Source of the DNA: Nymphaea colorata
Lineage: Eukaryota; Streptophyta; Magnoliopsida; Nymphaeales; Nymphaeaceae
Assembly (NCBI RefSeq): GCF_008831285.2
Contig: NC_045149.1
Span: 16,795,035-16,859,034 of the forward strand
Length of the DNA stretch: 64,000 nucleotides
Direction of reading: 5' to 3'
The notes under the pieces were generated by a model, which was not told the DNA's origin, searched no databases, and saw only the letters and a program-made list of their open reading frames with translations. This document shows positions 1-64,000 of the stretch, in pieces. The position numbers and the translations under genes were made by a program. Numbering within the stretch: the first letter of the stretch is position 1; the number at the start of each line of letters is the position of its first letter.

Positions 1-74
1 GAATTAAATAACTATGGTTTAATCAATCTATTTGAGACAAGATTATTTAATTTAGTAAATCTTTGTGTTCAGAT

Positions 75-378
75 CTATGTCACATGGGGTAGGGGTATGA
101 TACACGTACGGGTACGGACATGTGCGTACGGGTACGACGATTTTAGAAAATTTTAAATTCTCAAAATTAAAGGAAAATGAGAGGAAAGTATAGAATCTTA
201 GTGGAAGGGAAATACAAAAGAAGAGAAAAATCAAAATTAAAGAAAAAATTAAGTTTGAAAATAAAAGTTTAAATGTTTTAAAATGCAGCCGTACCCAGCT
301 GCATCCACATACCCACATCGCCGTACCCATGTACTGACATGGTTACCTAGGCAAATCACACGTACCCATGTCACATAG
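75..378. mobile_element. Non-autonomous DNA transposon (hAT-like MITE), 304 bp
   Basis: The ends are inverted repeats: CTATGTCACATGGG on the left and CCCATGTCACATAG on the right. They are flanked by a near-perfect 8-bp target duplication, GTTCAGAT at 67-74 and GTTCAAAT at 379-386 (7 of 8 match). The interior is rich in GGGTACG/CGTACCC motifs and has no coding capacity. An 8-bp duplication fits the hAT superfamily, but the terminal bases are not a textbook hAT end, so the superfamily is inferred. It probably lies within intron 3 of the adjacent minus-strand plastid CDP-DAG synthase gene. Confidence 0.7.
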
Positions 379-386
379 GTTCAAAT

Positions 387-877
387 ACATGTAAAGGAAA
401 TAATAAGAACAAGAACTTGGAAATAAGACTTACAAAATAGTTGGCATTTCAGGGACAAAAAGTTTCTTTCTGTTAGCCTTGATCTGCAGGCTCTAATAAT
501 GGTGACAATTGATAAGGGAGAGCAAGACACCATTCACTGGTGATTGATGCAGAATTTGGCATCTACAAGGCCTTTCAATGTAGGTCATTCAAAGTACTTT
601 CTTAATTTGTTAATGATGTCATAGAAACACCAGGAATTCCTCACACTTCTTGTCCTTTTCTTGCAACTGCTTTTGACATTTCTTTCCTTCACCAAATTGA
701 TGGTGTTGTCAACAATCAAATACCGTTTCTTGGAGTCATATAAATTATTTTGGCTAAAATGACTGTTCAACTACAAGGATGATGAAACCTGAGAACATAT
801 AGTTAACAAAGAATATCGCAAAGTACTAAAATGTTTATGCCCTCAATTTAACAAACAAGAAAGCCAAGAAAACATAC
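387..877 (-). other. Inferred intron 3 of the plastid CDP-DAG synthase gene
   Basis: AT-rich sequence follows the donor at 877-876 (minus strand, GTATGT). I looked for the expected next exon, a Trp-Pro-rich segment leading into the catalytic domain, and found none. The intron therefore runs off the left edge and includes the MITE at 75-378. Confidence 0.6.
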
Positions 878-1414
878 TAGTATTCAAGGCAGGGGCTGCC
901 AGACCACATCGAAGCTTCACCCAGAAGCAAGGAAGGTAACCACAGTAAAAGAGCCCAAAGATTGCACTACTCAGCTGTGCAAAACGAGGATTCCCTCGCT
1001 GCAAAACCAATGCCATTGCTACGATGAAGGCAGATGATGTCACAGAAATGTCCATATGACCAAAATACCTAGTCATGAAGGATAAATAGGTAAGCAAAAA
1101 TTACACACTTCATAGATTAATATACTACAAAACAGATATCGGAATTTTGAACAGGTGGCATTCCATAGATTTTTATGTCTCTGCACAATCTCAAGTAAAC
1201 GTGAGAAAATGACAGGAAAAAAACATTAAGAAGTTTCCCATGCTATAATACAAATGCAGTCCAAGTTATATATGTGGTCGTTGATGAGAAAATTCATGTG
1301 CTATTACTAACAGTGTGCTAAAGTAATGGATTACTTAAAGTAAGCATTATATTTTTTTTCAGCCTGTGATATCCTGTTCTCCTCTTTTCTTTGTGATCCT
1401 GCATTTCTTTCAGG

Positions 1415-1475
<61 letters not shown>

Positions 1476-3808
1476 GAAAGGCTGCAAGCCCTCTCCTTCT
1501 CTCCGTGGGTGAGGGCCAGCAGCAGCCCTCCCTCTCACACACAAATCTTCTCTTTCATTCTCTATTCCTTTCTCTTTCACTGCTATAGATAAGGGCCATC
1601 AGCCATCACATCAGCCCTTGCCCCTCTCTCATGGACGGCAAATTCTCTCTGTCTTTTAAACTAGGCATCAGGCAGGCTGGGCACCTGTCCGGGTAGTTGG
1701 GTTCCTGCTCGTTTTTGGCTCCTAGATTGAACCAGGTGATGTGTGTGCATGTACAATACTCTTTTAATTTTGTCACAGTTGGCCCAGGCCCCAGCATGGG
1801 TATTGATGGTCAGGCCAGCCTGAGCCTGACACTTATCGGCCCAAGCCAGGCCAATGCCTAGCCCTACTCTCTTTGTGTTGCAAGTTCTATCTTTTTCTCT
1901 TATTTGTTTCATATTAGGATCTGAATTTTCAATTGCTGAATGTTGAACCGCATGTTCCGTATTAAGATAATATTTTTATTGAATTGCTTAATGATGAACT
2001 GCGGCTGCTTCACATGAAGATCTGGTTTCTTCGTTTTTTCACCAGCATTAATGTTCATGAAACACCTCTTAAACTAGAAGACTTTGGCCATGTTGGTTTA
2101 GTTTGTATCATTTATTATGGCCCAATAATTTAAAATTTCAAAGTGAAATCTCTTGCAGCTGAAATCCAAAAACTTTCAACTGACATCTTCTACATTGTTG
2201 AACTTGAGCTGACCAGCTCAAAATTCAAAATTATTTCCATGTATTCTAACTTCTAAGTAACCAAATGCTGCTCTTCCAAGTTCGATATATAGCCGTTTTT
2301 TTTTTCAACTTCAATCAATATTTACGAAAATCAGATACGCAAATTATGTTTTATAAGGTTTTAAAATTAAGCATCTTAGTGTTTTTCCATTGATTTTAGA
2401 CATCAAGGTTCTATAAATTTTTGCATTATCTTGACTTAATTGAGTTTATTATATTCTTACCAAAACATATGTGCAGTTGATTGTTCAAGTTTGAAAAAAT
2501 GCCACAAACAGTTCCAGCTAGGGAACATTCAGTTGAAGAAGGTTGTGACGAAAGAAAATAGGAAATTTGAGTTCCAACTTCCAACTATTGCAAACAAAAT
2601 TTAGAGGTGGCATAGCAAGAATGAAGCAACATTTAGCTGGAACTCACAAAGGTGCAAAGACAAAAAACAGCTACTGATTACGCATATAGCTTGACTTGGA
2701 TCATAGACTCGCAAATAGATAAAACACAATGCATGAGGAAGCCACGTTGACCTAATCAGAAGAGCAAATGCAAAGGTCCAATGCAGTAAAACGTAGCAGG
2801 CCAACTTACAGCGTCATCAAGGGCATGGCAGCAGAAATGACAGAACAAACTCTCGAGAGATATCTAGGAGGCGGTGTCATTCCGGCAGCTATACCACGGC
2901 TTCGAACCAATGCAAAATATTCTCTTGTACCAGCAAATACGGCAGCAGCCATCATAACCGTGAAGAACCAACCCCCAGCCAAGACCATACCACCAACGCC
3001 GATACCAATTCCAAGACCGAAAACAACGCGATTCTTCAACTGGCTCCCTTGATGTTTTTGCTGTTGATTAGTCGGAGAACTGTCTTGCTTCTCTTCCGAA
3101 ACCTCCATTTTCTCAATCTGATCCTCGATTACAATATTCTACTTGAAGATTGTTAAAAAGCTAAATCATAAGTTTGCTCCATCCATTCACAGTTAGTATA
3201 AAGCAGCATCAACTTAATTTATCATACAAAGGATTTTAATTAGCAAAATTTGACCCCAGAAAGAAATATCACGGCAGCCCATATTGCGAAATATGCGCTG
3301 CATCCCTTTTTGGATTGAATTGCAACTTATACTGTAGAATTTTCTTTTTTCTCGCTTGAAAATTGTTCACAGGAATTAATAGGAAAATATAGAAAAGAGC
3401 CTGCCGTACTGTCAATCATACATCGTGCTGCTTCTTGGATTGAATTAAATGCATCTTTCGAGATTTTCCATTTCCTTTAAGTTTTTCGTCCAAGACACGA
3501 CGCAATAGTCTAGTTTACAGAAAGAATATAGATACAAAAGAAAAGAACACCTGTTTCTCCTCTTCCTCTGGCTTCGCACCGGCGGCGACGTCGGTGAAAA
3601 CCCAGCAACCACCACGCTTGACCGGCAGCTTCTGAAGCTCGAATTCGCCAAATAAATTGCATGATTCGGATGCGATAACCAACCCGAACTTCGGTCTCAA
3701 AGAGAAGGCCGTGGGCCTTAAAGGAGGGCGAGAGAGGCGAGAGGATAGGGACGAAGGGACGAGTGGATGAAGGGATCTGAGCCGACAGGAATGGAGATTA
3801 ACAGCCAT
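878..3808 (-). CDS. CDS4/5: Phosphatidate cytidylyltransferase (CDP-diacylglycerol synthase), plastid type; partial, first three coding exons
   Basis: The family enzyme converts phosphatidate and CTP to CDP-diacylglycerol and pyrophosphate; the plastid forms (CDS4/CDS5) feed phosphatidylglycerol synthesis for thylakoids. Coding exons read as 3808-3551, about 3123-2810 and 1068-878, with GT-AG junctions that keep frame (phases 0, 2, 1). Exon 1 begins MAVNLHS and is rich in Ser, Arg and Leu, like a transit peptide. Exon 2 carries hydrophobic segments and the conserved stretch REYFALVRSRG...GMTPPPRYLSRVCSVI. Exon 3 contains YFGHMD, QRGNPRFAQLSS and GLFYCGYLPCFWVKLRCGLA. About 254 residues are present; the C-terminal catalytic part (CDP-OH transferase signature) must lie left of position 1, since I find no further exon in 1-877. 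The exon 2 acceptor could also be at 3117. The ATG at 3808 is the first in its frame after an upstream stop near 4070. Identification rests on strong remembered family similarity. Confidence 0.9.
1417..1473. repeat. (TC)n microsatellite, about 57 bp, in an intron
   Basis: Pure CT dinucleotide run inside intron 2 of the plastid CDP-DAG synthase gene (between exons ending at 2810 and starting at 1068). It reads as a polypyrimidine tract on the plus strand and (GA)n in the transcript. Confidence 0.95.
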
Positions 3809-4140
3809 GACCGCACCTCCGATAATTAGGGCAGCTTCAGAGGTATCATCGAGAAGGGAAGCATCGTCGTCTTCGTCCTTCCCGTCGAAGGAAGGAAACC
3901 CTAGCTCCGCAGAGGCAAAATGCGCGGGGCCGCGGGATTTGGAGGGTGCGCCAGCAGCAAAGGCGCGGACGGGGAACGCCCCTTCCCTCGGTATTGGACG
4001 TGATCCTGTATCGTGCTGCTCGCTGAGACCGCGCTCCCAGTTCTTATCCCTTGATCCGCCGAACTACTGCATAAGCAAATCGGATCGGATCGTGATGTAG
4101 TGTGGTTCGACATACTTGGGCTAGCTGTAAGTTTAAGATC
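3809..4140 (-). promoter_or_regulatory. Probable 5' leader and promoter of the CDP-DAG synthase gene, GC-rich
   Basis: Sequence upstream of the ATG at 3808 is markedly more GC- and CpG-rich than its surroundings. The frame of exon 1 stays open upstream for about 85 codons, to a TAG near 4070, without an ATG. This is most simply a 5' untranslated leader and promoter-proximal GC island. I see no clear TATA box. Confidence 0.45.
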
Positions 4141-4460
4141 CATTTCGCGGGCGAATCAATTACCCATTAGCTTTCAAATAGGTCGCGCGAAGAACCTAAA
4201 ATGATTCAAAAGTATGTTGTTTTAATTTAAAATTAATTGATAACCTTTTCCTTATTCCATGTTATTTCTTTGTGATGTGGTTAGGGTTGGATTGATGTCT
4301 GGTGATTTAAAAGTATTATATTTTAATTTAAAATTAATTAATAAAAAGGATTTTAGCAGTATTTTCGGAAGACTCAGATCTAAGATCTTTATTTTGATGA
4401 ATAATAGGTGCATGCGAATTGACTTGGGAAATCTACCACCTTAGAATCTTGAACTTGAAT

Positions 4461-4563
4461 GGCTGTTTGGTAACATGTATCTGTCCTAAAAATTGTGACA
4501 AATTCGTTTTATGAATCTGCCCCAACTTATAGTGCACATACTTTACTATTACCAAATAGCCCC
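4461..4563. mobile_element. Short MITE-like inverted-repeat element, about 103 bp
   Basis: GGCTGTTTGGTAA at the left end is matched by TTACCAAATAGCC at the right end (12 of 13 paired). The ends resemble Tourist-like (PIF/Harbinger) termini. No convincing TTA target duplication is seen, so it is degenerate or assigned wrongly. Confidence 0.45.
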
Positions 4564-5320
4564 TAAAGTGGTAGTTTGGAGTTGAATCAGATCCAAGAGA
4601 GTGTCAAACTTAGACATCCTTATCAGCATGTAATACAAAATAGCGGAGTGAGGCGTGAAGTTGTAGCAAACCACAAATTTTACTTTATTTACATATGAAA
4701 AAATAACTATTTTTGTTTTTTTTTTCATATATAAGTGCTCCTTAGAGTTTGAAATTTAAACCTCTACATCAACCAACCATGGAGTATCTCACATTCAATA
4801 AATAATCAAAACGATTTGTTATTTCGAACATTTAATCGTATAAAACTCCATTTTTCTTGAAATATCATTCCTCTGGAATTTTCAATGGCTCTTCTGACAC
4901 TTATCTGGTGTTTGTTTGAACAATCCTGTTACATTTCATCCCCGCAGCAGATCACCATCTCCATGCGACATGTGATCCCAACATTTTAAATGGCCGACCT
5001 TCTACACACCATTGAAAGTTATCATAACTTATACATAATATACATGAATGAATTACATGCATGTCCGAACACGTCGTGCAGTTTTTCCAATTTTTCTCGT
5101 TCGCATGTGCATGTGCATGCGCATGCTTTAATGGCCACTGGTTTCCTAAGGATTTGCATCTCAAAAGCATGGCAGCCATGCACGACACGGTGAAATGTGG
5201 GCCGTGGAAATGAATTTAGATTACGATATGATTTTGACTATTTGGATCATTGCTTGTTCCTTTAAAATTAAATTGCTTAAATTTGCTTTTTCAAGAAAAA
5301 AAGAACTTTCGCCTATATGC

Positions 5321-5409
<89 letters not shown>

Positions 5410-6219
5410 GAAGCTGGATTCCTTTGGCCCTATCTGCACGCATTGAGGGATGGATGGCCAGAAAAATTCCATTCCTTTGTATGTGTATAAGTATATAACG
5501 TCAGATTCCTCTGACCATCTAGAATAATCCAATATCTAAGGCTGCAACATGAAAGGACAGGTGGCTATATATATATAACCGAGACCACTTAGGTTGGATA
5601 GAAACTAGATCTCTTAAATTGTATTTTGTTAAAATATATTTTAAACAAAATATGAATATTCTAAAATGTTCACTAAATCGATGTAAAATGAGTCTTCGTT
5701 CAAGTAGGTTATATAAAAAATATAAAATTTTTTACTAGTGAAATTTTGTCGTTATAAAAGCCTTGATTTTTCTATTACTATAGAAATGCTATTTGACTCA
5801 AAAAAACATTAACAAATAAACATTCTTAAGAACATATTTATATAGTAATGGGCTTGAGAAAAAAATGTTTAAACCCTCAATTTTGAGGAGTCAGATTTTT
5901 ACCTCTCACTCAGTGGTCTTTGAACTACGAATTACTATATACATATGCCCTTTGCCCAATTAAGAACAACTTTTTTTTACTCTCATTGAAGCTGAAAAAT
6001 GAAAGCTCACTTGTGCCTCGGACTGAGACCCAGTTTACAACAACTAAGCAGAACCCACAAGAAACCATCCAAGCCGCCGTCCATAAACCAGAAAAACAAC
6101 CCCAAGAATTTAGATGTTAAAATGCATAATGCTACCAAACCAACATCCCAACGACCAAACAAGACAAGAAACGAGAAAAATCAAGCAAGAGCAACAATGG
6201 CGAACTGCGACGGAACCGA
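4564..6219. other. Intergenic, AT-rich, no gene seen
   Basis: Between the CDP-DAG synthase promoter side and the 3' end of the first HyPRP gene. It contains the (AT)n tract at 5326-5404 and a CATGTGCATGTGCATGCGCATG run near 5103-5125. Short open frames here lack codon structure or similarity I recognise. Confidence 0.7.
5326..5404. repeat. (TA)n microsatellite, about 79 bp
   Basis: Uninterrupted TA dinucleotide run followed by ATTATATG. It gives a spurious run of Tyr-Ile codons in the plus-strand translation. Confidence 0.97.
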
Positions 6220-6750
6220 TCAAGGAGGGCAGATGAAGCCAGGAGGAGGAGTCTTCCCGCAGGTTATGAGAAGCTGAAGGGCAAGAGGAAGGTAGATGTT
6301 GAGGTTCAGAACCTTGAGCCTGAGCGTGGTGCAGAGGCAAGCGGCAGCCTCAAGCTCCACCAGTCCTTGCAGCAGCGGGCAGCAGGCGTTCTCCGCAGGG
6401 TCCCCAAGCCCGACGTGCACCAACCCGCCGAGCACATCCACACACGCACCTAATTTCAGCGCATTAACAGGGCACGTTGGAGCTGTCGATGATGGTGGCG
6501 GCATACATCCGCCGCCACTACCATCGCAGTTGCTGCCACCACCGCCACTCCCCCCACCACCATAGGGTGGATTGCTTGGATACCAACCACCACCACCGCC
6601 GGGCTGACAGTGACTTGGTGGAAGCGTCTTACGGTTGTGGCCGTGGCATGGGTCGGGGTCTGAACATGAACTACACCCTAGTGCTGGGAAGGCTGAAGAT
6701 ACCAGAACCATGCAAATGAAGAGAGAAGCAGTCATTTTTCGAGTCCCCAT
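6220..6750 (-). CDS. Hybrid proline-rich protein, glycine-rich linker variant (DC2.15/EARLI1 family, 8-cysteine motif)
   Basis: Secreted cell-wall or plasma-membrane-associated protein of the HyPRP family, related to lipid-transfer proteins; the exact role is unknown. From the N-terminus: a hydrophobic signal segment (ASLFICMVLVSSAFPALG), a short Cys/His-rich stretch (CSSCSDPDPCHGH), a Gly-rich linker, then the C-terminal 8-cysteine domain starting at CPVNALKLGAC and continuing with CCPLLQG, the CLC motif and two terminal cysteines, ending CPP. The gene has no intron. The frame is open to an ATG at 6777, but a TATA box at 6793-6800 would put transcription start about 6766-6770, downstream of that ATG. 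I therefore choose the ATG at 6750, which has A at -3 and G at +4; the ATG at 6735 is the alternative. Most relatives have a Pro-rich linker, so the Gly-rich one is unusual. Same strand as the HyPRPs at 17.7 and 26.2 kb. Confidence 0.93.
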   Translation of the reverse strand: MGTRKMTASLFICMVLVSSAFPALGCSSCSDPDPCHGHNRKTLPPSHCQPGGGGGWYPSNPPYGGGGSGGGGSNCDGSGGGCMPPPSSTAPTCPVNALKLGACVDVLGGLVHVGLGDPAENACCPLLQGLVELEAAACLCTTLRLKVLNLNIYLPLALQLLITCGKTPPPGFICPP

Positions 6751-6792
6751 CTTCTGGGCTTCTCCGAGGCGCTTCATTGCACTCCCAACTGG

Positions 6793-6800
6793 TTTTTATA
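6793..6800 (-). promoter_or_regulatory. TATA box of the first HyPRP gene
   Basis: TATAAAAA on the minus strand, 43-50 bases upstream of the chosen ATG at 6750. Its position rules out the in-frame ATG at 6777 as the usual start. Confidence 0.7.
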
Positions 6801-7718
6801 GACAGTGAAATGCATAAACTATTCAAAAGGATTGGTGGGTTGAAAAATTCTATGTGAATCCGTGACTCGCTCTTTTTTATAATGTGCAGAAATGGAAAAG
6901 GAACTATTATGAGTGCCATCCCTCTTGCATTCTGTGAAGAAATGGGCGTGGCCAATCAGTGATAAGGCCGTTCGTCTTGAAGCAAGAACCAAAGATTTGG
7001 AGTCATGTGGCGTGGCCTTGCACATCCGTGAACTAGATTTTTTGGGGTCTCGAATCTCCATGCAGAGCTGCTCGATCTCTTTAGCTCTCTGTGGTTGATC
7101 AGACTGTCATCTTCTTCTTTTTAGCAGATTTAATGGCGTTTGTCCACGAGCTCTAAGACTGCAGTGCAGATTGATAGTACTTAGATCAAGCAACGAGACA
7201 AAATCCGAGCTGGAGTCTACTGGTAGCCCACAGAATGATGGAAGCATTTGCAGTGGAGCAAGGCGCCTTTTGATCTTTGTTCCGCTGGTCCTTCTTCCTA
7301 TATGTTAGGTCCAGCTATGGATGCATCATGTGACATCTCATTCTGTTATATCTTTTATATCAATTTTATGTATTGAAGATGTTTATATTTTATATCCATA
7401 ATCGTTACTTCGGAAAGCTGGTCCTATATATGTCGGGAAAATTGGAAAATAAGATGCATGCGACAGATCTTCGTGCTAACGCAACTTTGGACTAATCACC
7501 AGCTGCTCACCCCGAGAACTAATCAGCTTTATATGTTTTCCATAATATTACTCTTGGTCACCTTAATTATTAACAATTTTCTGAATTGGTCCTCCGATTT
7601 CATGTCCTCCAAATCCATAGTCTGAATCTTTTTAACTATAGAGTATATGTGTTTTATTTTCACAAAACTAAGTGGACAGATTTGCTGCCTTCATGTTGAA
7701 CAACCTAAGCATATGAAC

Positions 7719-7785
<67 letters not shown>

Positions 7786-9340
7786 ATATGATTTTAAGAG
7801 GGATTAAGATCAGTAAACCCAAACTTTTTCGGCTTATACAATCTCTTTGATGCATCCAAACAAGATGCTCTGTACCTTTCATTTTCTTTTTAAGAGTAGA
7901 AGGTACTGAAAAATGATGCCTTTATCTCTACTGATCAATTCCAGATTCGCCTCCAGCTTTAGGTTAAGAAGGACTTGGAAGTCCAAACATCCAAAAAAAG
8001 AGAATGAATTTGAAAATTCATAAAGAAAACGACAGTAATTTATAAAAAAATTATATATATCATGAAGAAAGGGACGAACTTATGTAAAAAAGGGGCCAAT
8101 ATGGTAGCTAGATTATATAATATGATAACGTTTCATATGTTCAATATATTGGCACGAGAAAGATTCCTGACAAATTTAAGAATATTTTACTTATCATTTC
8201 CCATTAAGCTGAAAGAAAATTTTGAAAAAGTGTAAGAAGAAAAATAATTATAAAATTATATTAAAAAATCAGATGACTTAATGTGTATCTTTGAAAATTG
8301 ATGGTAAGGCTTGTCATGTTCACCCATATGTACAGCGTAATGCATCTGAATGCAACTGCACTCTGGAGGAAAACGATGAAAGTTAAAAAAAATAACCACA
8401 CAAACACACACAGAGGTATTATTAATCAACATAACTTGTGATGCTCTGTTTGATCACAAGAGTTATGCAAATCGGCCTGTTGGCCGAATCGAATCGAATC
8501 GAATGGGCCTATTCCGATTCGATCCGGGAGCCAATTCGTGGGCTGCTCCAAATCGCCCGATTTCTCTAGAATCGTCTGAATCGGGCGATTCAGATTAAAC
8601 CACCCGATTCGCCTTTAACAGAAGAAAGGCCCGATGCCCTTTGTGCCGGAATAAGGGAGAAGACGGGAAGCCCTGCCGGCGGTGGCGCGCTCTAACATGT
8701 AGTCGGTAGCCAACATTTTCTTCGACGATGCTGATTCCTTACTTGTGAGAGAATTGCAGTGGTGACTAAGGAGATATCGCCGGCCACCACCAAAGGGTTT
8801 GGATGTGAAGAAGAGAGGTTAAAATCCGGCAAGAGCTGCCAGGTTTAGGGGATCTCCTTCCTGTGCTTCCTTCTTCTAATTCTTTCTTGATTTGCCTTGC
8901 CGGTGACCACCTGCACATAAGAACCAGTTGGCCGAATAGACATTTTGCTCGTTTCAGTCTAATCGGCCAAAAGGGGCAAGAGGCGTCCAGTGAGTGATCG
9001 AGAAAGAAGGGCACCCTTCATCGTCTTGAGGTGCTACCGAAGAGGGAGACTTTTGTTGCAGCGCCACTGCTGTGTTAAAAAATGTGGGTTTGTAACCCAA
9101 GTGGAGGAAAATAAGATTTTCTGTTTGCCCTGTTTTAGATCCAATCACATATTATAGGAATTTGGTTTTTGTTTATTCTAAATTTATTTTTGGATCTGAT
9201 TTTACTTGTATATGTGAGGATCCGAATATGTTTAAGATACAATCATAACTGAGGGTTTTGTTTTGGTGTTCTTCCACAGGCTCTACAACGAATGATTCTG
9301 TAACATTCCAGTATGACAAAAGTGGTTCTACATTGAACTT
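6801..9340. other. Intergenic, repeat-bearing, no gene supported
   Basis: Upstream of HyPRP-1. It contains the AT tract at 7722-7783 and a GAATC-rich block around 8490-8640 with short inverted repeats of CGATTCNGATT type. The stretch at 8440-9150 may belong to the decayed copia element to its right. Open frames here are short and unrecognised. Confidence 0.6.
7722..7783. repeat. (AT)n microsatellite, about 62 bp
   Basis: Uninterrupted AT dinucleotide run about 0.9 kb upstream of the first HyPRP gene. Confidence 0.97.
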
Positions 9341-9349
9341 ACATCCTTC

Positions 9350-10800
9350 ATCAGTTTGAAAACAAAATTATTTTTCCATCAGATTGATTTTTAATCACTA
9401 CATTGCAGTTCACGGAACTTGATGAACATATCTGATGAGATAATGCTGGACCCCATAAATTACAGTGGATTTTTCAAATGCTCCTCGATAATGCTCTTTA
9501 ACTTTAACATTAAGAAAAGAAAGTCAGACACATTTTACCCATTTGACAACTCTCACAGAAGCAGTCTTTGAAACAACATCAACCTGATTTTGTTTCTCCA
9601 GGAAACTTATTTCTGCAGCATGAGTATGCACTAATTTTTCTTGCCAACGTCGCCTTCTATGACAGGGCCTAAGCCGAGTAAAACAACATGCCTGTGAATT
9701 GCTGTGTAAGTCCACGGAGATAGTCCATGTTATTGCCCATTGCCACCAAGGTCCTTCTTATCTGGTCCTTTGTACTTACGAAGCCATTAGCATATGCAAG
9801 GTACCTCTGAAGTTAACTGACTAATAAGGAGAAGGTTTTTTTTTAATTAGTTTTTTGGAACTACTCGATCATTATTAACAGTAAGAACCTTATTTTGAGT
9901 TGTGATTTTAGCAGTTCCAGTATGAGTAATGGAATTTTTCTTCATTTGCAACCATCACTCTCTCATTTCCGTGATCTTTACACAAACCTAGAAGATCTAA
10001 TTACCTGGATTAGCAGTAACATGAATTCCTTGCACCAGTGTATATCCAGGAACCACATCTAATTTTCATCTTCAAAAATTTTGAGTGCTGCTAAAGCGAG
10101 GGATATCATCAGCTTGAAAAACTTGATTACAACGACGCCAACAATTTAATGCCATATGGTTTTGCTTGTCATATATAGATTGATCTGAAGGATTGCTCGG
10201 GGGTCGATTACCATCTTTTTGATCTGATTTAGTTGAAAATTTCTGTTCTTATGATTTCTTACTTGGACAAAACCATGCCCAGCTGGGAAGAAAACTAATC
10301 TCCCCCTTTTTTATTATAACACCGAGTAACAAATGCAACACCCACGTACACTCTCAGAAGCATGTATTGCCTTCTTGGAGTAAGGCGACCACGTTGATGT
10401 AAGAATGAGTGGGCAGCTTAAGCATGGTCGTCACCAGTGCTTCGAATTCATGTCCATTTCCCAGTCCATTGAAGAGCCAGAAACCCCACTTTGATCAGAT
10501 ATTGGTTTGCCAATGGCAACCAGTTCATCATAAACTCCTACGAATTGACGAGCTCAATCATTCATGGACTTGTCTGTTTCTTCGATGAAGTTCTTTAGTG
10601 CACACTGCACAGTGAGTTGAACATAATCATTCATAGAGAGTGTCCTGATCATCCATCCACAGAGCAGTCAATCTGAGTTCCTCCAAAAAGTTCCAGGGTT
10701 GCTTTCAGCTGGACTCTTTGCAGATAGAGTTTGTGATGGTTTAAGATATTCGCCATCAATCAGACCAAACATATCCTGAACCTTCAATCAGACCAAACGA
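9350..10800 (-). pseudogene. Decayed Ty1/copia retrotransposon, gag to start of integrase
   Basis: Reading the minus strand from 10800 downward gives, in order and across several frames, the pieces of a copia polyprotein. They are GLIDGEYLKPSQ and a gag segment with YDELVAIGKPISDQ, then GNGHEFEALVTTMLKLP; a segment like the pre-protease region (CWRRCNQVFQADDIP, near 10100); NKVLT and LISQLTSE-like residues near 9830-9900; then a GAG-pre-integrase-like stretch WQEKLVHTHAAEISFLEKQNQVD (9580-9660). Multiple stops and frameshifts separate the pieces, so it is dead. I find no reverse transcriptase or RNase H region. The family order and motifs are from general knowledge of plant copia elements; the boundaries are approximate. 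Confidence 0.75.
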
Positions 10801-12021
10801 AGAAAGTTGAAAAAAAAAAAACCGCAGACGGACAAGTGCCAATGTAACAAGTGATGCTTTGTTTCAGCACAAGAGTTAATCGTATTCTTCAGTGATGCAT
10901 TAAGCGGGCATTTAAAAGCAGTCTCTCACTAGATCCAGAGATCCTTTTCCACACTAGACACAAATATATTTTCAACATCCATTCGATTGAATACTTTTTT
11001 CAAATTAAGACAAGGAGAGATTGTTGCTTTTGCTGCTTTCTTACAGTAAGAGACGAGTAGCCACCAACTGTTAATTCAAAAAGTTTTGTGTTGCAGACGT
11101 TTCTTGAGCCTTGTCTCTTTTATGTGAATGTCATTTAGTTACCTACCTGCATTATATACTGAGTGAAATAAAAATCAACGTTTGTTAGCTTCCATTGTCC
11201 TGACCGCAACAATATCTCCATCTGGTTTTGAAATTAGCGAACTGACTAAAGTAATCACGGTCGCCGCAGTACATACTTAATTATCGAGGGAGACACATGC
11301 AGTTCTCCATATTAAATTCTTGACAGAAATCTCTTGTTCAAACAAATAATTTGAAGTTTTGCCATCTGTGGTGAGTGCCAAAAACATGAATCCATGATCC
11401 AAACCTTGAATCTCAAACTGAGGCGGTCCCAGTGCCATAACTCTTGGATTCTCTAAACGCATGTTGATCTATCATTAATTGACAAATAAAGAAGAAGATC
11501 TATATGTGCCAACATGCTTATATTTTATAATTCAGCTCCTGACTTAGGGCGAGAAGAGGAAACCAAGTAAACAACTTGAGAAAAGAATCAGAATGAAGTT
11601 GTCAAATTCCTGATCTGCTGAAACATGACAATTGTTTCAAAATCGGATTCTTTCTAATAGATAAGAATCGATCGGCCGACGATGATCACCATGTTCTTGC
11701 AGATAGTTTAAGGGTAAAGCTGAGGTGAGTAATCTCATGAAAGTGACAGAGATCTCATTCTAAGGGAAATCTTGGGCGAGAAAAAAAATTAATTTCTCGC
11801 CATGGATTCAAATTGCGGTTGTTAATCTTGTGGTGCCGGACAGTGGGGAATGTATACATTTATCTTCAAAATTTGTGATCAGTAAACAACGTATAAAACC
11901 AGAAAAAATCTTAAAGTTGTTTTATCTTGCTAATTTGGGTGAACGAGAAGGTGACCTCATTCCCACCATCCAAGCGTGAGCTAAAGTTCAGTTCATTCCC
12001 TTTGTCGTGAGGGGTATTAGT
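10801..12021. other. Intergenic, probable retrotransposon flank
   Basis: A segment near 10849-10885 resembles one near 8436-8472 (about 30 of 37 bases), which would fit LTR-proximal remnants flanking the copia internal region. No gene is recognisable. Confidence 0.4.
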
Positions 12022-12308
12022 TGTTAAGATTTCTATAGCTTCTTCAACTTCTATATAAGACTAATATGTTGGTGTATGAAACTTTATCCATGCTGGATCT
12101 TTTGTAAGGGCATTTATGTTATTTTGTACAAATGCGGGTTTCGCCCTAATTCTTATGTTGAGAGGAGGGCCGCAGTTTTATTGAATCCTCTCTGAAAGTG
12201 TCCGTTTTCTATCTGAGTGAATAGTAAAAGATTTGTGCAACCGTGGATGTAGGAGATTTTTGTTCCGAACCACGTAAATATTTGTCTTCTTCCTTGTTGT
12301 TTCTAACC
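12022..12308 (+). mobile_element. Solo LTR-like fragment of a copia-type element
   Basis: It starts TGTTAAGATTTC and ends near TTTCTAACC, compatible with TGTTA...TAACA ends. Inside are TATATAAG (about 12052) and the pair CCGTGGATGTAGG...GAACCACGTAAAT (about 12241-12282), a configuration I know from plant copia LTRs. It is in the opposite orientation to the copia remnant at 9.3-10.8 kb, so it comes from another insertion. No clear 5-bp target duplication remains. Confidence 0.5.
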
Positions 12309-12430
12309 TCCTCTTGAGAATGCGAGAAAATAGTTTCGTGTTGTTCCTGATATAACCCCCACAGGATTCGAACTTGAGACATGCATTCAACACGCCCATG
12401 CCCCTTGAGTTGCTTTACCTTGCTAACTCA
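12309..12430 (-). mobile_element. tRNA-like (SINE-like) segment
   Basis: The minus strand contains GTTCGAATCC (about 12363-12372), matching a Pol III B box, about 60 bases after a possible A-box-like stretch (GAGTTAGCAAGG). No cloverleaf can be drawn with confidence, so this is at most a SINE head or tRNA-derived fragment. Confidence 0.25.
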
Positions 12431-15400
12431 TCCACAAAAACTGCAATGTTAAAAATGTAAGCACTTAGAAGCAAGGTACTGCCAACAACATATGAAAATA
12501 CAAATATAAACTCAAGTGAGTAGAATAAACTTTTATCATCCAAAATGTTTCTTCAGTAAAAATACTCCTCCCATCTCCTTTGCCTTCCAAGCACGCTCTA
12601 GAAAAAGAGGCCATAATCATTTGAAAAAGCCTCATGTAACTAACGGTTTAATTTATTTAATTCCTTTTAACCTACATCAGCTAATGACTACTATTAGTGA
12701 GATCCCATATATATTAGTCATGAACAAGGAAGATTTTGTAATTAATTCTTTTTTTAATAAAGACAAAGAAGGTTAAGCTGCCAACATGAGCTTTGTCAAT
12801 CTAACCTATAATTAGACTTTTAGTCCTTGAAATGAAAGAGCCAGCAGCTTCTTTTGGTATAAACCGGTCTGAGCTCTGTAGCTATAGAGCTGGGATAGTA
12901 GCAAGGCCGACTGTAATGCTAAACTTCTCAAAGTGGGGCATTATATCAACTCCGGTAGAGTCATGAAGGCAAAGTTCGAAGAGAATGGTATCCATTGTCA
13001 CATATATCGATTACAGGTATTATACGGCGAGAACTTTTTCGGGTATAATACGATAAAGTTGTATATCTCTTGGCAAATTTCTAAAAATTTTAAAAAAAAT
13101 CTGGAAATTATATAAAAAAAATAAAATATATGAAAAATTAATAAAAATATAAAAAGACCCATATTATAAATATTTTTTCATTATTTTTATATTCCGACTT
13201 TAAAAAAAAACATGTCTTATTGCCATTTTATAGACTTGTTTTTGGCATATTTGTTGCGCCTTTTTCAATTAAGACGCTGTATTTGTGACAGTGATGGTAT
13301 CACTAAGTTACGTTGCCGAGCGCATGCATTTCCGGTCAAGAAGATGCAGGCCGAGCTCTTCTCCGAGCATGCTTTGCTACAGCCGGATAGGTCACAAGGG
13401 AAACAAGAAGCAAGTTTTTTCACTAATCAGTGGATGGTTTTAGGTACTGAGCACTAAAATGAACCTGACATGGAATAAGACATGGTTTAGCCCAAAAGAA
13501 CCGCCAAGATGTAGATGGCATGAAAAATATGCTGGCTCTTTGTGAAAAAGTAGATCAAGACAGCTCAGTTTTTTGTTGAACATGTGGACCCATATATAGT
13601 CACGAGGGTTTTTATTTGGTAACAGTAGCTAGGTTAGGAATTACTTCATTTTACAACATTGTATGTACCGAAAATCTAAGTAAAAATTTTCTCTTCTTTC
13701 TTGCAGTATCAGTAAAATGAGACCCAGTTATACGCATGTGAAGTCAATCAAGTGAGCTTGTTCTTATGCGAGGAATTCAAATAATATTCCTGTTTTCCAT
13801 GTAATCTGCCAAATCACGCATGTCCACAAAAACTTGAAATCATGATCACAAACGAACCTGAAATCTCGAGCACTAATTGTGTGCATTTTTTTGTTCTTTC
13901 AATGGGAAGAACGATCTCCAGAGATCCTCAGTCTCTTCATCTAGTTTTTAAGATCTACCAAGAAATTTCATAGATCCAACAAAACTATTCCATATATGGA
14001 CAAAGAAAAGGACACGGAGAAGTTCACAATACGGATAAACCCTCCATAATTGTTTGATGGAATGAAGAACTACCTACTGCTTAAAACAATACTGGATTTG
14101 ATTTATCGGGGGACAACGTGACTTAACATATGGACATTACTTGTTCGCACTTACGGCTTGAAATTTCAACTCCATTACTTGATACATCAAACACCAATCA
14201 TGCAGTATTTGAAGACCCCACATGGATTTGAAATCACCTTGGCAATCGATCAGAAGCATCACGCATAGATGTTGATCAACCGACAAGCTTCTCTTACGCA
14301 ATTATCATTACGTTTATCATAAATCAAGCAGGAGCACCAAAAAATGTTTTGTGGCCTATGATCATACATGATGATCATCAAGAACGAGAGGATATTGTTT
14401 TCTGCAATTTCATTTGGCATGATTTGCTGTATGTCATGTCATGCAGGACCACATTTATATCTCCGCGTATATCTTTAAAAACACCGCCGAGATGGCAACT
14501 TTTCATATTCAATAATTTGCTTTATGTCATATCATGCATGAATCATCCATTATGCGAAATGTGATAATTTTTTGAAATACAATTTGATCGTGCATGGTAC
14601 TTGCGCGGATGTGGGCATCTCGTATACAGCATGGTAAGAATATGACGAATTAAAAAATGGACATGTGACTGTGACTTGAGGTGAAACAGTATATTTATCA
14701 TGTTCATTGCAGTGACATAACTATTGCCTTATTTTCTTATAAATTAATATTTCAGCAACAAAAAAATGTTGAAGTGCTTTGGTTGCAATAGGAAAAGTTC
14801 AAAACATGCGCCTGATCACTTTAATTTTTTGCTCTTAAAGTGATGTACGTACGAAACGAATTAAACCAAAGCTTTTGAAACTTCTGTTTGTTGTTTCACT
14901 AAAAGTATATTCTCTTCTCCCTTTTTGGTCAGTTGCCTTGTAAATTAAAGATATACATGGAGTAATAATAAGCTTACAATAAATTAAACATTAGGTGCTC
15001 CATCTTGGGCTAGGCAGCACAAAGAGAAAGATTTATGGGGTATAGGAAATTTGATACTGTCAGACCTTGATATCTGGTATCTTTCAGGAACAATTTATCA
15101 TTTACTTGATATTTATCGCTAGGACCACTTGTAGTTACTCATAGTCACAAATATGAAAACATTTAAAGGTGCATGAATACTTCTATAAACCACTTATTTG
15201 GCAAAACATCATGATTTATGTATTACCATATCGAAGAGCCAATTTGTAATCATTTTTTCCTTCATAGCTTCGGTTTAAAATGATACAGCAACATTTTATG
15301 CAACCTCTTTGTTTTTTCAAAGAAATTCAATAAGAAGTTGTAAACAACTATGAAAGCTTCTCTTCACCGCTGCTTGGCATTAGAAACAAGGTGCAAGTAT

Positions 15401-16285
15401 TCTATGAATCTTTCTTAAAATTGGAGTAGATTCATAAAACACTTGAACAAGTGTTTTCGTTAATCTACCTCAATTTTGTGGTAGATTTATGAAATACTCA
15501 CATATTGTTTCTAACGCCAAACAACCCCTTCATAATTTCTCATTTCTCAGACAACACGGAGATTGGTGACCATGAATCGGATTCAAACTGAAGTTGGCGA
15601 CTTACCAGCTAGACATTTCAAAGACAGACTGTGGTTATTGGCGTTTTATGTTATACTCGACTCAATTCCGAACCGACATCTAATATATCGAGCTGTCGTG
15701 AATCCGAACTGCATGCTTACATCTTTATAGGCCAACTTGGTATAAGTCCCTTTCAATAGGTCTCTGCGCTAATGGGATCTGGTCTCTTACCTATTGTTGA
15801 TCTTTGATGGCGGAGTATATCAAGTTCTAACCTTTTAAGGAGCAACTAATGTATAAATAATATATTGTCATAATGTATTAATATAAGAATAAGCAAAATC
15901 ATACGGGGAGCGTGGGCAATTCACACCAGCTAGCCTAGATGTAACTTCACCACCGGTGATTTTATGTGGGGTTGGTCCCACTTTTTTTTTTTTTCACCGC
16001 CGGAAATAAGATAGAACAACTTGTTCTTTCACAGGTCCAAGCTTGGTGAGCACGTGACTGAGGGTTGAATGAAGGAGGTCATGATTCAATGTCGATTAGC
16101 ATAGATGCATAAAGGTATATGTGTTATGCATATATCAAAGTTGTAATTGATTAAGCTTAAGACCTTCGAATTGCAGAAGAGCAAAAGTTTGGCTCAGATT
16201 TCAAGAAACCTGGTTGCCTTTCCTAACAACTTGCTTTTTCACGTCTGGGTTTCACACCAGTTTCCAAACTCTTGTTACCTACAGT
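12431..16285. other. Intergenic, AT-rich, no gene supported
   Basis: Long gene-free stretch between the LTR-like fragment and the MITE at 16294. It contains the foldback element at 15374-15520 and many short A/T runs, including a block of AAAAAT repeats around 13080-13210. Open frames up to 93 codons occur but none has a recognised domain. Confidence 0.65.
15374..15520. mobile_element. Foldback (near full-length hairpin) element, 147 bp
   Basis: The left arm starts TTGGCATTAGAAACAA and the right arm ends TTGTTTCTAACGCCAA. The two arms pair along nearly their whole length of about 70 bases, through AGTATT...ATGAATCT and AAAATTG...GTAGATT, to an ACTTGAACAAGTG centre. No target duplication is visible. 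It is either a palindromic MITE or a hairpin locus; no coding. Confidence 0.6.
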
Positions 16286-16293
16286 GTTTCATG

Positions 16294-16493
16294 CAGTGGC
16301 GGAGCCAGCGTGGGGCAGGTGTGGGCGCCTGCCCACGCCAGCTCAAGAAAACTCCATGTGAAATGGAGTCTCAACCCAGCTTCACGCCTGTGTTGCCCAC
16401 GCCAATATTTGCTTTATTTTTAAAATAACAGAAATTTTTTTCACAAACTATGTACTAGTGCCCCATAGCCAAAAATTTCTGACTCCGCCACTG
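16294..16493. mobile_element. hAT-superfamily MITE, 200 bp, with perfect 8-bp target duplication
   Basis: Terminal inverted repeats are CAGTGGCGGAGCCAG and CTGACTCCGCCACTG. The element is flanked by GTTTCATG at 16286-16293 and again at 16494-16501, a perfect 8-bp duplication. This size and terminal sequence are typical of non-autonomous hAT elements. The interior is GC-rich on the left, AT-rich on the right and non-coding. Confidence 0.92.
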
Positions 16494-16501
16494 GTTTCAT
16501 G

Positions 16502-17746
16502 CAATTATTTTTCAAAAGGTTCATTCATCCGCTCTTCATGAATCGCTCTCAGTATCCTTTTCATTCGCTGGCAACAGCCGACTTAGAAGACGATGGTTAT
16601 TAAGACCCCCAACCACTTCCTCTTTCTCTTCCCCAAAAAGAAAAGAAATTGACCAATATCTGATTAAAAACAAGAAAAAAATCAGATGAACAATATGACA
16701 CATGGTAGGCGTTTTCTTTAGGTACTTGAAGTATTAGTTCCGGTGGTCCTCCACCATTAAACGTAAAAAATGCACGGAGAAAGCCAAAATTTGAGCATAA
16801 AATAATGCCATGCACCCATTTCTATGGATGCTCGAATGCGTGATTTTCATTATTGCACCTTCTGATTCAACCACGGAAGATAAACGTCGCCATTGATTTG
16901 TGGCTATGCGTGCTGCAGCACCGTATAGCTCATTTATTTCCTTTCGGTAACGAGCAGAGTCGCTTGTGCAGAACCAGTTTATTCTGAAACCGTAGCTAAT
17001 CACAAAACCTGCTTTTGCTTATAAAGGCCTCCGGATATTCGCTTCCCCCTTTGGCCGGAAAATTTTTTCCCCTTTAATTAGACAAGGGATGGAATATGAA
17101 CTGCAGATCTCTTCAACCTGAATGTGCAGAGTGAGTCAGTTTAGCCAGTGTCCAGGGATTTATTTACGTATTTATTATCATTGGTACTCAATTACTAGCT
17201 AGTCAGATTTTTTCATCAACTCCAAGTTAGTCTTCATACATAAAACTTTCAACGTTAATAAGGTTTTACTGCTGCTCCCAGCGAAAATTCAGGACGGATT
17301 CGCCTTCCATGAAAAAGGAAAGTACTCAAGCGCCATGCAGAATAAAAAATCGTCATCGAATTCAAACCTGGTCCTTTTCATCCCTGTTTGGCAAGCACGA
17401 GGACTTCTGTACGTGAAACGAAAGCTAAGAAAGTGAAGCCCAACTCTGCAGAACTCATTTCCTTCCACACTAGAAAGCTTAATTTATTGCAAGCAGCAAT
17501 GCTACAATATTGGACACAAGAAGCACATTTACTACATATATATGTGGGACACCATTCATTTTTGAAGTGAGAAATTTCTCATAACACGTACACGCAAACC
17601 TAAGGACCTAGTCTGCAGGACACCAACAACCAATAACAGAAGTCCAAGCCATCCCCATTACACAAAAGCAGAGAAAGATAAAGAAGAGAAAAGGGAAAAC
17701 GAAAATGAAACAGATTCAGGACGTGGGCACAAGCAGAAACATAAGC
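16502..17746. other. Intergenic, 3' side of HyPRP-2, no gene supported
   Basis: A 90-codon minus-strand frame at 16734-17003 has no recognisable domain and no obvious splice partners. The 3' UTR of HyPRP-2 is expected just left of 17747. Confidence 0.55.
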
Positions 17747-18160
17747 TTAATAACACTGATAGCCAGAAGGGGCCACTCTGCCGCATTCGTTGAGGAGCAA
17801 GCTGAGGGCGACAGGAACGTTGAGGTTGATGCCGAGAATGCTGGCCTTGATGGAAAGGCAGAGGCAAACTGCTGCGTCGAGGTCGGCCAGGCCCTTGATG
17901 AGGCTGCAGCACTGCTTGCTGCCCTCGCCGATGACCGCGTTCACCAGGCCATTCAGCACGTTAGCGCAGACTGACAACTTCAGGGTGTTCACGGGGCACT
18001 TGCTGGACGACGGGGGGCTGGTTGCGGGAACTGGGGGAGGCGGTGAAGAGGTGGCGGGTGGAGACTTTGATCTGCATGATGCACATGCAGATACACAGCT
18101 GAAAAAGAGAATGTTTAGGCACAGAAACACTGCAACCAGCCTGCTGGATGTGGAAGCCAT
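17747..18160 (-). CDS. Hybrid proline-rich protein (DC2.15/EARLI1-like, 8-cysteine motif), 137 aa
   Basis: Secreted cell-wall protein family related to lipid-transfer proteins. Signal peptide [20 protein letters not shown]..., cleaved about residue 24-26; a short Pro/Ser linker ([20 protein letters not shown], about residues 32-52); then the complete 8-cysteine domain from [11 protein letters not shown] through CCSLIKG and CLC to the final YQCY. The conserved Leu-rich core [18 protein letters not shown] is intact. Intronless, and the length is usual for the family. The ATG at 18160 is supported by a TATA box 81-88 bases upstream and a CT-rich leader. It resembles the 26.2-kb gene more than the 6.2-kb one. 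Expression and substrate cannot be read from the sequence. Confidence 0.96.
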
Positions 18161-18240
18161 TTCCTTTCTCTAACTTCCTCTCTATCTCTCTCTCTGCTTG
18201 TTGAGTTGAGGTGGGTATTGAAGGGTTTATGGCAGAGGGT
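18161..18240 (-). promoter_or_regulatory. CT-rich 5' leader of HyPRP-2
   Basis: The region between TATA box and ATG includes a (TC)n run (about 18180-18195), read as GA in the leader. Similar GA-rich leaders precede the HyPRP at 26.8 kb. Confidence 0.5.
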
Positions 18241-18248
18241 TTTTATAG
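18241..18248 (-). promoter_or_regulatory. TATA box of HyPRP-2
   Basis: CTATAAAA on the minus strand, 81-88 bases upstream of the ATG at 18160; predicted transcription start near 18212-18218. Confidence 0.75.
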
Positions 18249-20713
18249 AAGCTGAAGATAGCCCTGAGAAAAAGGGTGGGGAGTTAATTATTTTGGTTTT
18301 TTGAGGAAGAACAATTGAGACCCGTGTGACCACAGCTGCGGTGTATTAGCTGTCTGCAAATGGTGTTACCTGAGGGGCTTTTGGATGCATTCATCGGTGA
18401 GAAAGCTTCCTTTCACATTACAGCATTCACTGCTCTGTATTGTAGCTTTCGTTCTTGCCTTTTTCCATTGCGGTGGTTAGCATCTCCATTCATTTAGATG
18501 TGGGCGAGAAGCTTTCTGAATGAGGCAGTAATTTCTGGAGGCAGATTATGGTACTGCCTTTAACTTTAGCGGATGTTTCTCCTTGAAGTCTCTCGCACTT
18601 ATGCGTGCGATTGGTGGTGAAACTGAAATCATCTACTCTTGTTGGTGGTCCGGGTGGTGCTCGCCGTGGCTAGCTGCGGTCAAGTCGGTTTGTCGCGGTT
18701 CAATTCCTGTGGCCGTCGTTTCTTCTCTCCCCCGCCCAGTTGAAGATGCTTGTGTACATGTCGGGGTCAAAAACGAAGATTGAAGGAGATTTACTGCTAT
18801 CGATACGAAAATCGTCGATCGATATGTTCAAATGTCTTAAGAAACAATTGCTAAGTTTTCATCATGTGTTTTACGAACATTGAGCAGGTTTTATGAGCTT
18901 CAAAGAACTACCATTCAGAGGTTTCATGAATTAGTTTCATGACTTCGTTTTTTCCATCTGATTTTAATAGGACATTCAATATTTCCCTGGCATGAAAAAA
19001 GGGAAAAACAAATCGAATTCTTTTAAGCTGTAATTTGTCCAGAAAAAAACAGTTGGAGCCCTCTGAGACCGGCTTTCTTGTTTCTAATCTTGACTTTTTG
19101 CGTAGGGGTGGGGAGATTTTTTCTGAATAATCTTTCTTTTGTTTGTCGTTTGTTTTTCTGAATAGTCTTTCCTTTGTTTGTCGTTTGGTGTACGGGCAGG
19201 TGAAACTTCAGCTAAACCAGACACCCAGAAAAGGTTTCATGCCAATCAAACGCCCCTCATTAAGAGAAAGCATAATTCATCAAAGTAACGTTTCTTCGCC
19301 ACAGGACTTCGTGTGTTCGCTAAACATATTCATTTTTCTCAAAGCTTAAAAGGAGGATCCATTTACGTTCTACGACGTTTCAAAGACGCCGGCAAAAAAA
19401 TGTTTTGCAACACCGCACAAACTAGCGTTGCTAACAGCAAAGAGGCACACAACTCCACTAAATTGATATCATGTGAATGTGCCGCTGAAGGCTATAGGCT
19501 GGCAGAACCCTCAGTGACGCTGAGGAAATCCCGCCATGAGGAACAGAAGCAGGCGGAACCTTTAGCGACAGCGACATGACATTTGATGCACCAGTAAAAA
19601 CCTAACAAGCTTGTGGCTTGCAGCGGATGTAATGGGAGCTGACACATGTGGTGCTTACACTCAGTGACTCAAGTGTGCCCATTGGGCCAAAATTTCACGG
19701 CTCCACCACTACAAGTGGCGCGACAACATAGTATTACACAATGTCAAAGGCCAGCAGAACCATCAAGTGGAGTCAAGATATTTTTTACTGAAGGGCACTT
19801 GAATCATCAGCTCAAGTTTGATGTAGATGCAAAATATAACTTTTAAGTCATCACAATTTCGTTTCTAATTTTGGGTGCGAAATATAATTTTTAAGTCATC
19901 ACAATGTTTTTTCCAATTTTTCTAATGAAACTTTCCCATGTATCTATGCCATTGCATGACACTGAAGGTCCTGTCACTAATGCCTATTTTCCGTTGCATT
20001 AATGAATATCACAGGTTTACTGGCGCTAATACTTTGTTTTGCCAGCTAGTGAACAAGTGAAAAAAAAAAAAAGAAGAGTATGCCGGTCCACGCAGTTGTT
20101 CCAAACCTCTCTTCCCCTCTCTCTCTCTCGCTCTCTCTTTAGCAAGAGAGCGAGTGGATCCTTTGGACTTTATTAGGACGTCAATAACAAATGCATGACA
20201 TGGAAAAGAAGTACCGTGTTCCTGCGGAAAGCATTTATACCATTTCCATAGAATATGGCGCCTTGTCGGGGATGCACTGACCATTCCAAGTGGGATCAAG
20301 CATCTGTGGGCTCAATCATGTGCAGCCCATCAGTGAGTCGGATCGAGACAGATAAAACGAGCTAGGTCCAAAAATACAATCGGATGCGTCCAGGACCCTT
20401 TAATATGACGCAGAAATCATATATGTATATTGAAAATGAAATGTAGATCTCGAAATATTCAGTTTGAAGCACTGATGGGTAAATTGGCTCGAGCGAGTAG
20501 TTGAGGACTAGTGGTTTATGGTCCCTACGTTACGTACCCATGTGGATCTGAGCCATGTATTGGATCAGGTAACTATGTGCTAATGGATACGAATTCCCAC
20601 ATGATGCGAGCTTTGTTATGGAAAGATCTATGTCCAAGTTCAAGGCAGTGGCAAAGCCTCGTTACTTCTTCTTCTCTCTCGCTCTTTCTCTTTCTCTCTC
20701 TCTAAACTATTTT

Positions 20714-20736
20714 CCATGCATGCATGCATGCATGCT
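20714..20736. repeat. (CATG)n / RY-motif cluster
   Basis: Overlapping CATGCA motifs in a short tetranucleotide run. CATGCA is the RY element bound by B3 factors in seed promoters, but no gene start lies close enough to support a role. Confidence 0.6.
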
Positions 20737-21070
20737 GTTTATTTATTTATGATTTATTTTAACTAAGTTATTTGTTTATAAATATTTTTTTTTTTCATCT
20801 TGCAATGTATGATTAGTGTTAACTTATATTTGTTGCTCCGTTACTATGTGACGGTCGTCATCTTCGAAGAATCCGAGACCACGTCAAGATTGATGTATTT
20901 TCCATGCTCTCCTCTTTCCTATATTGATCAACTGTAGATCATAAATCTTGTTGTGATGCCCGGATGTCGTTCAAAAGAAAGAAATCCTGCTCACCTACAT
21001 TTGTTTCATGCACAATGCATCTCCGGAAGATCCACGTATCACGCCACAATTATGTGTTTTTGTTCTGGAC

Positions 21071-21074
<4 letters not shown>

Positions 21075-21159
<85 letters not shown>

Positions 21160-21175
21160 AAGAAAGAGAGAGAAG
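21075..21175. repeat. (AT)n(AG)n compound microsatellite
   Basis: About 60 bp of AT dinucleotides run directly into an imperfect AG tract with a GAAAGAAAG interruption. Confidence 0.95.
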
Positions 21176-22154
21176 TTGGATCCTCTGGCCAGGCCAGGAG
21201 GGATCATCTCTCACCAAGGCCGTCCGATGAAATGAACAGGCTTAGCAGGAGGAATCTAGTGGTAAAATTTTGAGTGCTTGAGCAGAATTTCACTCGATCC
21301 ATAAAGAAGTTGAAAACGCGAACAAAACGAAACAGAATAAGAAACGAAACTATTTCCACTAGTGAAAAGCTTACACGGAGAGGCCTCCGTCTTTGAACAG
21401 CAGGTAGAGAAGAAAGGGAAATGACAACTTTGTTCCTATCCCATGACAAGAACTTGGATTTTCCACAGCAAAAAATTTAGACTGTTTCTAAACGAGTTTA
21501 CTGATTAATTAGCCAAATAACCAATTTAATTTGTTTTCATGAAGTGCTAAAAAACTTTCTTCTTTTTCAAATTAAATACAGCAATGCCTAACAGCTAGCA
21601 TTCAATTAGTAAACATTTTAATAAATATTTCAAAAAATTTCAACATTTTAAGAAGCAATCTTTGCAACCATTCAACATTTTTCTTCCCAACACCTTCCCA
21701 TTTCCCATGATTTGGTAAAATAAGATAGAATTTTTTTTCATATGTGAACAAGGAAGAAGGCAATCTTGCTATCTTGCATCATTGCTCTCTTGACTTGCCG
21801 CTATGCGTTATTTGGATGTTTTGTTTTGCTTCTTTGAGAGTGACACAACGTTGGCTCGCTTTTCCACCACCCATCCCTCTGAGAAAGAAAGAAGATGATC
21901 CCAAATGTGCGCAAAATTCTAAGGCCAAAATGTCGTATAACTTTAGACTTTCTTATATCTTATCTATAAGTATTTCCATGCCTATTCCATATATAGTCGA
22001 CGTTTGGAACATCACTGTTTCCGTGTAATTTTTCGAGTGGCTGAGTTTTCTGTCGAAAATCAGATGGACACAGGAGCTATAAAAAGGAGTCTTCGATGAA
22101 AAAGTTGAAGTGAAACAGACCCTATACTTTATAACAATAAAAGGTTGAGTGAGA

Positions 22155-22627
22155 TAGGGATGCACACCAATGTTGGAGTGAGCCCGAGTTTGGCTAGCTC
22201 GACCTCTACTCGGCTCAAAAAACTCGAGGTCATGTTCGGCTAAAACTCGAGTTGAGCTCCTTATAGCAAGCTTGAGCTTGATTCGAGTACACAAAATCGA
22301 GCTTAAGCTAGACACCTTTAACCAATTAAACTCGTTTAGGAGTTAGCTCGTTTAACGTTAACACGTGTAACTTGTGAAAATTTTTTTTTGTCATAAAAGT
22401 TAAAACCAATGAATCAGCTTTGGCAATATCATATAGAGTACCAGTTTGCAAGTTGAGTTGAGTATAAATGAGTCGAGTTCCTAAAACTCGAACTCGACTC
22501 GTTTATCGTTTCGAATATTTTTATAAGCTCGAACTTGGCTTGTTTATAAATTAGTCGAGCACGAGCCGAGTTTTTTCAAGCGAGTTCGAGTGTAACCCAA
22601 GTTAGCTCAGCTCGTTGTGCAGCCCTA
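22155..22627. mobile_element. hAT-like non-autonomous element, 473 bp
   Basis: The left end is TAGGGATGCACAC and the right end GTGCAGCCCTA. Flanking bases GAGTGAGA (22147-22154) and GAGTGAAA (22628-22635) form an 8-bp target duplication with one mismatch. The interior is filled with short inverted and direct copies of ACTCGAG/GAGCTCG-type words, so it can fold extensively. No coding capacity. Confidence 0.82.
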
Positions 22628-22635
22628 GAGTGAAA

Positions 22636-23635
22636 ACTTTAGCTATGCAATGAGTCTCCTCCCTTACCACAAAACATTGTACCAGCTAATTAAATATTGA
22701 AGTTTCTCAAATAATATTCCTCGTATGTAAAATGTGGCAGTTGGGAACTAGTGGCAAATCCCTTGTGATATCCAAATTTTTTGTGTTGGAATATTTTTAA
22801 ACATTTTAATTAAATTACTTTATACGTTTTTATTTTTAAAAAATAAATATAGTAAGCAGAAGGGGCAGCAGCATTGAATGGTCAGGCGAAAAGATAAAGA
22901 CTTCTAGATTCTCATGAATATGGTCCAGCTTCGCATGTGCCAATACTGGACAAATAGTAGTGGACCGAGGAGCCTGTGTCTGTCCTTGAAGTTTTCAATG
23001 CTTCCATTTAACATACGGTGAAGAACCTTATTGTACAAGTCATATTTGCGCTACCTGCCCTTTTCTGTTGTGCTGTGCAGAGAGGATGCACCTGGCATGG
23101 AATTACACGGCTGTCACTGGGTTTAACGGTCTGTTTACAGTTGTTGTTGAGCTCTCACGATGGCGACTGAAAGTTGCGGAGCAAGGATTTTTTGGTTGAC
23201 CAGCATTTATGGTGTCACGGGCTCACAACTTCAGTCACGGCTGCCAACTTATGCCCTCAGCGTTCAACATCATTTGAAAAGCAAAGTGTATAAATAACAC
23301 AAAGTGTTAATAAAAAAAAGACTTTCAATGTAAGAACAGCGAAGGTGTTATCGCGAGGCTGCATGGCCGAAGAAAGTGAGCCATGGTGCACTCCATATAA
23401 ATTTTTTGAATTATCAAGTTATGATTTCAAGTTTTTCAATCAAAATTCTAGGTCACTATAAATTTTTGAGTTATGAGGTTATGATTACAAGTTTTTCAAT
23501 AGAAATTTTAATGAGCTGGTGTTTGTAGTGGCTCACACCAGCCCCCATGTATCTTCTGGTAATCGGTGGCGACAAACTCTACCAGCTCAAGCACCCGAAC
23601 AGGAAATTGAACACTTTTTACCATGAATTGAGATT
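22636..23635. other. Intergenic, no gene supported
   Basis: AT-rich. Contains a tandem duplication of about 62 bp around 23398-23515 (AAGTTTTTCAATCAAAATT / AAGTTTTTCAATAGAAATT). Nothing coding is recognised. Confidence 0.6.
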
Positions 23636-23643
23636 ATGATAGG

Positions 23644-23701
23644 CAGGGGCATAGGAGGGGTGGGGGGTTTGCTCGGGCCATGGCTCGGGTAAGCCCAGAA
23701 A

Positions 23702-23732
<31 letters not shown>

Positions 23733-23854
23733 AAAAATCAAATTTTTTTAGTTTGGCCCGACTCGTCGTTCCTCTTGGCCCTACCGTCGCTCCTTTTGGC
23801 TCGACCCACGGATGGTTTGGCCTGTCCCTAAAAAAAATCTTGACTCTGCCCTTG
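23644..23854. mobile_element. hAT-like MITE, 211 bp, with perfect 8-bp target duplication
   Basis: The left terminus CAGGGGCATAG pairs imperfectly with the right terminus CTCTGCCCTTG. The element is flanked by ATGATAGG at 23636-23643 and again at 23855-23862, a perfect 8-bp duplication. It contains an (AT)n run (about 23705-23729). Its termini resemble, but differ from, those of the 16294 element, suggesting a related hAT family. Confidence 0.88.
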
Positions 23855-23862
23855 ATGATAGG

Positions 23863-26207
23863 GTACCATGACCGGCCAAGCCCAATGCTCCGAATGTTGC
23901 CCATGCGCTAGAGAAAAAAAGTAATTTCTTGACTAATAGCCATTGCACAGATTTAAAAACCACGTAAATCTTTTTGCCCTATCCGTTCAACTCGAGTTAT
24001 CACTAATCCAAGTGGAGCTAATAGGTTAGGTGGGAATGAACTCCTATGGCGGGCGTTGAAGCTCTTCTCCTTTTGTTTCGCATCTTTCTTCTTCCACCAC
24101 ACATTCTAACGCACGACAGTCTTATCGGCCTACCCTAAGGAAATTCCCTCGTACCATTAAACTTTTTCTTCCCCTTCACACGTGAATAGATGCTTTTTGG
24201 TCAGCTCCATTAATGTGATACCCTTGCAAGAGATCATAAAAAGATGCCACCCACCTTTACATGTGAATGGATGCTTCTGGTTATCTCCATTAGCGACACT
24301 TGCAAGATAGGAAAAAGTGCCAGGTATGGGAGTCCAATGCCACGGTCATTTTTAGATTAAAAACTAAAAAAAAAAAAAACTGTCGTTCAAAGGACCATGA
24401 ACCGTCGCTACACCATGAACTATAGTTACCACTTCTATCATAATGATAAAAAATTTTAATTTTTCGTCTTTTGACGACATCATACACATAATACATTTAA
24501 TATATATATATATATATTATCAAAATGATAAAAATTTAATTTTTAACCCTTCAACAACATCATATTGTTGCATTCAACACATTTGAATCCCCACAACAGA
24601 ATTGAATTATAACTCTGACTTTTCAAGAGAACAGAAAAAAAAAAATTGTCGCCAGCCGAATGGCTAAATATTTAAAACACCATTGTCAAATATACCATAA
24701 ACTGTGGGTAAAAAGCCCACAAACTGTCGCTATACTATAACCCATGTTGCTAATGCATCTGGCATAGTGCTTTTGGCGATGGTTTTGAAATATTTTATGC
24801 TGCCATAATGAGTAAAAAGCTAAAATTCGTAACTAAAAATATCATTAATCGTTATTGCATCGTAAATCGCAAATGCTTGTATGATAGTTGTTTCATGGTA
24901 ATATTTTTAAATTTTTAACCATTTAACAACATTTTAATATTGGATTTTTAACCAAGTGGCCCAAAGCAGATATGGTTACGGATGTTCCAAATGACGCATC
25001 AGAAAATATTGTAACATCCCCATCGTCGTAACCTGTGGAGCGGTGGACGGTTAACACCACGGATCAACGGCCTTCACGGCTGCATGCGTTGACGTAAAGA
25101 GCTAGCTCGTCCATGAGATGGCTATCAACAATGTCATATCTCCGCCAGCCAAGTCGCGATCCCCAAGATTAGATCTGACCCCAATTCTATCGGCCAAATG
25201 TTTTTTAATTTCGATATATTTTAAAATATTTTACATTCGAAAAATTTACAAAAAAAAAATCCTACACAGGCCAATATGCTTTGATTTTAACAGCACACGG
25301 ATCCCCTCATAACCTGCTGTAACTTGAATGTTAATTTGCTTCAATGAAATATGACTACGCTGATAATCATATTTAAATCTCTAAAACATTGAATGTATGT
25401 TTAAACTCCTGTCCATATTGCGTATTAGCATCACATTTAATTGGATGTATACTTCGATCTGTACGTTAGGTCTACTGCAACGGATTCATTACGGACATTT
25501 TAGTTAAAATTGGTATTCCTTATACGTTCGAATGCTTATGAATTCAGAAAATAAACAGCTATACTGCAATAGTTGCTTGAAAGAGTATATCATCTGTACT
25601 TTTGAAATTGCTTAAAATAATGCACAAGCTAAAATGGTTCTGGAATATTGAATGCAGACTTCATTTCCGGGTTGGACAAGGATCGTTTGGGACGTATAAG
25701 TTTCCGGCAAACTGAATTTGTCTATGCAATTGGAGTTAAATATCTATTGGAACTTGGTACTTGTAGCATTTGACAAGATGATTATTTTGAATTCAAATTC
25801 GATTACTAATCAGACAAGCCACCGGACGCCCGGCTTGATATCACTGCGTTATAATGCTGAGGAGGAGCGGCGGATCCCATGAAACTGAAGCACTTCAGTT
25901 TAACGTTTGAGTTGACACCAGTACCAGAGACACGAAAGCTAATGAAAAGGAAAAAACTTGCACTCAGCAACGCTCTTTCATGATCATGAGTGAACAAAAA
26001 AGGCCGACTAAATAAAAAAAGACATATTCATGAAAGAACGATGTCTACCACGAGAAGCTCAGCACACATCTATCTAAGGACTTGACCTGACTACCAGCAT
26101 GCAAATCACAGACGATCACAACTTTGAAGAAGTTAGAAAGGAAATGACTCAGGGAAGTGGAGTGATGTAAAAGAAACCAAGGAATTGCAAAGTGGCATCA
26201 GGCAAGC
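23863..26207. other. Intergenic, repeat-like, no gene supported
   Basis: Includes an imperfect direct duplication of about 70 bp (about 24172-24310), AT-rich blocks with repeated ATGATAAAAATTTTAATTTTT-type words (24430-24920) and a short (TA)n near 24502. It resembles decayed transposon DNA. The stretch just left of 26208 is the expected 3' UTR of HyPRP-3. Confidence 0.55.
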
Positions 26208-26810
26208 TCAGGCACAGGTGTAGTCGGCAGAGGGAACCCTGCCACAGGCATTGAGGAGCAAGCTGAGGGTGACTGGGACGTTGAGGTTGATGCCGAGAAT
26301 GTTGGCCTTGATGACAGTGCAGAGGCAGGCCGCTGCGTCGACGTCGGCCAGGCCCTGAAGGAGGGTGCAGCACTGGCTGCTGCCTGGGCCGACCACCACG
26401 TCTACCAAGCCGCTAAGCACGTTAGCACAGGCGCCCAACTTGAGAGTGTCCACGGGGCACTTGCCAGATGAAGTTGGGGGGGAGGAGGAAGGAGAGGTTG
26501 GTGCAGAGGGAGTGGGCTTGATCGTTGGCTTTGTGGCGGGAGGGGGCGGCGCAGAGGGTGTGGGCTTGGGCTTGGTCGTTGGCTTTGTAGCGGGAGGGGG
26601 CGGCGCAGAGGGCGAGGGCGTGGGCTTGGGCTTGTGCGTCGGCTTCGTAGCCGAAGGGGGCGGGGCAGAGGGCGAGGGCGTGGGCTTGGGCTTGTGTCTG
26701 GGCTTTGGGGTGGCTGCTGGTCCACACGCAGCGGCGGAGGCGTCACAGCTAAACAAAAGGAGGTTTAGTGAGAGAAACAGGGCTGCTAAGATGACAGATG
26801 CGGAAGCCAT
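26208..26810 (-). CDS. Hybrid proline-rich protein with expanded [13 protein letters not shown] repeats (8-cysteine motif), 200 aa
   Basis: HyPRP family, secreted to the cell wall. Signal peptide [20 protein letters not shown]..., ending near residue 26; a long Pro/Lys/Ser/Thr domain (about residues 32-115) made of about four copies of a [19 protein letters not shown] module; then the 8-cysteine domain [11 protein letters not shown]...CCTLLQG...CLC...[11 protein letters not shown]. The repeat is also visible in the DNA (about 26500-26710, period about 60-63). The frame is open upstream to 27086, but the TATA box at 26866-26874 places transcription start near 26840, so the ATG at 26810 is the start. 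Intronless. Closest in sequence to the 17.7-kb gene. The Lys-Pro-rich module suggests interaction with pectin or other wall polymers (inference). Confidence 0.95.
26500..26710 (-). repeat. Coding minisatellite in the proline-rich domain of HyPRP-3
   Basis: About 3.5 copies of a 60-63 bp unit encoding [13 protein letters not shown](S/P)ATKPT; units differ in His, Thr or Ile after the ATKP and in one deletion of PS. Confidence 0.85.
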
Positions 26811-26865
26811 GTCTCTCTCTGATTTCTGCTGGTGGGTTGTGTGTTGGTGGGTAGAATGGCAATGA

Positions 26866-26874
26866 ATTTTTATA
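26866..26874 (-). promoter_or_regulatory. TATA box of HyPRP-3
   Basis: TATAAAAAT on the minus strand, 56-64 bases upstream of the ATG at 26810. Confidence 0.75.
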
Positions 26875-28081
26875 TTGGAAGAATGCCCGGAAACTTGAGA
26901 CATTGATGGTGGATCATTTGGATTCTTTTGCGCAGCCAACCAGTGATCTTGGAATCTTGAATGGATAGGAGAACATGGTAGGAGGCATCCCATCAGGTAG
27001 ACAGAGAGTCTTCTTCTTGAAAAGACCTCTGTTTCTTTCAGAGAATCACATCTGATTGATTCCCATCCTTTCTGTATCAACCTCATGTCCTTATGTAATA
27101 ATTAAGGAAGAGAACTCTGCTATAAAATAATGTTGGAACCTTACTTGGAAGTCAAGCTTAGTGAAATGGCATGCTCCTTACTCCACTGTTTAATGCCCAA
27201 CTGATCTCTCACACATCTCATATTCATCAAACTAAATTTTCACTCGCGACACTTGTGATCTCATCATACACAAGGGAAAGATCCACACAGAAGTCTATGG
27301 TTCATGAATCTCCTAGGAAAATTTTCACTTCTGATCTTCATGTGAATCTATTACATGAATCTATTACAGTAGCAAAACTGTTTGATCCGAATCAAAGATA
27401 GACGGTTGATCCTAAATCTATAAATATTAAATCTTGAAGATGTATTAAAACTATGATACCTCACCATGTATACCCAGTAGCCCAGAACTAATGTCATGTG
27501 GACGAGGATGTAGAACTTACTTCCATGGACAACGGAAGGCCCCAAAAAGTTACTGCCCTATCTCTTTGGTCCATATCTCAGAAAGAATAATATGGATGAA
27601 GTTTGAAATCTAAGCTTTGTTTTGATATCCAAATTTACTCAGTTTACGCAATACTTTGTGAATATTTTTCCACTCAAATACATGCTATATTCCGGATCAC
27701 GTACGCATTTGATTCGGATTTACTATTTCGAAGAGACAAGAGGAGACCTTGTCCGATACTTATGATTGTTTGTCATTGGCATAAAAATCATATTGTATTC
27801 ATGTCTCTTTTCCTTTTCCACCTCAACACGCCAACCTCCGTGCGATTTGAAGCACACCTGACACTCCCGTCGCTAAAGCATTTAGTTGCTTCAAATTTCA
27901 AAAGGAACTGAACGATTGCTTTGGATACGGACGAACCCAGCTGTGACATGCCGCAAATTATGTGTCGTTTTGAGCTGGACACTTGCTTACATACGATCAT
28001 CATGTGCCTTATTCCATGCTTCATCTGCCCCTCTCATATTCTGCAATTCATAATAATGTGCATAAATTTCGGCATACTCTT
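26875..28081. other. Intergenic, upstream of HyPRP-3, no gene supported
   Basis: No domain recognised in the short frames. It contains a small direct repeat ATCTATTACATGA (about 27346-27370). Confidence 0.55.
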
Positions 28082-28084
28082 TTA

Positions 28085-28224
28085 GGGGGCACTTGATGGT
28101 CTGAAATTGAGGAATAGTTCCGGACTTAAAATTCATTGTTTGTTTCAATCCTTCATGTTTGACTGAAAATAAGAATTTTGATTGCGTAAAAGTTCCTTGG
28201 ATTCTGGGCCTTCAAAACGCCCCC
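28085..28224. mobile_element. PIF/Harbinger (Tourist-like) MITE, 140 bp, TTA target duplication
   Basis: The ends are GGGGGCACTTGATGG on the left and CCTTCAAAACGCCCCC on the right, an imperfect terminal inverted repeat. TTA precedes (28082-28084) and follows (28225-28227) the element, the target preference of Harbinger elements. Confidence 0.78.
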
Positions 28225-28227
28225 TTA

Positions 28228-30783
28228 TTGAACTCCATTAGATGATATAATGCAATATATAGTGCTTTCACAGCATCATGTTTATCTTTATCTACACATC
28301 CAAGTAAAGTGAACCTGAAAGTTCTATTCAAAGCGTGCTGGCGAGACCCCTTCCCTTAATGATGAGAGAGAGAGAAAAAAAAAAGAATAAAGCTTGAATC
28401 AAGCAAACAAAAAAGTGAACCAGAAAGTTTAAATTTGATTCTCGAAATGCGTCGGTTGGGAATTCAGGAACCAAATTTAGATCAAAGTATCATGTTCTTC
28501 CAAGAGACATGCGTTAGCGATGTTGCAGATCTTTTTAAAATTATATCAGGTTGATCTACATAATATTTGTTTTTCACAAACTCAGCCTCAGAATATGTGG
28601 TTAACTGTAAGTTATCTACTTGAATAAATGGTGCTGTTGAGATGAACCTTTTTTTCTAGTAAATTAATTTTCAATTTCACCAGAATTTTGTTTAAAATAT
28701 GCCAAAAATTGTCTTTAAAAAAAAACTGATTTTACAAAATTCGGTTTTACATTTCTATCATTCAAACAAAGACCCTTTGCCTTCTGCTGAAGAATACGCA
28801 GCTAGCGCCCTCAACTTGAAGCGGCATACCCCAATTTTCAGAGGGTCGATCTCCTCTTCAAAGGAAAAAGGATTTGGTTGATAGTCTTGTTTGTTAACTC
28901 ATTGCAGCAACAGGTTGAGCATATCATATTCATAGGTGCAATTGGTTGGGTCTAACCAGACATCAAACCTTGATAAGTTCGTTCAACAAAACCATGAAAG
29001 ATGGCATCGGGAAGGCAAATCCGGAACTGCCATGTAAGTTGCGGATAAATATTTATTATGAGCATTTAATTCGTTTTCTTTTTGTTTTCCGATATTTTAT
29101 TAAAAAAAATTGCTCTTCAATCTTCCGAGTACTTAGTTCGTGTTGAAAGCTCGTCTTTAAAGTTGTTGGATATTCTTTCAAATTTCGTAATGTCAAGTGC
29201 GTGTGGTGTCAAAGATCGCAATGGTATCTTGTCCCGACAGCATGCACGCGTAAGTATCTTCTAACAGCAGCTCAAAACTCGGTAATCTGAGACGTCTAAA
29301 ATTGCTTCGATTTTAAGATATTTTTTGTACATATCCAATTAAATCAAATCAAAAGTGTACTTTAATTTCTGAAACATCCAATATAGGGTTGGTCCGCTAC
29401 TTCTGAATCTGAATTCTGATCAACGGGCACGATTCTTCGTTCAGGGTATGGATTTTAGTACTTCGATAATATTGTGCTTGATGATGCCAAAGAATCAGTA
29501 GGCCGCCGCCGGTAGCTTCCTATTGCGGCCTCTTGCCAATTCTCTAATCAAAAGTTCTTCGGTCGATTGTTCTGAAAATTCTCCTTGGGTTTGAAGAAAA
29601 CTTCTTCGGTCGTGGCCCTGCCGACCCCGAAATTCCTTTCCCAACTAAATGACATAGGGTTCCTCGTTTAGGCTCAAAACCCTTCATGATCATTTTTCTG
29701 AAGTTAGAAGCCGCTTGACGCCGAGGAACGTGTAAAAGATCATTTTAAGCTCATGGCATTCATGTCACGGCTACGGAGAAGAGGGTCCTTTTCGACTCCG
29801 ACCTCCGAGTCCTTCACGGAGCAGATTGGAATCTCTGTTCGAGAGAGAATGCCTTGAGAAATGGCGTTATGTGTCTCACAATAGAAAAGCAATATTCTTA
29901 GAACATAGTGTTACAAGAACAAAAATGTTCTTATAATGCCCTCCAGAAAGAGTGCACCGCGTAGCATTCAAAGAAACAGAGCTCTTGATGCCCCTCAAGT
30001 AGTAGTTTCAACTCCATTCAACCAGCCAAATTTGTCGCTCTCATAGACATAGGCATTATTAACGTTGCCTTGGTCTAAATCATGAATATTTCTGTAACAT
30101 CTTTCTTGCTTTTTTTTTGGGTGTGCAAGGGTGGAGAGAGAGCCAACTTGCCCTCCCATCAACCCAACCAGCCACTAAGGCTCTTGGGACAAGAAAGGGA
30201 AAGAGTAGGAGGGAGAGAGAGAGAGAGAGAGATCTTCCGCTCAAGTTTATCACCACTTAGTAAATGCAAAATTCAGCAACAGGTTGGACGAACCAAAAAG
30301 TGTACAAAAGATACATGGAAGTAGAAGCTCCAATAGGTGCACATAAGGACCTGAACGTAGTTTTTTTTTTTTTTTTTCCCTCTCCATGCCATAAACGAGC
30401 CGCCATAGAAAAACGCAACCAGAAGCAATCAGTGGCTATCACATATTGCAAGATGAGACGTTCAATTGTGTATCTCAAATGATAAATACAAAGTCCAAAA
30501 TGCAAGCAATATATAGTTAATCCCTTGGTACGACATATGTTTCAGACAAGCTTTTTGGGTGTTGTAATTTTGATTGTCTATAATGATCATATTTGGGATC
30601 ATTCCCTTCTCTATACATATTTGAGGCACATGCAAAGACTAACAACAATAACATGGAAAGGTGAATGTCACAGGTCTCCACAAATTTAGGAGCTCTTTGT
30701 GGTCACAGCTCAAAGAATATACAGGACTATCGCCGCTATGTTGGAGTTGAAGGCAAACACATACAACAAAGACAACATGGCAG
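28228..30783. other. Intergenic, including 3' flank of the RIN-like gene
   Basis: No gene recognised. Contains short AG runs (about 28365 and 30210-30231) and a GC-richer stretch at 29480-29830 with repeated TTCTTCGGTCG words, possibly transposon-derived. The 3' UTR of the RIN-like gene is expected immediately left of 30784. Confidence 0.55.
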
Positions 30784-33700
30784 TCACAGATGAAGCAGAT
30801 TTTCTACAGTAAGAGCGACTGAGTTGGTGCGCCGTAGATCCTGTAACAGCATCAGTATGTTAACAAGATAGACAAGAGAGCCAAATGAAACCCTATTATG
30901 AAAATTGAGATCAAGTGGACACCTGAAAAATCATTTCATCCGGAATATGAGGCAACACTTCCCTCACCGTATCAGCCATGGACAACAGACTTGATATGTT
31001 TTCCGTCCGAGAGGAAGATGGATTCCTCAAACGCAGGCCATCCACGCTACCGGAGTACCTCGTACCAGATGGAGGAAGTGGGGCACCTGAAGGCATCTGG
31101 GTTTGTGCCATGGGCCACAGGCTCCAAGAAGTGTCATCCAATGTATCGTGTGCATATGTTCCACCAACTGCTGCAAGGTGTCTCATCATCATTTGCACCC
31201 TTCCAAAACCAACTGAGCTTATTACAGGTGTTGATGGTCCAGCACCATCTAGACTCACGTTTGGCCAGGAATTCACCCAACCTGCATCAAGACCCGTTCT
31301 GCACAGGGAAACAAAGCAGTTCACACACCAGGCAACTATTTTCTGGGAACTTCCAACATTAGTCCAAATTAAGGAAATATTCCCTATATGAAGATACAAA
31401 AAGTATAAACCACAAAATGAATCAAAGTAAAACAAAGAACGATAATCATCAGCCTGCTCCACCAGTAAAACAGCCAAGTCACACATATATTGGTACATGT
31501 ACAGGTACCGAGGGCCGAGGGGTGGGTAAAGACAACAGCAATTTTAAAAATTATGGGTACGGGAATACAACAAGGTCCATATATATATATGTGTGTGTGT
31601 GTGTGTGCAAAATTCCAGAAACTCTCAGGTTGTTAACTTGTTATTTTAATGTAATTTATGTTCAATGCTCATAAACTCTCAGGTTATTTGATTGTATATA
31701 CTTGATAATTTGCTCGGTATTTTATATATATTCAACTTTTTCATCCATTTCTGGTAACAACACACTATTAAGAATTTATGACCTGATTCAGCCAAGTTCC
31801 CGAGTCAACTCTTCTGACCTAGTGACCTGGTCATCAGTTGATCTGAGTCTGTTTCATGGGTTTGCCAGCTATACTTTTTGGACTTTGTATCTGTATTATA
31901 ATCTTGGACCTACCAATACAAGTTATGAATTACAATACATGTTTTCCAACATCACATAATTGAGTTACCCAATATAGAGACAAGCAGAAATCCCCCTAAA
32001 ATGGGTTGCTACAATATAATTCACCAATGAACTCAAAGCTTGTTAGATGCATATAATGACATTGACCGCGAAATGGAAAGGGTAGTGTTTTAGCACCACA
32101 AATCCCTGGCAGAAGACAGGTTTTAGCAAAGTAATGGTCACTAACCTCCATATACTATTTCCTGGACCCTGTGGCTGATTAGGAACTGTACCACCTCCAA
32201 TTAGGTCATGTCCAGATGCACTTTGATCAATACCAGAACTCAACCGTCTAGCAAGTTGCTCATCATCAGCAACTTGCCTTGCTTGGTCATTCATGGACTG
32301 TTCATGATTACCCATAACAAGTGGTCTTCGACAGGTTGGGCATGAATAAGCCTCATTCATACCCTGGTCCAACCTGACATGTCAATGCAACAGTCATGTA
32401 GACGAAAACCTTAATACTTTATACATGCCTTATGGAACATACATGCCTTATGGAACATCAGCAACATATAAGGTTATGGATAATTTTAACTCATACCATG
32501 CTCTTAAGCAAGAAAGGTGGAACAGATGATTGCAAGAGAGCTTCTTTGCAGTGGCCATTGGCTCCTGCAGATTAAATAATTGTTCATCTCTTGAAAGTCT
32601 GAAAGTTTAGAAAGTAAATACAACTAAAAGAACACCCTCACCTTACAAATGGCACATTCGTCATTGTAGGCAAGTATCTCATCAGTAGAAGCATCTGGAA
32701 GTGCTCCTTGAAGAGCATTCAAAGCTACTCTCAATTTAATGAAACCTTTCACACGCTTTATCAGGGCAGCCAACAAGGTCTGTTATTTAGAAAAGGACCA
32801 CATGGAAAAGGAGTGAGTAAAGCCGAAAGCCAGCAAGTTGAGAACCAAATGTGACATTGCACAGGGAGGAAAGTTATGCTTCCTTACACGCAAATTTAAG
32901 AAAAGGACCGCATCAATGAGATGGAACGAAAGTCCATGAAGCCACCAAATATGCATGTAATGACCCATTGCCATCAACAAGGTCATCACATCCAATACAA
33001 AGCCAAAGTTCCGGATCAGCATATCTTTCCACTCCCACAATGAACCTGCAACTGTGGTTCTTAGTTTTGAAGCTTAAACAACCAAATGAACAAACATTAT
33101 CTGGATATTCAAAAAATCAGACACAACTATACATTCACCTAAATCCAAGAGAATCAAAGTGCACTAAATAACAGATTATACAGACTAACAACACTCATGA
33201 AAGCACTCATGAAATCCATAAATATTGCTTATAACATATGCAAGTGGATCAGAAATGTCAAACAACCACATCTGGCCATATTCACAAAATTAAATCAGAT
33301 TGTAAGTTTGTAACCAGCAATTAAATATTAAATCATTCTAGTTACCTACTTAACAACTATGTGCAAATATAAATTCAATTAAAAACCAAGTGAAAAGTAT
33401 GCAATCAACAATAGGTTTTGTTGTCAAGCAGCATATCTCAAGAACCATATACTTGAAGACATATCAAAGTTAACATAGAAAACCGAAATAAAAGCAAGAG
33501 ATCATCCTTTTCAGAGCAGACAAGCCAGAATTTGTTTTATACTGCCCAGACTCACCCCAATAAGGCAGTCATATAACAGGGCAGTAAACAGTTATACAAG
33601 AGTGTATTTGGTAAACATGGGGACTGGAATTAAAAAATCATTTTCTTGACTGAATCAGATTGGTTAACTTGGTAAAATAGAAGAGGTCTTCTCTCAACAA

Positions 33701-36700
33701 TCAGTATACGAAACACATCAAATAGAGAAGTCAGCTGCTATAGTTCAAAACTTCAAAGTTAATAAAAATAATAACCTAAACAGCAAGAACAGTATCATAC
33801 ACCTGCATATATGAACTTATTCACGTTCAACTTGTCATATACTATACTTTCACAGAAACAGTATCTATTCAAGCAAGTAAATGGCTTGAAGCATCTACTA
33901 AACATGAGTTTTCACAAAACATGAACTTGAAATACAACTAGAAACAACTCTAATTGGATGTGTTACCTAATCCGGATCCATCAAACAGCCGATTTCCATG
34001 GCAACCCTCATTTCTATCCATGGAACAACGATTATATGTGTCAACGAGCTGCAATCCGTGAACCATAATAGCCTAAAATAACATTTAGAAAACCAAATTC
34101 GTTCCTTAGCCTGACAAATCGGAACTAGTTTTGAAGAGGTAAGTTTCAGCCTAAGTATGAAAAGGATAGAAAGTTGCCTGCATTGTCTCAAATGCAATAC
34201 CAAGAGGCTCAAACAGCAGCAGCAGACATGAGGATGACTCTGAAGCTCTATATACCATGACACAAAGTCTTATCCTGAAAATATTCAAAACATAGCAATT
34301 AAAATAAAGCAAAGGCATAATTACAATTCATTAGCTGGATAGCAGAACAAATGACAAACTGATCCAAGTCCAGTAAAAAAAATTAAATAAATAAAAAAAA
34401 AGGAAAATCATGTTATAAATCACAATGCCAAAACCTTTCAAAACCAACATAGATTTGTCTACATATTTCTTATTCATAATTAATCACAAAAATGACCTCA
34501 GATCTCTCTGTTGGTGTATGTGTGTGGGGTCTTTTATTACTAGTATATCTAAAACCAAGAAAAAGAGGATTAAGCCCAATACCAAAGTATATCGCTGAAG
34601 AGGACTGATAACAAAACAAGATATACACGAGAATATATCCATGGAGTTGTCGATGGTGATGCATTCAAGCGCTCTAGTCGTTCCTTTGCCAGTCCTTCAA
34701 ACAACTGACAGTTAAAACACAAAAAAGAACAAAGAACAATGAGGAATATCCCATCCTTAAAAGTATTACAAGACAATACATTGTATTAAGTAGTCAAAAC
34801 ATGGCATACCTTCAAAGAAGAAATAACCATAAACCATGCCATCCAAAAGATTGCTTGGAAAAAGTCTGGGTGAATAACCAAAGGAATAAAGGCTCCCTGC
34901 TAAAAGAAACTACTTATTAAGAACGGCAAGTATTTGGCACCTCAAGAGGCCATTTCAGAAAGAAACAGGATCCGTCAAATAAAAGAAGAAAAAACAAGAC
35001 CAGTAACTCCAAAACTTAACATAAACCATGCAAAACAAATGAAAGTGAATGAGGAATACAGCATAAGTGATAACTCTAACAAAAGACAAATACCAATTTT
35101 AGATCAATGGACATATTTAAATTAACCCCAGATGCATGCATCACTGCATATTTAAACAGATTTGGAACCAAATGTTGAAATCCAACAAAGCATCGCAGGG
35201 ATAAAGTCATAAAATATACTAGAGTATTCATTATTTCACCTTTGACCTTTTGAATGCAAGATGTGCAACCATCAAACTCCAGGGGATCATCTTAGAGGAA
35301 ACTGACACGAAAATGATTCATATACAAGCAGAACCAATCTCCTACCAAATAGTTATCTCACGTATTTTCATTAATCATTTTTCAACTATTACATTCAATA
35401 ACATAAGCTGAGGATTAACACTTATTTTTGGTCGGGACAGAAGGAAAGAGGAACTAATCCCGATTTTGAAGCTTATGACTACTATGGACTTCGTCATACA
35501 TTTGGAAGAAGCATAACCAAAGAATCTGTGCTGAACATGGCATACTCGAACTTCAGAGTCTCAGACCCTTCTCGCATTTTGGCCAAGAAATATTCACACG
35601 CAGGACCTGGACTAGATCATAAGCCTAAAATTGCTGTACTTTATTGAGTTTTTCTTTGTCTTTTCTCCTTTTTTCGAGTGTGATGATTCCTTCTCTAGTT
35701 TTTTTTTTTTTATTTCTTGAACTTTCAATCTTAGGTTTCTTTCGCTCCTCTCCTTTTCTCAGAAAAGGAAGAAGAAAAACTTACAAGCATTCAGATACCT
35801 ATTTTTGTGCAATTGAGATTTATTTCCATTAGAGAAAGAACGATTGACCTAAACTTTATCATCTTCATTTATTTCACCACTTCATGGTTCCTTGTTACTG
35901 CAGCTTCATGGTTAAATACATGCGACCTTTATCAGTGACCACCCTTCACCTGTGGCAGTTGCCACCCGTGGAATGGCAATAGAAAGTTACATCAGGCCAG
36001 ACCTGTCCACAGATCCTGGATTACGTATTGGCAATGGCAAATGCACGAAACTGAAGTTGACACAGTAGAACTGTGCTCCCACTACAGCATCTGAGACTGG
36101 TCAGAAAGTTCATACAGTAGAACTATGTTCTCACTATAGCATCTGAGATAGCTCTAAACTGGTTAACTAGTATGTCTCATCAATATTATCAATAGAACTA
36201 CAAGCTACTAAAATTCCAAGTTTCTACAGAAGCTGCCATTGAGTTAAAGAATCACATAGGAGTTTATCTCGATTGGAAAATAGACATCTTTGCAAATTTT
36301 AAAACATGAACTTGAGAAAGATGAACAAGAGAATGTCTCAATCTATTTCTTATAAAATGCTAATTACCTTCTGAATGACATAGTTAATAAGATGCTCAAA
36401 GGTCTTAGTAGTCTCAACAGGAGATAGGCGTCCAAAAAATATTGTCTGCCAACAAGAAAATAAAAAACGCTTAGCTGTACTTGACATCATGCAAATATAA
36501 AATTCAGATGGAGTACATGTGAGAGGCTTAAGTGTTAAAAACTTAAAATATACAAAATGGGGATTAACGCAACAACAGAGGGTTTATTAAATCTCACTTA
36601 CCTTCAGACACAGAATGGCTGTAACAAAAACACTTAATATGAGGTTCACCAACAATGCAACTGTGACATATGAGTCTAGAAGCAAACTCAACAAACGAGC

Positions 36701-36844
36701 TGCTTGTCCAGCCAGAAGATCACCATCTCCAGCAACAGAGACATCTGAAATGACTTCATTAAGCACAGAATATGTCCTCCATGACAGGGCTATGAGACTT
36801 ATCACCGTATAGCCCACAGTAATGGTTAAACTATTGCCACCCAT
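30784..36844 (-). CDS. RIN2/RIN3: RIN2/RIN3-like membrane RING-type E3 ubiquitin ligase (gp78/AMFR-like with CUE domain), 12 coding exons, 585 aa
   Basis: A membrane-anchored ubiquitin ligase; in Arabidopsis RIN2 and RIN3 bind the immune receptors RPM1 and RPS2 and promote the hypersensitive response. Coding exons (minus): 36844-36602, 36445-36368, 34896-34810, 34704-34583, 34274-34178, 34072-33967, 33045-32888, 32779-32642, 32564-32497, 32373-32146, 31298-30923, 30840-30784. They total 1758 nt with consistent phases, ending in TGA. Residues 1-300 hold several hydrophobic membrane segments. The RING-H2 domain has Cys339, Cys342, Cys354, His356, His359, Cys362, Cys377 and Cys380. A conserved segment GFGRVQMMMRHLA and LDDTSWSLWPM lies in exon 11. 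A CUE-type ubiquitin-binding region (about 540-585, MADTVREVLPHIPDEMIFQ) ends the protein. The length is close to the ~580 residues of the family. The intron after exon 5 has a GC donor. All key residues are intact, so the gene looks functional. Confidence 0.95.
34073..34177 (-). other. GC-AG intron of the RIN-like gene
   Basis: After exon 5 (…GAGACAATGCAG) the intron starts GCAACT rather than GT, and ends TTTTAG before GCTATTATGG. No GT nearby preserves the frame ETMQ|AIMVHGLQL expected from the family. CAG|GCAA fits the GC-donor consensus. Confidence 0.8.
34897..36367 (-). other. Largest coding-region intron of the RIN-like gene (about 1.47 kb)
   Basis: Lies between exons 2 and 3, from GTAATT to AGCAG. 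Contains an imperfect duplication at about 36065-36165 (CAGTAGAACTRTG…GCATCTGAGA) and no coding exon. Confidence 0.85.
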
Positions 36845-38290
36845 TGTCTCAAAGACTCAAATACAGATCATTTGCTGGAAACTACAGCTGCATTCAGTGT
36901 GTCTAATGATTTCAACTGCTTCTAACAGCATGACTGAAGATAGGCATTGTAGTTAATCATGTTACAGCCACGAAGTGGACCATTATGAGCGACACATTAT
37001 TCCACACATTTCAGCTATGCTTTGTTGAATATACATGTATTAGAAGCACTGGAAACAGAATCTCCATTGTTGCATGTGCACAACATAACCTGGAAAACAA
37101 TATTTAAGCATCAGAGAAATTAAGCTCAAGAACCAAACTTCAAATGCATCTTTGGTTGCGAAAGCATATAAGAATTTTTCATTAGACAAATTTGGGTCAA
37201 GAAAACCTCCGTAAAGCAGGAAGCATGTAGACAGGTCCCCAACCAAAGTCAAAGTGCAACAACAAATCCAACTCGCAAGTATTAAAACTTTGATTTACCA
37301 AAAGAAATTCAACTCTAAGTGCATCTATTAGCAAGTATATGCATGAATACCCAGTTGATAGCAACAAGTTTATCAAAGATGGAAAAGCAAAACCCAAAGA
37401 GAGAGACATCAATGTGCAACCTGATACATTAAACCAGACAGGATCTTACATTGTGGATGGCCACCAACACGGCTGAATTTCTCATGCAAAACATAACAAC
37501 CAAGTTGTGCACACGATTTTGAAATTCTTGGGGAAGATTTTGAAATTCTTGGGGAAGACTCCTTAACATAGTCCTAAAACTTCTCCCTCCACAAGACCAT
37601 GGCAAGGAACAGCCCCGGTCTATCATCAACAGTCTGAGTGCAAACTCTGCTCTAGAAGAACAAATAAAAGAAGTGCTTATTGGCCACTTAACCAGAAAAG
37701 GATTAGAGTGAGGAAAAGGGCGGACGTCAATACTGAAATGATAAAAACGAGCCAAACAAATGGCAATTAAACGTATTGAAAATCGAGAACTGCCGAGATC
37801 AAAAGCTAAACGTCCAAACTAAAAAATAAGCAGAAAGAATGCTTCGAATTATTGATTGACCAACAATCAGAAAGTAGCAAAATGATCATATCAGAAAGAA
37901 TTCCCAAAGAAAACCCCCCAAGAAAGGAAGAAACCACATCAATCCTTATCTTCGCCAAACGAATTAATCAAGCGAGCAAGAGAGAGAGAGAGAGAGACGG
38001 AGACAGAGACAGAGAGATAGAGACAAGACAGCCAGTCGAAGACCTTGTTCTTGTCTTTTGACGCCAAAGAAGACAACATGAGCAGAGAGAAACAAAGAAG
38101 TAGGCACCCAAATTCGATCGAAACTAGAAAACATCCAAACGAAATGAAATCGCAGATGAACATTCCTCACCTTATTCTTCCCGATCGCTGCCTCTCTTTC
38201 CCTCTCGCTCTCCCCCTTCACCCGCTTTCCTCTACCTTGATATCGAAGGGAGACCGACCGCGAGAGAGAGAGAGGGTAATCTTGGAATGA
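36845..38290 (-). promoter_or_regulatory. 5' UTR intron and probable non-coding first exon of the RIN-like gene
   Basis: A candidate first exon lies at about 38280-38171 on the minus strand, with a good donor AAG|GTGAGG at 38170. It would splice to an acceptor shortly upstream of the ATG at 36844 (for example TGCAG near 36890). The exon is GA/CT-rich, typical of plant leaders. Intron-internal features are a GA tract (about 37978-38020) and a perfect tandem copy of GATTTTGAAATTCTTGGGGAA (about 37515-37557). The transcription start is inferred. Confidence 0.5.
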
Positions 38291-38933
38291 CGGAACTTAC
38301 CCGCGCAGTTAGATGCGTACGGCCATCCCCTTTGCATTTAAGAGAGGATTGACTGCACGGACGTCCCGCCCACGCACCGCACATGAGCCCTCCGTCTTGC
38401 CTCCCCAACCTTGCTGATCGAACGGCCGATGATCTGTCTTCTCGAGCGAAGGAGTAATTAACGGTCTGGATTATGGACCGAGGGGGGAATATAAGGGAGC
38501 GCGCCGCGCGGAAGAGGCCCTGTTTCGGTGGGCCGATAAAAAGGGCCTGCAATTGTTCGTTGCGTCGCATTGGTTCCATGATTTTGACTCCCATAAAAGC
38601 ACAAGGCCGTCGGAAATTTTTTTGCTTGCTTTCTTTTTTAATGCATAGTTAAGCCTTCAGTTGACTCAAATTTTGAGGGCCATTTATCTCATGAATCTAA
38701 TACCGTGAATTTTTTTCTTTAAAAATACGTATGTTCGATCTCAGTTTACTCTTAGAACATGACCTCAGGACAATTTGTTTTTGAGATTAAGTCGTCCACA
38801 TAAATTTCATCTGCATCCACTTGTGTTGGTCTGACAAGTCTCAAAATATTAAAATTACCCTTTAGAACAATCATGAAGATTTATAATACTGATTCAATAG
38901 TTCATAGATGCCATTGATTATAAAATGCTTATA
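38291..38933. other. Upstream region of the RIN-like gene
   Basis: GC-rich near 38300-38540, then AT-rich. A TTATATT word near 38489 on the minus strand could act as a distant TATA element but is too far from the candidate exon to be convincing. Confidence 0.4.
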
Positions 38934-39125
38934 GGAGGCGTTTTGATGGTTTGGAATTTTGATTCATGAACCAAAATTCCAGAATCATAATTCCTCTTCA
39001 AACTACTGAAGTGGAATCAAAATTTCATGTTTTAGTTTCCTAATTTTGTTTAATAATTTCAATTTCTTAAAAGATTAGCATTTTGATTTTAAAATTTGAT
39101 GATTCTAGATATATCAAACGCCCGC
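38934..39125. mobile_element. Harbinger-like MITE, degenerate, 192 bp
   Basis: The left end GGAGGCGTTTTGATGG matches the reverse complement of the right end ATATCAAACGCCCGC. The flanks are ATA on the left and TTA on the right, an imperfect 3-bp duplication. The interior has repeated AAATTTTGATT words. Its termini resemble those of the element at 28085. Confidence 0.55.
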
Positions 39126-42100
39126 TTAAAAAAGATTAAAAACTTTTATATGAGTTAACTACTGGGTGAGCATAAGAGAATTCTACAGTCAAAACTTGCT
39201 TCGCCCTAGGGTCCAAAATTGCGTCGATGTCGACCGGGTTTCTCCTTCCCAAACGAAAAAATGAAAAAGCCAAGGGAGTATATTGGTGAACATATAATAT
39301 TCCTTTATCTACAAGATTGGTTGGGGTCAAAGGCGTCGATTGTGTTCCTTTATTAAGTTTGGCATTCTCCGCCTTTGGCTCATTAGCCCATCAGGATTTC
39401 TACTTTTTCATGGCATTTTTGGACATTTATCAACCTTCTTTTGCATTTATTATTTTTGTTTCGATGTCATTTTGTATAACTTAATTTTTTTGGAAATAAA
39501 GATTGGATGCCTAACTTCCCGCATAGTTGTTTCCCGTCTCAAACGACCGGCTTCTATGTTAGGGATCATGAAAAAAAGAAGCGAGCTTTTTGCATGTGCA
39601 AAAAGTTTGCATGTTTACTATGCACTCTTGCTTTGATCCTTTGCTTTAGCCTTCTAAAAAGTATAGATTCAAACAACAACAACAATAATATGCAGCCTTG
39701 CTAGAATAAGTCTATGTGAAGCATTGAAATATGATGTAAAAATACATGTTCATGATCATTTTCTAACAAAAGTTAATCGCAAGCGAGACACCTAATACGG
39801 TCTCAAACTTGGTATTACTTCTATAATGTGTCAAATACAAAAGATATGTTATTCCGGGAGTTCCAAATCTAGCAATTTCAAGCCACTACTAGTTGTTTAA
39901 TAGAATAAGTAAGATGGGCTAAGCAAACTTATATGTTAAGAGATGCATTCCGGTGTTGAACTCTTGGCCTCCTTCAATTTTACTCATGTCAAGTAAAATG
40001 GTTCTCTTATCATATGGGTACAATGCACCTTTAAGTAATTTGAACATGCATGCTTGTTATAGAATTTTACAGCTAGATTTTTTGACACACAAAAACAAGT
40101 TGGACCTGATAAAATGTATATATATATATATATGTGTGTGTGTGTGATAAAGCCCCTCATACCTGATCATCCATAAAATTTCATGATAATTTTCCTATCA
40201 GCTTTTTGCTGTGTTGTATTTATAAATAAGTTTCTAAACTAATTCTTTCTCAATAATGATGTTTTCCTCTTTCACCAAGTAAGGTTTATTCCCCCTAACA
40301 TTTACGCTTTTAAGAATTTTTAAGTTAATTTGTTACAACTAAGAATGAATATCGAGTTAAAATGACAAAATATTATGAAAGTTATTGTTTTTGTATTTTT
40401 TAGAATGCCATGAAAGCATTCCACCGAAAAAGAGTTTGTTTGCGTGAAAATCTAGTTCGCGGGAAACAACATGTAAAGAAGAAGGGAGCACAGACGCATA
40501 AACATATATATCATGGAGTTGTGAAAACGAAGGATGTTAAAAAATGATTGGAAACAGTAATATGAGAGAGGACAATCTGTCGAATTAACAAAGGAAGAAA
40601 AGTGGGAAAAGCAGGAGGCATTCTCGTATTTCAACCCTCCACGAGAAGACAGAGAGAAAGAGAAAGAGGACAAAAGAAAATCATACCGGAAAACAGAGAC
40701 AGAGACAGAGACAGCGATCTGTAAAGCAAAACAGAGGGGAAGAATAAGAACTGGAGCGACCTGTCGAAGCCAGGGCTGCCATTGTTGTTGTGCCTCCTCG
40801 TCCAAAACATCCATATGGCCACTCTTGCATAAAAAACAAACTCAATAATTACTTATATAAAAGTGTTAGATAAACTGTTGAAGACTTTTAATCTTCTTTT
40901 GGAGCCATTCGTGCATGCTTGCTTCCCAGCTAATTTTGAACGAAATCTCTGTCATAAACCTCTTTGGGAGTAGCAACCATACATTTTTAAACATACCTCC
41001 ATGGTTCCAGACAGTTTACAAATAATTGATAGAATGATAAAAATAATGTTTTAGTAATGATAGGGATGAAGACATGTGATTTAATTAATGTTTTTGTACT
41101 TTAATGAAAATATAATGTAAAAAGAATGCAAAAAATATGAAACCAAAAACACAAAAAGTGCATAAAAAGCCCATTTGGTAGTTTGTTCTCAAAAGAAGAG
41201 AAAAAATGGGTTTTGTTATGTTTATTGTTTTCCATTTTTTTCGCGTCTAAAGAAGCATTTTCTGTGACCAAGCTGTCGTTTTACCACAAGTTCTCAATTA
41301 TCATTAAAATTAATAAAACTTAATTGCAGTTTTTAATGCTAAAAAACTGATCAAGCCGTCACTGCCATGAATAAGTGACCACATTCAACTTAATAAATTA
41401 TCCAAATTGCTATTTATATTTATAAATTCTATGCCTAACTTACATTTGATCTTAAATACGATGTTTTTTTATTTTTTGAAAAAACATGAATGCATACTAG
41501 CGGTTGAGGTTTACTACGTTGAAAAGTTGGATGTCATATTTGCAAATGGCACGATTGAAGTCCCTGTCTCCCTCTTTCTCTCTCTCTCTCTTCAGGGACA
41601 CCTTCTCTTCGTCGAAGTCAGTGCTCATCTTGTGCAGGGCATGTTCATTTTGCCATTTAACTATGGCGTCGTCCTTCATCTGCGACTGGGTGATTGTGCC
41701 GCTTTGTCTCCCCACTCTTTTTATTTTGTTTTACTGTACATTGTATTGCATATTTTGTCTTTTGCTTATGTTTTGTGGCTGTTATTGTTTGGGGACTTCT
41801 TGTCCCCAAATTTTGGTATAAATTTTCATTTTATCGCCGTCTCTCTTCCCCAATAATCCAGGCAAACTAAGCAGGCCAAATCTGGTTCCGCAAGGAAGTT
41901 GGATACAGACAATAATTACACTGATGGAGAGCTAACTCGATCCAAATATAAATAAAGATGTAAACTACAACTTTGTTTCTTGTTGATCAATGGGGTTCAA
42001 CGTTTGAGTCAATCACATCACTTCTTGGCATTTCATAAAGATGGACGGTCATAAAAATATCAAAAATCCATTAATTTGAAAAAGCAAATTAAATTTAAGA

Positions 42101-43380
42101 AAATCAATTATTTAATTAAATTAATTATATAAATCACTTTTCTGCAGTTAAATTTAATTACTATTATTTTGAAATTTTGTGATCATGCAGTAAAAGTCTC
42201 AACAAAAATTGCTCGGTTAATGACATCAAGCATAAGAAGAATAAGTAGGAGGAGGGAAAAAAAAGATCATAAAGCAAAAGAGATCCGGAATTCGATCGTA
42301 ACAACTCCACATGGCATGTATTGACTATCAAGTATGTATATCATTCGATCAAGGGAAAAAAAAAGACTACCAAAGTGTCTTGCTAGTCAATACATTTAAG
42401 CAGAGAGTGATCAATTTTAACACCACCTACAAACCAAATTAAATTATTATAGGCTCTCTCAGCAATTTCATTAATCTTAGTAGTTTCACTAATGCAGAAA
42501 ATAGCATAGCTGGTTGGGTTTGCAGGCCATTCAAAGCTTAGTCATTAGTTTGATTTTCATTAAGATGAATGTATTGTTTTCCACATATCAATTACCATGG
42601 TGATGGAAGGAAAGATAGAGTGGGGTGGTCACATAAAAAAATTTGGGAAAGATAGTATATTTAAAGTTCACAATATCAAGAAAATATACCAAACCTTTTC
42701 ATATTGCCAAAGATGCACCAAATAAAAAGCTTTTGATTATTGTTAGCAAACGAAACTATAACCGGGTTTTGCTTAAAATTCTTTTTAACATTAACAAAAA
42801 CATTGCGTAATTAGTTTAAACATTTATAATTCACCATGAATTAACATTATTTGCACAGTTAAGAGAACTAATACTTAACTCACTAAGTACAAATTTTGGT
42901 CGTTTCAATTGGAAAACTATTTCTTTTTCGTTAATATATAATAGAAAACTTAAGTGTGTCGTTTTTAACAATAGGAAAAACTTAGCTGTGCATTTTTTTT
43001 TAATTATTAATCCTTTGAGCTGTTTTTTAATTATTAGTTCTTTAAGTGTGTGATTGGGAAGGATGATAATAGATGAAAAGGAATTTGATTAAATAACTGG
43101 CACGGTCAAATATGAAGTCGTAATCGGATACAATGATGAGTGGTGGTCGAGCAACAAAAGAAGATACTATTATTATTATATATATACATATATTTTAATA
43201 AAATTTGGTATATTTTAGAAAAAATAAACGTATTATTTAAACTGCAGTCCGACGCCTTTCGCCGAATTTTACACGTTCGTTCATCCTTACCTGAACTTTC
43301 TGGGTGATCAAATAAATCAAGTTCCCGCGCTTTCCGTGTGTGGAGCGAAAAAGGAAATCGCTGAGAAGGCGGGACCGGGG
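39126..43380. other. Intergenic between the RIN-like and cohesin loci, no gene supported
   Basis: AT-rich. A (TA)n(TG)n tract is at about 40119-40146 and a hairpin at 41788-41810. Two short minus-strand frames (40631-40822 and 41497-41715) carry CT/GA runs; the second includes a hydrophilic stretch QMKDDAIVKWQNEHALHKM that I do not recognise. Confidence 0.55.
41788..41810. repeat. Perfect short hairpin
   Basis: TTTGGGGAC and GTCCCCAAA flank a 5-base loop TTCTT. No adjacent gene gives it an obvious role. Confidence 0.7.
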
Positions 43381-43390
43381 GAGGGAGAGG

Positions 43391-43600
43391 GAGCGAGGGT
43401 TTTCTTGGAGTGAAAAAGGAAAGTGGGCGAGATGGAGAAGGAGCGAGGTTTTTCTTGGAGTGAAAAGGAAAGTGGGCGAGATGGAGAAGGAGCGAGGGTT
43501 TTTCTTGGAATGAAACGGAAAGTGAGCGAGAGGGAGAAAGAGAGAGGGTTTTCTTGGAATGGAACGGAAATTTGTCGAGAGTGAGAAGGAGCGAGGGTTT
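43391..43600. repeat. About 50-bp minisatellite in the cohesin 5' leader or promoter
   Basis: Four full copies of a unit beginning GAGCGAGGGTTTTCTTGG start at 43391, 43441, 43490, 43540 and a partial at 43589 (spacing 49-50). The units share TTGGARTGRAAMGGAAAGTGRGCGAGA words. They make a long but meaningless open frame on the minus strand. Confidence 0.92.
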
Positions 43601-43743
43601 CTGAGGACGATATGGATTGCTGTGTGCGTGCCTTAGAAACGAAGCTAGGTTCTCCAGGGGTTTTCGTTGGAGAGTAGGAGATCGGATCATGTCGCTGGAT
43701 CGGTGGAGCTTGGTTTGTGTTTTTCTGGCGAGCTCGTCCAAAA

Positions 43744-43751
43744 ATTGGCGC
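43744..43751 (+). promoter_or_regulatory. E2F-like site upstream of the cohesin ATG
   Basis: ATTGGCGC matches the E2F/DP consensus WTTSSCSS, 48-55 bases before the ATG; a second match, TTTCGCCG, is at 43257-43264. TAGGGTT at 43784-43790 resembles a telo-box. All are typical of plant S-phase genes, which fits a cohesin subunit. Confidence 0.45.
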
Positions 43752-43798
43752 CGTGATTATGCTGGACTGAGGGTTAAAGTTTCTAGGGTTGTCGACAA

Positions 43799-43922
43799 AT
43801 GTTTTACACCCAGTTCATCTTGGCCAAGAAGGGTCCTCTGAGGACGATCTGGATATCTGCTCATTTGGAGGGGAAGCTGAGGAAGAATCAGGTCACGGAT
43901 ACGGACATCGGCCTCTCCATAG
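43799..43922 (+). CDS. SYN4-like: Sister-chromatid cohesion 1 / RAD21 cohesin kleisin (SYN4-type), first coding exon only
   Basis: The N-terminus of the alpha-kleisin subunit of cohesin, which closes the SMC1-SMC3 ring and is cut by separase at anaphase. The exon encodes 41 residues beginning MFYTQFILAKKGPL and ending TDTDIGLSI, followed by a donor G|GTTGGT in phase 1, as expected where the family continues with VDSI. The match to SYN4-type proteins is strong, but position 15 is Arg where the family has Gly or Ala, and residue 25 is Gly where SYN4 has Arg. I searched 43.9-64 kb for the second exon (VDSILFPE..., HLLLGVVRIYSRKV) and found none. The gene either has an intron over 20 kb containing the satellite array, or is truncated. 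The E2F-like promoter argues for a once-functional gene. Confidence 0.85.
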
Positions 43923-46543
43923 GTTGGTCGTTTTCGTTGAATCTGTTGGTTCTGTTTTTTTTTTCTTTCCAGAATTAGGTTTCCATTCCTTGCTCCTTTT
44001 TTTTTCTTTTGGGTCATCACATCACAACCATTAGTCACACATTTGACTCTAAACTGGCGCGTCCCACATTATGATGTTTCGTATTGCTGTGAATTGCTGA
44101 GACGCCGATGACACGCCCTTGTTTTATTATTTTATAGATCATGGCCCATGTCATGCTGCTTTACGGTTGTATATTCTTCCGCTTTCTTGTTGATTTCAAT
44201 TATCTTGAATATAATATGGTACCACCGTATTTGTAATCTTAGACTGTTTTCTTGGTGCCATAGAAACATCATAGTTTTGTTGGCCGTGAGATATTAAAGT
44301 TACACTGCATTAATTATTATTTCAGTTTTTCATATGGTTTCATGAGTGCCTTTTCGTGCCGTTTCTTGTCCAGCTTGTTCTCAGGTAGATGAATATGCTA
44401 GTCCTGCATATAAGAACGAAGAGGTGGTGTAGGGTATCCGTCACTGTTGCTGTGCAATCTGCACTTTGAAGATTGAAGCTTCTTACCCATAGTACAATTA
44501 CCTTAGTTCTAGGAGCACATTGACAGATTCGTGTAATGTGTGCACGGCACACACATCCATGCCCACACTTATTCATATGACGTAGAATTTGGTTGATGTT
44601 GTGTGATTAGCTTTACCTATTTTTGGTGGTTTGATTGTTTATTTCATGTTCATTAGCTTTATTTTGCTTCAAGGGTCAGCATTGTTATTCACGTTCCAAT
44701 TTCAGGTTCACTCATTCTTTTCCTACTTATCGTGATTTATAAGAGATCACTCAAACATTTGCAATTGGGAAGGTATTCAAGTTCTTCTTATATTAAGAAA
44801 TTTGTGCATTCACACAAACGTTCAGATATGCAGGCATGCCATTATCACCAATGTCGTCGTCAACACATCCTTGGAGAAGTTATTCTTGGAATTCATTTTC
44901 CAGAAATGGCTCTTTTTGGTAGAATCATGTAAAAAATTTTGGAAAGTATTAAAAATAAGTAAATAACAAGATAGAACTGTTTGAAAAACATGGGATAATA
45001 CGTGTGTTGGTGCTTTTGCTGCCAAAACCAAAGGATAATTTATGTTTTAACTTGTAAAAAGCTATTGTAAAAATAAATTCACATAAATATCATGTTTGTA
45101 TTATAGATCACAATATTTTTCAAAATATCATGTCGCTGTGATACTCAGAACATGGATGGGGTGTTTTCAGATCCCATATTGATTATATGGCACATATACA
45201 CACAGAAGCACATAATGGTGCATATACACACATAATCACACAAATAATGGTGCATATTGCATATATCTTCATGTACTTTACACAGCTGGTGCTAGTTGTA
45301 TTTGTACGCCTTTTTTCTTGTTGTTAACTGCTAAAGTTTTACTTCCATCCTATATGATGTCAGTATTCTTTTCTGAATGCAAATATGATGTCACTATCCT
45401 TCTTGTGGGTCATTGACAGCTTGCTTTCTACCTTATGTATTTGAGCACTACACATGCGCAAAGTAGAACAAGGGTTATCATTGTAGGCTTCTTGGTGGCC
45501 CATTAAAAATAAAATCCTTCATTTCTTCCTCTTCAAATACTTCTATATAATTAATTATATATTTTAATTTGGTCACAACCACATCATGATACTATGTTAT
45601 ATTATTTACCTGCTTCCTGGGAACTCGTGTACTCCTAAGAGAATTTCATATATTCTTCATCAATTATATAGTTAGTTGCCATAATGTGCAACATATTTGT
45701 ACATTGGTGCCTCAACTGTTAGGTTTCTAGCTTCTGTTCTTCTCAGTTACATAAGCTCCATCTATTGCGCTAACTTAATACAATATCTTACATTGAGCTT
45801 CTCAATACTATATGAAGATATAATATTAACACTTCCCAACCCAAGTGATTTCATACAGCCATTATTGCATCAGTTATACGACACCATATCAGAAGTTTCT
45901 GAAATTCAGATTGGAATTATGTTCTCTGATTTGTAGCATGATTGTGCTGGCATGTGAATGCCTACTTGTTTTAAGTTTACTGCTATATGTCACTTGGTTC
46001 ATTTCTAAAGAGACTGCTGCTTCCTTAGTTGTAAGATACACACACTTACAAGATAATGGCTCGTTTTGTTTGAGATGTATCTTCTTACCAGGATTTTATT
46101 CAAATTGACAGTTCAAGTACCCCGTTGAGATTGGCATAGATGCTGCACCACGACCATCTGACTCTGAAATGACAGACTACTTTATACTGCTTATGCCTTT
46201 GAAATTTAAACAGATTTTCGACAGGACATCCTTTAACAGATATTTTTTCTTCTTATTTTGTCCCCAAAAATTAATATAAGGATGTCAACATTGACTTTAG
46301 AGTGGAACTTATGCTGCCTAGCTTCTTCATGCTTATTCCAAGAGCTAGCTATATTTGCTGGCACGACACAAATGTTTCATTATAAAATCTGTTATTTCAC
46401 ATCAAAGCTTCTCATGATTAAAAAATTTTACCCATTTTGAAGTCTTTGCTGTAACTATTCCGAGACTTGCAACTCCATCAACATATAACATTTAGGGATG
46501 CATTGTCTGCATAAAGATTTGTTTTCATGCAGTGACAATCTAG

Positions 46544-46586
<43 letters not shown>

Positions 46587-47030
46587 CATGGTGTAGTTGT
46601 TTTCCTTGTTCTTGAAAGTATTTGTTTAATCATGTGAATTTGACGTGTATGTGTAATGTCTAGTTAGTTTACTTTTTGTTTTCTTGTTTCAAACTATTGA
46701 CACAAGCTAAACTTTAGGTATAAATTCTATAGGAAAATAAGTTATCGCATGTTTATGTAAATTTCTATTCAAGGAGAGAAATGTACTCCCTGTCACAACA
46801 CAAAACTTGGTAAATGGTTGGAAGAGGTAAATGCTCATTAGGGAGATAAACATGAGAACTCATGCTGGAAAATGAATAATTGAAAGTACAAAAAAAAGTC
46901 TTCAAGAGGGGATCAATCTCCTATATATATATAAGAGACCTTAAGTGGTAGTTGTTGGAAGTTATCCAACAGCTACTTGATTTTTGTAAAAAAAAAAAAT
47001 AATAAATTCAAAAAATAGAAGTAGAAAATA
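43923..47030 (+). other. Region between cohesin exon 1 and satellite array; no exon found
   Basis: AT-rich DNA of intron-like composition. It includes a short duplication of CACATAATGGTGCATATACACA (about 45195-45255) and the AT tract at 46544-46585. No coding segment or LTR is recognised. Confidence 0.6.
46544..46585. repeat. (AT)n microsatellite, about 42 bp
   Basis: Uninterrupted AT dinucleotide run about 460 bp before the satellite edge. Confidence 0.95.
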
Positions 47031-49149
47031 CAAAAAATATTTACACGTAAACCGGATCAGATTAGATCTCTGTTCCAAATTATAGATTTTAAAGTTGAGT
47101 TCAACATCCTATTTATGTGAGGTCATCAACATTTTGTCTTGATCAGATTGGACCCGGATCCTCACCTTCTATTCAATATCTTAATTTCAACACCTAAAAC
47201 TGATGAGGTCAGACATCTGATCCAAACCCAAAAGCCAAATCCAACATCTCATAGATTAGACCTTTGGTCTAGAACAGAGATATCAAATTCAAATCCAACA
47301 TCTCATTCTAGTCTCATTGTTTAAATTCAACATCCTATCTAGGTCGGAAGAAACATCAGATCAACATATAAACCAGATCAAATTAAACCTTCGCTTCTGA
47401 CCCTATATCCAAAATCCAAATTCAACACCTAAAGTCGATAGACCTCTGATCTAAACCATAGTTCTAAAATTCAAATAGAAAATCTGAATTAGATTAGATT
47501 AGACATTTGATCTAGACACGAGATCCAAATTCAAATGCAATGCCTGAATAGGGTGAGATTAGACCTCCTCATCCATATATTTGGTATAATATTCAAATTC
47601 AACGTCTAAACCACATCAGATGAGACCCTTTATCTACATCACAAGATCAAAATCCAGGTTCTACCTCTAAAGCGAATTTGTATTGGGATCTAATCTAAAC
47701 CATAAGTTCTAAACCCAAATTCAACACTTCAACTAGATCAAATTAGACCTCTGATCCAAATTCGACATTTTAAATCCGAGTTCAACGTCGGGTTATTTAT
47801 GATCAACATTTTGGTTGGATCGGATTAGACCCCTGATCCTCGCCCTCTAACCAGAATCCAAATTCATCAAGTAAAGCTGATGAGATGAGACATTATTCAA
47901 CATCTGTATCAAATTTGTTTAGACATTTGTTCTAGAACATGGATCTCATATTCAAATGCAACATCTAAATAGGGTGAGATTAGACCTCCTCATCCATATC
48001 CTTGTTGTAGTGTTCTAATTCAACATCTAAACTCGATCAGATGAGACCTCTGAACTACATCACAAGATTAAAATCCAAGTTCTACATCTAAAGCGGATTT
48101 GTTTTGGGATCTAATCAAAACTATAGGTTCTAAACCCAAATTCAACACTTAAACTAGATCAGATTAGACCTCTGATCTAAATTCTAGAATTTAAATCCGA
48201 GTTCAACATTGTATTCGGGTTACTTATGATCAACATTTTGGTCGGATCGGATTAGACCCCTGATCCTCGCCCTCCAACCATAATCCAAATTCATCAAGTA
48301 AAGCCGATAAGATGAGACATTATCCAACATATGTATAAAATTTGATGAGACGTTTGTTTTAGAACAGAGATCTCAAGTCCAAACGCAACCTCTAAATAGG
48401 GTGAGATTAGACATCCTCATCCATATCCTTCGTCTAATGTTCTCATTCAACATCTAAACCAGATCATATGAGACCTCTGATCTACATCACAAGATTAAAA
48501 TCCAAGTTCTTCCTTTAAAGCGGATTTGTTTTGGGTTTTAATTGAAACTATACGTTTTAAACCCAAATTCAACAATTAAACCATATCATATTAGACTTGT
48601 GATCCAAATTCGAGATTTTAAATCCGAGTTCAATATCGTATTCGGGTTACTTATAATCAACATTTTGGCTGGAACGGATTAAACCCCTGATCCTCACCCT
48701 CTAACCAAAATCCAAATTCCTCAAGTAAAGCTGATGTGATGGGACATAACATCTGTATCAGCTTTGTTTAGAACAGGGATCTCAAATTCAAATGCAACCT
48801 CTAAATAGGGAGGGATTAGGCCTCCTGATCCATATCCTTGGTGTAATGTTCTAATTCAACATCTAAACCAAATTAGACGAGACCTCTCATCTACATAACA
48901 AGATTAAAATCCAAGTTCTACCTCTAAAGTTGATCTGTTTTGGGATCTAATCTAAACTATAGGTTCTAAACCCAAAATTCAACACTTAAACCGGATTAGG
49001 TTAGACCTCTGATCCAAATTTGAGATTTTAAATACAAATTCAACATCGTATTCGGGTTTCTTATGATTATGATTTTGGCTGGATCAGATTAGACCCCTGA
49101 TCCTCGCTTTCAAACCAGAATCCAAATTCATCAAGTAAAGTTGATCAGA

Positions 49150-50030
49150 ATCCAAATCCAAATTTGTTTAGACATTTGTTCTAGAATGGGGATCTCAAAT
49201 TGGAATTCAACGTCCAAAGAGGGTGAGATTAGACCTACTCTTCTATATCCTTGTTGTAATGTTCTAATTCAATATCTAAACTCGATCAAATGAGACCTCT
49301 AAACTACATCACAAGATTAAAACCCAAGTTCTACATCTAAAGCGGATTTGTTTTGGGATCCAATCAAAACTATAGGTTCTAAACCCAAATTCAACACTTA
49401 AACTAAATGAGATTAGACCTCTGATCTAAATTCTAGATTTTAAATCCGAGATCAACATTGTATTCGGTTTACTTATGATCAACATTTTGGCTGGATCGGA
49501 TTAGACCCTTGATCCTCGCCCTCTTACCATAATCCAAATTCATCAAGTAAAGCCGATGAGATGAGACATTATCCAACATATGTATCAAATTTGATGAGAC
49601 GTTTGTTTTAGAACAAGGATCTCAAGTTCAAACTCAACCTCTAAATAGGGTGAGATTAGACCTCCTCATCCATATCCTTGGTGTAATGTTCTCATTCAAC
49701 ATCTAAATCAGAGCATATGAGACCTCTGATCTACATCACATGATTAAAATCCAAGTTCTTCTTTTAAAGCGGATTTGTTTTGGGATTTAGTTGAAACTAT
49801 ACATTTTAAACCCAAATTCAACAATTAAACCGGATTAGATTAGACCTCTGATCCAAATTCGAGATTTTAAATCCGAGTTCAGCATCGTATTCAGGTTACT
49901 TATAATCAACATTTTGGCTGGAACAGATTAAACCCCTGATCCTAGCCCTCTAACCAGAATCCAAATTCATCAAGTAAAGCCGATGGGATGGGACATAACA
50001 TCTGTATCAGATTTGTTTAGAACATGGATC
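49150..50030. repeat. Segment duplicated 2117 bp further on (51267-52147)
   Basis: Diagnostic variants such as AATTCAACGTCCAAAGAG (49204 and 51321) and CTCAAGTTCAAACTCAACC (49621 and 51738) recur at a constant offset of 2117, which is five monomers. The two copies are nearly identical over about 880 bp. Confidence 0.85.
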
Positions 50031-52186
50031 TCAAATTGAAATGCAACCTCTAAATAGGGTGTCATTAGACCTCCTCATCCATATCCTTGGTGTATTTTTC
50101 TAATTCAACATCTTAACCAAATTAGATGAAACCTCTCATCTACATCACAAGATTAAAATCCAAGTTCTACCTCTAAAGTTGATTTGTTTTGGGATCTAAT
50201 CTAAACTAAGGGTTCTAAACCCAAAATTCAACACTTAAGCCGGATTAGGTTAGACCTCTGATCCAAATTTAAGATTTTAAATATGAGTTCAACATCGTAT
50301 TCGGGTTTCTTATGATTAAGATTTTGGCTGGATCAGATTATACCCCTGATCCTTGCTTTCTAACCAGAATCCAATTTCATCAAGTAAAGCTGATGAGGGA
50401 CATTATGATACATCTGTATCTGATTTGGTTAGACCTTTGTTCTATAATAGGGATCTCAACATCAAATGCATCCTCTAAATAGGGTGAGATTTGACCTCCT
50501 CATCCATATCCTTGGTGTAGTGTTCTCATTCAACATCTAAACCAGATCAGAAGAGACCTCTTATCTACATCACAATATTAAAATCAAAATTTTACCTCTA
50601 AAGTGGATTTGTTTTGGGATCTAATCTAAACTATGGGCTCTAAACCCAAATTCAAGACTTAAATCGGATCAGATTAAGGCCTCTGATCCAAATTCGAGAT
50701 TTTAAATATGAGTTCAACATTGTATTCATGTCACTTTTGATCAACATTTTGGCTGGATCGGATTAGACACCTAATCCTCGCCCTGTAACCAAAATCCAAA
50801 TTCATCTGGGAAATCCAATGAGAAGACACATTATCCAACATCTGTATTAGATTTTATTAGACCTTTGTTCTAGAACATGGATCTCAAATTAAAATGCAAC
50901 GTCCAAATAAGGTGAAATTAGACTTCCACATCCACATCCTTGGTGTAATGTTCTAAATCAACATTTAAACCGGATCAGATGAGACCACTGATCTGCATAA
51001 TAATATTAAAATCGAAGTTCTACCTCTAAAATTGATATGTTTTTGGATCTAATCTATACTATAGGTTCTAAACCCCAAATTCAACACTTAAACAGGATCA
51101 GATTAGATCTCTGATCCAAATTCGAGATTTTAAATACGAGTTCAACATCGTCTTCGGGTTACTTATGATCAACATTTTGGCTGGATCCGATTAGACCTTT
51201 GATTCTCGCCCTCTATCCAGAATCCAAATTCATCCAGTAAAGCTTATGAGATGAGACATTATTCAACATCTGTGTCAAATTTGTTTAGACATTTGTTCTA
51301 GAATGGGGATCTCAAATTGGAATTCAACGTCCAAAGAGGGTGAGATTAGACCTACTCTTCCATATCCTTGTTGTAATGTTCTAATTCAACATCTAAACTC
51401 GATCAAATGAGACCTCTAAACTACATCACAAGATTAAAACCCAAGTTCTACATCTAAAGCGGATTTGTTTTGGGATCCAATCAAAACTATAGGTTCTAAA
51501 CCCAAATTCAACACTTAAACTAAATGAGATTAGACCTCTGATCTAAATTCTAGATTTTAAATCTGAGATCAACATTGTATTCGGTTTACTTATGATCAAC
51601 ATTTTGGCTGGATCGGATTAGACCCTTGATCCTCGCCCTCTTACCATAATCCAAATTCATCAAGTAAAGCCGATGAGATGAGACATTATCCAACATATGT
51701 ATCAAATTTGATGAGACATTTGTTTTAGAACAAGGATCTCAAGTTCAAACTCAACCTCTAAATAGGGTGAGATTAGACCTCCTCATCCATATCCTTGGTG
51801 TAATGTTCTCATTCAACATCTAAATCAGAGCATATGAGACCTCTGATCTACATCACATGATTAAAATCCAAGTTCTTCTTTTAAAGCGGATTTGTTTTGG
51901 GATTTAGTTGAAACTATACATTTTAAACCCAAATTCAACAATTAAACCGGATTAGATTAGACCTCTGATCCAAATTCGAGATTTTAAATCCGAGTTCAGC
52001 ATCGTATTCAGGTTACTTATAATCAACATTTTGGCTGGAACGGATTAAACCCCTGATCCTCGCCCTCTAACCAGAATCCAAATTCATCAAGTAAAGCCGA
52101 TGAGATGGGACATAACATCTGTACCAGATTTGTTTAGAACAGGGATCTCAAATTCAAATGCAGCCTCTAAATACGGTGAGATTAGA

Positions 52187-52311
52187 TCCAGCCTTTACCA
52201 AATTCAACTTGGTTGGATTTTGTCTACTTGGATTCAGACTGGAACCTTATTCTTTTAAATCAAATTTGGTTCACACTAGCATACGATCCAATATTTATAT
52301 GTAATTGGATC
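52187..52311. other. Non-satellite 125-bp insert within the array
   Basis: The monomer breaks after GGTGAGATTAGA and resumes at GTTCTAATTCAACATG. In between is unrelated sequence starting TCCAGCCTTTACC and ending TAATTGGATC, replacing about 28 bp of the monomer. No TSD or TIR identifies the mechanism. Confidence 0.7.
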
Positions 52312-55300
52312 GTTCTAATTCAACATGTAAACCAAATTAGATGAGACCTTTCATCTACATCACAAAATTAAAATCCAAGTTCTTCCTCTAAAGTTGATCT
52401 GTTTTGGGATTTAATCTAAACTATAGGTTCTAAACCCAAAATTCAGCACTTAAACCGGATTAGTTTAGACGTCTGATCCAAATTTGAGATTTTAAATACG
52501 AGTTCAACATCGTATTCGGGTTTCTTATGATTAAGATTTTGGCTGGATCAGATTATACCCCTGAACCTCGCTTTCTAACCAGAATCTCATGAGGGACATT
52601 ATGCAACATCTGTACCTGATTTGGTTAGGCCTTTGTTCTATAATAGGGATCTCAACATCAAATGCAACATCTAAATAGGGTGAGATTTGACCTCCTCATC
52701 CATATCCTTGGTGTAGTGTTCTCATTCAACATCTAAACCAGATCAGATGAGACCTCTGATCTACATCACAATATTAAAATCGAAATTTTACCTCTAAAGT
52801 GGATTTGTTCTGTGATCTAATCTAAACTATGGGCTCTAAACCCAAATTCAAGACTTAAATCGGATCAAATTAGGCCTCTGATCCAAATTTGAGATTTTAA
52901 ATATTAGTTCAACATTGTATTCGTGTCTCTTATGATCAACATTTTGGCTGGATCGGATTAGACACCTAATCCTCGCCCTCTAACCAAAATCCAAATTCAT
53001 CAGGGACATCCAATGGGAAGACATGTTATCCAACATCTGTATTAGATTTTGTTAGACCTTTGTTCTAGAACATGGATCTCAAATTAAAATGCAGCGTCCA
53101 AATAAGGTGAAATTAGACTTCCTCATCCACATCATTGGTGTAATGTTCTAATTCAACATTTAAACCAGATCAGATGAGACCTCTGATCTACATAACAATA
53201 TTAAAACCGTTGTTCTACCTCTAAAGTTGATTTGTTTTGGGATCTAATCTATACTATAGGTTCTAAACCCCAAATTCAACACTTAAACAAGATCAGATTA
53301 GACCTCTGATCCAAATTCGAGATTTTAAATACGAGTTCAACATCGTCTTCGGGTTACTTATGATCAACATTTTGGCTGGATCAGATTAGACCTTTGATCC
53401 TCGCCCTCTCCCCAGAATCCAAATTCATCAAGTAAAGCTGATGAGATGAGACATTATTCAACATCTGTATCAAATTTGTTTAGACATTTGTTCTAGAATG
53501 GGGATCTCAAATTGGAATGCAACGTCCAAAGCGGGTGAGATTAGACCTCCTCATCCATATCCTTGTTGTAATGTTCTAATTCAACATCTAAACTCGATCA
53601 AATGAGACCTCTAAACTACATCACAAGATTAAAACCCAAGTTCTACATCTAAAGCGGATTTGTTTTGGGATCCAATCAAAACTATAGGTTCTAAACCCAA
53701 ATTCAACACTTAAACTAGATCAGATTAGACCTTTGATATAATTCTAGATTTTAAATCCGAGTTCAACATTGTATTCGGGTTACTTATGATCAACATTTTG
53801 GCTGGATTGGATTAGACCCCTGATCCTCGCCCTCCATCCATAGTCCAAATTCATCAAGTAAAGCCGATGAGATGAGACATTATCCAACATATGTATCAAA
53901 TTTGATGAGACGTTTGTTTTAGAACAGGGATCTCAAGTTCGAACGCAACCACTAAATAGGGTGAGATTAGACCTCCTCATCCATATCCTTGGTGTAATGT
54001 TCTCATTCAACATCTAAATCAGATCATATGAGACCTCTGATCTACATCACAAGATTAAAATCCACGTTCTTCCTTTAAAGCAGATTTGTTTTGGGATTTA
54101 ATTGAAACTATACGTTTTAAACCCAAATTCAACAATTAAACCGGATTAGATTAGACCTCTGATCCAAATTCGAGATTTTAATTCCGAGTTCAGCATTGTA
54201 TTCGGGTTGCTTATAATCAATGTTTTGGCTAGAACTGATTAAACCCTTGATCCTCGCCTTCTAACCAGAATCCAAATTCATCAAGTAAAGCCGATGAGAT
54301 GGGACATAACATCTGTATCAGATTTGTTTAGAACAGGGATCTCAAATTCAAATGCAACCTCTAAATAGGGTGAGATTAGACCTTCTCATCCATATCCTTG
54401 GTGTATTGTTCTAATTCAACATCTAAACCAAATTAGATGAGACCTCTCATCTACATCACAAGATTAAAATCCAAGTTCTACCTCTAAAGTTGATTTGTTT
54501 TGGGATCTAATCTAAACTATAGGTTCTAAACCCAAAATTCAACACTTAAGCCGGATTAGGTTAGACCTCTGATCCAAATTTGAGATTTTAAATACGGGTT
54601 CAACATCGTATTCGGGTTTCTTATGATTAAGATTTTGGCTGGATCAGATTATACCCCTGATCGTCGCTTTCTAACCAGAATCCAAATTCATCAAGTAAAG
54701 CTGATAAGAGACATTATGCAACATCTGTATCTGATTTGGTTAGACCTTTGTTCTATAATAGGGATCTCAACATCAAATGCAACCTCTAAATAGGGTGAGA
54801 TTTGACCTCCTCATCCATATCCTTGGTGTAGTGTTCCCATTCAACATCTAAACCAGATCAGATGAGACCTCTGATCTACATCACAAGATTAAAATCCAAG
54901 TTCTTCCTTTAAAGCGGATTTGTTTTGGGATTTAATTGAAACTATACGTTTTAAACCCAAATTCAACAGTTAAACCGAATAAGATTAGATCTCTAATCCA
55001 AATTCGTGATTTTAAATCCGAGTTCAACATCGTATTCGGGTTTATTATAATCAACATTTTGGCTGGAACGGATTAAACCCCTGATCATCTTCCTGTAACC
55101 AGAATCCAAATTCATCAAGTAAAGCCGATGAGATGGGACATAACATCTGTATCAGATTTGTTTAGAACAGGGATCTCAAATTCAAATGCAACCTCTAAAT
55201 AGGGTGAGATTAGACCTCCTCATCCGTATCCTTGGTGTATTGTTCTAATTCATCATCTAAACCAAATTAGATGAGACATCTCATCTACATCACAAGATTA

Positions 55301-55709
55301 AAATCCAAGTTCTACCTCTAAAGTTGATTTGTTTTGGGATCTAATCTAAACTATAGGTTCTAAAATGAAAACTCAACACTTAAGCCGGATTAGGTTAGAC
55401 CTCTGATCCAAATTTGAGATTTTAAATATGAGTTCAACATCGTATTCGGGTTTCTTATGATTAAGATTTTGGCTGGATCAGATTATACCCCTGATCCTCG
55501 CTTTCTAACCAGAATCCAAATTCATCAAGTAAAGCTGATGAGGGACATTATGCAACATCTGTATCTGATTTGGTTAGACCTTTGTTCTATAATAGGGATC
55601 TCAACATCAAATGCAACCTCTAAATAGGGTGAGATTTGACCTCCTCATCCATATCCTTGGTGTAGTGTTCTCATTCAACATCTAAACCAGATCAGATGAG
55701 ACCTCTGAT

Positions 55710-58700
55710 CTACATCTAAAGCGGATTTGTTTTGGGATCCAATCAAAACTATAGGTTCTAAACCCAAATTCAACACTTAAACTAGATCAGATTAGACCTT
55801 TGATATAATTCTAGATTTTAAATCCGAGTTCAACATTGTATTCGGGTTACTTATGATCAACATTTTGGTTGGATCGGATTAGACCCCTGATCCTCGCCCT
55901 CCATCCATAGTCCAAATTCATCAAGTAAAGCCGATGAGATGAGACATTATCCAACATATGTATCAAATTTGATGAGACGTTTGTTTTAGAACAGGGATCT
56001 CAAGTTCAAACGCAACCTCTAAATAGGTTGAGATTAGACCTCCTCATCCATATCCTTGGTGTAATGTTCTCATTCAACATCTAAATCAGATCATACGAGA
56101 CCTCTGATCTACATCACAAGATTAAAATCCAAGTTCTTCCTTTAAAGGGGATTTGTTTTGGGATTTAATTGAAACTATACGTTTTAAACCCAAATTCAAC
56201 AGTTAAACCGAATAAGATTAGATCTCTGATCCAAATTCGTGATTTTAAATCCGAGTTCAACATCTTATTCGGGTTACTTATGATCAACATTTTGGCTGGA
56301 ACAGATTAGACCCTTGATCATCACCCTCTAACCAGAATCCAAATTCATCAAGTTATGCCGATGAGATGGGACATAACATCTGTATCAGATTTGTTTAGAA
56401 CAGGGATCTCAAATTCAAATGCAACCTCTAAATAGGGTGAGATTAGACCTCCTCATCCATATCCTTGGTGTATTGTTCTAATTCATCATCTAAACCAAAT
56501 TAGATGAGACATCTCATCTACATCACAAGATTAAAATCCAAGTTCTACCTCTAAAGTTGATTTGTTTTGGGATCTAATCTAAACTATAGGTTCTAAAATG
56601 AAAACTCAACACTTAAGCCGGATTAGGATAGACCTCTGATCCAAATTTGGGATTTTAAATATGAGTTCAACATCGTATTCGGGTTTCTTATGATTGAGAT
56701 TTTGGCTGGATCAGATTATACCCCTGATCCTCGCTTTCTAACCAGAATCCAAATTCATCAAGTAAAGCTGATGAGGGACATTATGCAACATCTGTATCTG
56801 ATTTGGTTAGACCTTTGTTCTATAATAGGGATCTCAAATTCAAATGCAACCTCTAAATAGGGTGAGATTAGACCTTCTCATCCATATCCTTGGTGTATTG
56901 TTCTAATTCAACATCTAAACCAAATTAGATGAGACCTATCATCTACATCACAAGATTAAAATCCAAGTTCTACCTCTAAAGTTGATTTGTTTTGGGATCT
57001 AATCTAAACTATAGGTTCTAAACCCAAAATTCAACACTTAAGCCAGATTAGGTTAGACCTCTGATCCAAATTTGAGATTTTAAATACGGGTTCAACATCG
57101 TATTCGGGTTTCTTATGATTAAGATTTTGGCTGGATCAGATTATACCCCTGATCCTCGCTTTCTAACCAGAATCCAAATTCATCAAGTAAAGCTGATGAG
57201 GGACATTATGCAACATCTGTATCTGATTTGGTTAGAGCTTTGTTCTATAATAGGGATCTCAACATCAAATGCAACCTCTAAATAGGGTGAGATTTGACCT
57301 CCTCATCCATATCCTTGGTGTAGTGTTCTCATTCAACATCTAAACCAGATCAGATGAGACCTCTGATCTACATCTAAAGCGGATTTGTTTTGGGATCCAA
57401 TCAAAACTATAGGTTCTAAACCCAAATTCAACACTTAAACTAGATCAGATTAGACCTTTGATATAATTCTAGATTTTAAATCCGAGTTCAACATTGTATT
57501 CGGGTTACTTATGATCAACATTTTGGCTGGATCGGATTAGACCCCTGATCCTCGCCCTCCATCCATAGTCCAAATTCATCAAGTAAAGCCGATGAGATGA
57601 GACATTATCCAACATATGTATCAAATTTGATGAGACGTTTGTTTTAGAACAGGGATCTCAAGTTCAAACGCAACCTCTAAATAGGTTGAGATTAGACCTC
57701 CTCATCCATATCCTTGGTGTAATGTTCTCATTCAACATCTAAATCAGATCATACGAGACCTTTGATCTACATCACAAGATTAAAATCCAAGTTCTTCCTT
57801 TAAAGGGGATTTGTTTTGGGATTTAATTGAAACTATACGTTTTAAACCCAAATTCAACAGTTAAACCGAATAAGATTAGATCTCTGATCCAAATTCGTGA
57901 TTTTAAATCCGAGTTCAACATCTTATTCGGGTTACTTATGATCAACATTTTGGCTGGAACAGATTAGACCCTTGATCATCACCCTCTAACCAGAATCCAA
58001 ATTCATCAAGTTATGCCGATGAGATGGGACATAACATCTGTATCAGATTTGTTTAGAACAGGGATCTCAACATCAAATGCAACCTCTAAATAGGGTGAGA
58101 TTTGACCTCCTCATCCATATCCTTGGTGTATTGTTCTAATTCATCATCTAAACCAAATTAGATGAGACATCTCATCTACATCACAAGATTAAAATCCAAG
58201 TTCTACCTCTAAAGTTGATTTGTTTTGGGATCTAATCTAAACTATAGGTTCTAAAATGAAAACTCAACACTTAAGCCGGATTAGGTTAGACCTCTGATCC
58301 AAATTTGAGATTTTAAATATGAGTTCAACATCGTATTCGGGTTTCTTATGATTAAGATTTTGGCTGGATCAGATTATACCCCTGATCCTCGCTTTCTAAC
58401 CAGAATCCAAATTCATCAAGTAAAGCTGATGAGGGACATTATGCAACATCTGTATCTGATTTGGTTAGACCTTTGTTCTATAATAGGGATCTCAACATCA
58501 AATGCAACCTCTAAATAGGGTGAGATTTGACCTCCTCATCCATATCCTTGGTGTAGTGTTCTCATTCAACATCTAAACCAGATCAGATGAGACCTCTGAT
58601 CTACATCTAAAGCGGATTTGTTTTGGGATCCAATCAAAACTATAGGTTCTAAACCCAAATTCAACACTTAAACTAGATCAGATTAGACCTTTGATATAAT

Positions 58701-61700
58701 TCTAGATTTTAAATCCGAGTTCAACATTGTATTCGGGTTACTTATGATCAACATTTTGGCTGGATTGGATTAGACCCCTGATCCTCGCCCTCCATCCATA
58801 GTCCAAATTCATCAAGTAAAGCCGATGAGATGAGACATTATCCAACATATGTATCAAATTTGATGAGACGTTTGTTTTAGAACAGGGATCTCAAGTTCAA
58901 ACGCAACCTCTAAATAGGTTGAGATTAGACCTCCTCATCCATATCCTTGGTGTAATGTTCTCATTCAACATCTAAATCAGATCATACGAGACCTCTGATC
59001 TACATCACAAGATTAAAATCCAAGTTCTTCCTTTAAAGGGGATTTGTTTTGGGATTTAATTGAAACTATACGTTTTAAACCCAAATTCAACAGTTAAACC
59101 GAATAAGATTAGATCTCTGATCCAAATTCGTGATTTTAAATCCGAGTTCAACATCTTATTCGGGTTACTTATGATCAACATTTTGGCTGGAACAGATTAG
59201 ACCCTTGATCATCACCCTCTAACCAGAATCCAAATTCATCAAGTTATGCCGATGAGATGGGACATAACATCTGTATCAGATTTGTTTAGAACAGGGATCT
59301 CAAATTCAAATGCAACCTCTAAATAGGGTGAGATTAGACCTCCTCATCCATATCCTTGGTGTATTGTTCTAATTCATCATCTAAACCAAATTAGATGAGA
59401 CATCTCATCTACATCACAAGATTAAAATCCAAGTTCTACCTCTAAAGTTGATTTGTTTTGGGATCTAATCTAAACTATAGGTTCTAAAATGAAAACTCAA
59501 CACTTAAGCCGGATTAGGTTAGACCTCTGATCCAAATTTGAGATTTTAAATATGAGTTCAACATCGTATTCGGGTTTCTTATGATTAAGATTTTGGCTGG
59601 ATCAGATTATACCCCTGATCCTCGCTTTCTAACCAGAATCCAAATTCATCAAGTAAAGCTGATGAGGGACATTATGCAACATCTGTATCTGATTTGGTTA
59701 GACCTTTGTTCTATAATAGGGATCTCAACATCAAATGCAACCTCTAAATAGGGTGAGATTTGACCTCCTCATCCATATCCTTGGTGTATTGTTCTAATTC
59801 ATCATCTAATCAAATTAGATGAGACATGTCATCTACATCACAAGATTAAAATCCAAGTTCTACCTCTAAAATTGATTTGTTTTGGGATCTAATCTAAACT
59901 ATAGGTTCTAAAATGAAAACTCAACACTTAAGCCGGATTAGGTTAGACCTCTGATCCAAATTTGAGATTTTAAATACGGGTTCAACATCGTATTCGGGTT
60001 TCTTATGATTAAGATTTTGGCTGGATCAGATTATACCCCTGATCCTCGCTTTCTAACCAGAATCCAAATTCATCAAGTAAAGCTGATGAGGGACATTATG
60101 CAACATCTGTATCTGATTTGGTTAGACCTTTGTTCTATAATAGGGATCTCAACATCAAATGCAACCTCTAAATAGGGTGAGATTTGACCTCCTCATCCAT
60201 ATCCTTGGTGTAGTGTTCTCATTCAACATCTAAACCAGATCAGATGAGACCTCTGATCTACATCTAAAGCGGATTTGTTTTGAGATCCAATCAAAACTAT
60301 AGGTTCTAAACCCAAATTCAACACTTAAACTAGATCAGATTAGACCTTTGATATAATTCTAGATTTTAAATCCGAGTTCAACATTGTATTCGGGTTACTT
60401 ATGATCAACATTTTGGCTGGATTGGATTAGACCCCTGATCCTCGCCCTCCATCCATAGTCCAAATTCATCAAGTAAAGCCGATGAGATGAGACATTATCC
60501 AACATATGTATCAAATTTGATGAGACGTTTGTTTTAGAACAGGGATCTCAAGTTCAAACGCAACCTCTAAATAGGTTGAGATTAGACCTCCTCATCCATA
60601 TCCTTGGTGTAATGTTCTCATTCAACATCTAAATCAGATCATACGAGACCTCTGATCTACATCACAAGATTAAAATCCAAGTTCTTCCTTTAAAGGGGAT
60701 TTGTTTTGGGATTTAATTGAAACTATACGTTTTAAACCCAAATTCAACAGTTAAACCGAATAAGATTAGATCTCTGATCCAAATTCGTGATTTTAAATCC
60801 GAGTTCAACATCTTATTCGGGTTACTTATGATCAACATTTTGGCTGGAACAGATTAGACCCTTGATCATCACCCTCTAACCAGAATCCAAATTCATCAAG
60901 TTATGCCGATGAGATGGGACATAACATCTGTATCAGATTTGTTTAGAACAGGGATCTCAACATCAAATGCAACCTCTAAATAGGGTGAGATTTGACCTCC
61001 TCATCCATATCCTTGGTGTATTGTTCTAATTCATCATCTAAACCAAATTAGATGAGACATCTCATCTACATCACAAGATTAAAATCCAAGTTCTACCTCT
61101 AAAGTTGATTTGTTTTGGGATCTAATCTAAACTATAGGTTCTAAAATGAAAACTCAACACTTAAGCCGGATTAGGTTAGACCTCTGATCCAAATTTGAGA
61201 TTTTAAATATGAGTTAAACATTGTATTCGGGTTTCTTATGATTAAGATTTTGGCTGGATCAGATTATACCCCTGATCCTCGCTTTCTAACCAGAATCCAA
61301 ATTCATCAAGTAAAGCTGATGAGGGACATTATGCAACATCTGTATCTGATTTGGTTAGACCTTTGTTCTATAATAGGGATCTCAACATCAAATGCAACCT
61401 CTAAATAGGGTGAGATTTGACCTCCTCATCCATATCCTTGGTGTAGTGTTCTCATTCAACATCTAAACCAGATCAGATGAGACCTCTGATCTACATCTAA
61501 AGCGGATTTGTTTTGGGATCCAATCAAAACTATAGGTTCTAAACCCAAATTCAACACTTAAACTAGATCAGATTAGACCTTTGATATAATTCTAGATTTT
61601 AAATCCGAGTTCAACATTGTATTCGGGTTACTTATGATCAACATTTTGGCTGGATCGGATTAGACCCCTGATCCTCGCCCTCCATCCATAGTCCAAATTC

Positions 61701-64000
61701 ATCAAGTAAAGCCGATGAGATGAGACATTATCCAACATATGTATCAAATTTGATGAGACGTTTGTTTTAGAACAGGGATCTCAAGTTCAAACGCAACCTC
61801 TAAATAGGTTGAGATTAGACCTCCTCATCCATATCCTTGGTGTAATGTTCTCATTCAACATCTAAATCAGATCATACGAGACCTCTAATCTACATCACAA
61901 GATTAAAATCCAAGTTCTTCCTTTAAAGGGGATTTGTTTTGGGATTTAATTGAAACTATACGTTTTAAACCCAAATTCAACAGTTAAACCGAATAAGATT
62001 AGATCTCTGATCCAAATTCGTGATTTTAAATCCGAGTTCAACATCTTATTCGGGTTACTTATGATCAACATTTTGGCTGGAACAGATTAGACCCTTGATC
62101 ATCACCCTCTAACCAGAATCCAAATTCATCAAGTTATGCCGATGAGATGGGACATAACATCTGTATCAGATTTGTTTAGAACAGGGATCTCAAATTCAAA
62201 TGCAACCTCTAAATAGGGTGAGATTAGACCTCCTCATCCATATCCTTGGTGTATTGTTCTAATTCATCATCTAAACCAAATTAGATGAGACATCTCATCT
62301 ACATCACAAGATTAAAATCCAAGTTCTACCTCTAAAGTTGATTTGTTTTGGGATCTAATCTAAACTATAGGTTCTAAAATGAAAACTCAACACTTAAGCC
62401 GGATTAGGTTAGACCTCTGATCCAAATTTGAGATTTTAAATATGAGTTCAACATCGTATTCGGGTTTCTTATGATTAAGATTTTGGCTGGATCAGATTAT
62501 ACCCCTGATCCTCGCTTTCTAACCAGAATCCAAATTCATCAAGTAAAGCTGATGAGGGACATTATGCAACATCTGTATCTGATTTGGTTAGACCTTTGTT
62601 CTATAATAGGGATCTCAACATCAAATGCAACCTCTAAATAGGGTGAGATTTGACCTCCTCATCCATATCCTTGGTGTATTGTTCTAATTCATCATCTAAT
62701 CAAATTAGATGAGACATGTCATCTACATCACAAGATTAAAATCCAAGTTCTACCTCTAAAATTGATTTGTTTTGGGATCTAATCTAAACTATAGGTTCTA
62801 AAATGAAAACTCAACACTTAAGCCGGATTAGGTTAGACCTCTGATCCAAATTTGAGATTTTAAATACGGGTTCAACATCGTATTCGGGTTTCTTATGATT
62901 AAGATTTTGGCTGGATCAGATTATACCCCTGATCCTCGCTTTCTAACCAGAATCCAAATTCATCAAGTAAAGCTGATGAGGGACATTATGCAACATCTGT
63001 ATCTGATTTGGTTAGACCTTTGTTCTATAATAGGGATCTCAACATCAAATGCAACCTCTAAATAGGGTGAGATTTGACCTCCTCATCCATATCCTTGGTG
63101 TAGTGTTCTCATTCAACATCTAAACCAGATCAGATGAGACCTCTGATCTACATCTAAAGCGGATTTGTTTTGAGATCCAATCAAAACTATAGGTTCTAAA
63201 CCCAAATTCAACACTTAAACTAGATCAGATTAGACCTTTGATATAATTCTAGATTTTAAATCCGAGTTCAACATTGTATTCGGGTTACTTATGATCAACA
63301 TTTTGGCTGGATTGGATTAGACCCCTGATCCTCGCCCTCCATCCATAGTCCAAATTCATCAAGTAAAGCCGATGAGATGAGACATTATCCAACATATGTA
63401 TCAAATTTGATGAGACGTTTGTTTTAGAACAGGGATCTCAAGTTCAAACGCAACCTCTAAATAGGTTGAGATTAGACCTCCTCATCCATATCCTTGGTGT
63501 AATGTTCTCATTCAACATCTAAATCAGATCATACGAGACCTCTGATCTACATCACAAGATTAAAATCCAAGTTCTTCCTTTAAAGGGGATTTGTTTTGGG
63601 ATTTAATTGAAACTATACGTTTTAAACCCAAATTCAACAGTTAAACCGAATAAGATTAGATCTCTGATCCAAATTCGTGATTTTAAATCCGAGTTCAACA
63701 TCTTATTCGGGTTACTTATGATCAACATTTTGGCTGGAACAGATTAGACCCTTGATCATCACCCTCTAACCAGAATCCAAATTCATCAAGTTATGCCGAT
63801 GAGATGGGACATAACATCTGTATCAGATTTGTTTAGAACAGGGATCTCAACATCAAATGCAACCTCTAAATAGGGTGAGATTTGACCTCCTCATCCATAT
63901 CCTTGGTGTATTGTTCTAATTCATCATCTAAACCAAATTAGATGAGACATCTCATCTACATCACAAGATTAAAATCCAAGTTCTACCTCTAAAGTTGATT
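55710..64000. repeat. 2890-bp higher-order repeat (seven monomers), almost three copies
   Basis: The deletion-junction phrase GATCTACATCTAAAGCGG occurs with its CTACATCTAA at 55710, 57368, 58601, 60258, 61491 and 63148. Distances alternate 1658/1233/1657/1233/1657, so the full period is 2890 (2891 for the first). Monomer types run A-B-C-X-A-B-C, where X is D in the first copy (about 57012) and C' in later ones (59905, 62799). The C'-specific word ATCATCTAATCAAATTAG recurs at 59801 and 62691, again 2890 apart. The copies differ by only scattered single bases. Confidence 0.95.

Follow-up and report, generated by a model that had tools for sequence, protein, structure and literature searches.

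The outer edge of a plant satellite array with a higher-order unit probably rebuilt stepwise by out-of-register recombination

There is good reason to regard one 16.5-kb stretch at the right-hand end of the window (the whole stretch of DNA analysed, 64,000 nucleotides) as the outer edge of a non-coding satellite array from a plant; its repeat unit was most likely rebuilt stepwise by out-of-register recombination, from a pentamer through a trimer to a heptamer (probability about 0.78). The array displays three nested periods, fused monomers with recognizable joints and neighbours, and an identity that rises from the edge inward. The birth of a higher-order repeat (HOR) is usually hidden because homogenisation wipes out the early stages. 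At this array edge, which lies beside gene-bearing DNA, the parental monomers survive together with the joints of the fusions and with multimers of successive stages, so that the sequence provides arguments for the order of events and relatives provide a test of it. It is conceivable, at somewhat less than even odds, that every recombination step from the pentamer to the seven-monomer HOR is readable from the joints in this single stretch, with the switch points no further than 160 bp into the monomer. If so, exchange within the repeat would seem to favour a particular site, and fusion monomers would mark the start of new HORs in plants, as hypothesised for human centromeres.

The array, its heptamer, and its older flank

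A single tandem array was called by TRF (47482-63994, period 427, 39.4 copies), in which 40 monomers follow each other head to tail, all on one strand (Table 1). Their lengths range from 399 to 433 bp, except for the interrupted m12 (480 bp) and the last monomer, of which the window includes only 185 bp; the array continues past position 64,000. The monomers have a substructure of degenerate 61-bp subunits. Base-to-base autocorrelation of 47-64 kb has its highest peak at lag 2890 (0.491), followed by 1233 (0.470) and 1657 (0.421), against a median of 0.271. Within 55710-64000, lag 2890 reaches 0.84, and the only higher value is that of lag 7438 (0.993, with an overlap of about 850 bases). The control, which took the best of 20 lags around 2890 for 200-bp windows at 500 randomly chosen positions within 1-40 kb, had a maximum of 0.405.

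Table 1. Satellite features in the window (positions are those of the window).
Feature	Position	Strand	Basis
Satellite array, 40 head-to-tail monomers, consensus 427 bp	47479..64000	+	TRF; wrap-around alignment to consensus
Decayed, broken monomer remnants, outer array edge	47043..47469	+	nhmmer; blastn
Oldest recognizable monomers m01-m04: m01 untyped, then R, A, B	47482..49155	+	identity matrix
Older HOR, pentamer copy 1, R A B S T, 2112 bp	49156..51267	+	identity matrix; alignment
Older HOR, pentamer copy 2, R A B S T, foreign segment in B monomer	51268..53462	+	identity matrix; alignment
About 125 bp of unrelated sequence in m12, replacing about 27 bp	52187..52312		self-alignment; sequence reading; m12-m17 alignment
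m15 R, m16 A, m17 B	53463..54722	+	3' part of C closer to m15 than to the other three R monomers
Heptamer copy 1, 2891 bp: m18 (C/A fusion) B C A B X' C	54723..57613	+	alignment
m18, C/A fusion, switch between positions 141 and 153	54723..55144	+	informative sites
Heptamer copy 2, 2890 bp, read in this phase as A B C A B X C	57614..60503	+	alignment
Heptamer copy 3, 2890 bp	60504..63393	+	alignment
Heptamer copy 4, cut by window edge	63394..64000	+	607/607 identical to start of copy 3
C monomer, 399 bp, S/R fusion, 27-bp deletion at joint	58448..58846	+	informative sites; permutation
Further C copies	starts 55557, 57215, 60105, 61338, 62995	+	same monomer type
X monomer, 424 bp, C/B fusion	59681..60104	+	informative sites
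Further X	starts 62571 (424 bp), 56790 (X', 425 bp)	+	informative sites

The right-hand block is built from a seven-monomer unit of the cyclic order C-A-B-X-C-A-B, with three full copies and one piece that is cut by the window edge. The heptamer consists of two near-identical trimers, which are 99-100% alike in each of the A, B, and C slots, and one odd monomer (X), which is 95-98% identical to B within the heptamer. Its homogenisation is recent: copies 2 and 3 differ, without gaps, at 5 of 2890 sites (99.83% identity) and are thus far more alike than the monomers within a multimer (mean identity of 84.3% between the types R, A, B, S, and T of m02-m17). Copy 1 is 97.9% identical to both of them, with 60 and 61 substitutions, respectively, and one gap column each. 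The seven-monomer HOR, its cyclic layout A-B-C-X-A-B-C, and its recent homogenisation are therefore as the earlier note had described them. The "exact" period of 2890 bp, however, applies only from 56918 onward (17 mismatches among 4193 positions, 56918-61110), because copy 1 has 2891 bp, with one extra base at 56917; the region 55145-56916 repeats at an offset of 2891 (99.2% identity), and 55710-56916 match at lag 2890 by only 29.7%. The repeat does fill the reported extent of 55710-64000, but the heptamer unit already begins with copy 1 at 54723 and the array at 47479.

The older part of the array contains a pentamer, R-A-B-S-T (49156-53462), which was missing from the finding of the earlier note. 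In its two copies, 2092 bases align at 96.2% identity, with 79 substitutions and 123 gap columns, and their monomers (m05-m09 versus m10-m14) share 99, 99, 89, 95, and 95% identity. The segment that interrupts m12 is delimited by self-alignments; among those listed (60 of 111), matches end at 52186 and restart at 52306-52313. Identity between the types R, A, B, S, and T of m02-m17 is 80.0-89.5%. At the outer end, an R-A-B block without S and T is present at m02-m04. Monomer m01 has at most 87% identity to every other monomer, whereas m02 shares 93-94% with the later R monomers, m03 shares 92-93% with the A monomers m06, m11, and m16, and m04 shares 88-94% with B. Either the pentamer or an RAB trimer may have come first.

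Beyond m01, decayed pieces of the satellite extend back to about 47040. An nhmmer profile built from 39 monomers matched at 47043-47216 (E = 6e-30), 47253-47469 (5e-15), and 47182-47226 (4e-05), with no match in the reversed-sequence control, and short blastn matches of 81-85% identity lie at 47035-47113, 47252-47298, and 47412-47455. Left of the array, matches to the satellite are restricted to 47.0-47.5 kb by both blastn and the profile at E up to 1. Identity thus increases inward, from the decayed pieces at 47.0-47.5 kb through m01 (at most 87%) and the pentamer copies (96.2%) to the heptamer copies (97.9 to 99.8%).

A coding content of the array was rejected, because no closed stop-to-stop frame of at least 120 amino acids is present in 47-64 kb; all 19 such frames in the window end before 43.9 kb. 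The GC3 values of three genes in the window are 0.56, 0.69, and 0.71. Among the 227 stop-to-stop frames of at least 60 amino acids in 1-47 kb, 28 were scanned against Pfam and yielded no transposon domains (24 without a match, three Hydrophob_seed proteins, and one CTP_transf_1 fragment). An RNA- or tRNA-derived satellite was likewise rejected, as the window has no Rfam match at the gathering threshold and no tRNA (ARAGORN, bacterial code). The telomere motifs TTTAGGG and CCCTAAA occur only singly, at six places in the 64-kb window, and the right flank of the array lies beyond it.

Fusion monomers and their neighbours

The idea that new monomers originate by fusion comes from human centromeres; the present array represents a plant case, in which the likely parents still lie beside the product. 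Judged by its informative sites, C combines parts of S and R, two older monomer types, in a single fused monomer. The combination S-then-R fits 54 of 55 informative sites in all six C monomers, and none of 10000 permutations was as good. The first 150 positions of C differ from S at only two (m08) or three (m13) positions, and positions 160-399 of C (m27) are identical to R monomer m15 at 53,463 (0/240 differences, versus 10-13/240 for the other three R monomers). A 27-bp segment that is present in all 34 other monomers is missing from all six C monomers; the deletion lies at the S/R switch, where an 8-bp match common to S and R (TCTACATC) flanks the joint. With consensus parents, the switch falls at 139-141, shortly ahead of the 8-bp match (positions 153-160), with indecisive sites in between. 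R itself carries two copies of CTACATC that are 27 bp apart, and C could alternatively have formed in two steps, by an in-register exchange between S and R followed by slippage between these copies.

X, by its informative sites, is a fusion of the 5' part of C with the 3' part of B. For m30 and m37, C/B fits 53 of 54 sites, with a switch at 81-109 (0/10000 permutations as good). The X' of copy 1 (m23) has a switch at 37-49 and a weaker fit, which amounts to 46 of 54 sites with the new B (33/10000 permutations as good) and to 47 of 50 sites with m17 as the B parent (1/10000). All three X monomers retain both the 27 bp that C lacks and 13 bp that B lacks; the latter are present also in m18 but absent from 10 of the 11 B monomers, the eleventh being the disrupted m12. 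A C-like patch is common to the X of copies 2 and 3 and the B monomers m26, m33, and m40 (3/3 diagnostic sites), so that conversion or further exchange also acted; the original switch in m30 and m37 may have been elsewhere. The border monomer m18 is a C/A fusion, with 52 of 58 informative sites fitted by two parents and 34 by one (0/10000 permutations as good). A second parent brought no gain in any of the eight control tests on other monomers.

The neighbours of the fusion monomers, as given by monomer order and adjacency counts, are those expected from two parents in six of six cases, in a sample limited to three copies of the heptamer and two of the pentamer. C is flanked by the left neighbour of S (B) and the right neighbour of R (A), and m18 is flanked as C on its left (B) and as A on its right (B). 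X is flanked as C on its left (B) and as B on its right (C), which presumes a prior C-A-B array. The right neighbours of B are C (3), X (3), S (2), R (1), and m18 (1).

Probable order of events and alternative explanations

The neighbours match an out-of-register exchange rather than a conversion in place; the transition from the pentamer via a CAB trimer to the heptamer is therefore the best account of the array. Starting from R-A-B-S-T, a single event would have removed the 3' part of S, the whole of T, and the 5' part of R; the same loss would have joined S to the R that follows, probably at the 8-bp match, yielding C and, with it, the trimer C-A-B. An exchange between C and B, one monomer out of register, would later have created X and hence C-A-B-X-C-A-B. 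The heptamer block may then have been copied as a unit, via unequal exchange or a circular intermediate, and its uniformity may be maintained by exchange and conversion, whereas the flank at 47-55 kb would have been spared homogenisation and kept the earlier stages. The array probably has no sequence-coded function; its activity would consist in expanding, contracting, and homogenising.

A different kind of stepwise growth, proposed in the earlier note, is unlikely. It starts from the duplication of an ABC trimer, followed by insertion of a C-like monomer and by amplification; the duplicate trimers are indeed present (99-100% alike per slot), as is the C sequence at the start of X. However, X follows C only to position 37-109 and B beyond and hence does not represent a C monomer that was inserted, and a single unequal exchange yields both X and the extra monomer at once. 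Moreover, the insertion model is silent on the S/R origin of C and on the pentamer.

Gene conversion without length change, by which a fixed array would have been partly overwritten and the fusions would be conversion tracts, is slightly less probable still. The C-like patch inside B monomers m26, m33, and m40, which matches at 3/3 diagnostic sites and has a normal A to its left, resembles such a tract. Conversion as the sole process should nevertheless leave the neighbour pair of one acceptor, whereas C, X, and m18 have those of two parents (6/6), and it sits poorly with the absence of T beside C and with a 27-bp loss located at the joint. It is very improbable that the assembler stacked one true copy into several near-identical ones: although copy 4 equals copy 3 at 607 of 607 positions up to the window edge, 60 and 61 substitutions and a change in length separate copy 1 from copies 2 and 3, five sites distinguish copy 2 from copy 3, the pentamer copies differ by 79 substitutions in 2092, and the fusions are internally consistent.

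Comparison with known satellites

The literature searched contained no match to short sequence words of the satellite, nor to a 427-bp satellite of such a description. The core of the CENP-B box is TTCGNNNNANNCGGG, which has no exact match on either strand of the 64 kb. An assignment to alpha satellite was rejected, because the monomers have 399-433 bp instead of about 171 bp and the CENP-B-box core is absent; "alphoid-like", as the earlier note put it, applies to the layered organisation only. A further difference is the 61-bp substructure.

According to the passages cited from work on human alpha satellite (CentromereArchitect, PMC8336445; PMC9549924; HiCAT, PMC10053651; PMC8122249), multi-monomer units are far more alike than their constituent monomers, hybrid monomers composed of parts of two others are hypothesised to represent the birth of new monomers, and divergent former arrays are displaced to the flanks of homogeneous ones. 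The array described here shares the layered units, the hybrid monomers, and the divergent older arrays at the flank. The fusion types C and X, however, fill three of the seven slots of its unit, whereas human hybrids are described there as relatively infrequent, yet occur in cen5 HORs.

By the part of Melters 2013 (PMC4053949) concerned with HORs, such repeats are widespread in plants, which is at odds with the view of the earlier note that they are less common there. The switchgrass centromere HORs in that account are also plant units with shortened monomers, but their monomers have 166-175 bp and the origin of the truncated units is not traced in the section cited. The Arabidopsis centromeric HORs outlined for HiCAT (PMC10053651) are likewise plant satellite HORs and include an eight-monomer pattern; the same outline mentions single-monomer expansion in all centromeres, whereas the present array has a regular HOR that is apparently derived from a pentamer.

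A progression from short units to multimers is also described, in the portions cited, for the VicTR-B subfamily VG-V of Vicia (a pentamer HOR of 186 bp) and for FabTR-2 and FabTR-53 of Lathyrus (PMC2543021, PMC7004042). The FabTR-53 monomers (660, 368, and 565 bp) are interpreted there as older HORs of shorter units; by analogy, the 61-bp substructure suggests that the 427-bp monomer, too, may be an older HOR. The likeness is one of organisation, and the evidence from Vicia and Lathyrus consists mainly of periodicity spectra and circle sizes, whereas here the joints lie in one contiguous array. The satellite is thus a further case within the already known plant HORs.

Extent, multimers and surroundings of the array

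A single satellite array fills the right end of the window. Tandem Repeats Finder places it at 47482-63994 (period 427, 39.4 copies), and wrap-around alignment to the 427-bp consensus placed 40 monomers (m01-m40, left to right) from 47479 to the window edge, which cuts the last one to 185 bp. The top autocorrelation lag in 47-64 kb is 2890, followed by 1233 (a trimer) and 1657 (a trimer plus one monomer), in agreement with the periods reported in the earlier note. The seven-monomer higher-order repeat (HOR) that it described is real and was correctly outlined, with three full copies and a piece of a fourth. However, its supposedly exact 2890-bp period holds solely from 56918 onward, because copy 1 is one base longer than copies 2 and 3; the offset is 2891 for 55145-56916. 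There are 5 mismatches in 2890 sites between copies 2 and 3, and copy 1 carries 60 substitutions relative to copy 2 and 61 relative to copy 3, besides the one-base length change. As a control, 20 lags around 2890 were compared in 200-bp windows at 500 random positions within 1-40 kb, and none gave an identity above 0.405.

Monomers were typed by an all-against-all identity matrix and a 40-column parent assignment. The five older types of m02-m17 (R, A, B, S, and T; between-type identity 80.0-89.5%, mean 84.3%) form a pentamer R-A-B-S-T with a period of 2112 bp, which was absent from the earlier finding. Its two copies share 99, 99, 89, 95, and 95% identity in the R, A, B, S, and T slots, respectively; a foreign segment disrupts the B slot. 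A B-to-R junction without S and T occurs in a single case (m04-m05). The insert in m12 ends on the right with GATCCAAT...AATTGGATC, a potential hairpin; it may represent part of a small element or filler DNA marking a repair site.

Features of the satellite array and its flank (window positions)
Feature	Position	Strand	Details
m01			untyped
m02-m04			R A B
m05-m09			R A B S T
m10-m14			R A B S T
m15-m17			R A B
m18, m19			C/A fusion, then B
m20-m40			C A B X C A B ...
Insert in m12	52187-52312		~125 bp, unrelated, in place of ~27 bp
Heptamer copy 1	54723-57613		2891 bp
Heptamer copy 2	57614-60503		2890 bp
Heptamer copy 3	60504-63393		2890 bp
Heptamer copy 4 (piece)	63394-64000		607/607 identical to copy 3
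C-like patch in B monomer m26	58036		monomer positions ~38-108
C-like patch in B monomer m33	60926		monomer positions ~38-108
C-like patch in B monomer m40	63816		monomer positions ~38-108
Hydrophobic-seed/lipid-transfer-like gene 1	6220-6795	minus	PF14547
Hydrophobic-seed/lipid-transfer-like gene 2	17747-18169	minus	PF14547
Hydrophobic-seed/lipid-transfer-like gene 3	26208-27101	minus	PF14547
Fragment, weak CTP_transf_1 match	2809-3138	minus	PF01148, E 1e-05, 26 bits, cut-off 24
49-bp tandem repeat	43381-43600		4.4 copies; plus strand purine-rich

The consensus monomer is exactly 7 x 61 bp long. Its self-identity at lag 61 is 45.4% (maximum over all lags in 500 shuffles, 35.4%), and the mean identity among the seven 61-bp rows is 38.2%, compared with at most 30.9% in 1000 shuffles. 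This pattern suggests, but does not prove, seven ancestral 61-bp units, because the signal is uneven, strongest in rows 3-5 (62-72%) and weak in row 7 (20-36%). The array comprises three nested levels (61-bp units, monomer, and multimers), with two different multimers.

Identity declines leftward, from 99.8% (heptamer copies 2 and 3) through 97.9% (copy 1) to 96.2% (pentamer copies), and m01 shares at most 87% with any other monomer. Decayed pieces at ~47.04-47.47 kb are recognized by blastn (81-85% over short stretches) and by profile matches; the reversed control of the profile search gave none. Array edges commonly escape homogenization, and the gradient agrees with this picture. The 1-47 kb flank contains three hydrophobic-seed/lipid-transfer-like genes in the same orientation (E 1.7e-28 to 5.7e-23), the second and third of which are 82% identical at the DNA level over 230 bp; they form a small tandem gene cluster, and their protein family points to a plant source. 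No transposon domains were detected in 28 frames scanned out of 227. The array thus adjoins gene-bearing DNA here. The flank also holds a short tandem repeat and a fragment that may represent a cytidylyltransferase exon.

Fusion monomers and their joints

The first 150 bp of C correspond to S (2 differences from m08, 3 from m13) and its last 240 bp to R (none from m15, 10-13 from the other three R monomers). With consensus parents, every one of the six C monomers matches an S-then-R model at 54 of its 55 informative sites, a fit equaled by 0 of 10,000 permutations. At the switch, C lacks 27 bp that are present in all other 34 monomers; the test places the switch at 139-141, slightly 5' of the gap, but the intervening sites (141-153) do not discriminate between the two parents in every member. 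The motif TCTACATC lies immediately 5' of the gap in S and immediately 3' of it in R, and is present as a single copy in C.

The X monomers of heptamer copies 2 and 3 follow C until position 81-109 and then B (53/54 sites, 0/10,000 permutations). Their counterpart in copy 1 (X') switches at 37-49 and fits less well, with 46/54 sites (33/10,000 permutations) when the new B monomers serve as parent and 47/50 (1/10,000) with m17. All three carry both the 13 bp missing from B and the 27 bp missing from C. Monomer m18 follows C until 141-153 and then A (52/58 sites, 0/10,000 permutations). A second parent brought no gain in any of eight tests on non-fusion monomers, three of which were imperfect single-parent fits (m02, 49/67; m28, 43/52 and 58/68); the C-like patch of m26 and m33 is invisible to the single-switch test. 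The choice of cut point determines which monomer looks like a fusion, a point made for human hybrids in PMC9549924; the joints themselves are independent of where the monomer is cut.

Exchange, conversion, and the proposed origin of the heptamer

A monomer created by out-of-register exchange should have the left neighbor of its 5' parent and the right neighbor of its 3' parent, and monomer order and adjacency counts show this for six of six neighbors. C has B on its left, as has S, and A on its right, as has R; m18 has B on its left, as has C, and B on its right, as has A. X has B on its left, as has C, and C on its right, as has B, in a C-A-B trimer array, whose prior existence this argument assumes. 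Conversion in place, by contrast, would retain both neighbors of the acceptor, leaving T on one side of C, A to the left (B overwritten) or right (C overwritten) of X, and, beside m18, either C or R on the left (A overwritten) or A on the right (C overwritten), none of which is seen. Nevertheless, the C-like patch of m26, m33, and m40, which rests on three of three diagnostic sites and is common to X of copies 2 and 3, resembles a conversion tract, as these B monomers keep their usual A on the left. Exchange and conversion therefore probably both acted.

We infer a history in which short 61-bp units would have given rise to the 427-bp monomer, which then diversified before the pentamer formed. 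A deletion fusing S with the next R, probably at an 8-bp match, would have eliminated T and left the trimer C-A-B; alternatively, C may have arisen in two steps, by in-register S/R exchange and subsequent slippage between two CTACATC copies in R. After the fusion of S and R, an exchange offset by one monomer would have yielded X and the heptamer, which would afterwards have been copied. Unequal exchange is sufficient for this copying. Rolling-circle copying from excised circles is possible, because circular satellite DNA matching the monomer and the HOR in length is reported in plants (PMC2543021), although the same study did not find rolling-circle intermediates. Compared with the duplication of an ABC trimer, insertion of a C-like monomer, and amplification proposed in the earlier note, this history is more detailed and has stronger support.

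Comparison with known satellites

HORs are documented in plants by Melters 2013 (PMC4053949) and reported in Vicia (PMC2543021), Lathyrus (PMC7004042), carrot (PMC8259371), and Arabidopsis (PMC10053651). Tests for alpha satellite membership found neither its monomer length nor its CENP-B-box core. Among the matches listed (titles and abstract openings, with subscription journals mostly uncovered), there was no plant hybrid-monomer case, which is not a claim of absence from print. Human alpha satellite contains hybrid monomers, hypothesized to represent the birth of new monomers (PMC8336445, PMC9549924, and PMC10053651). The N. colorata array works like such systems.
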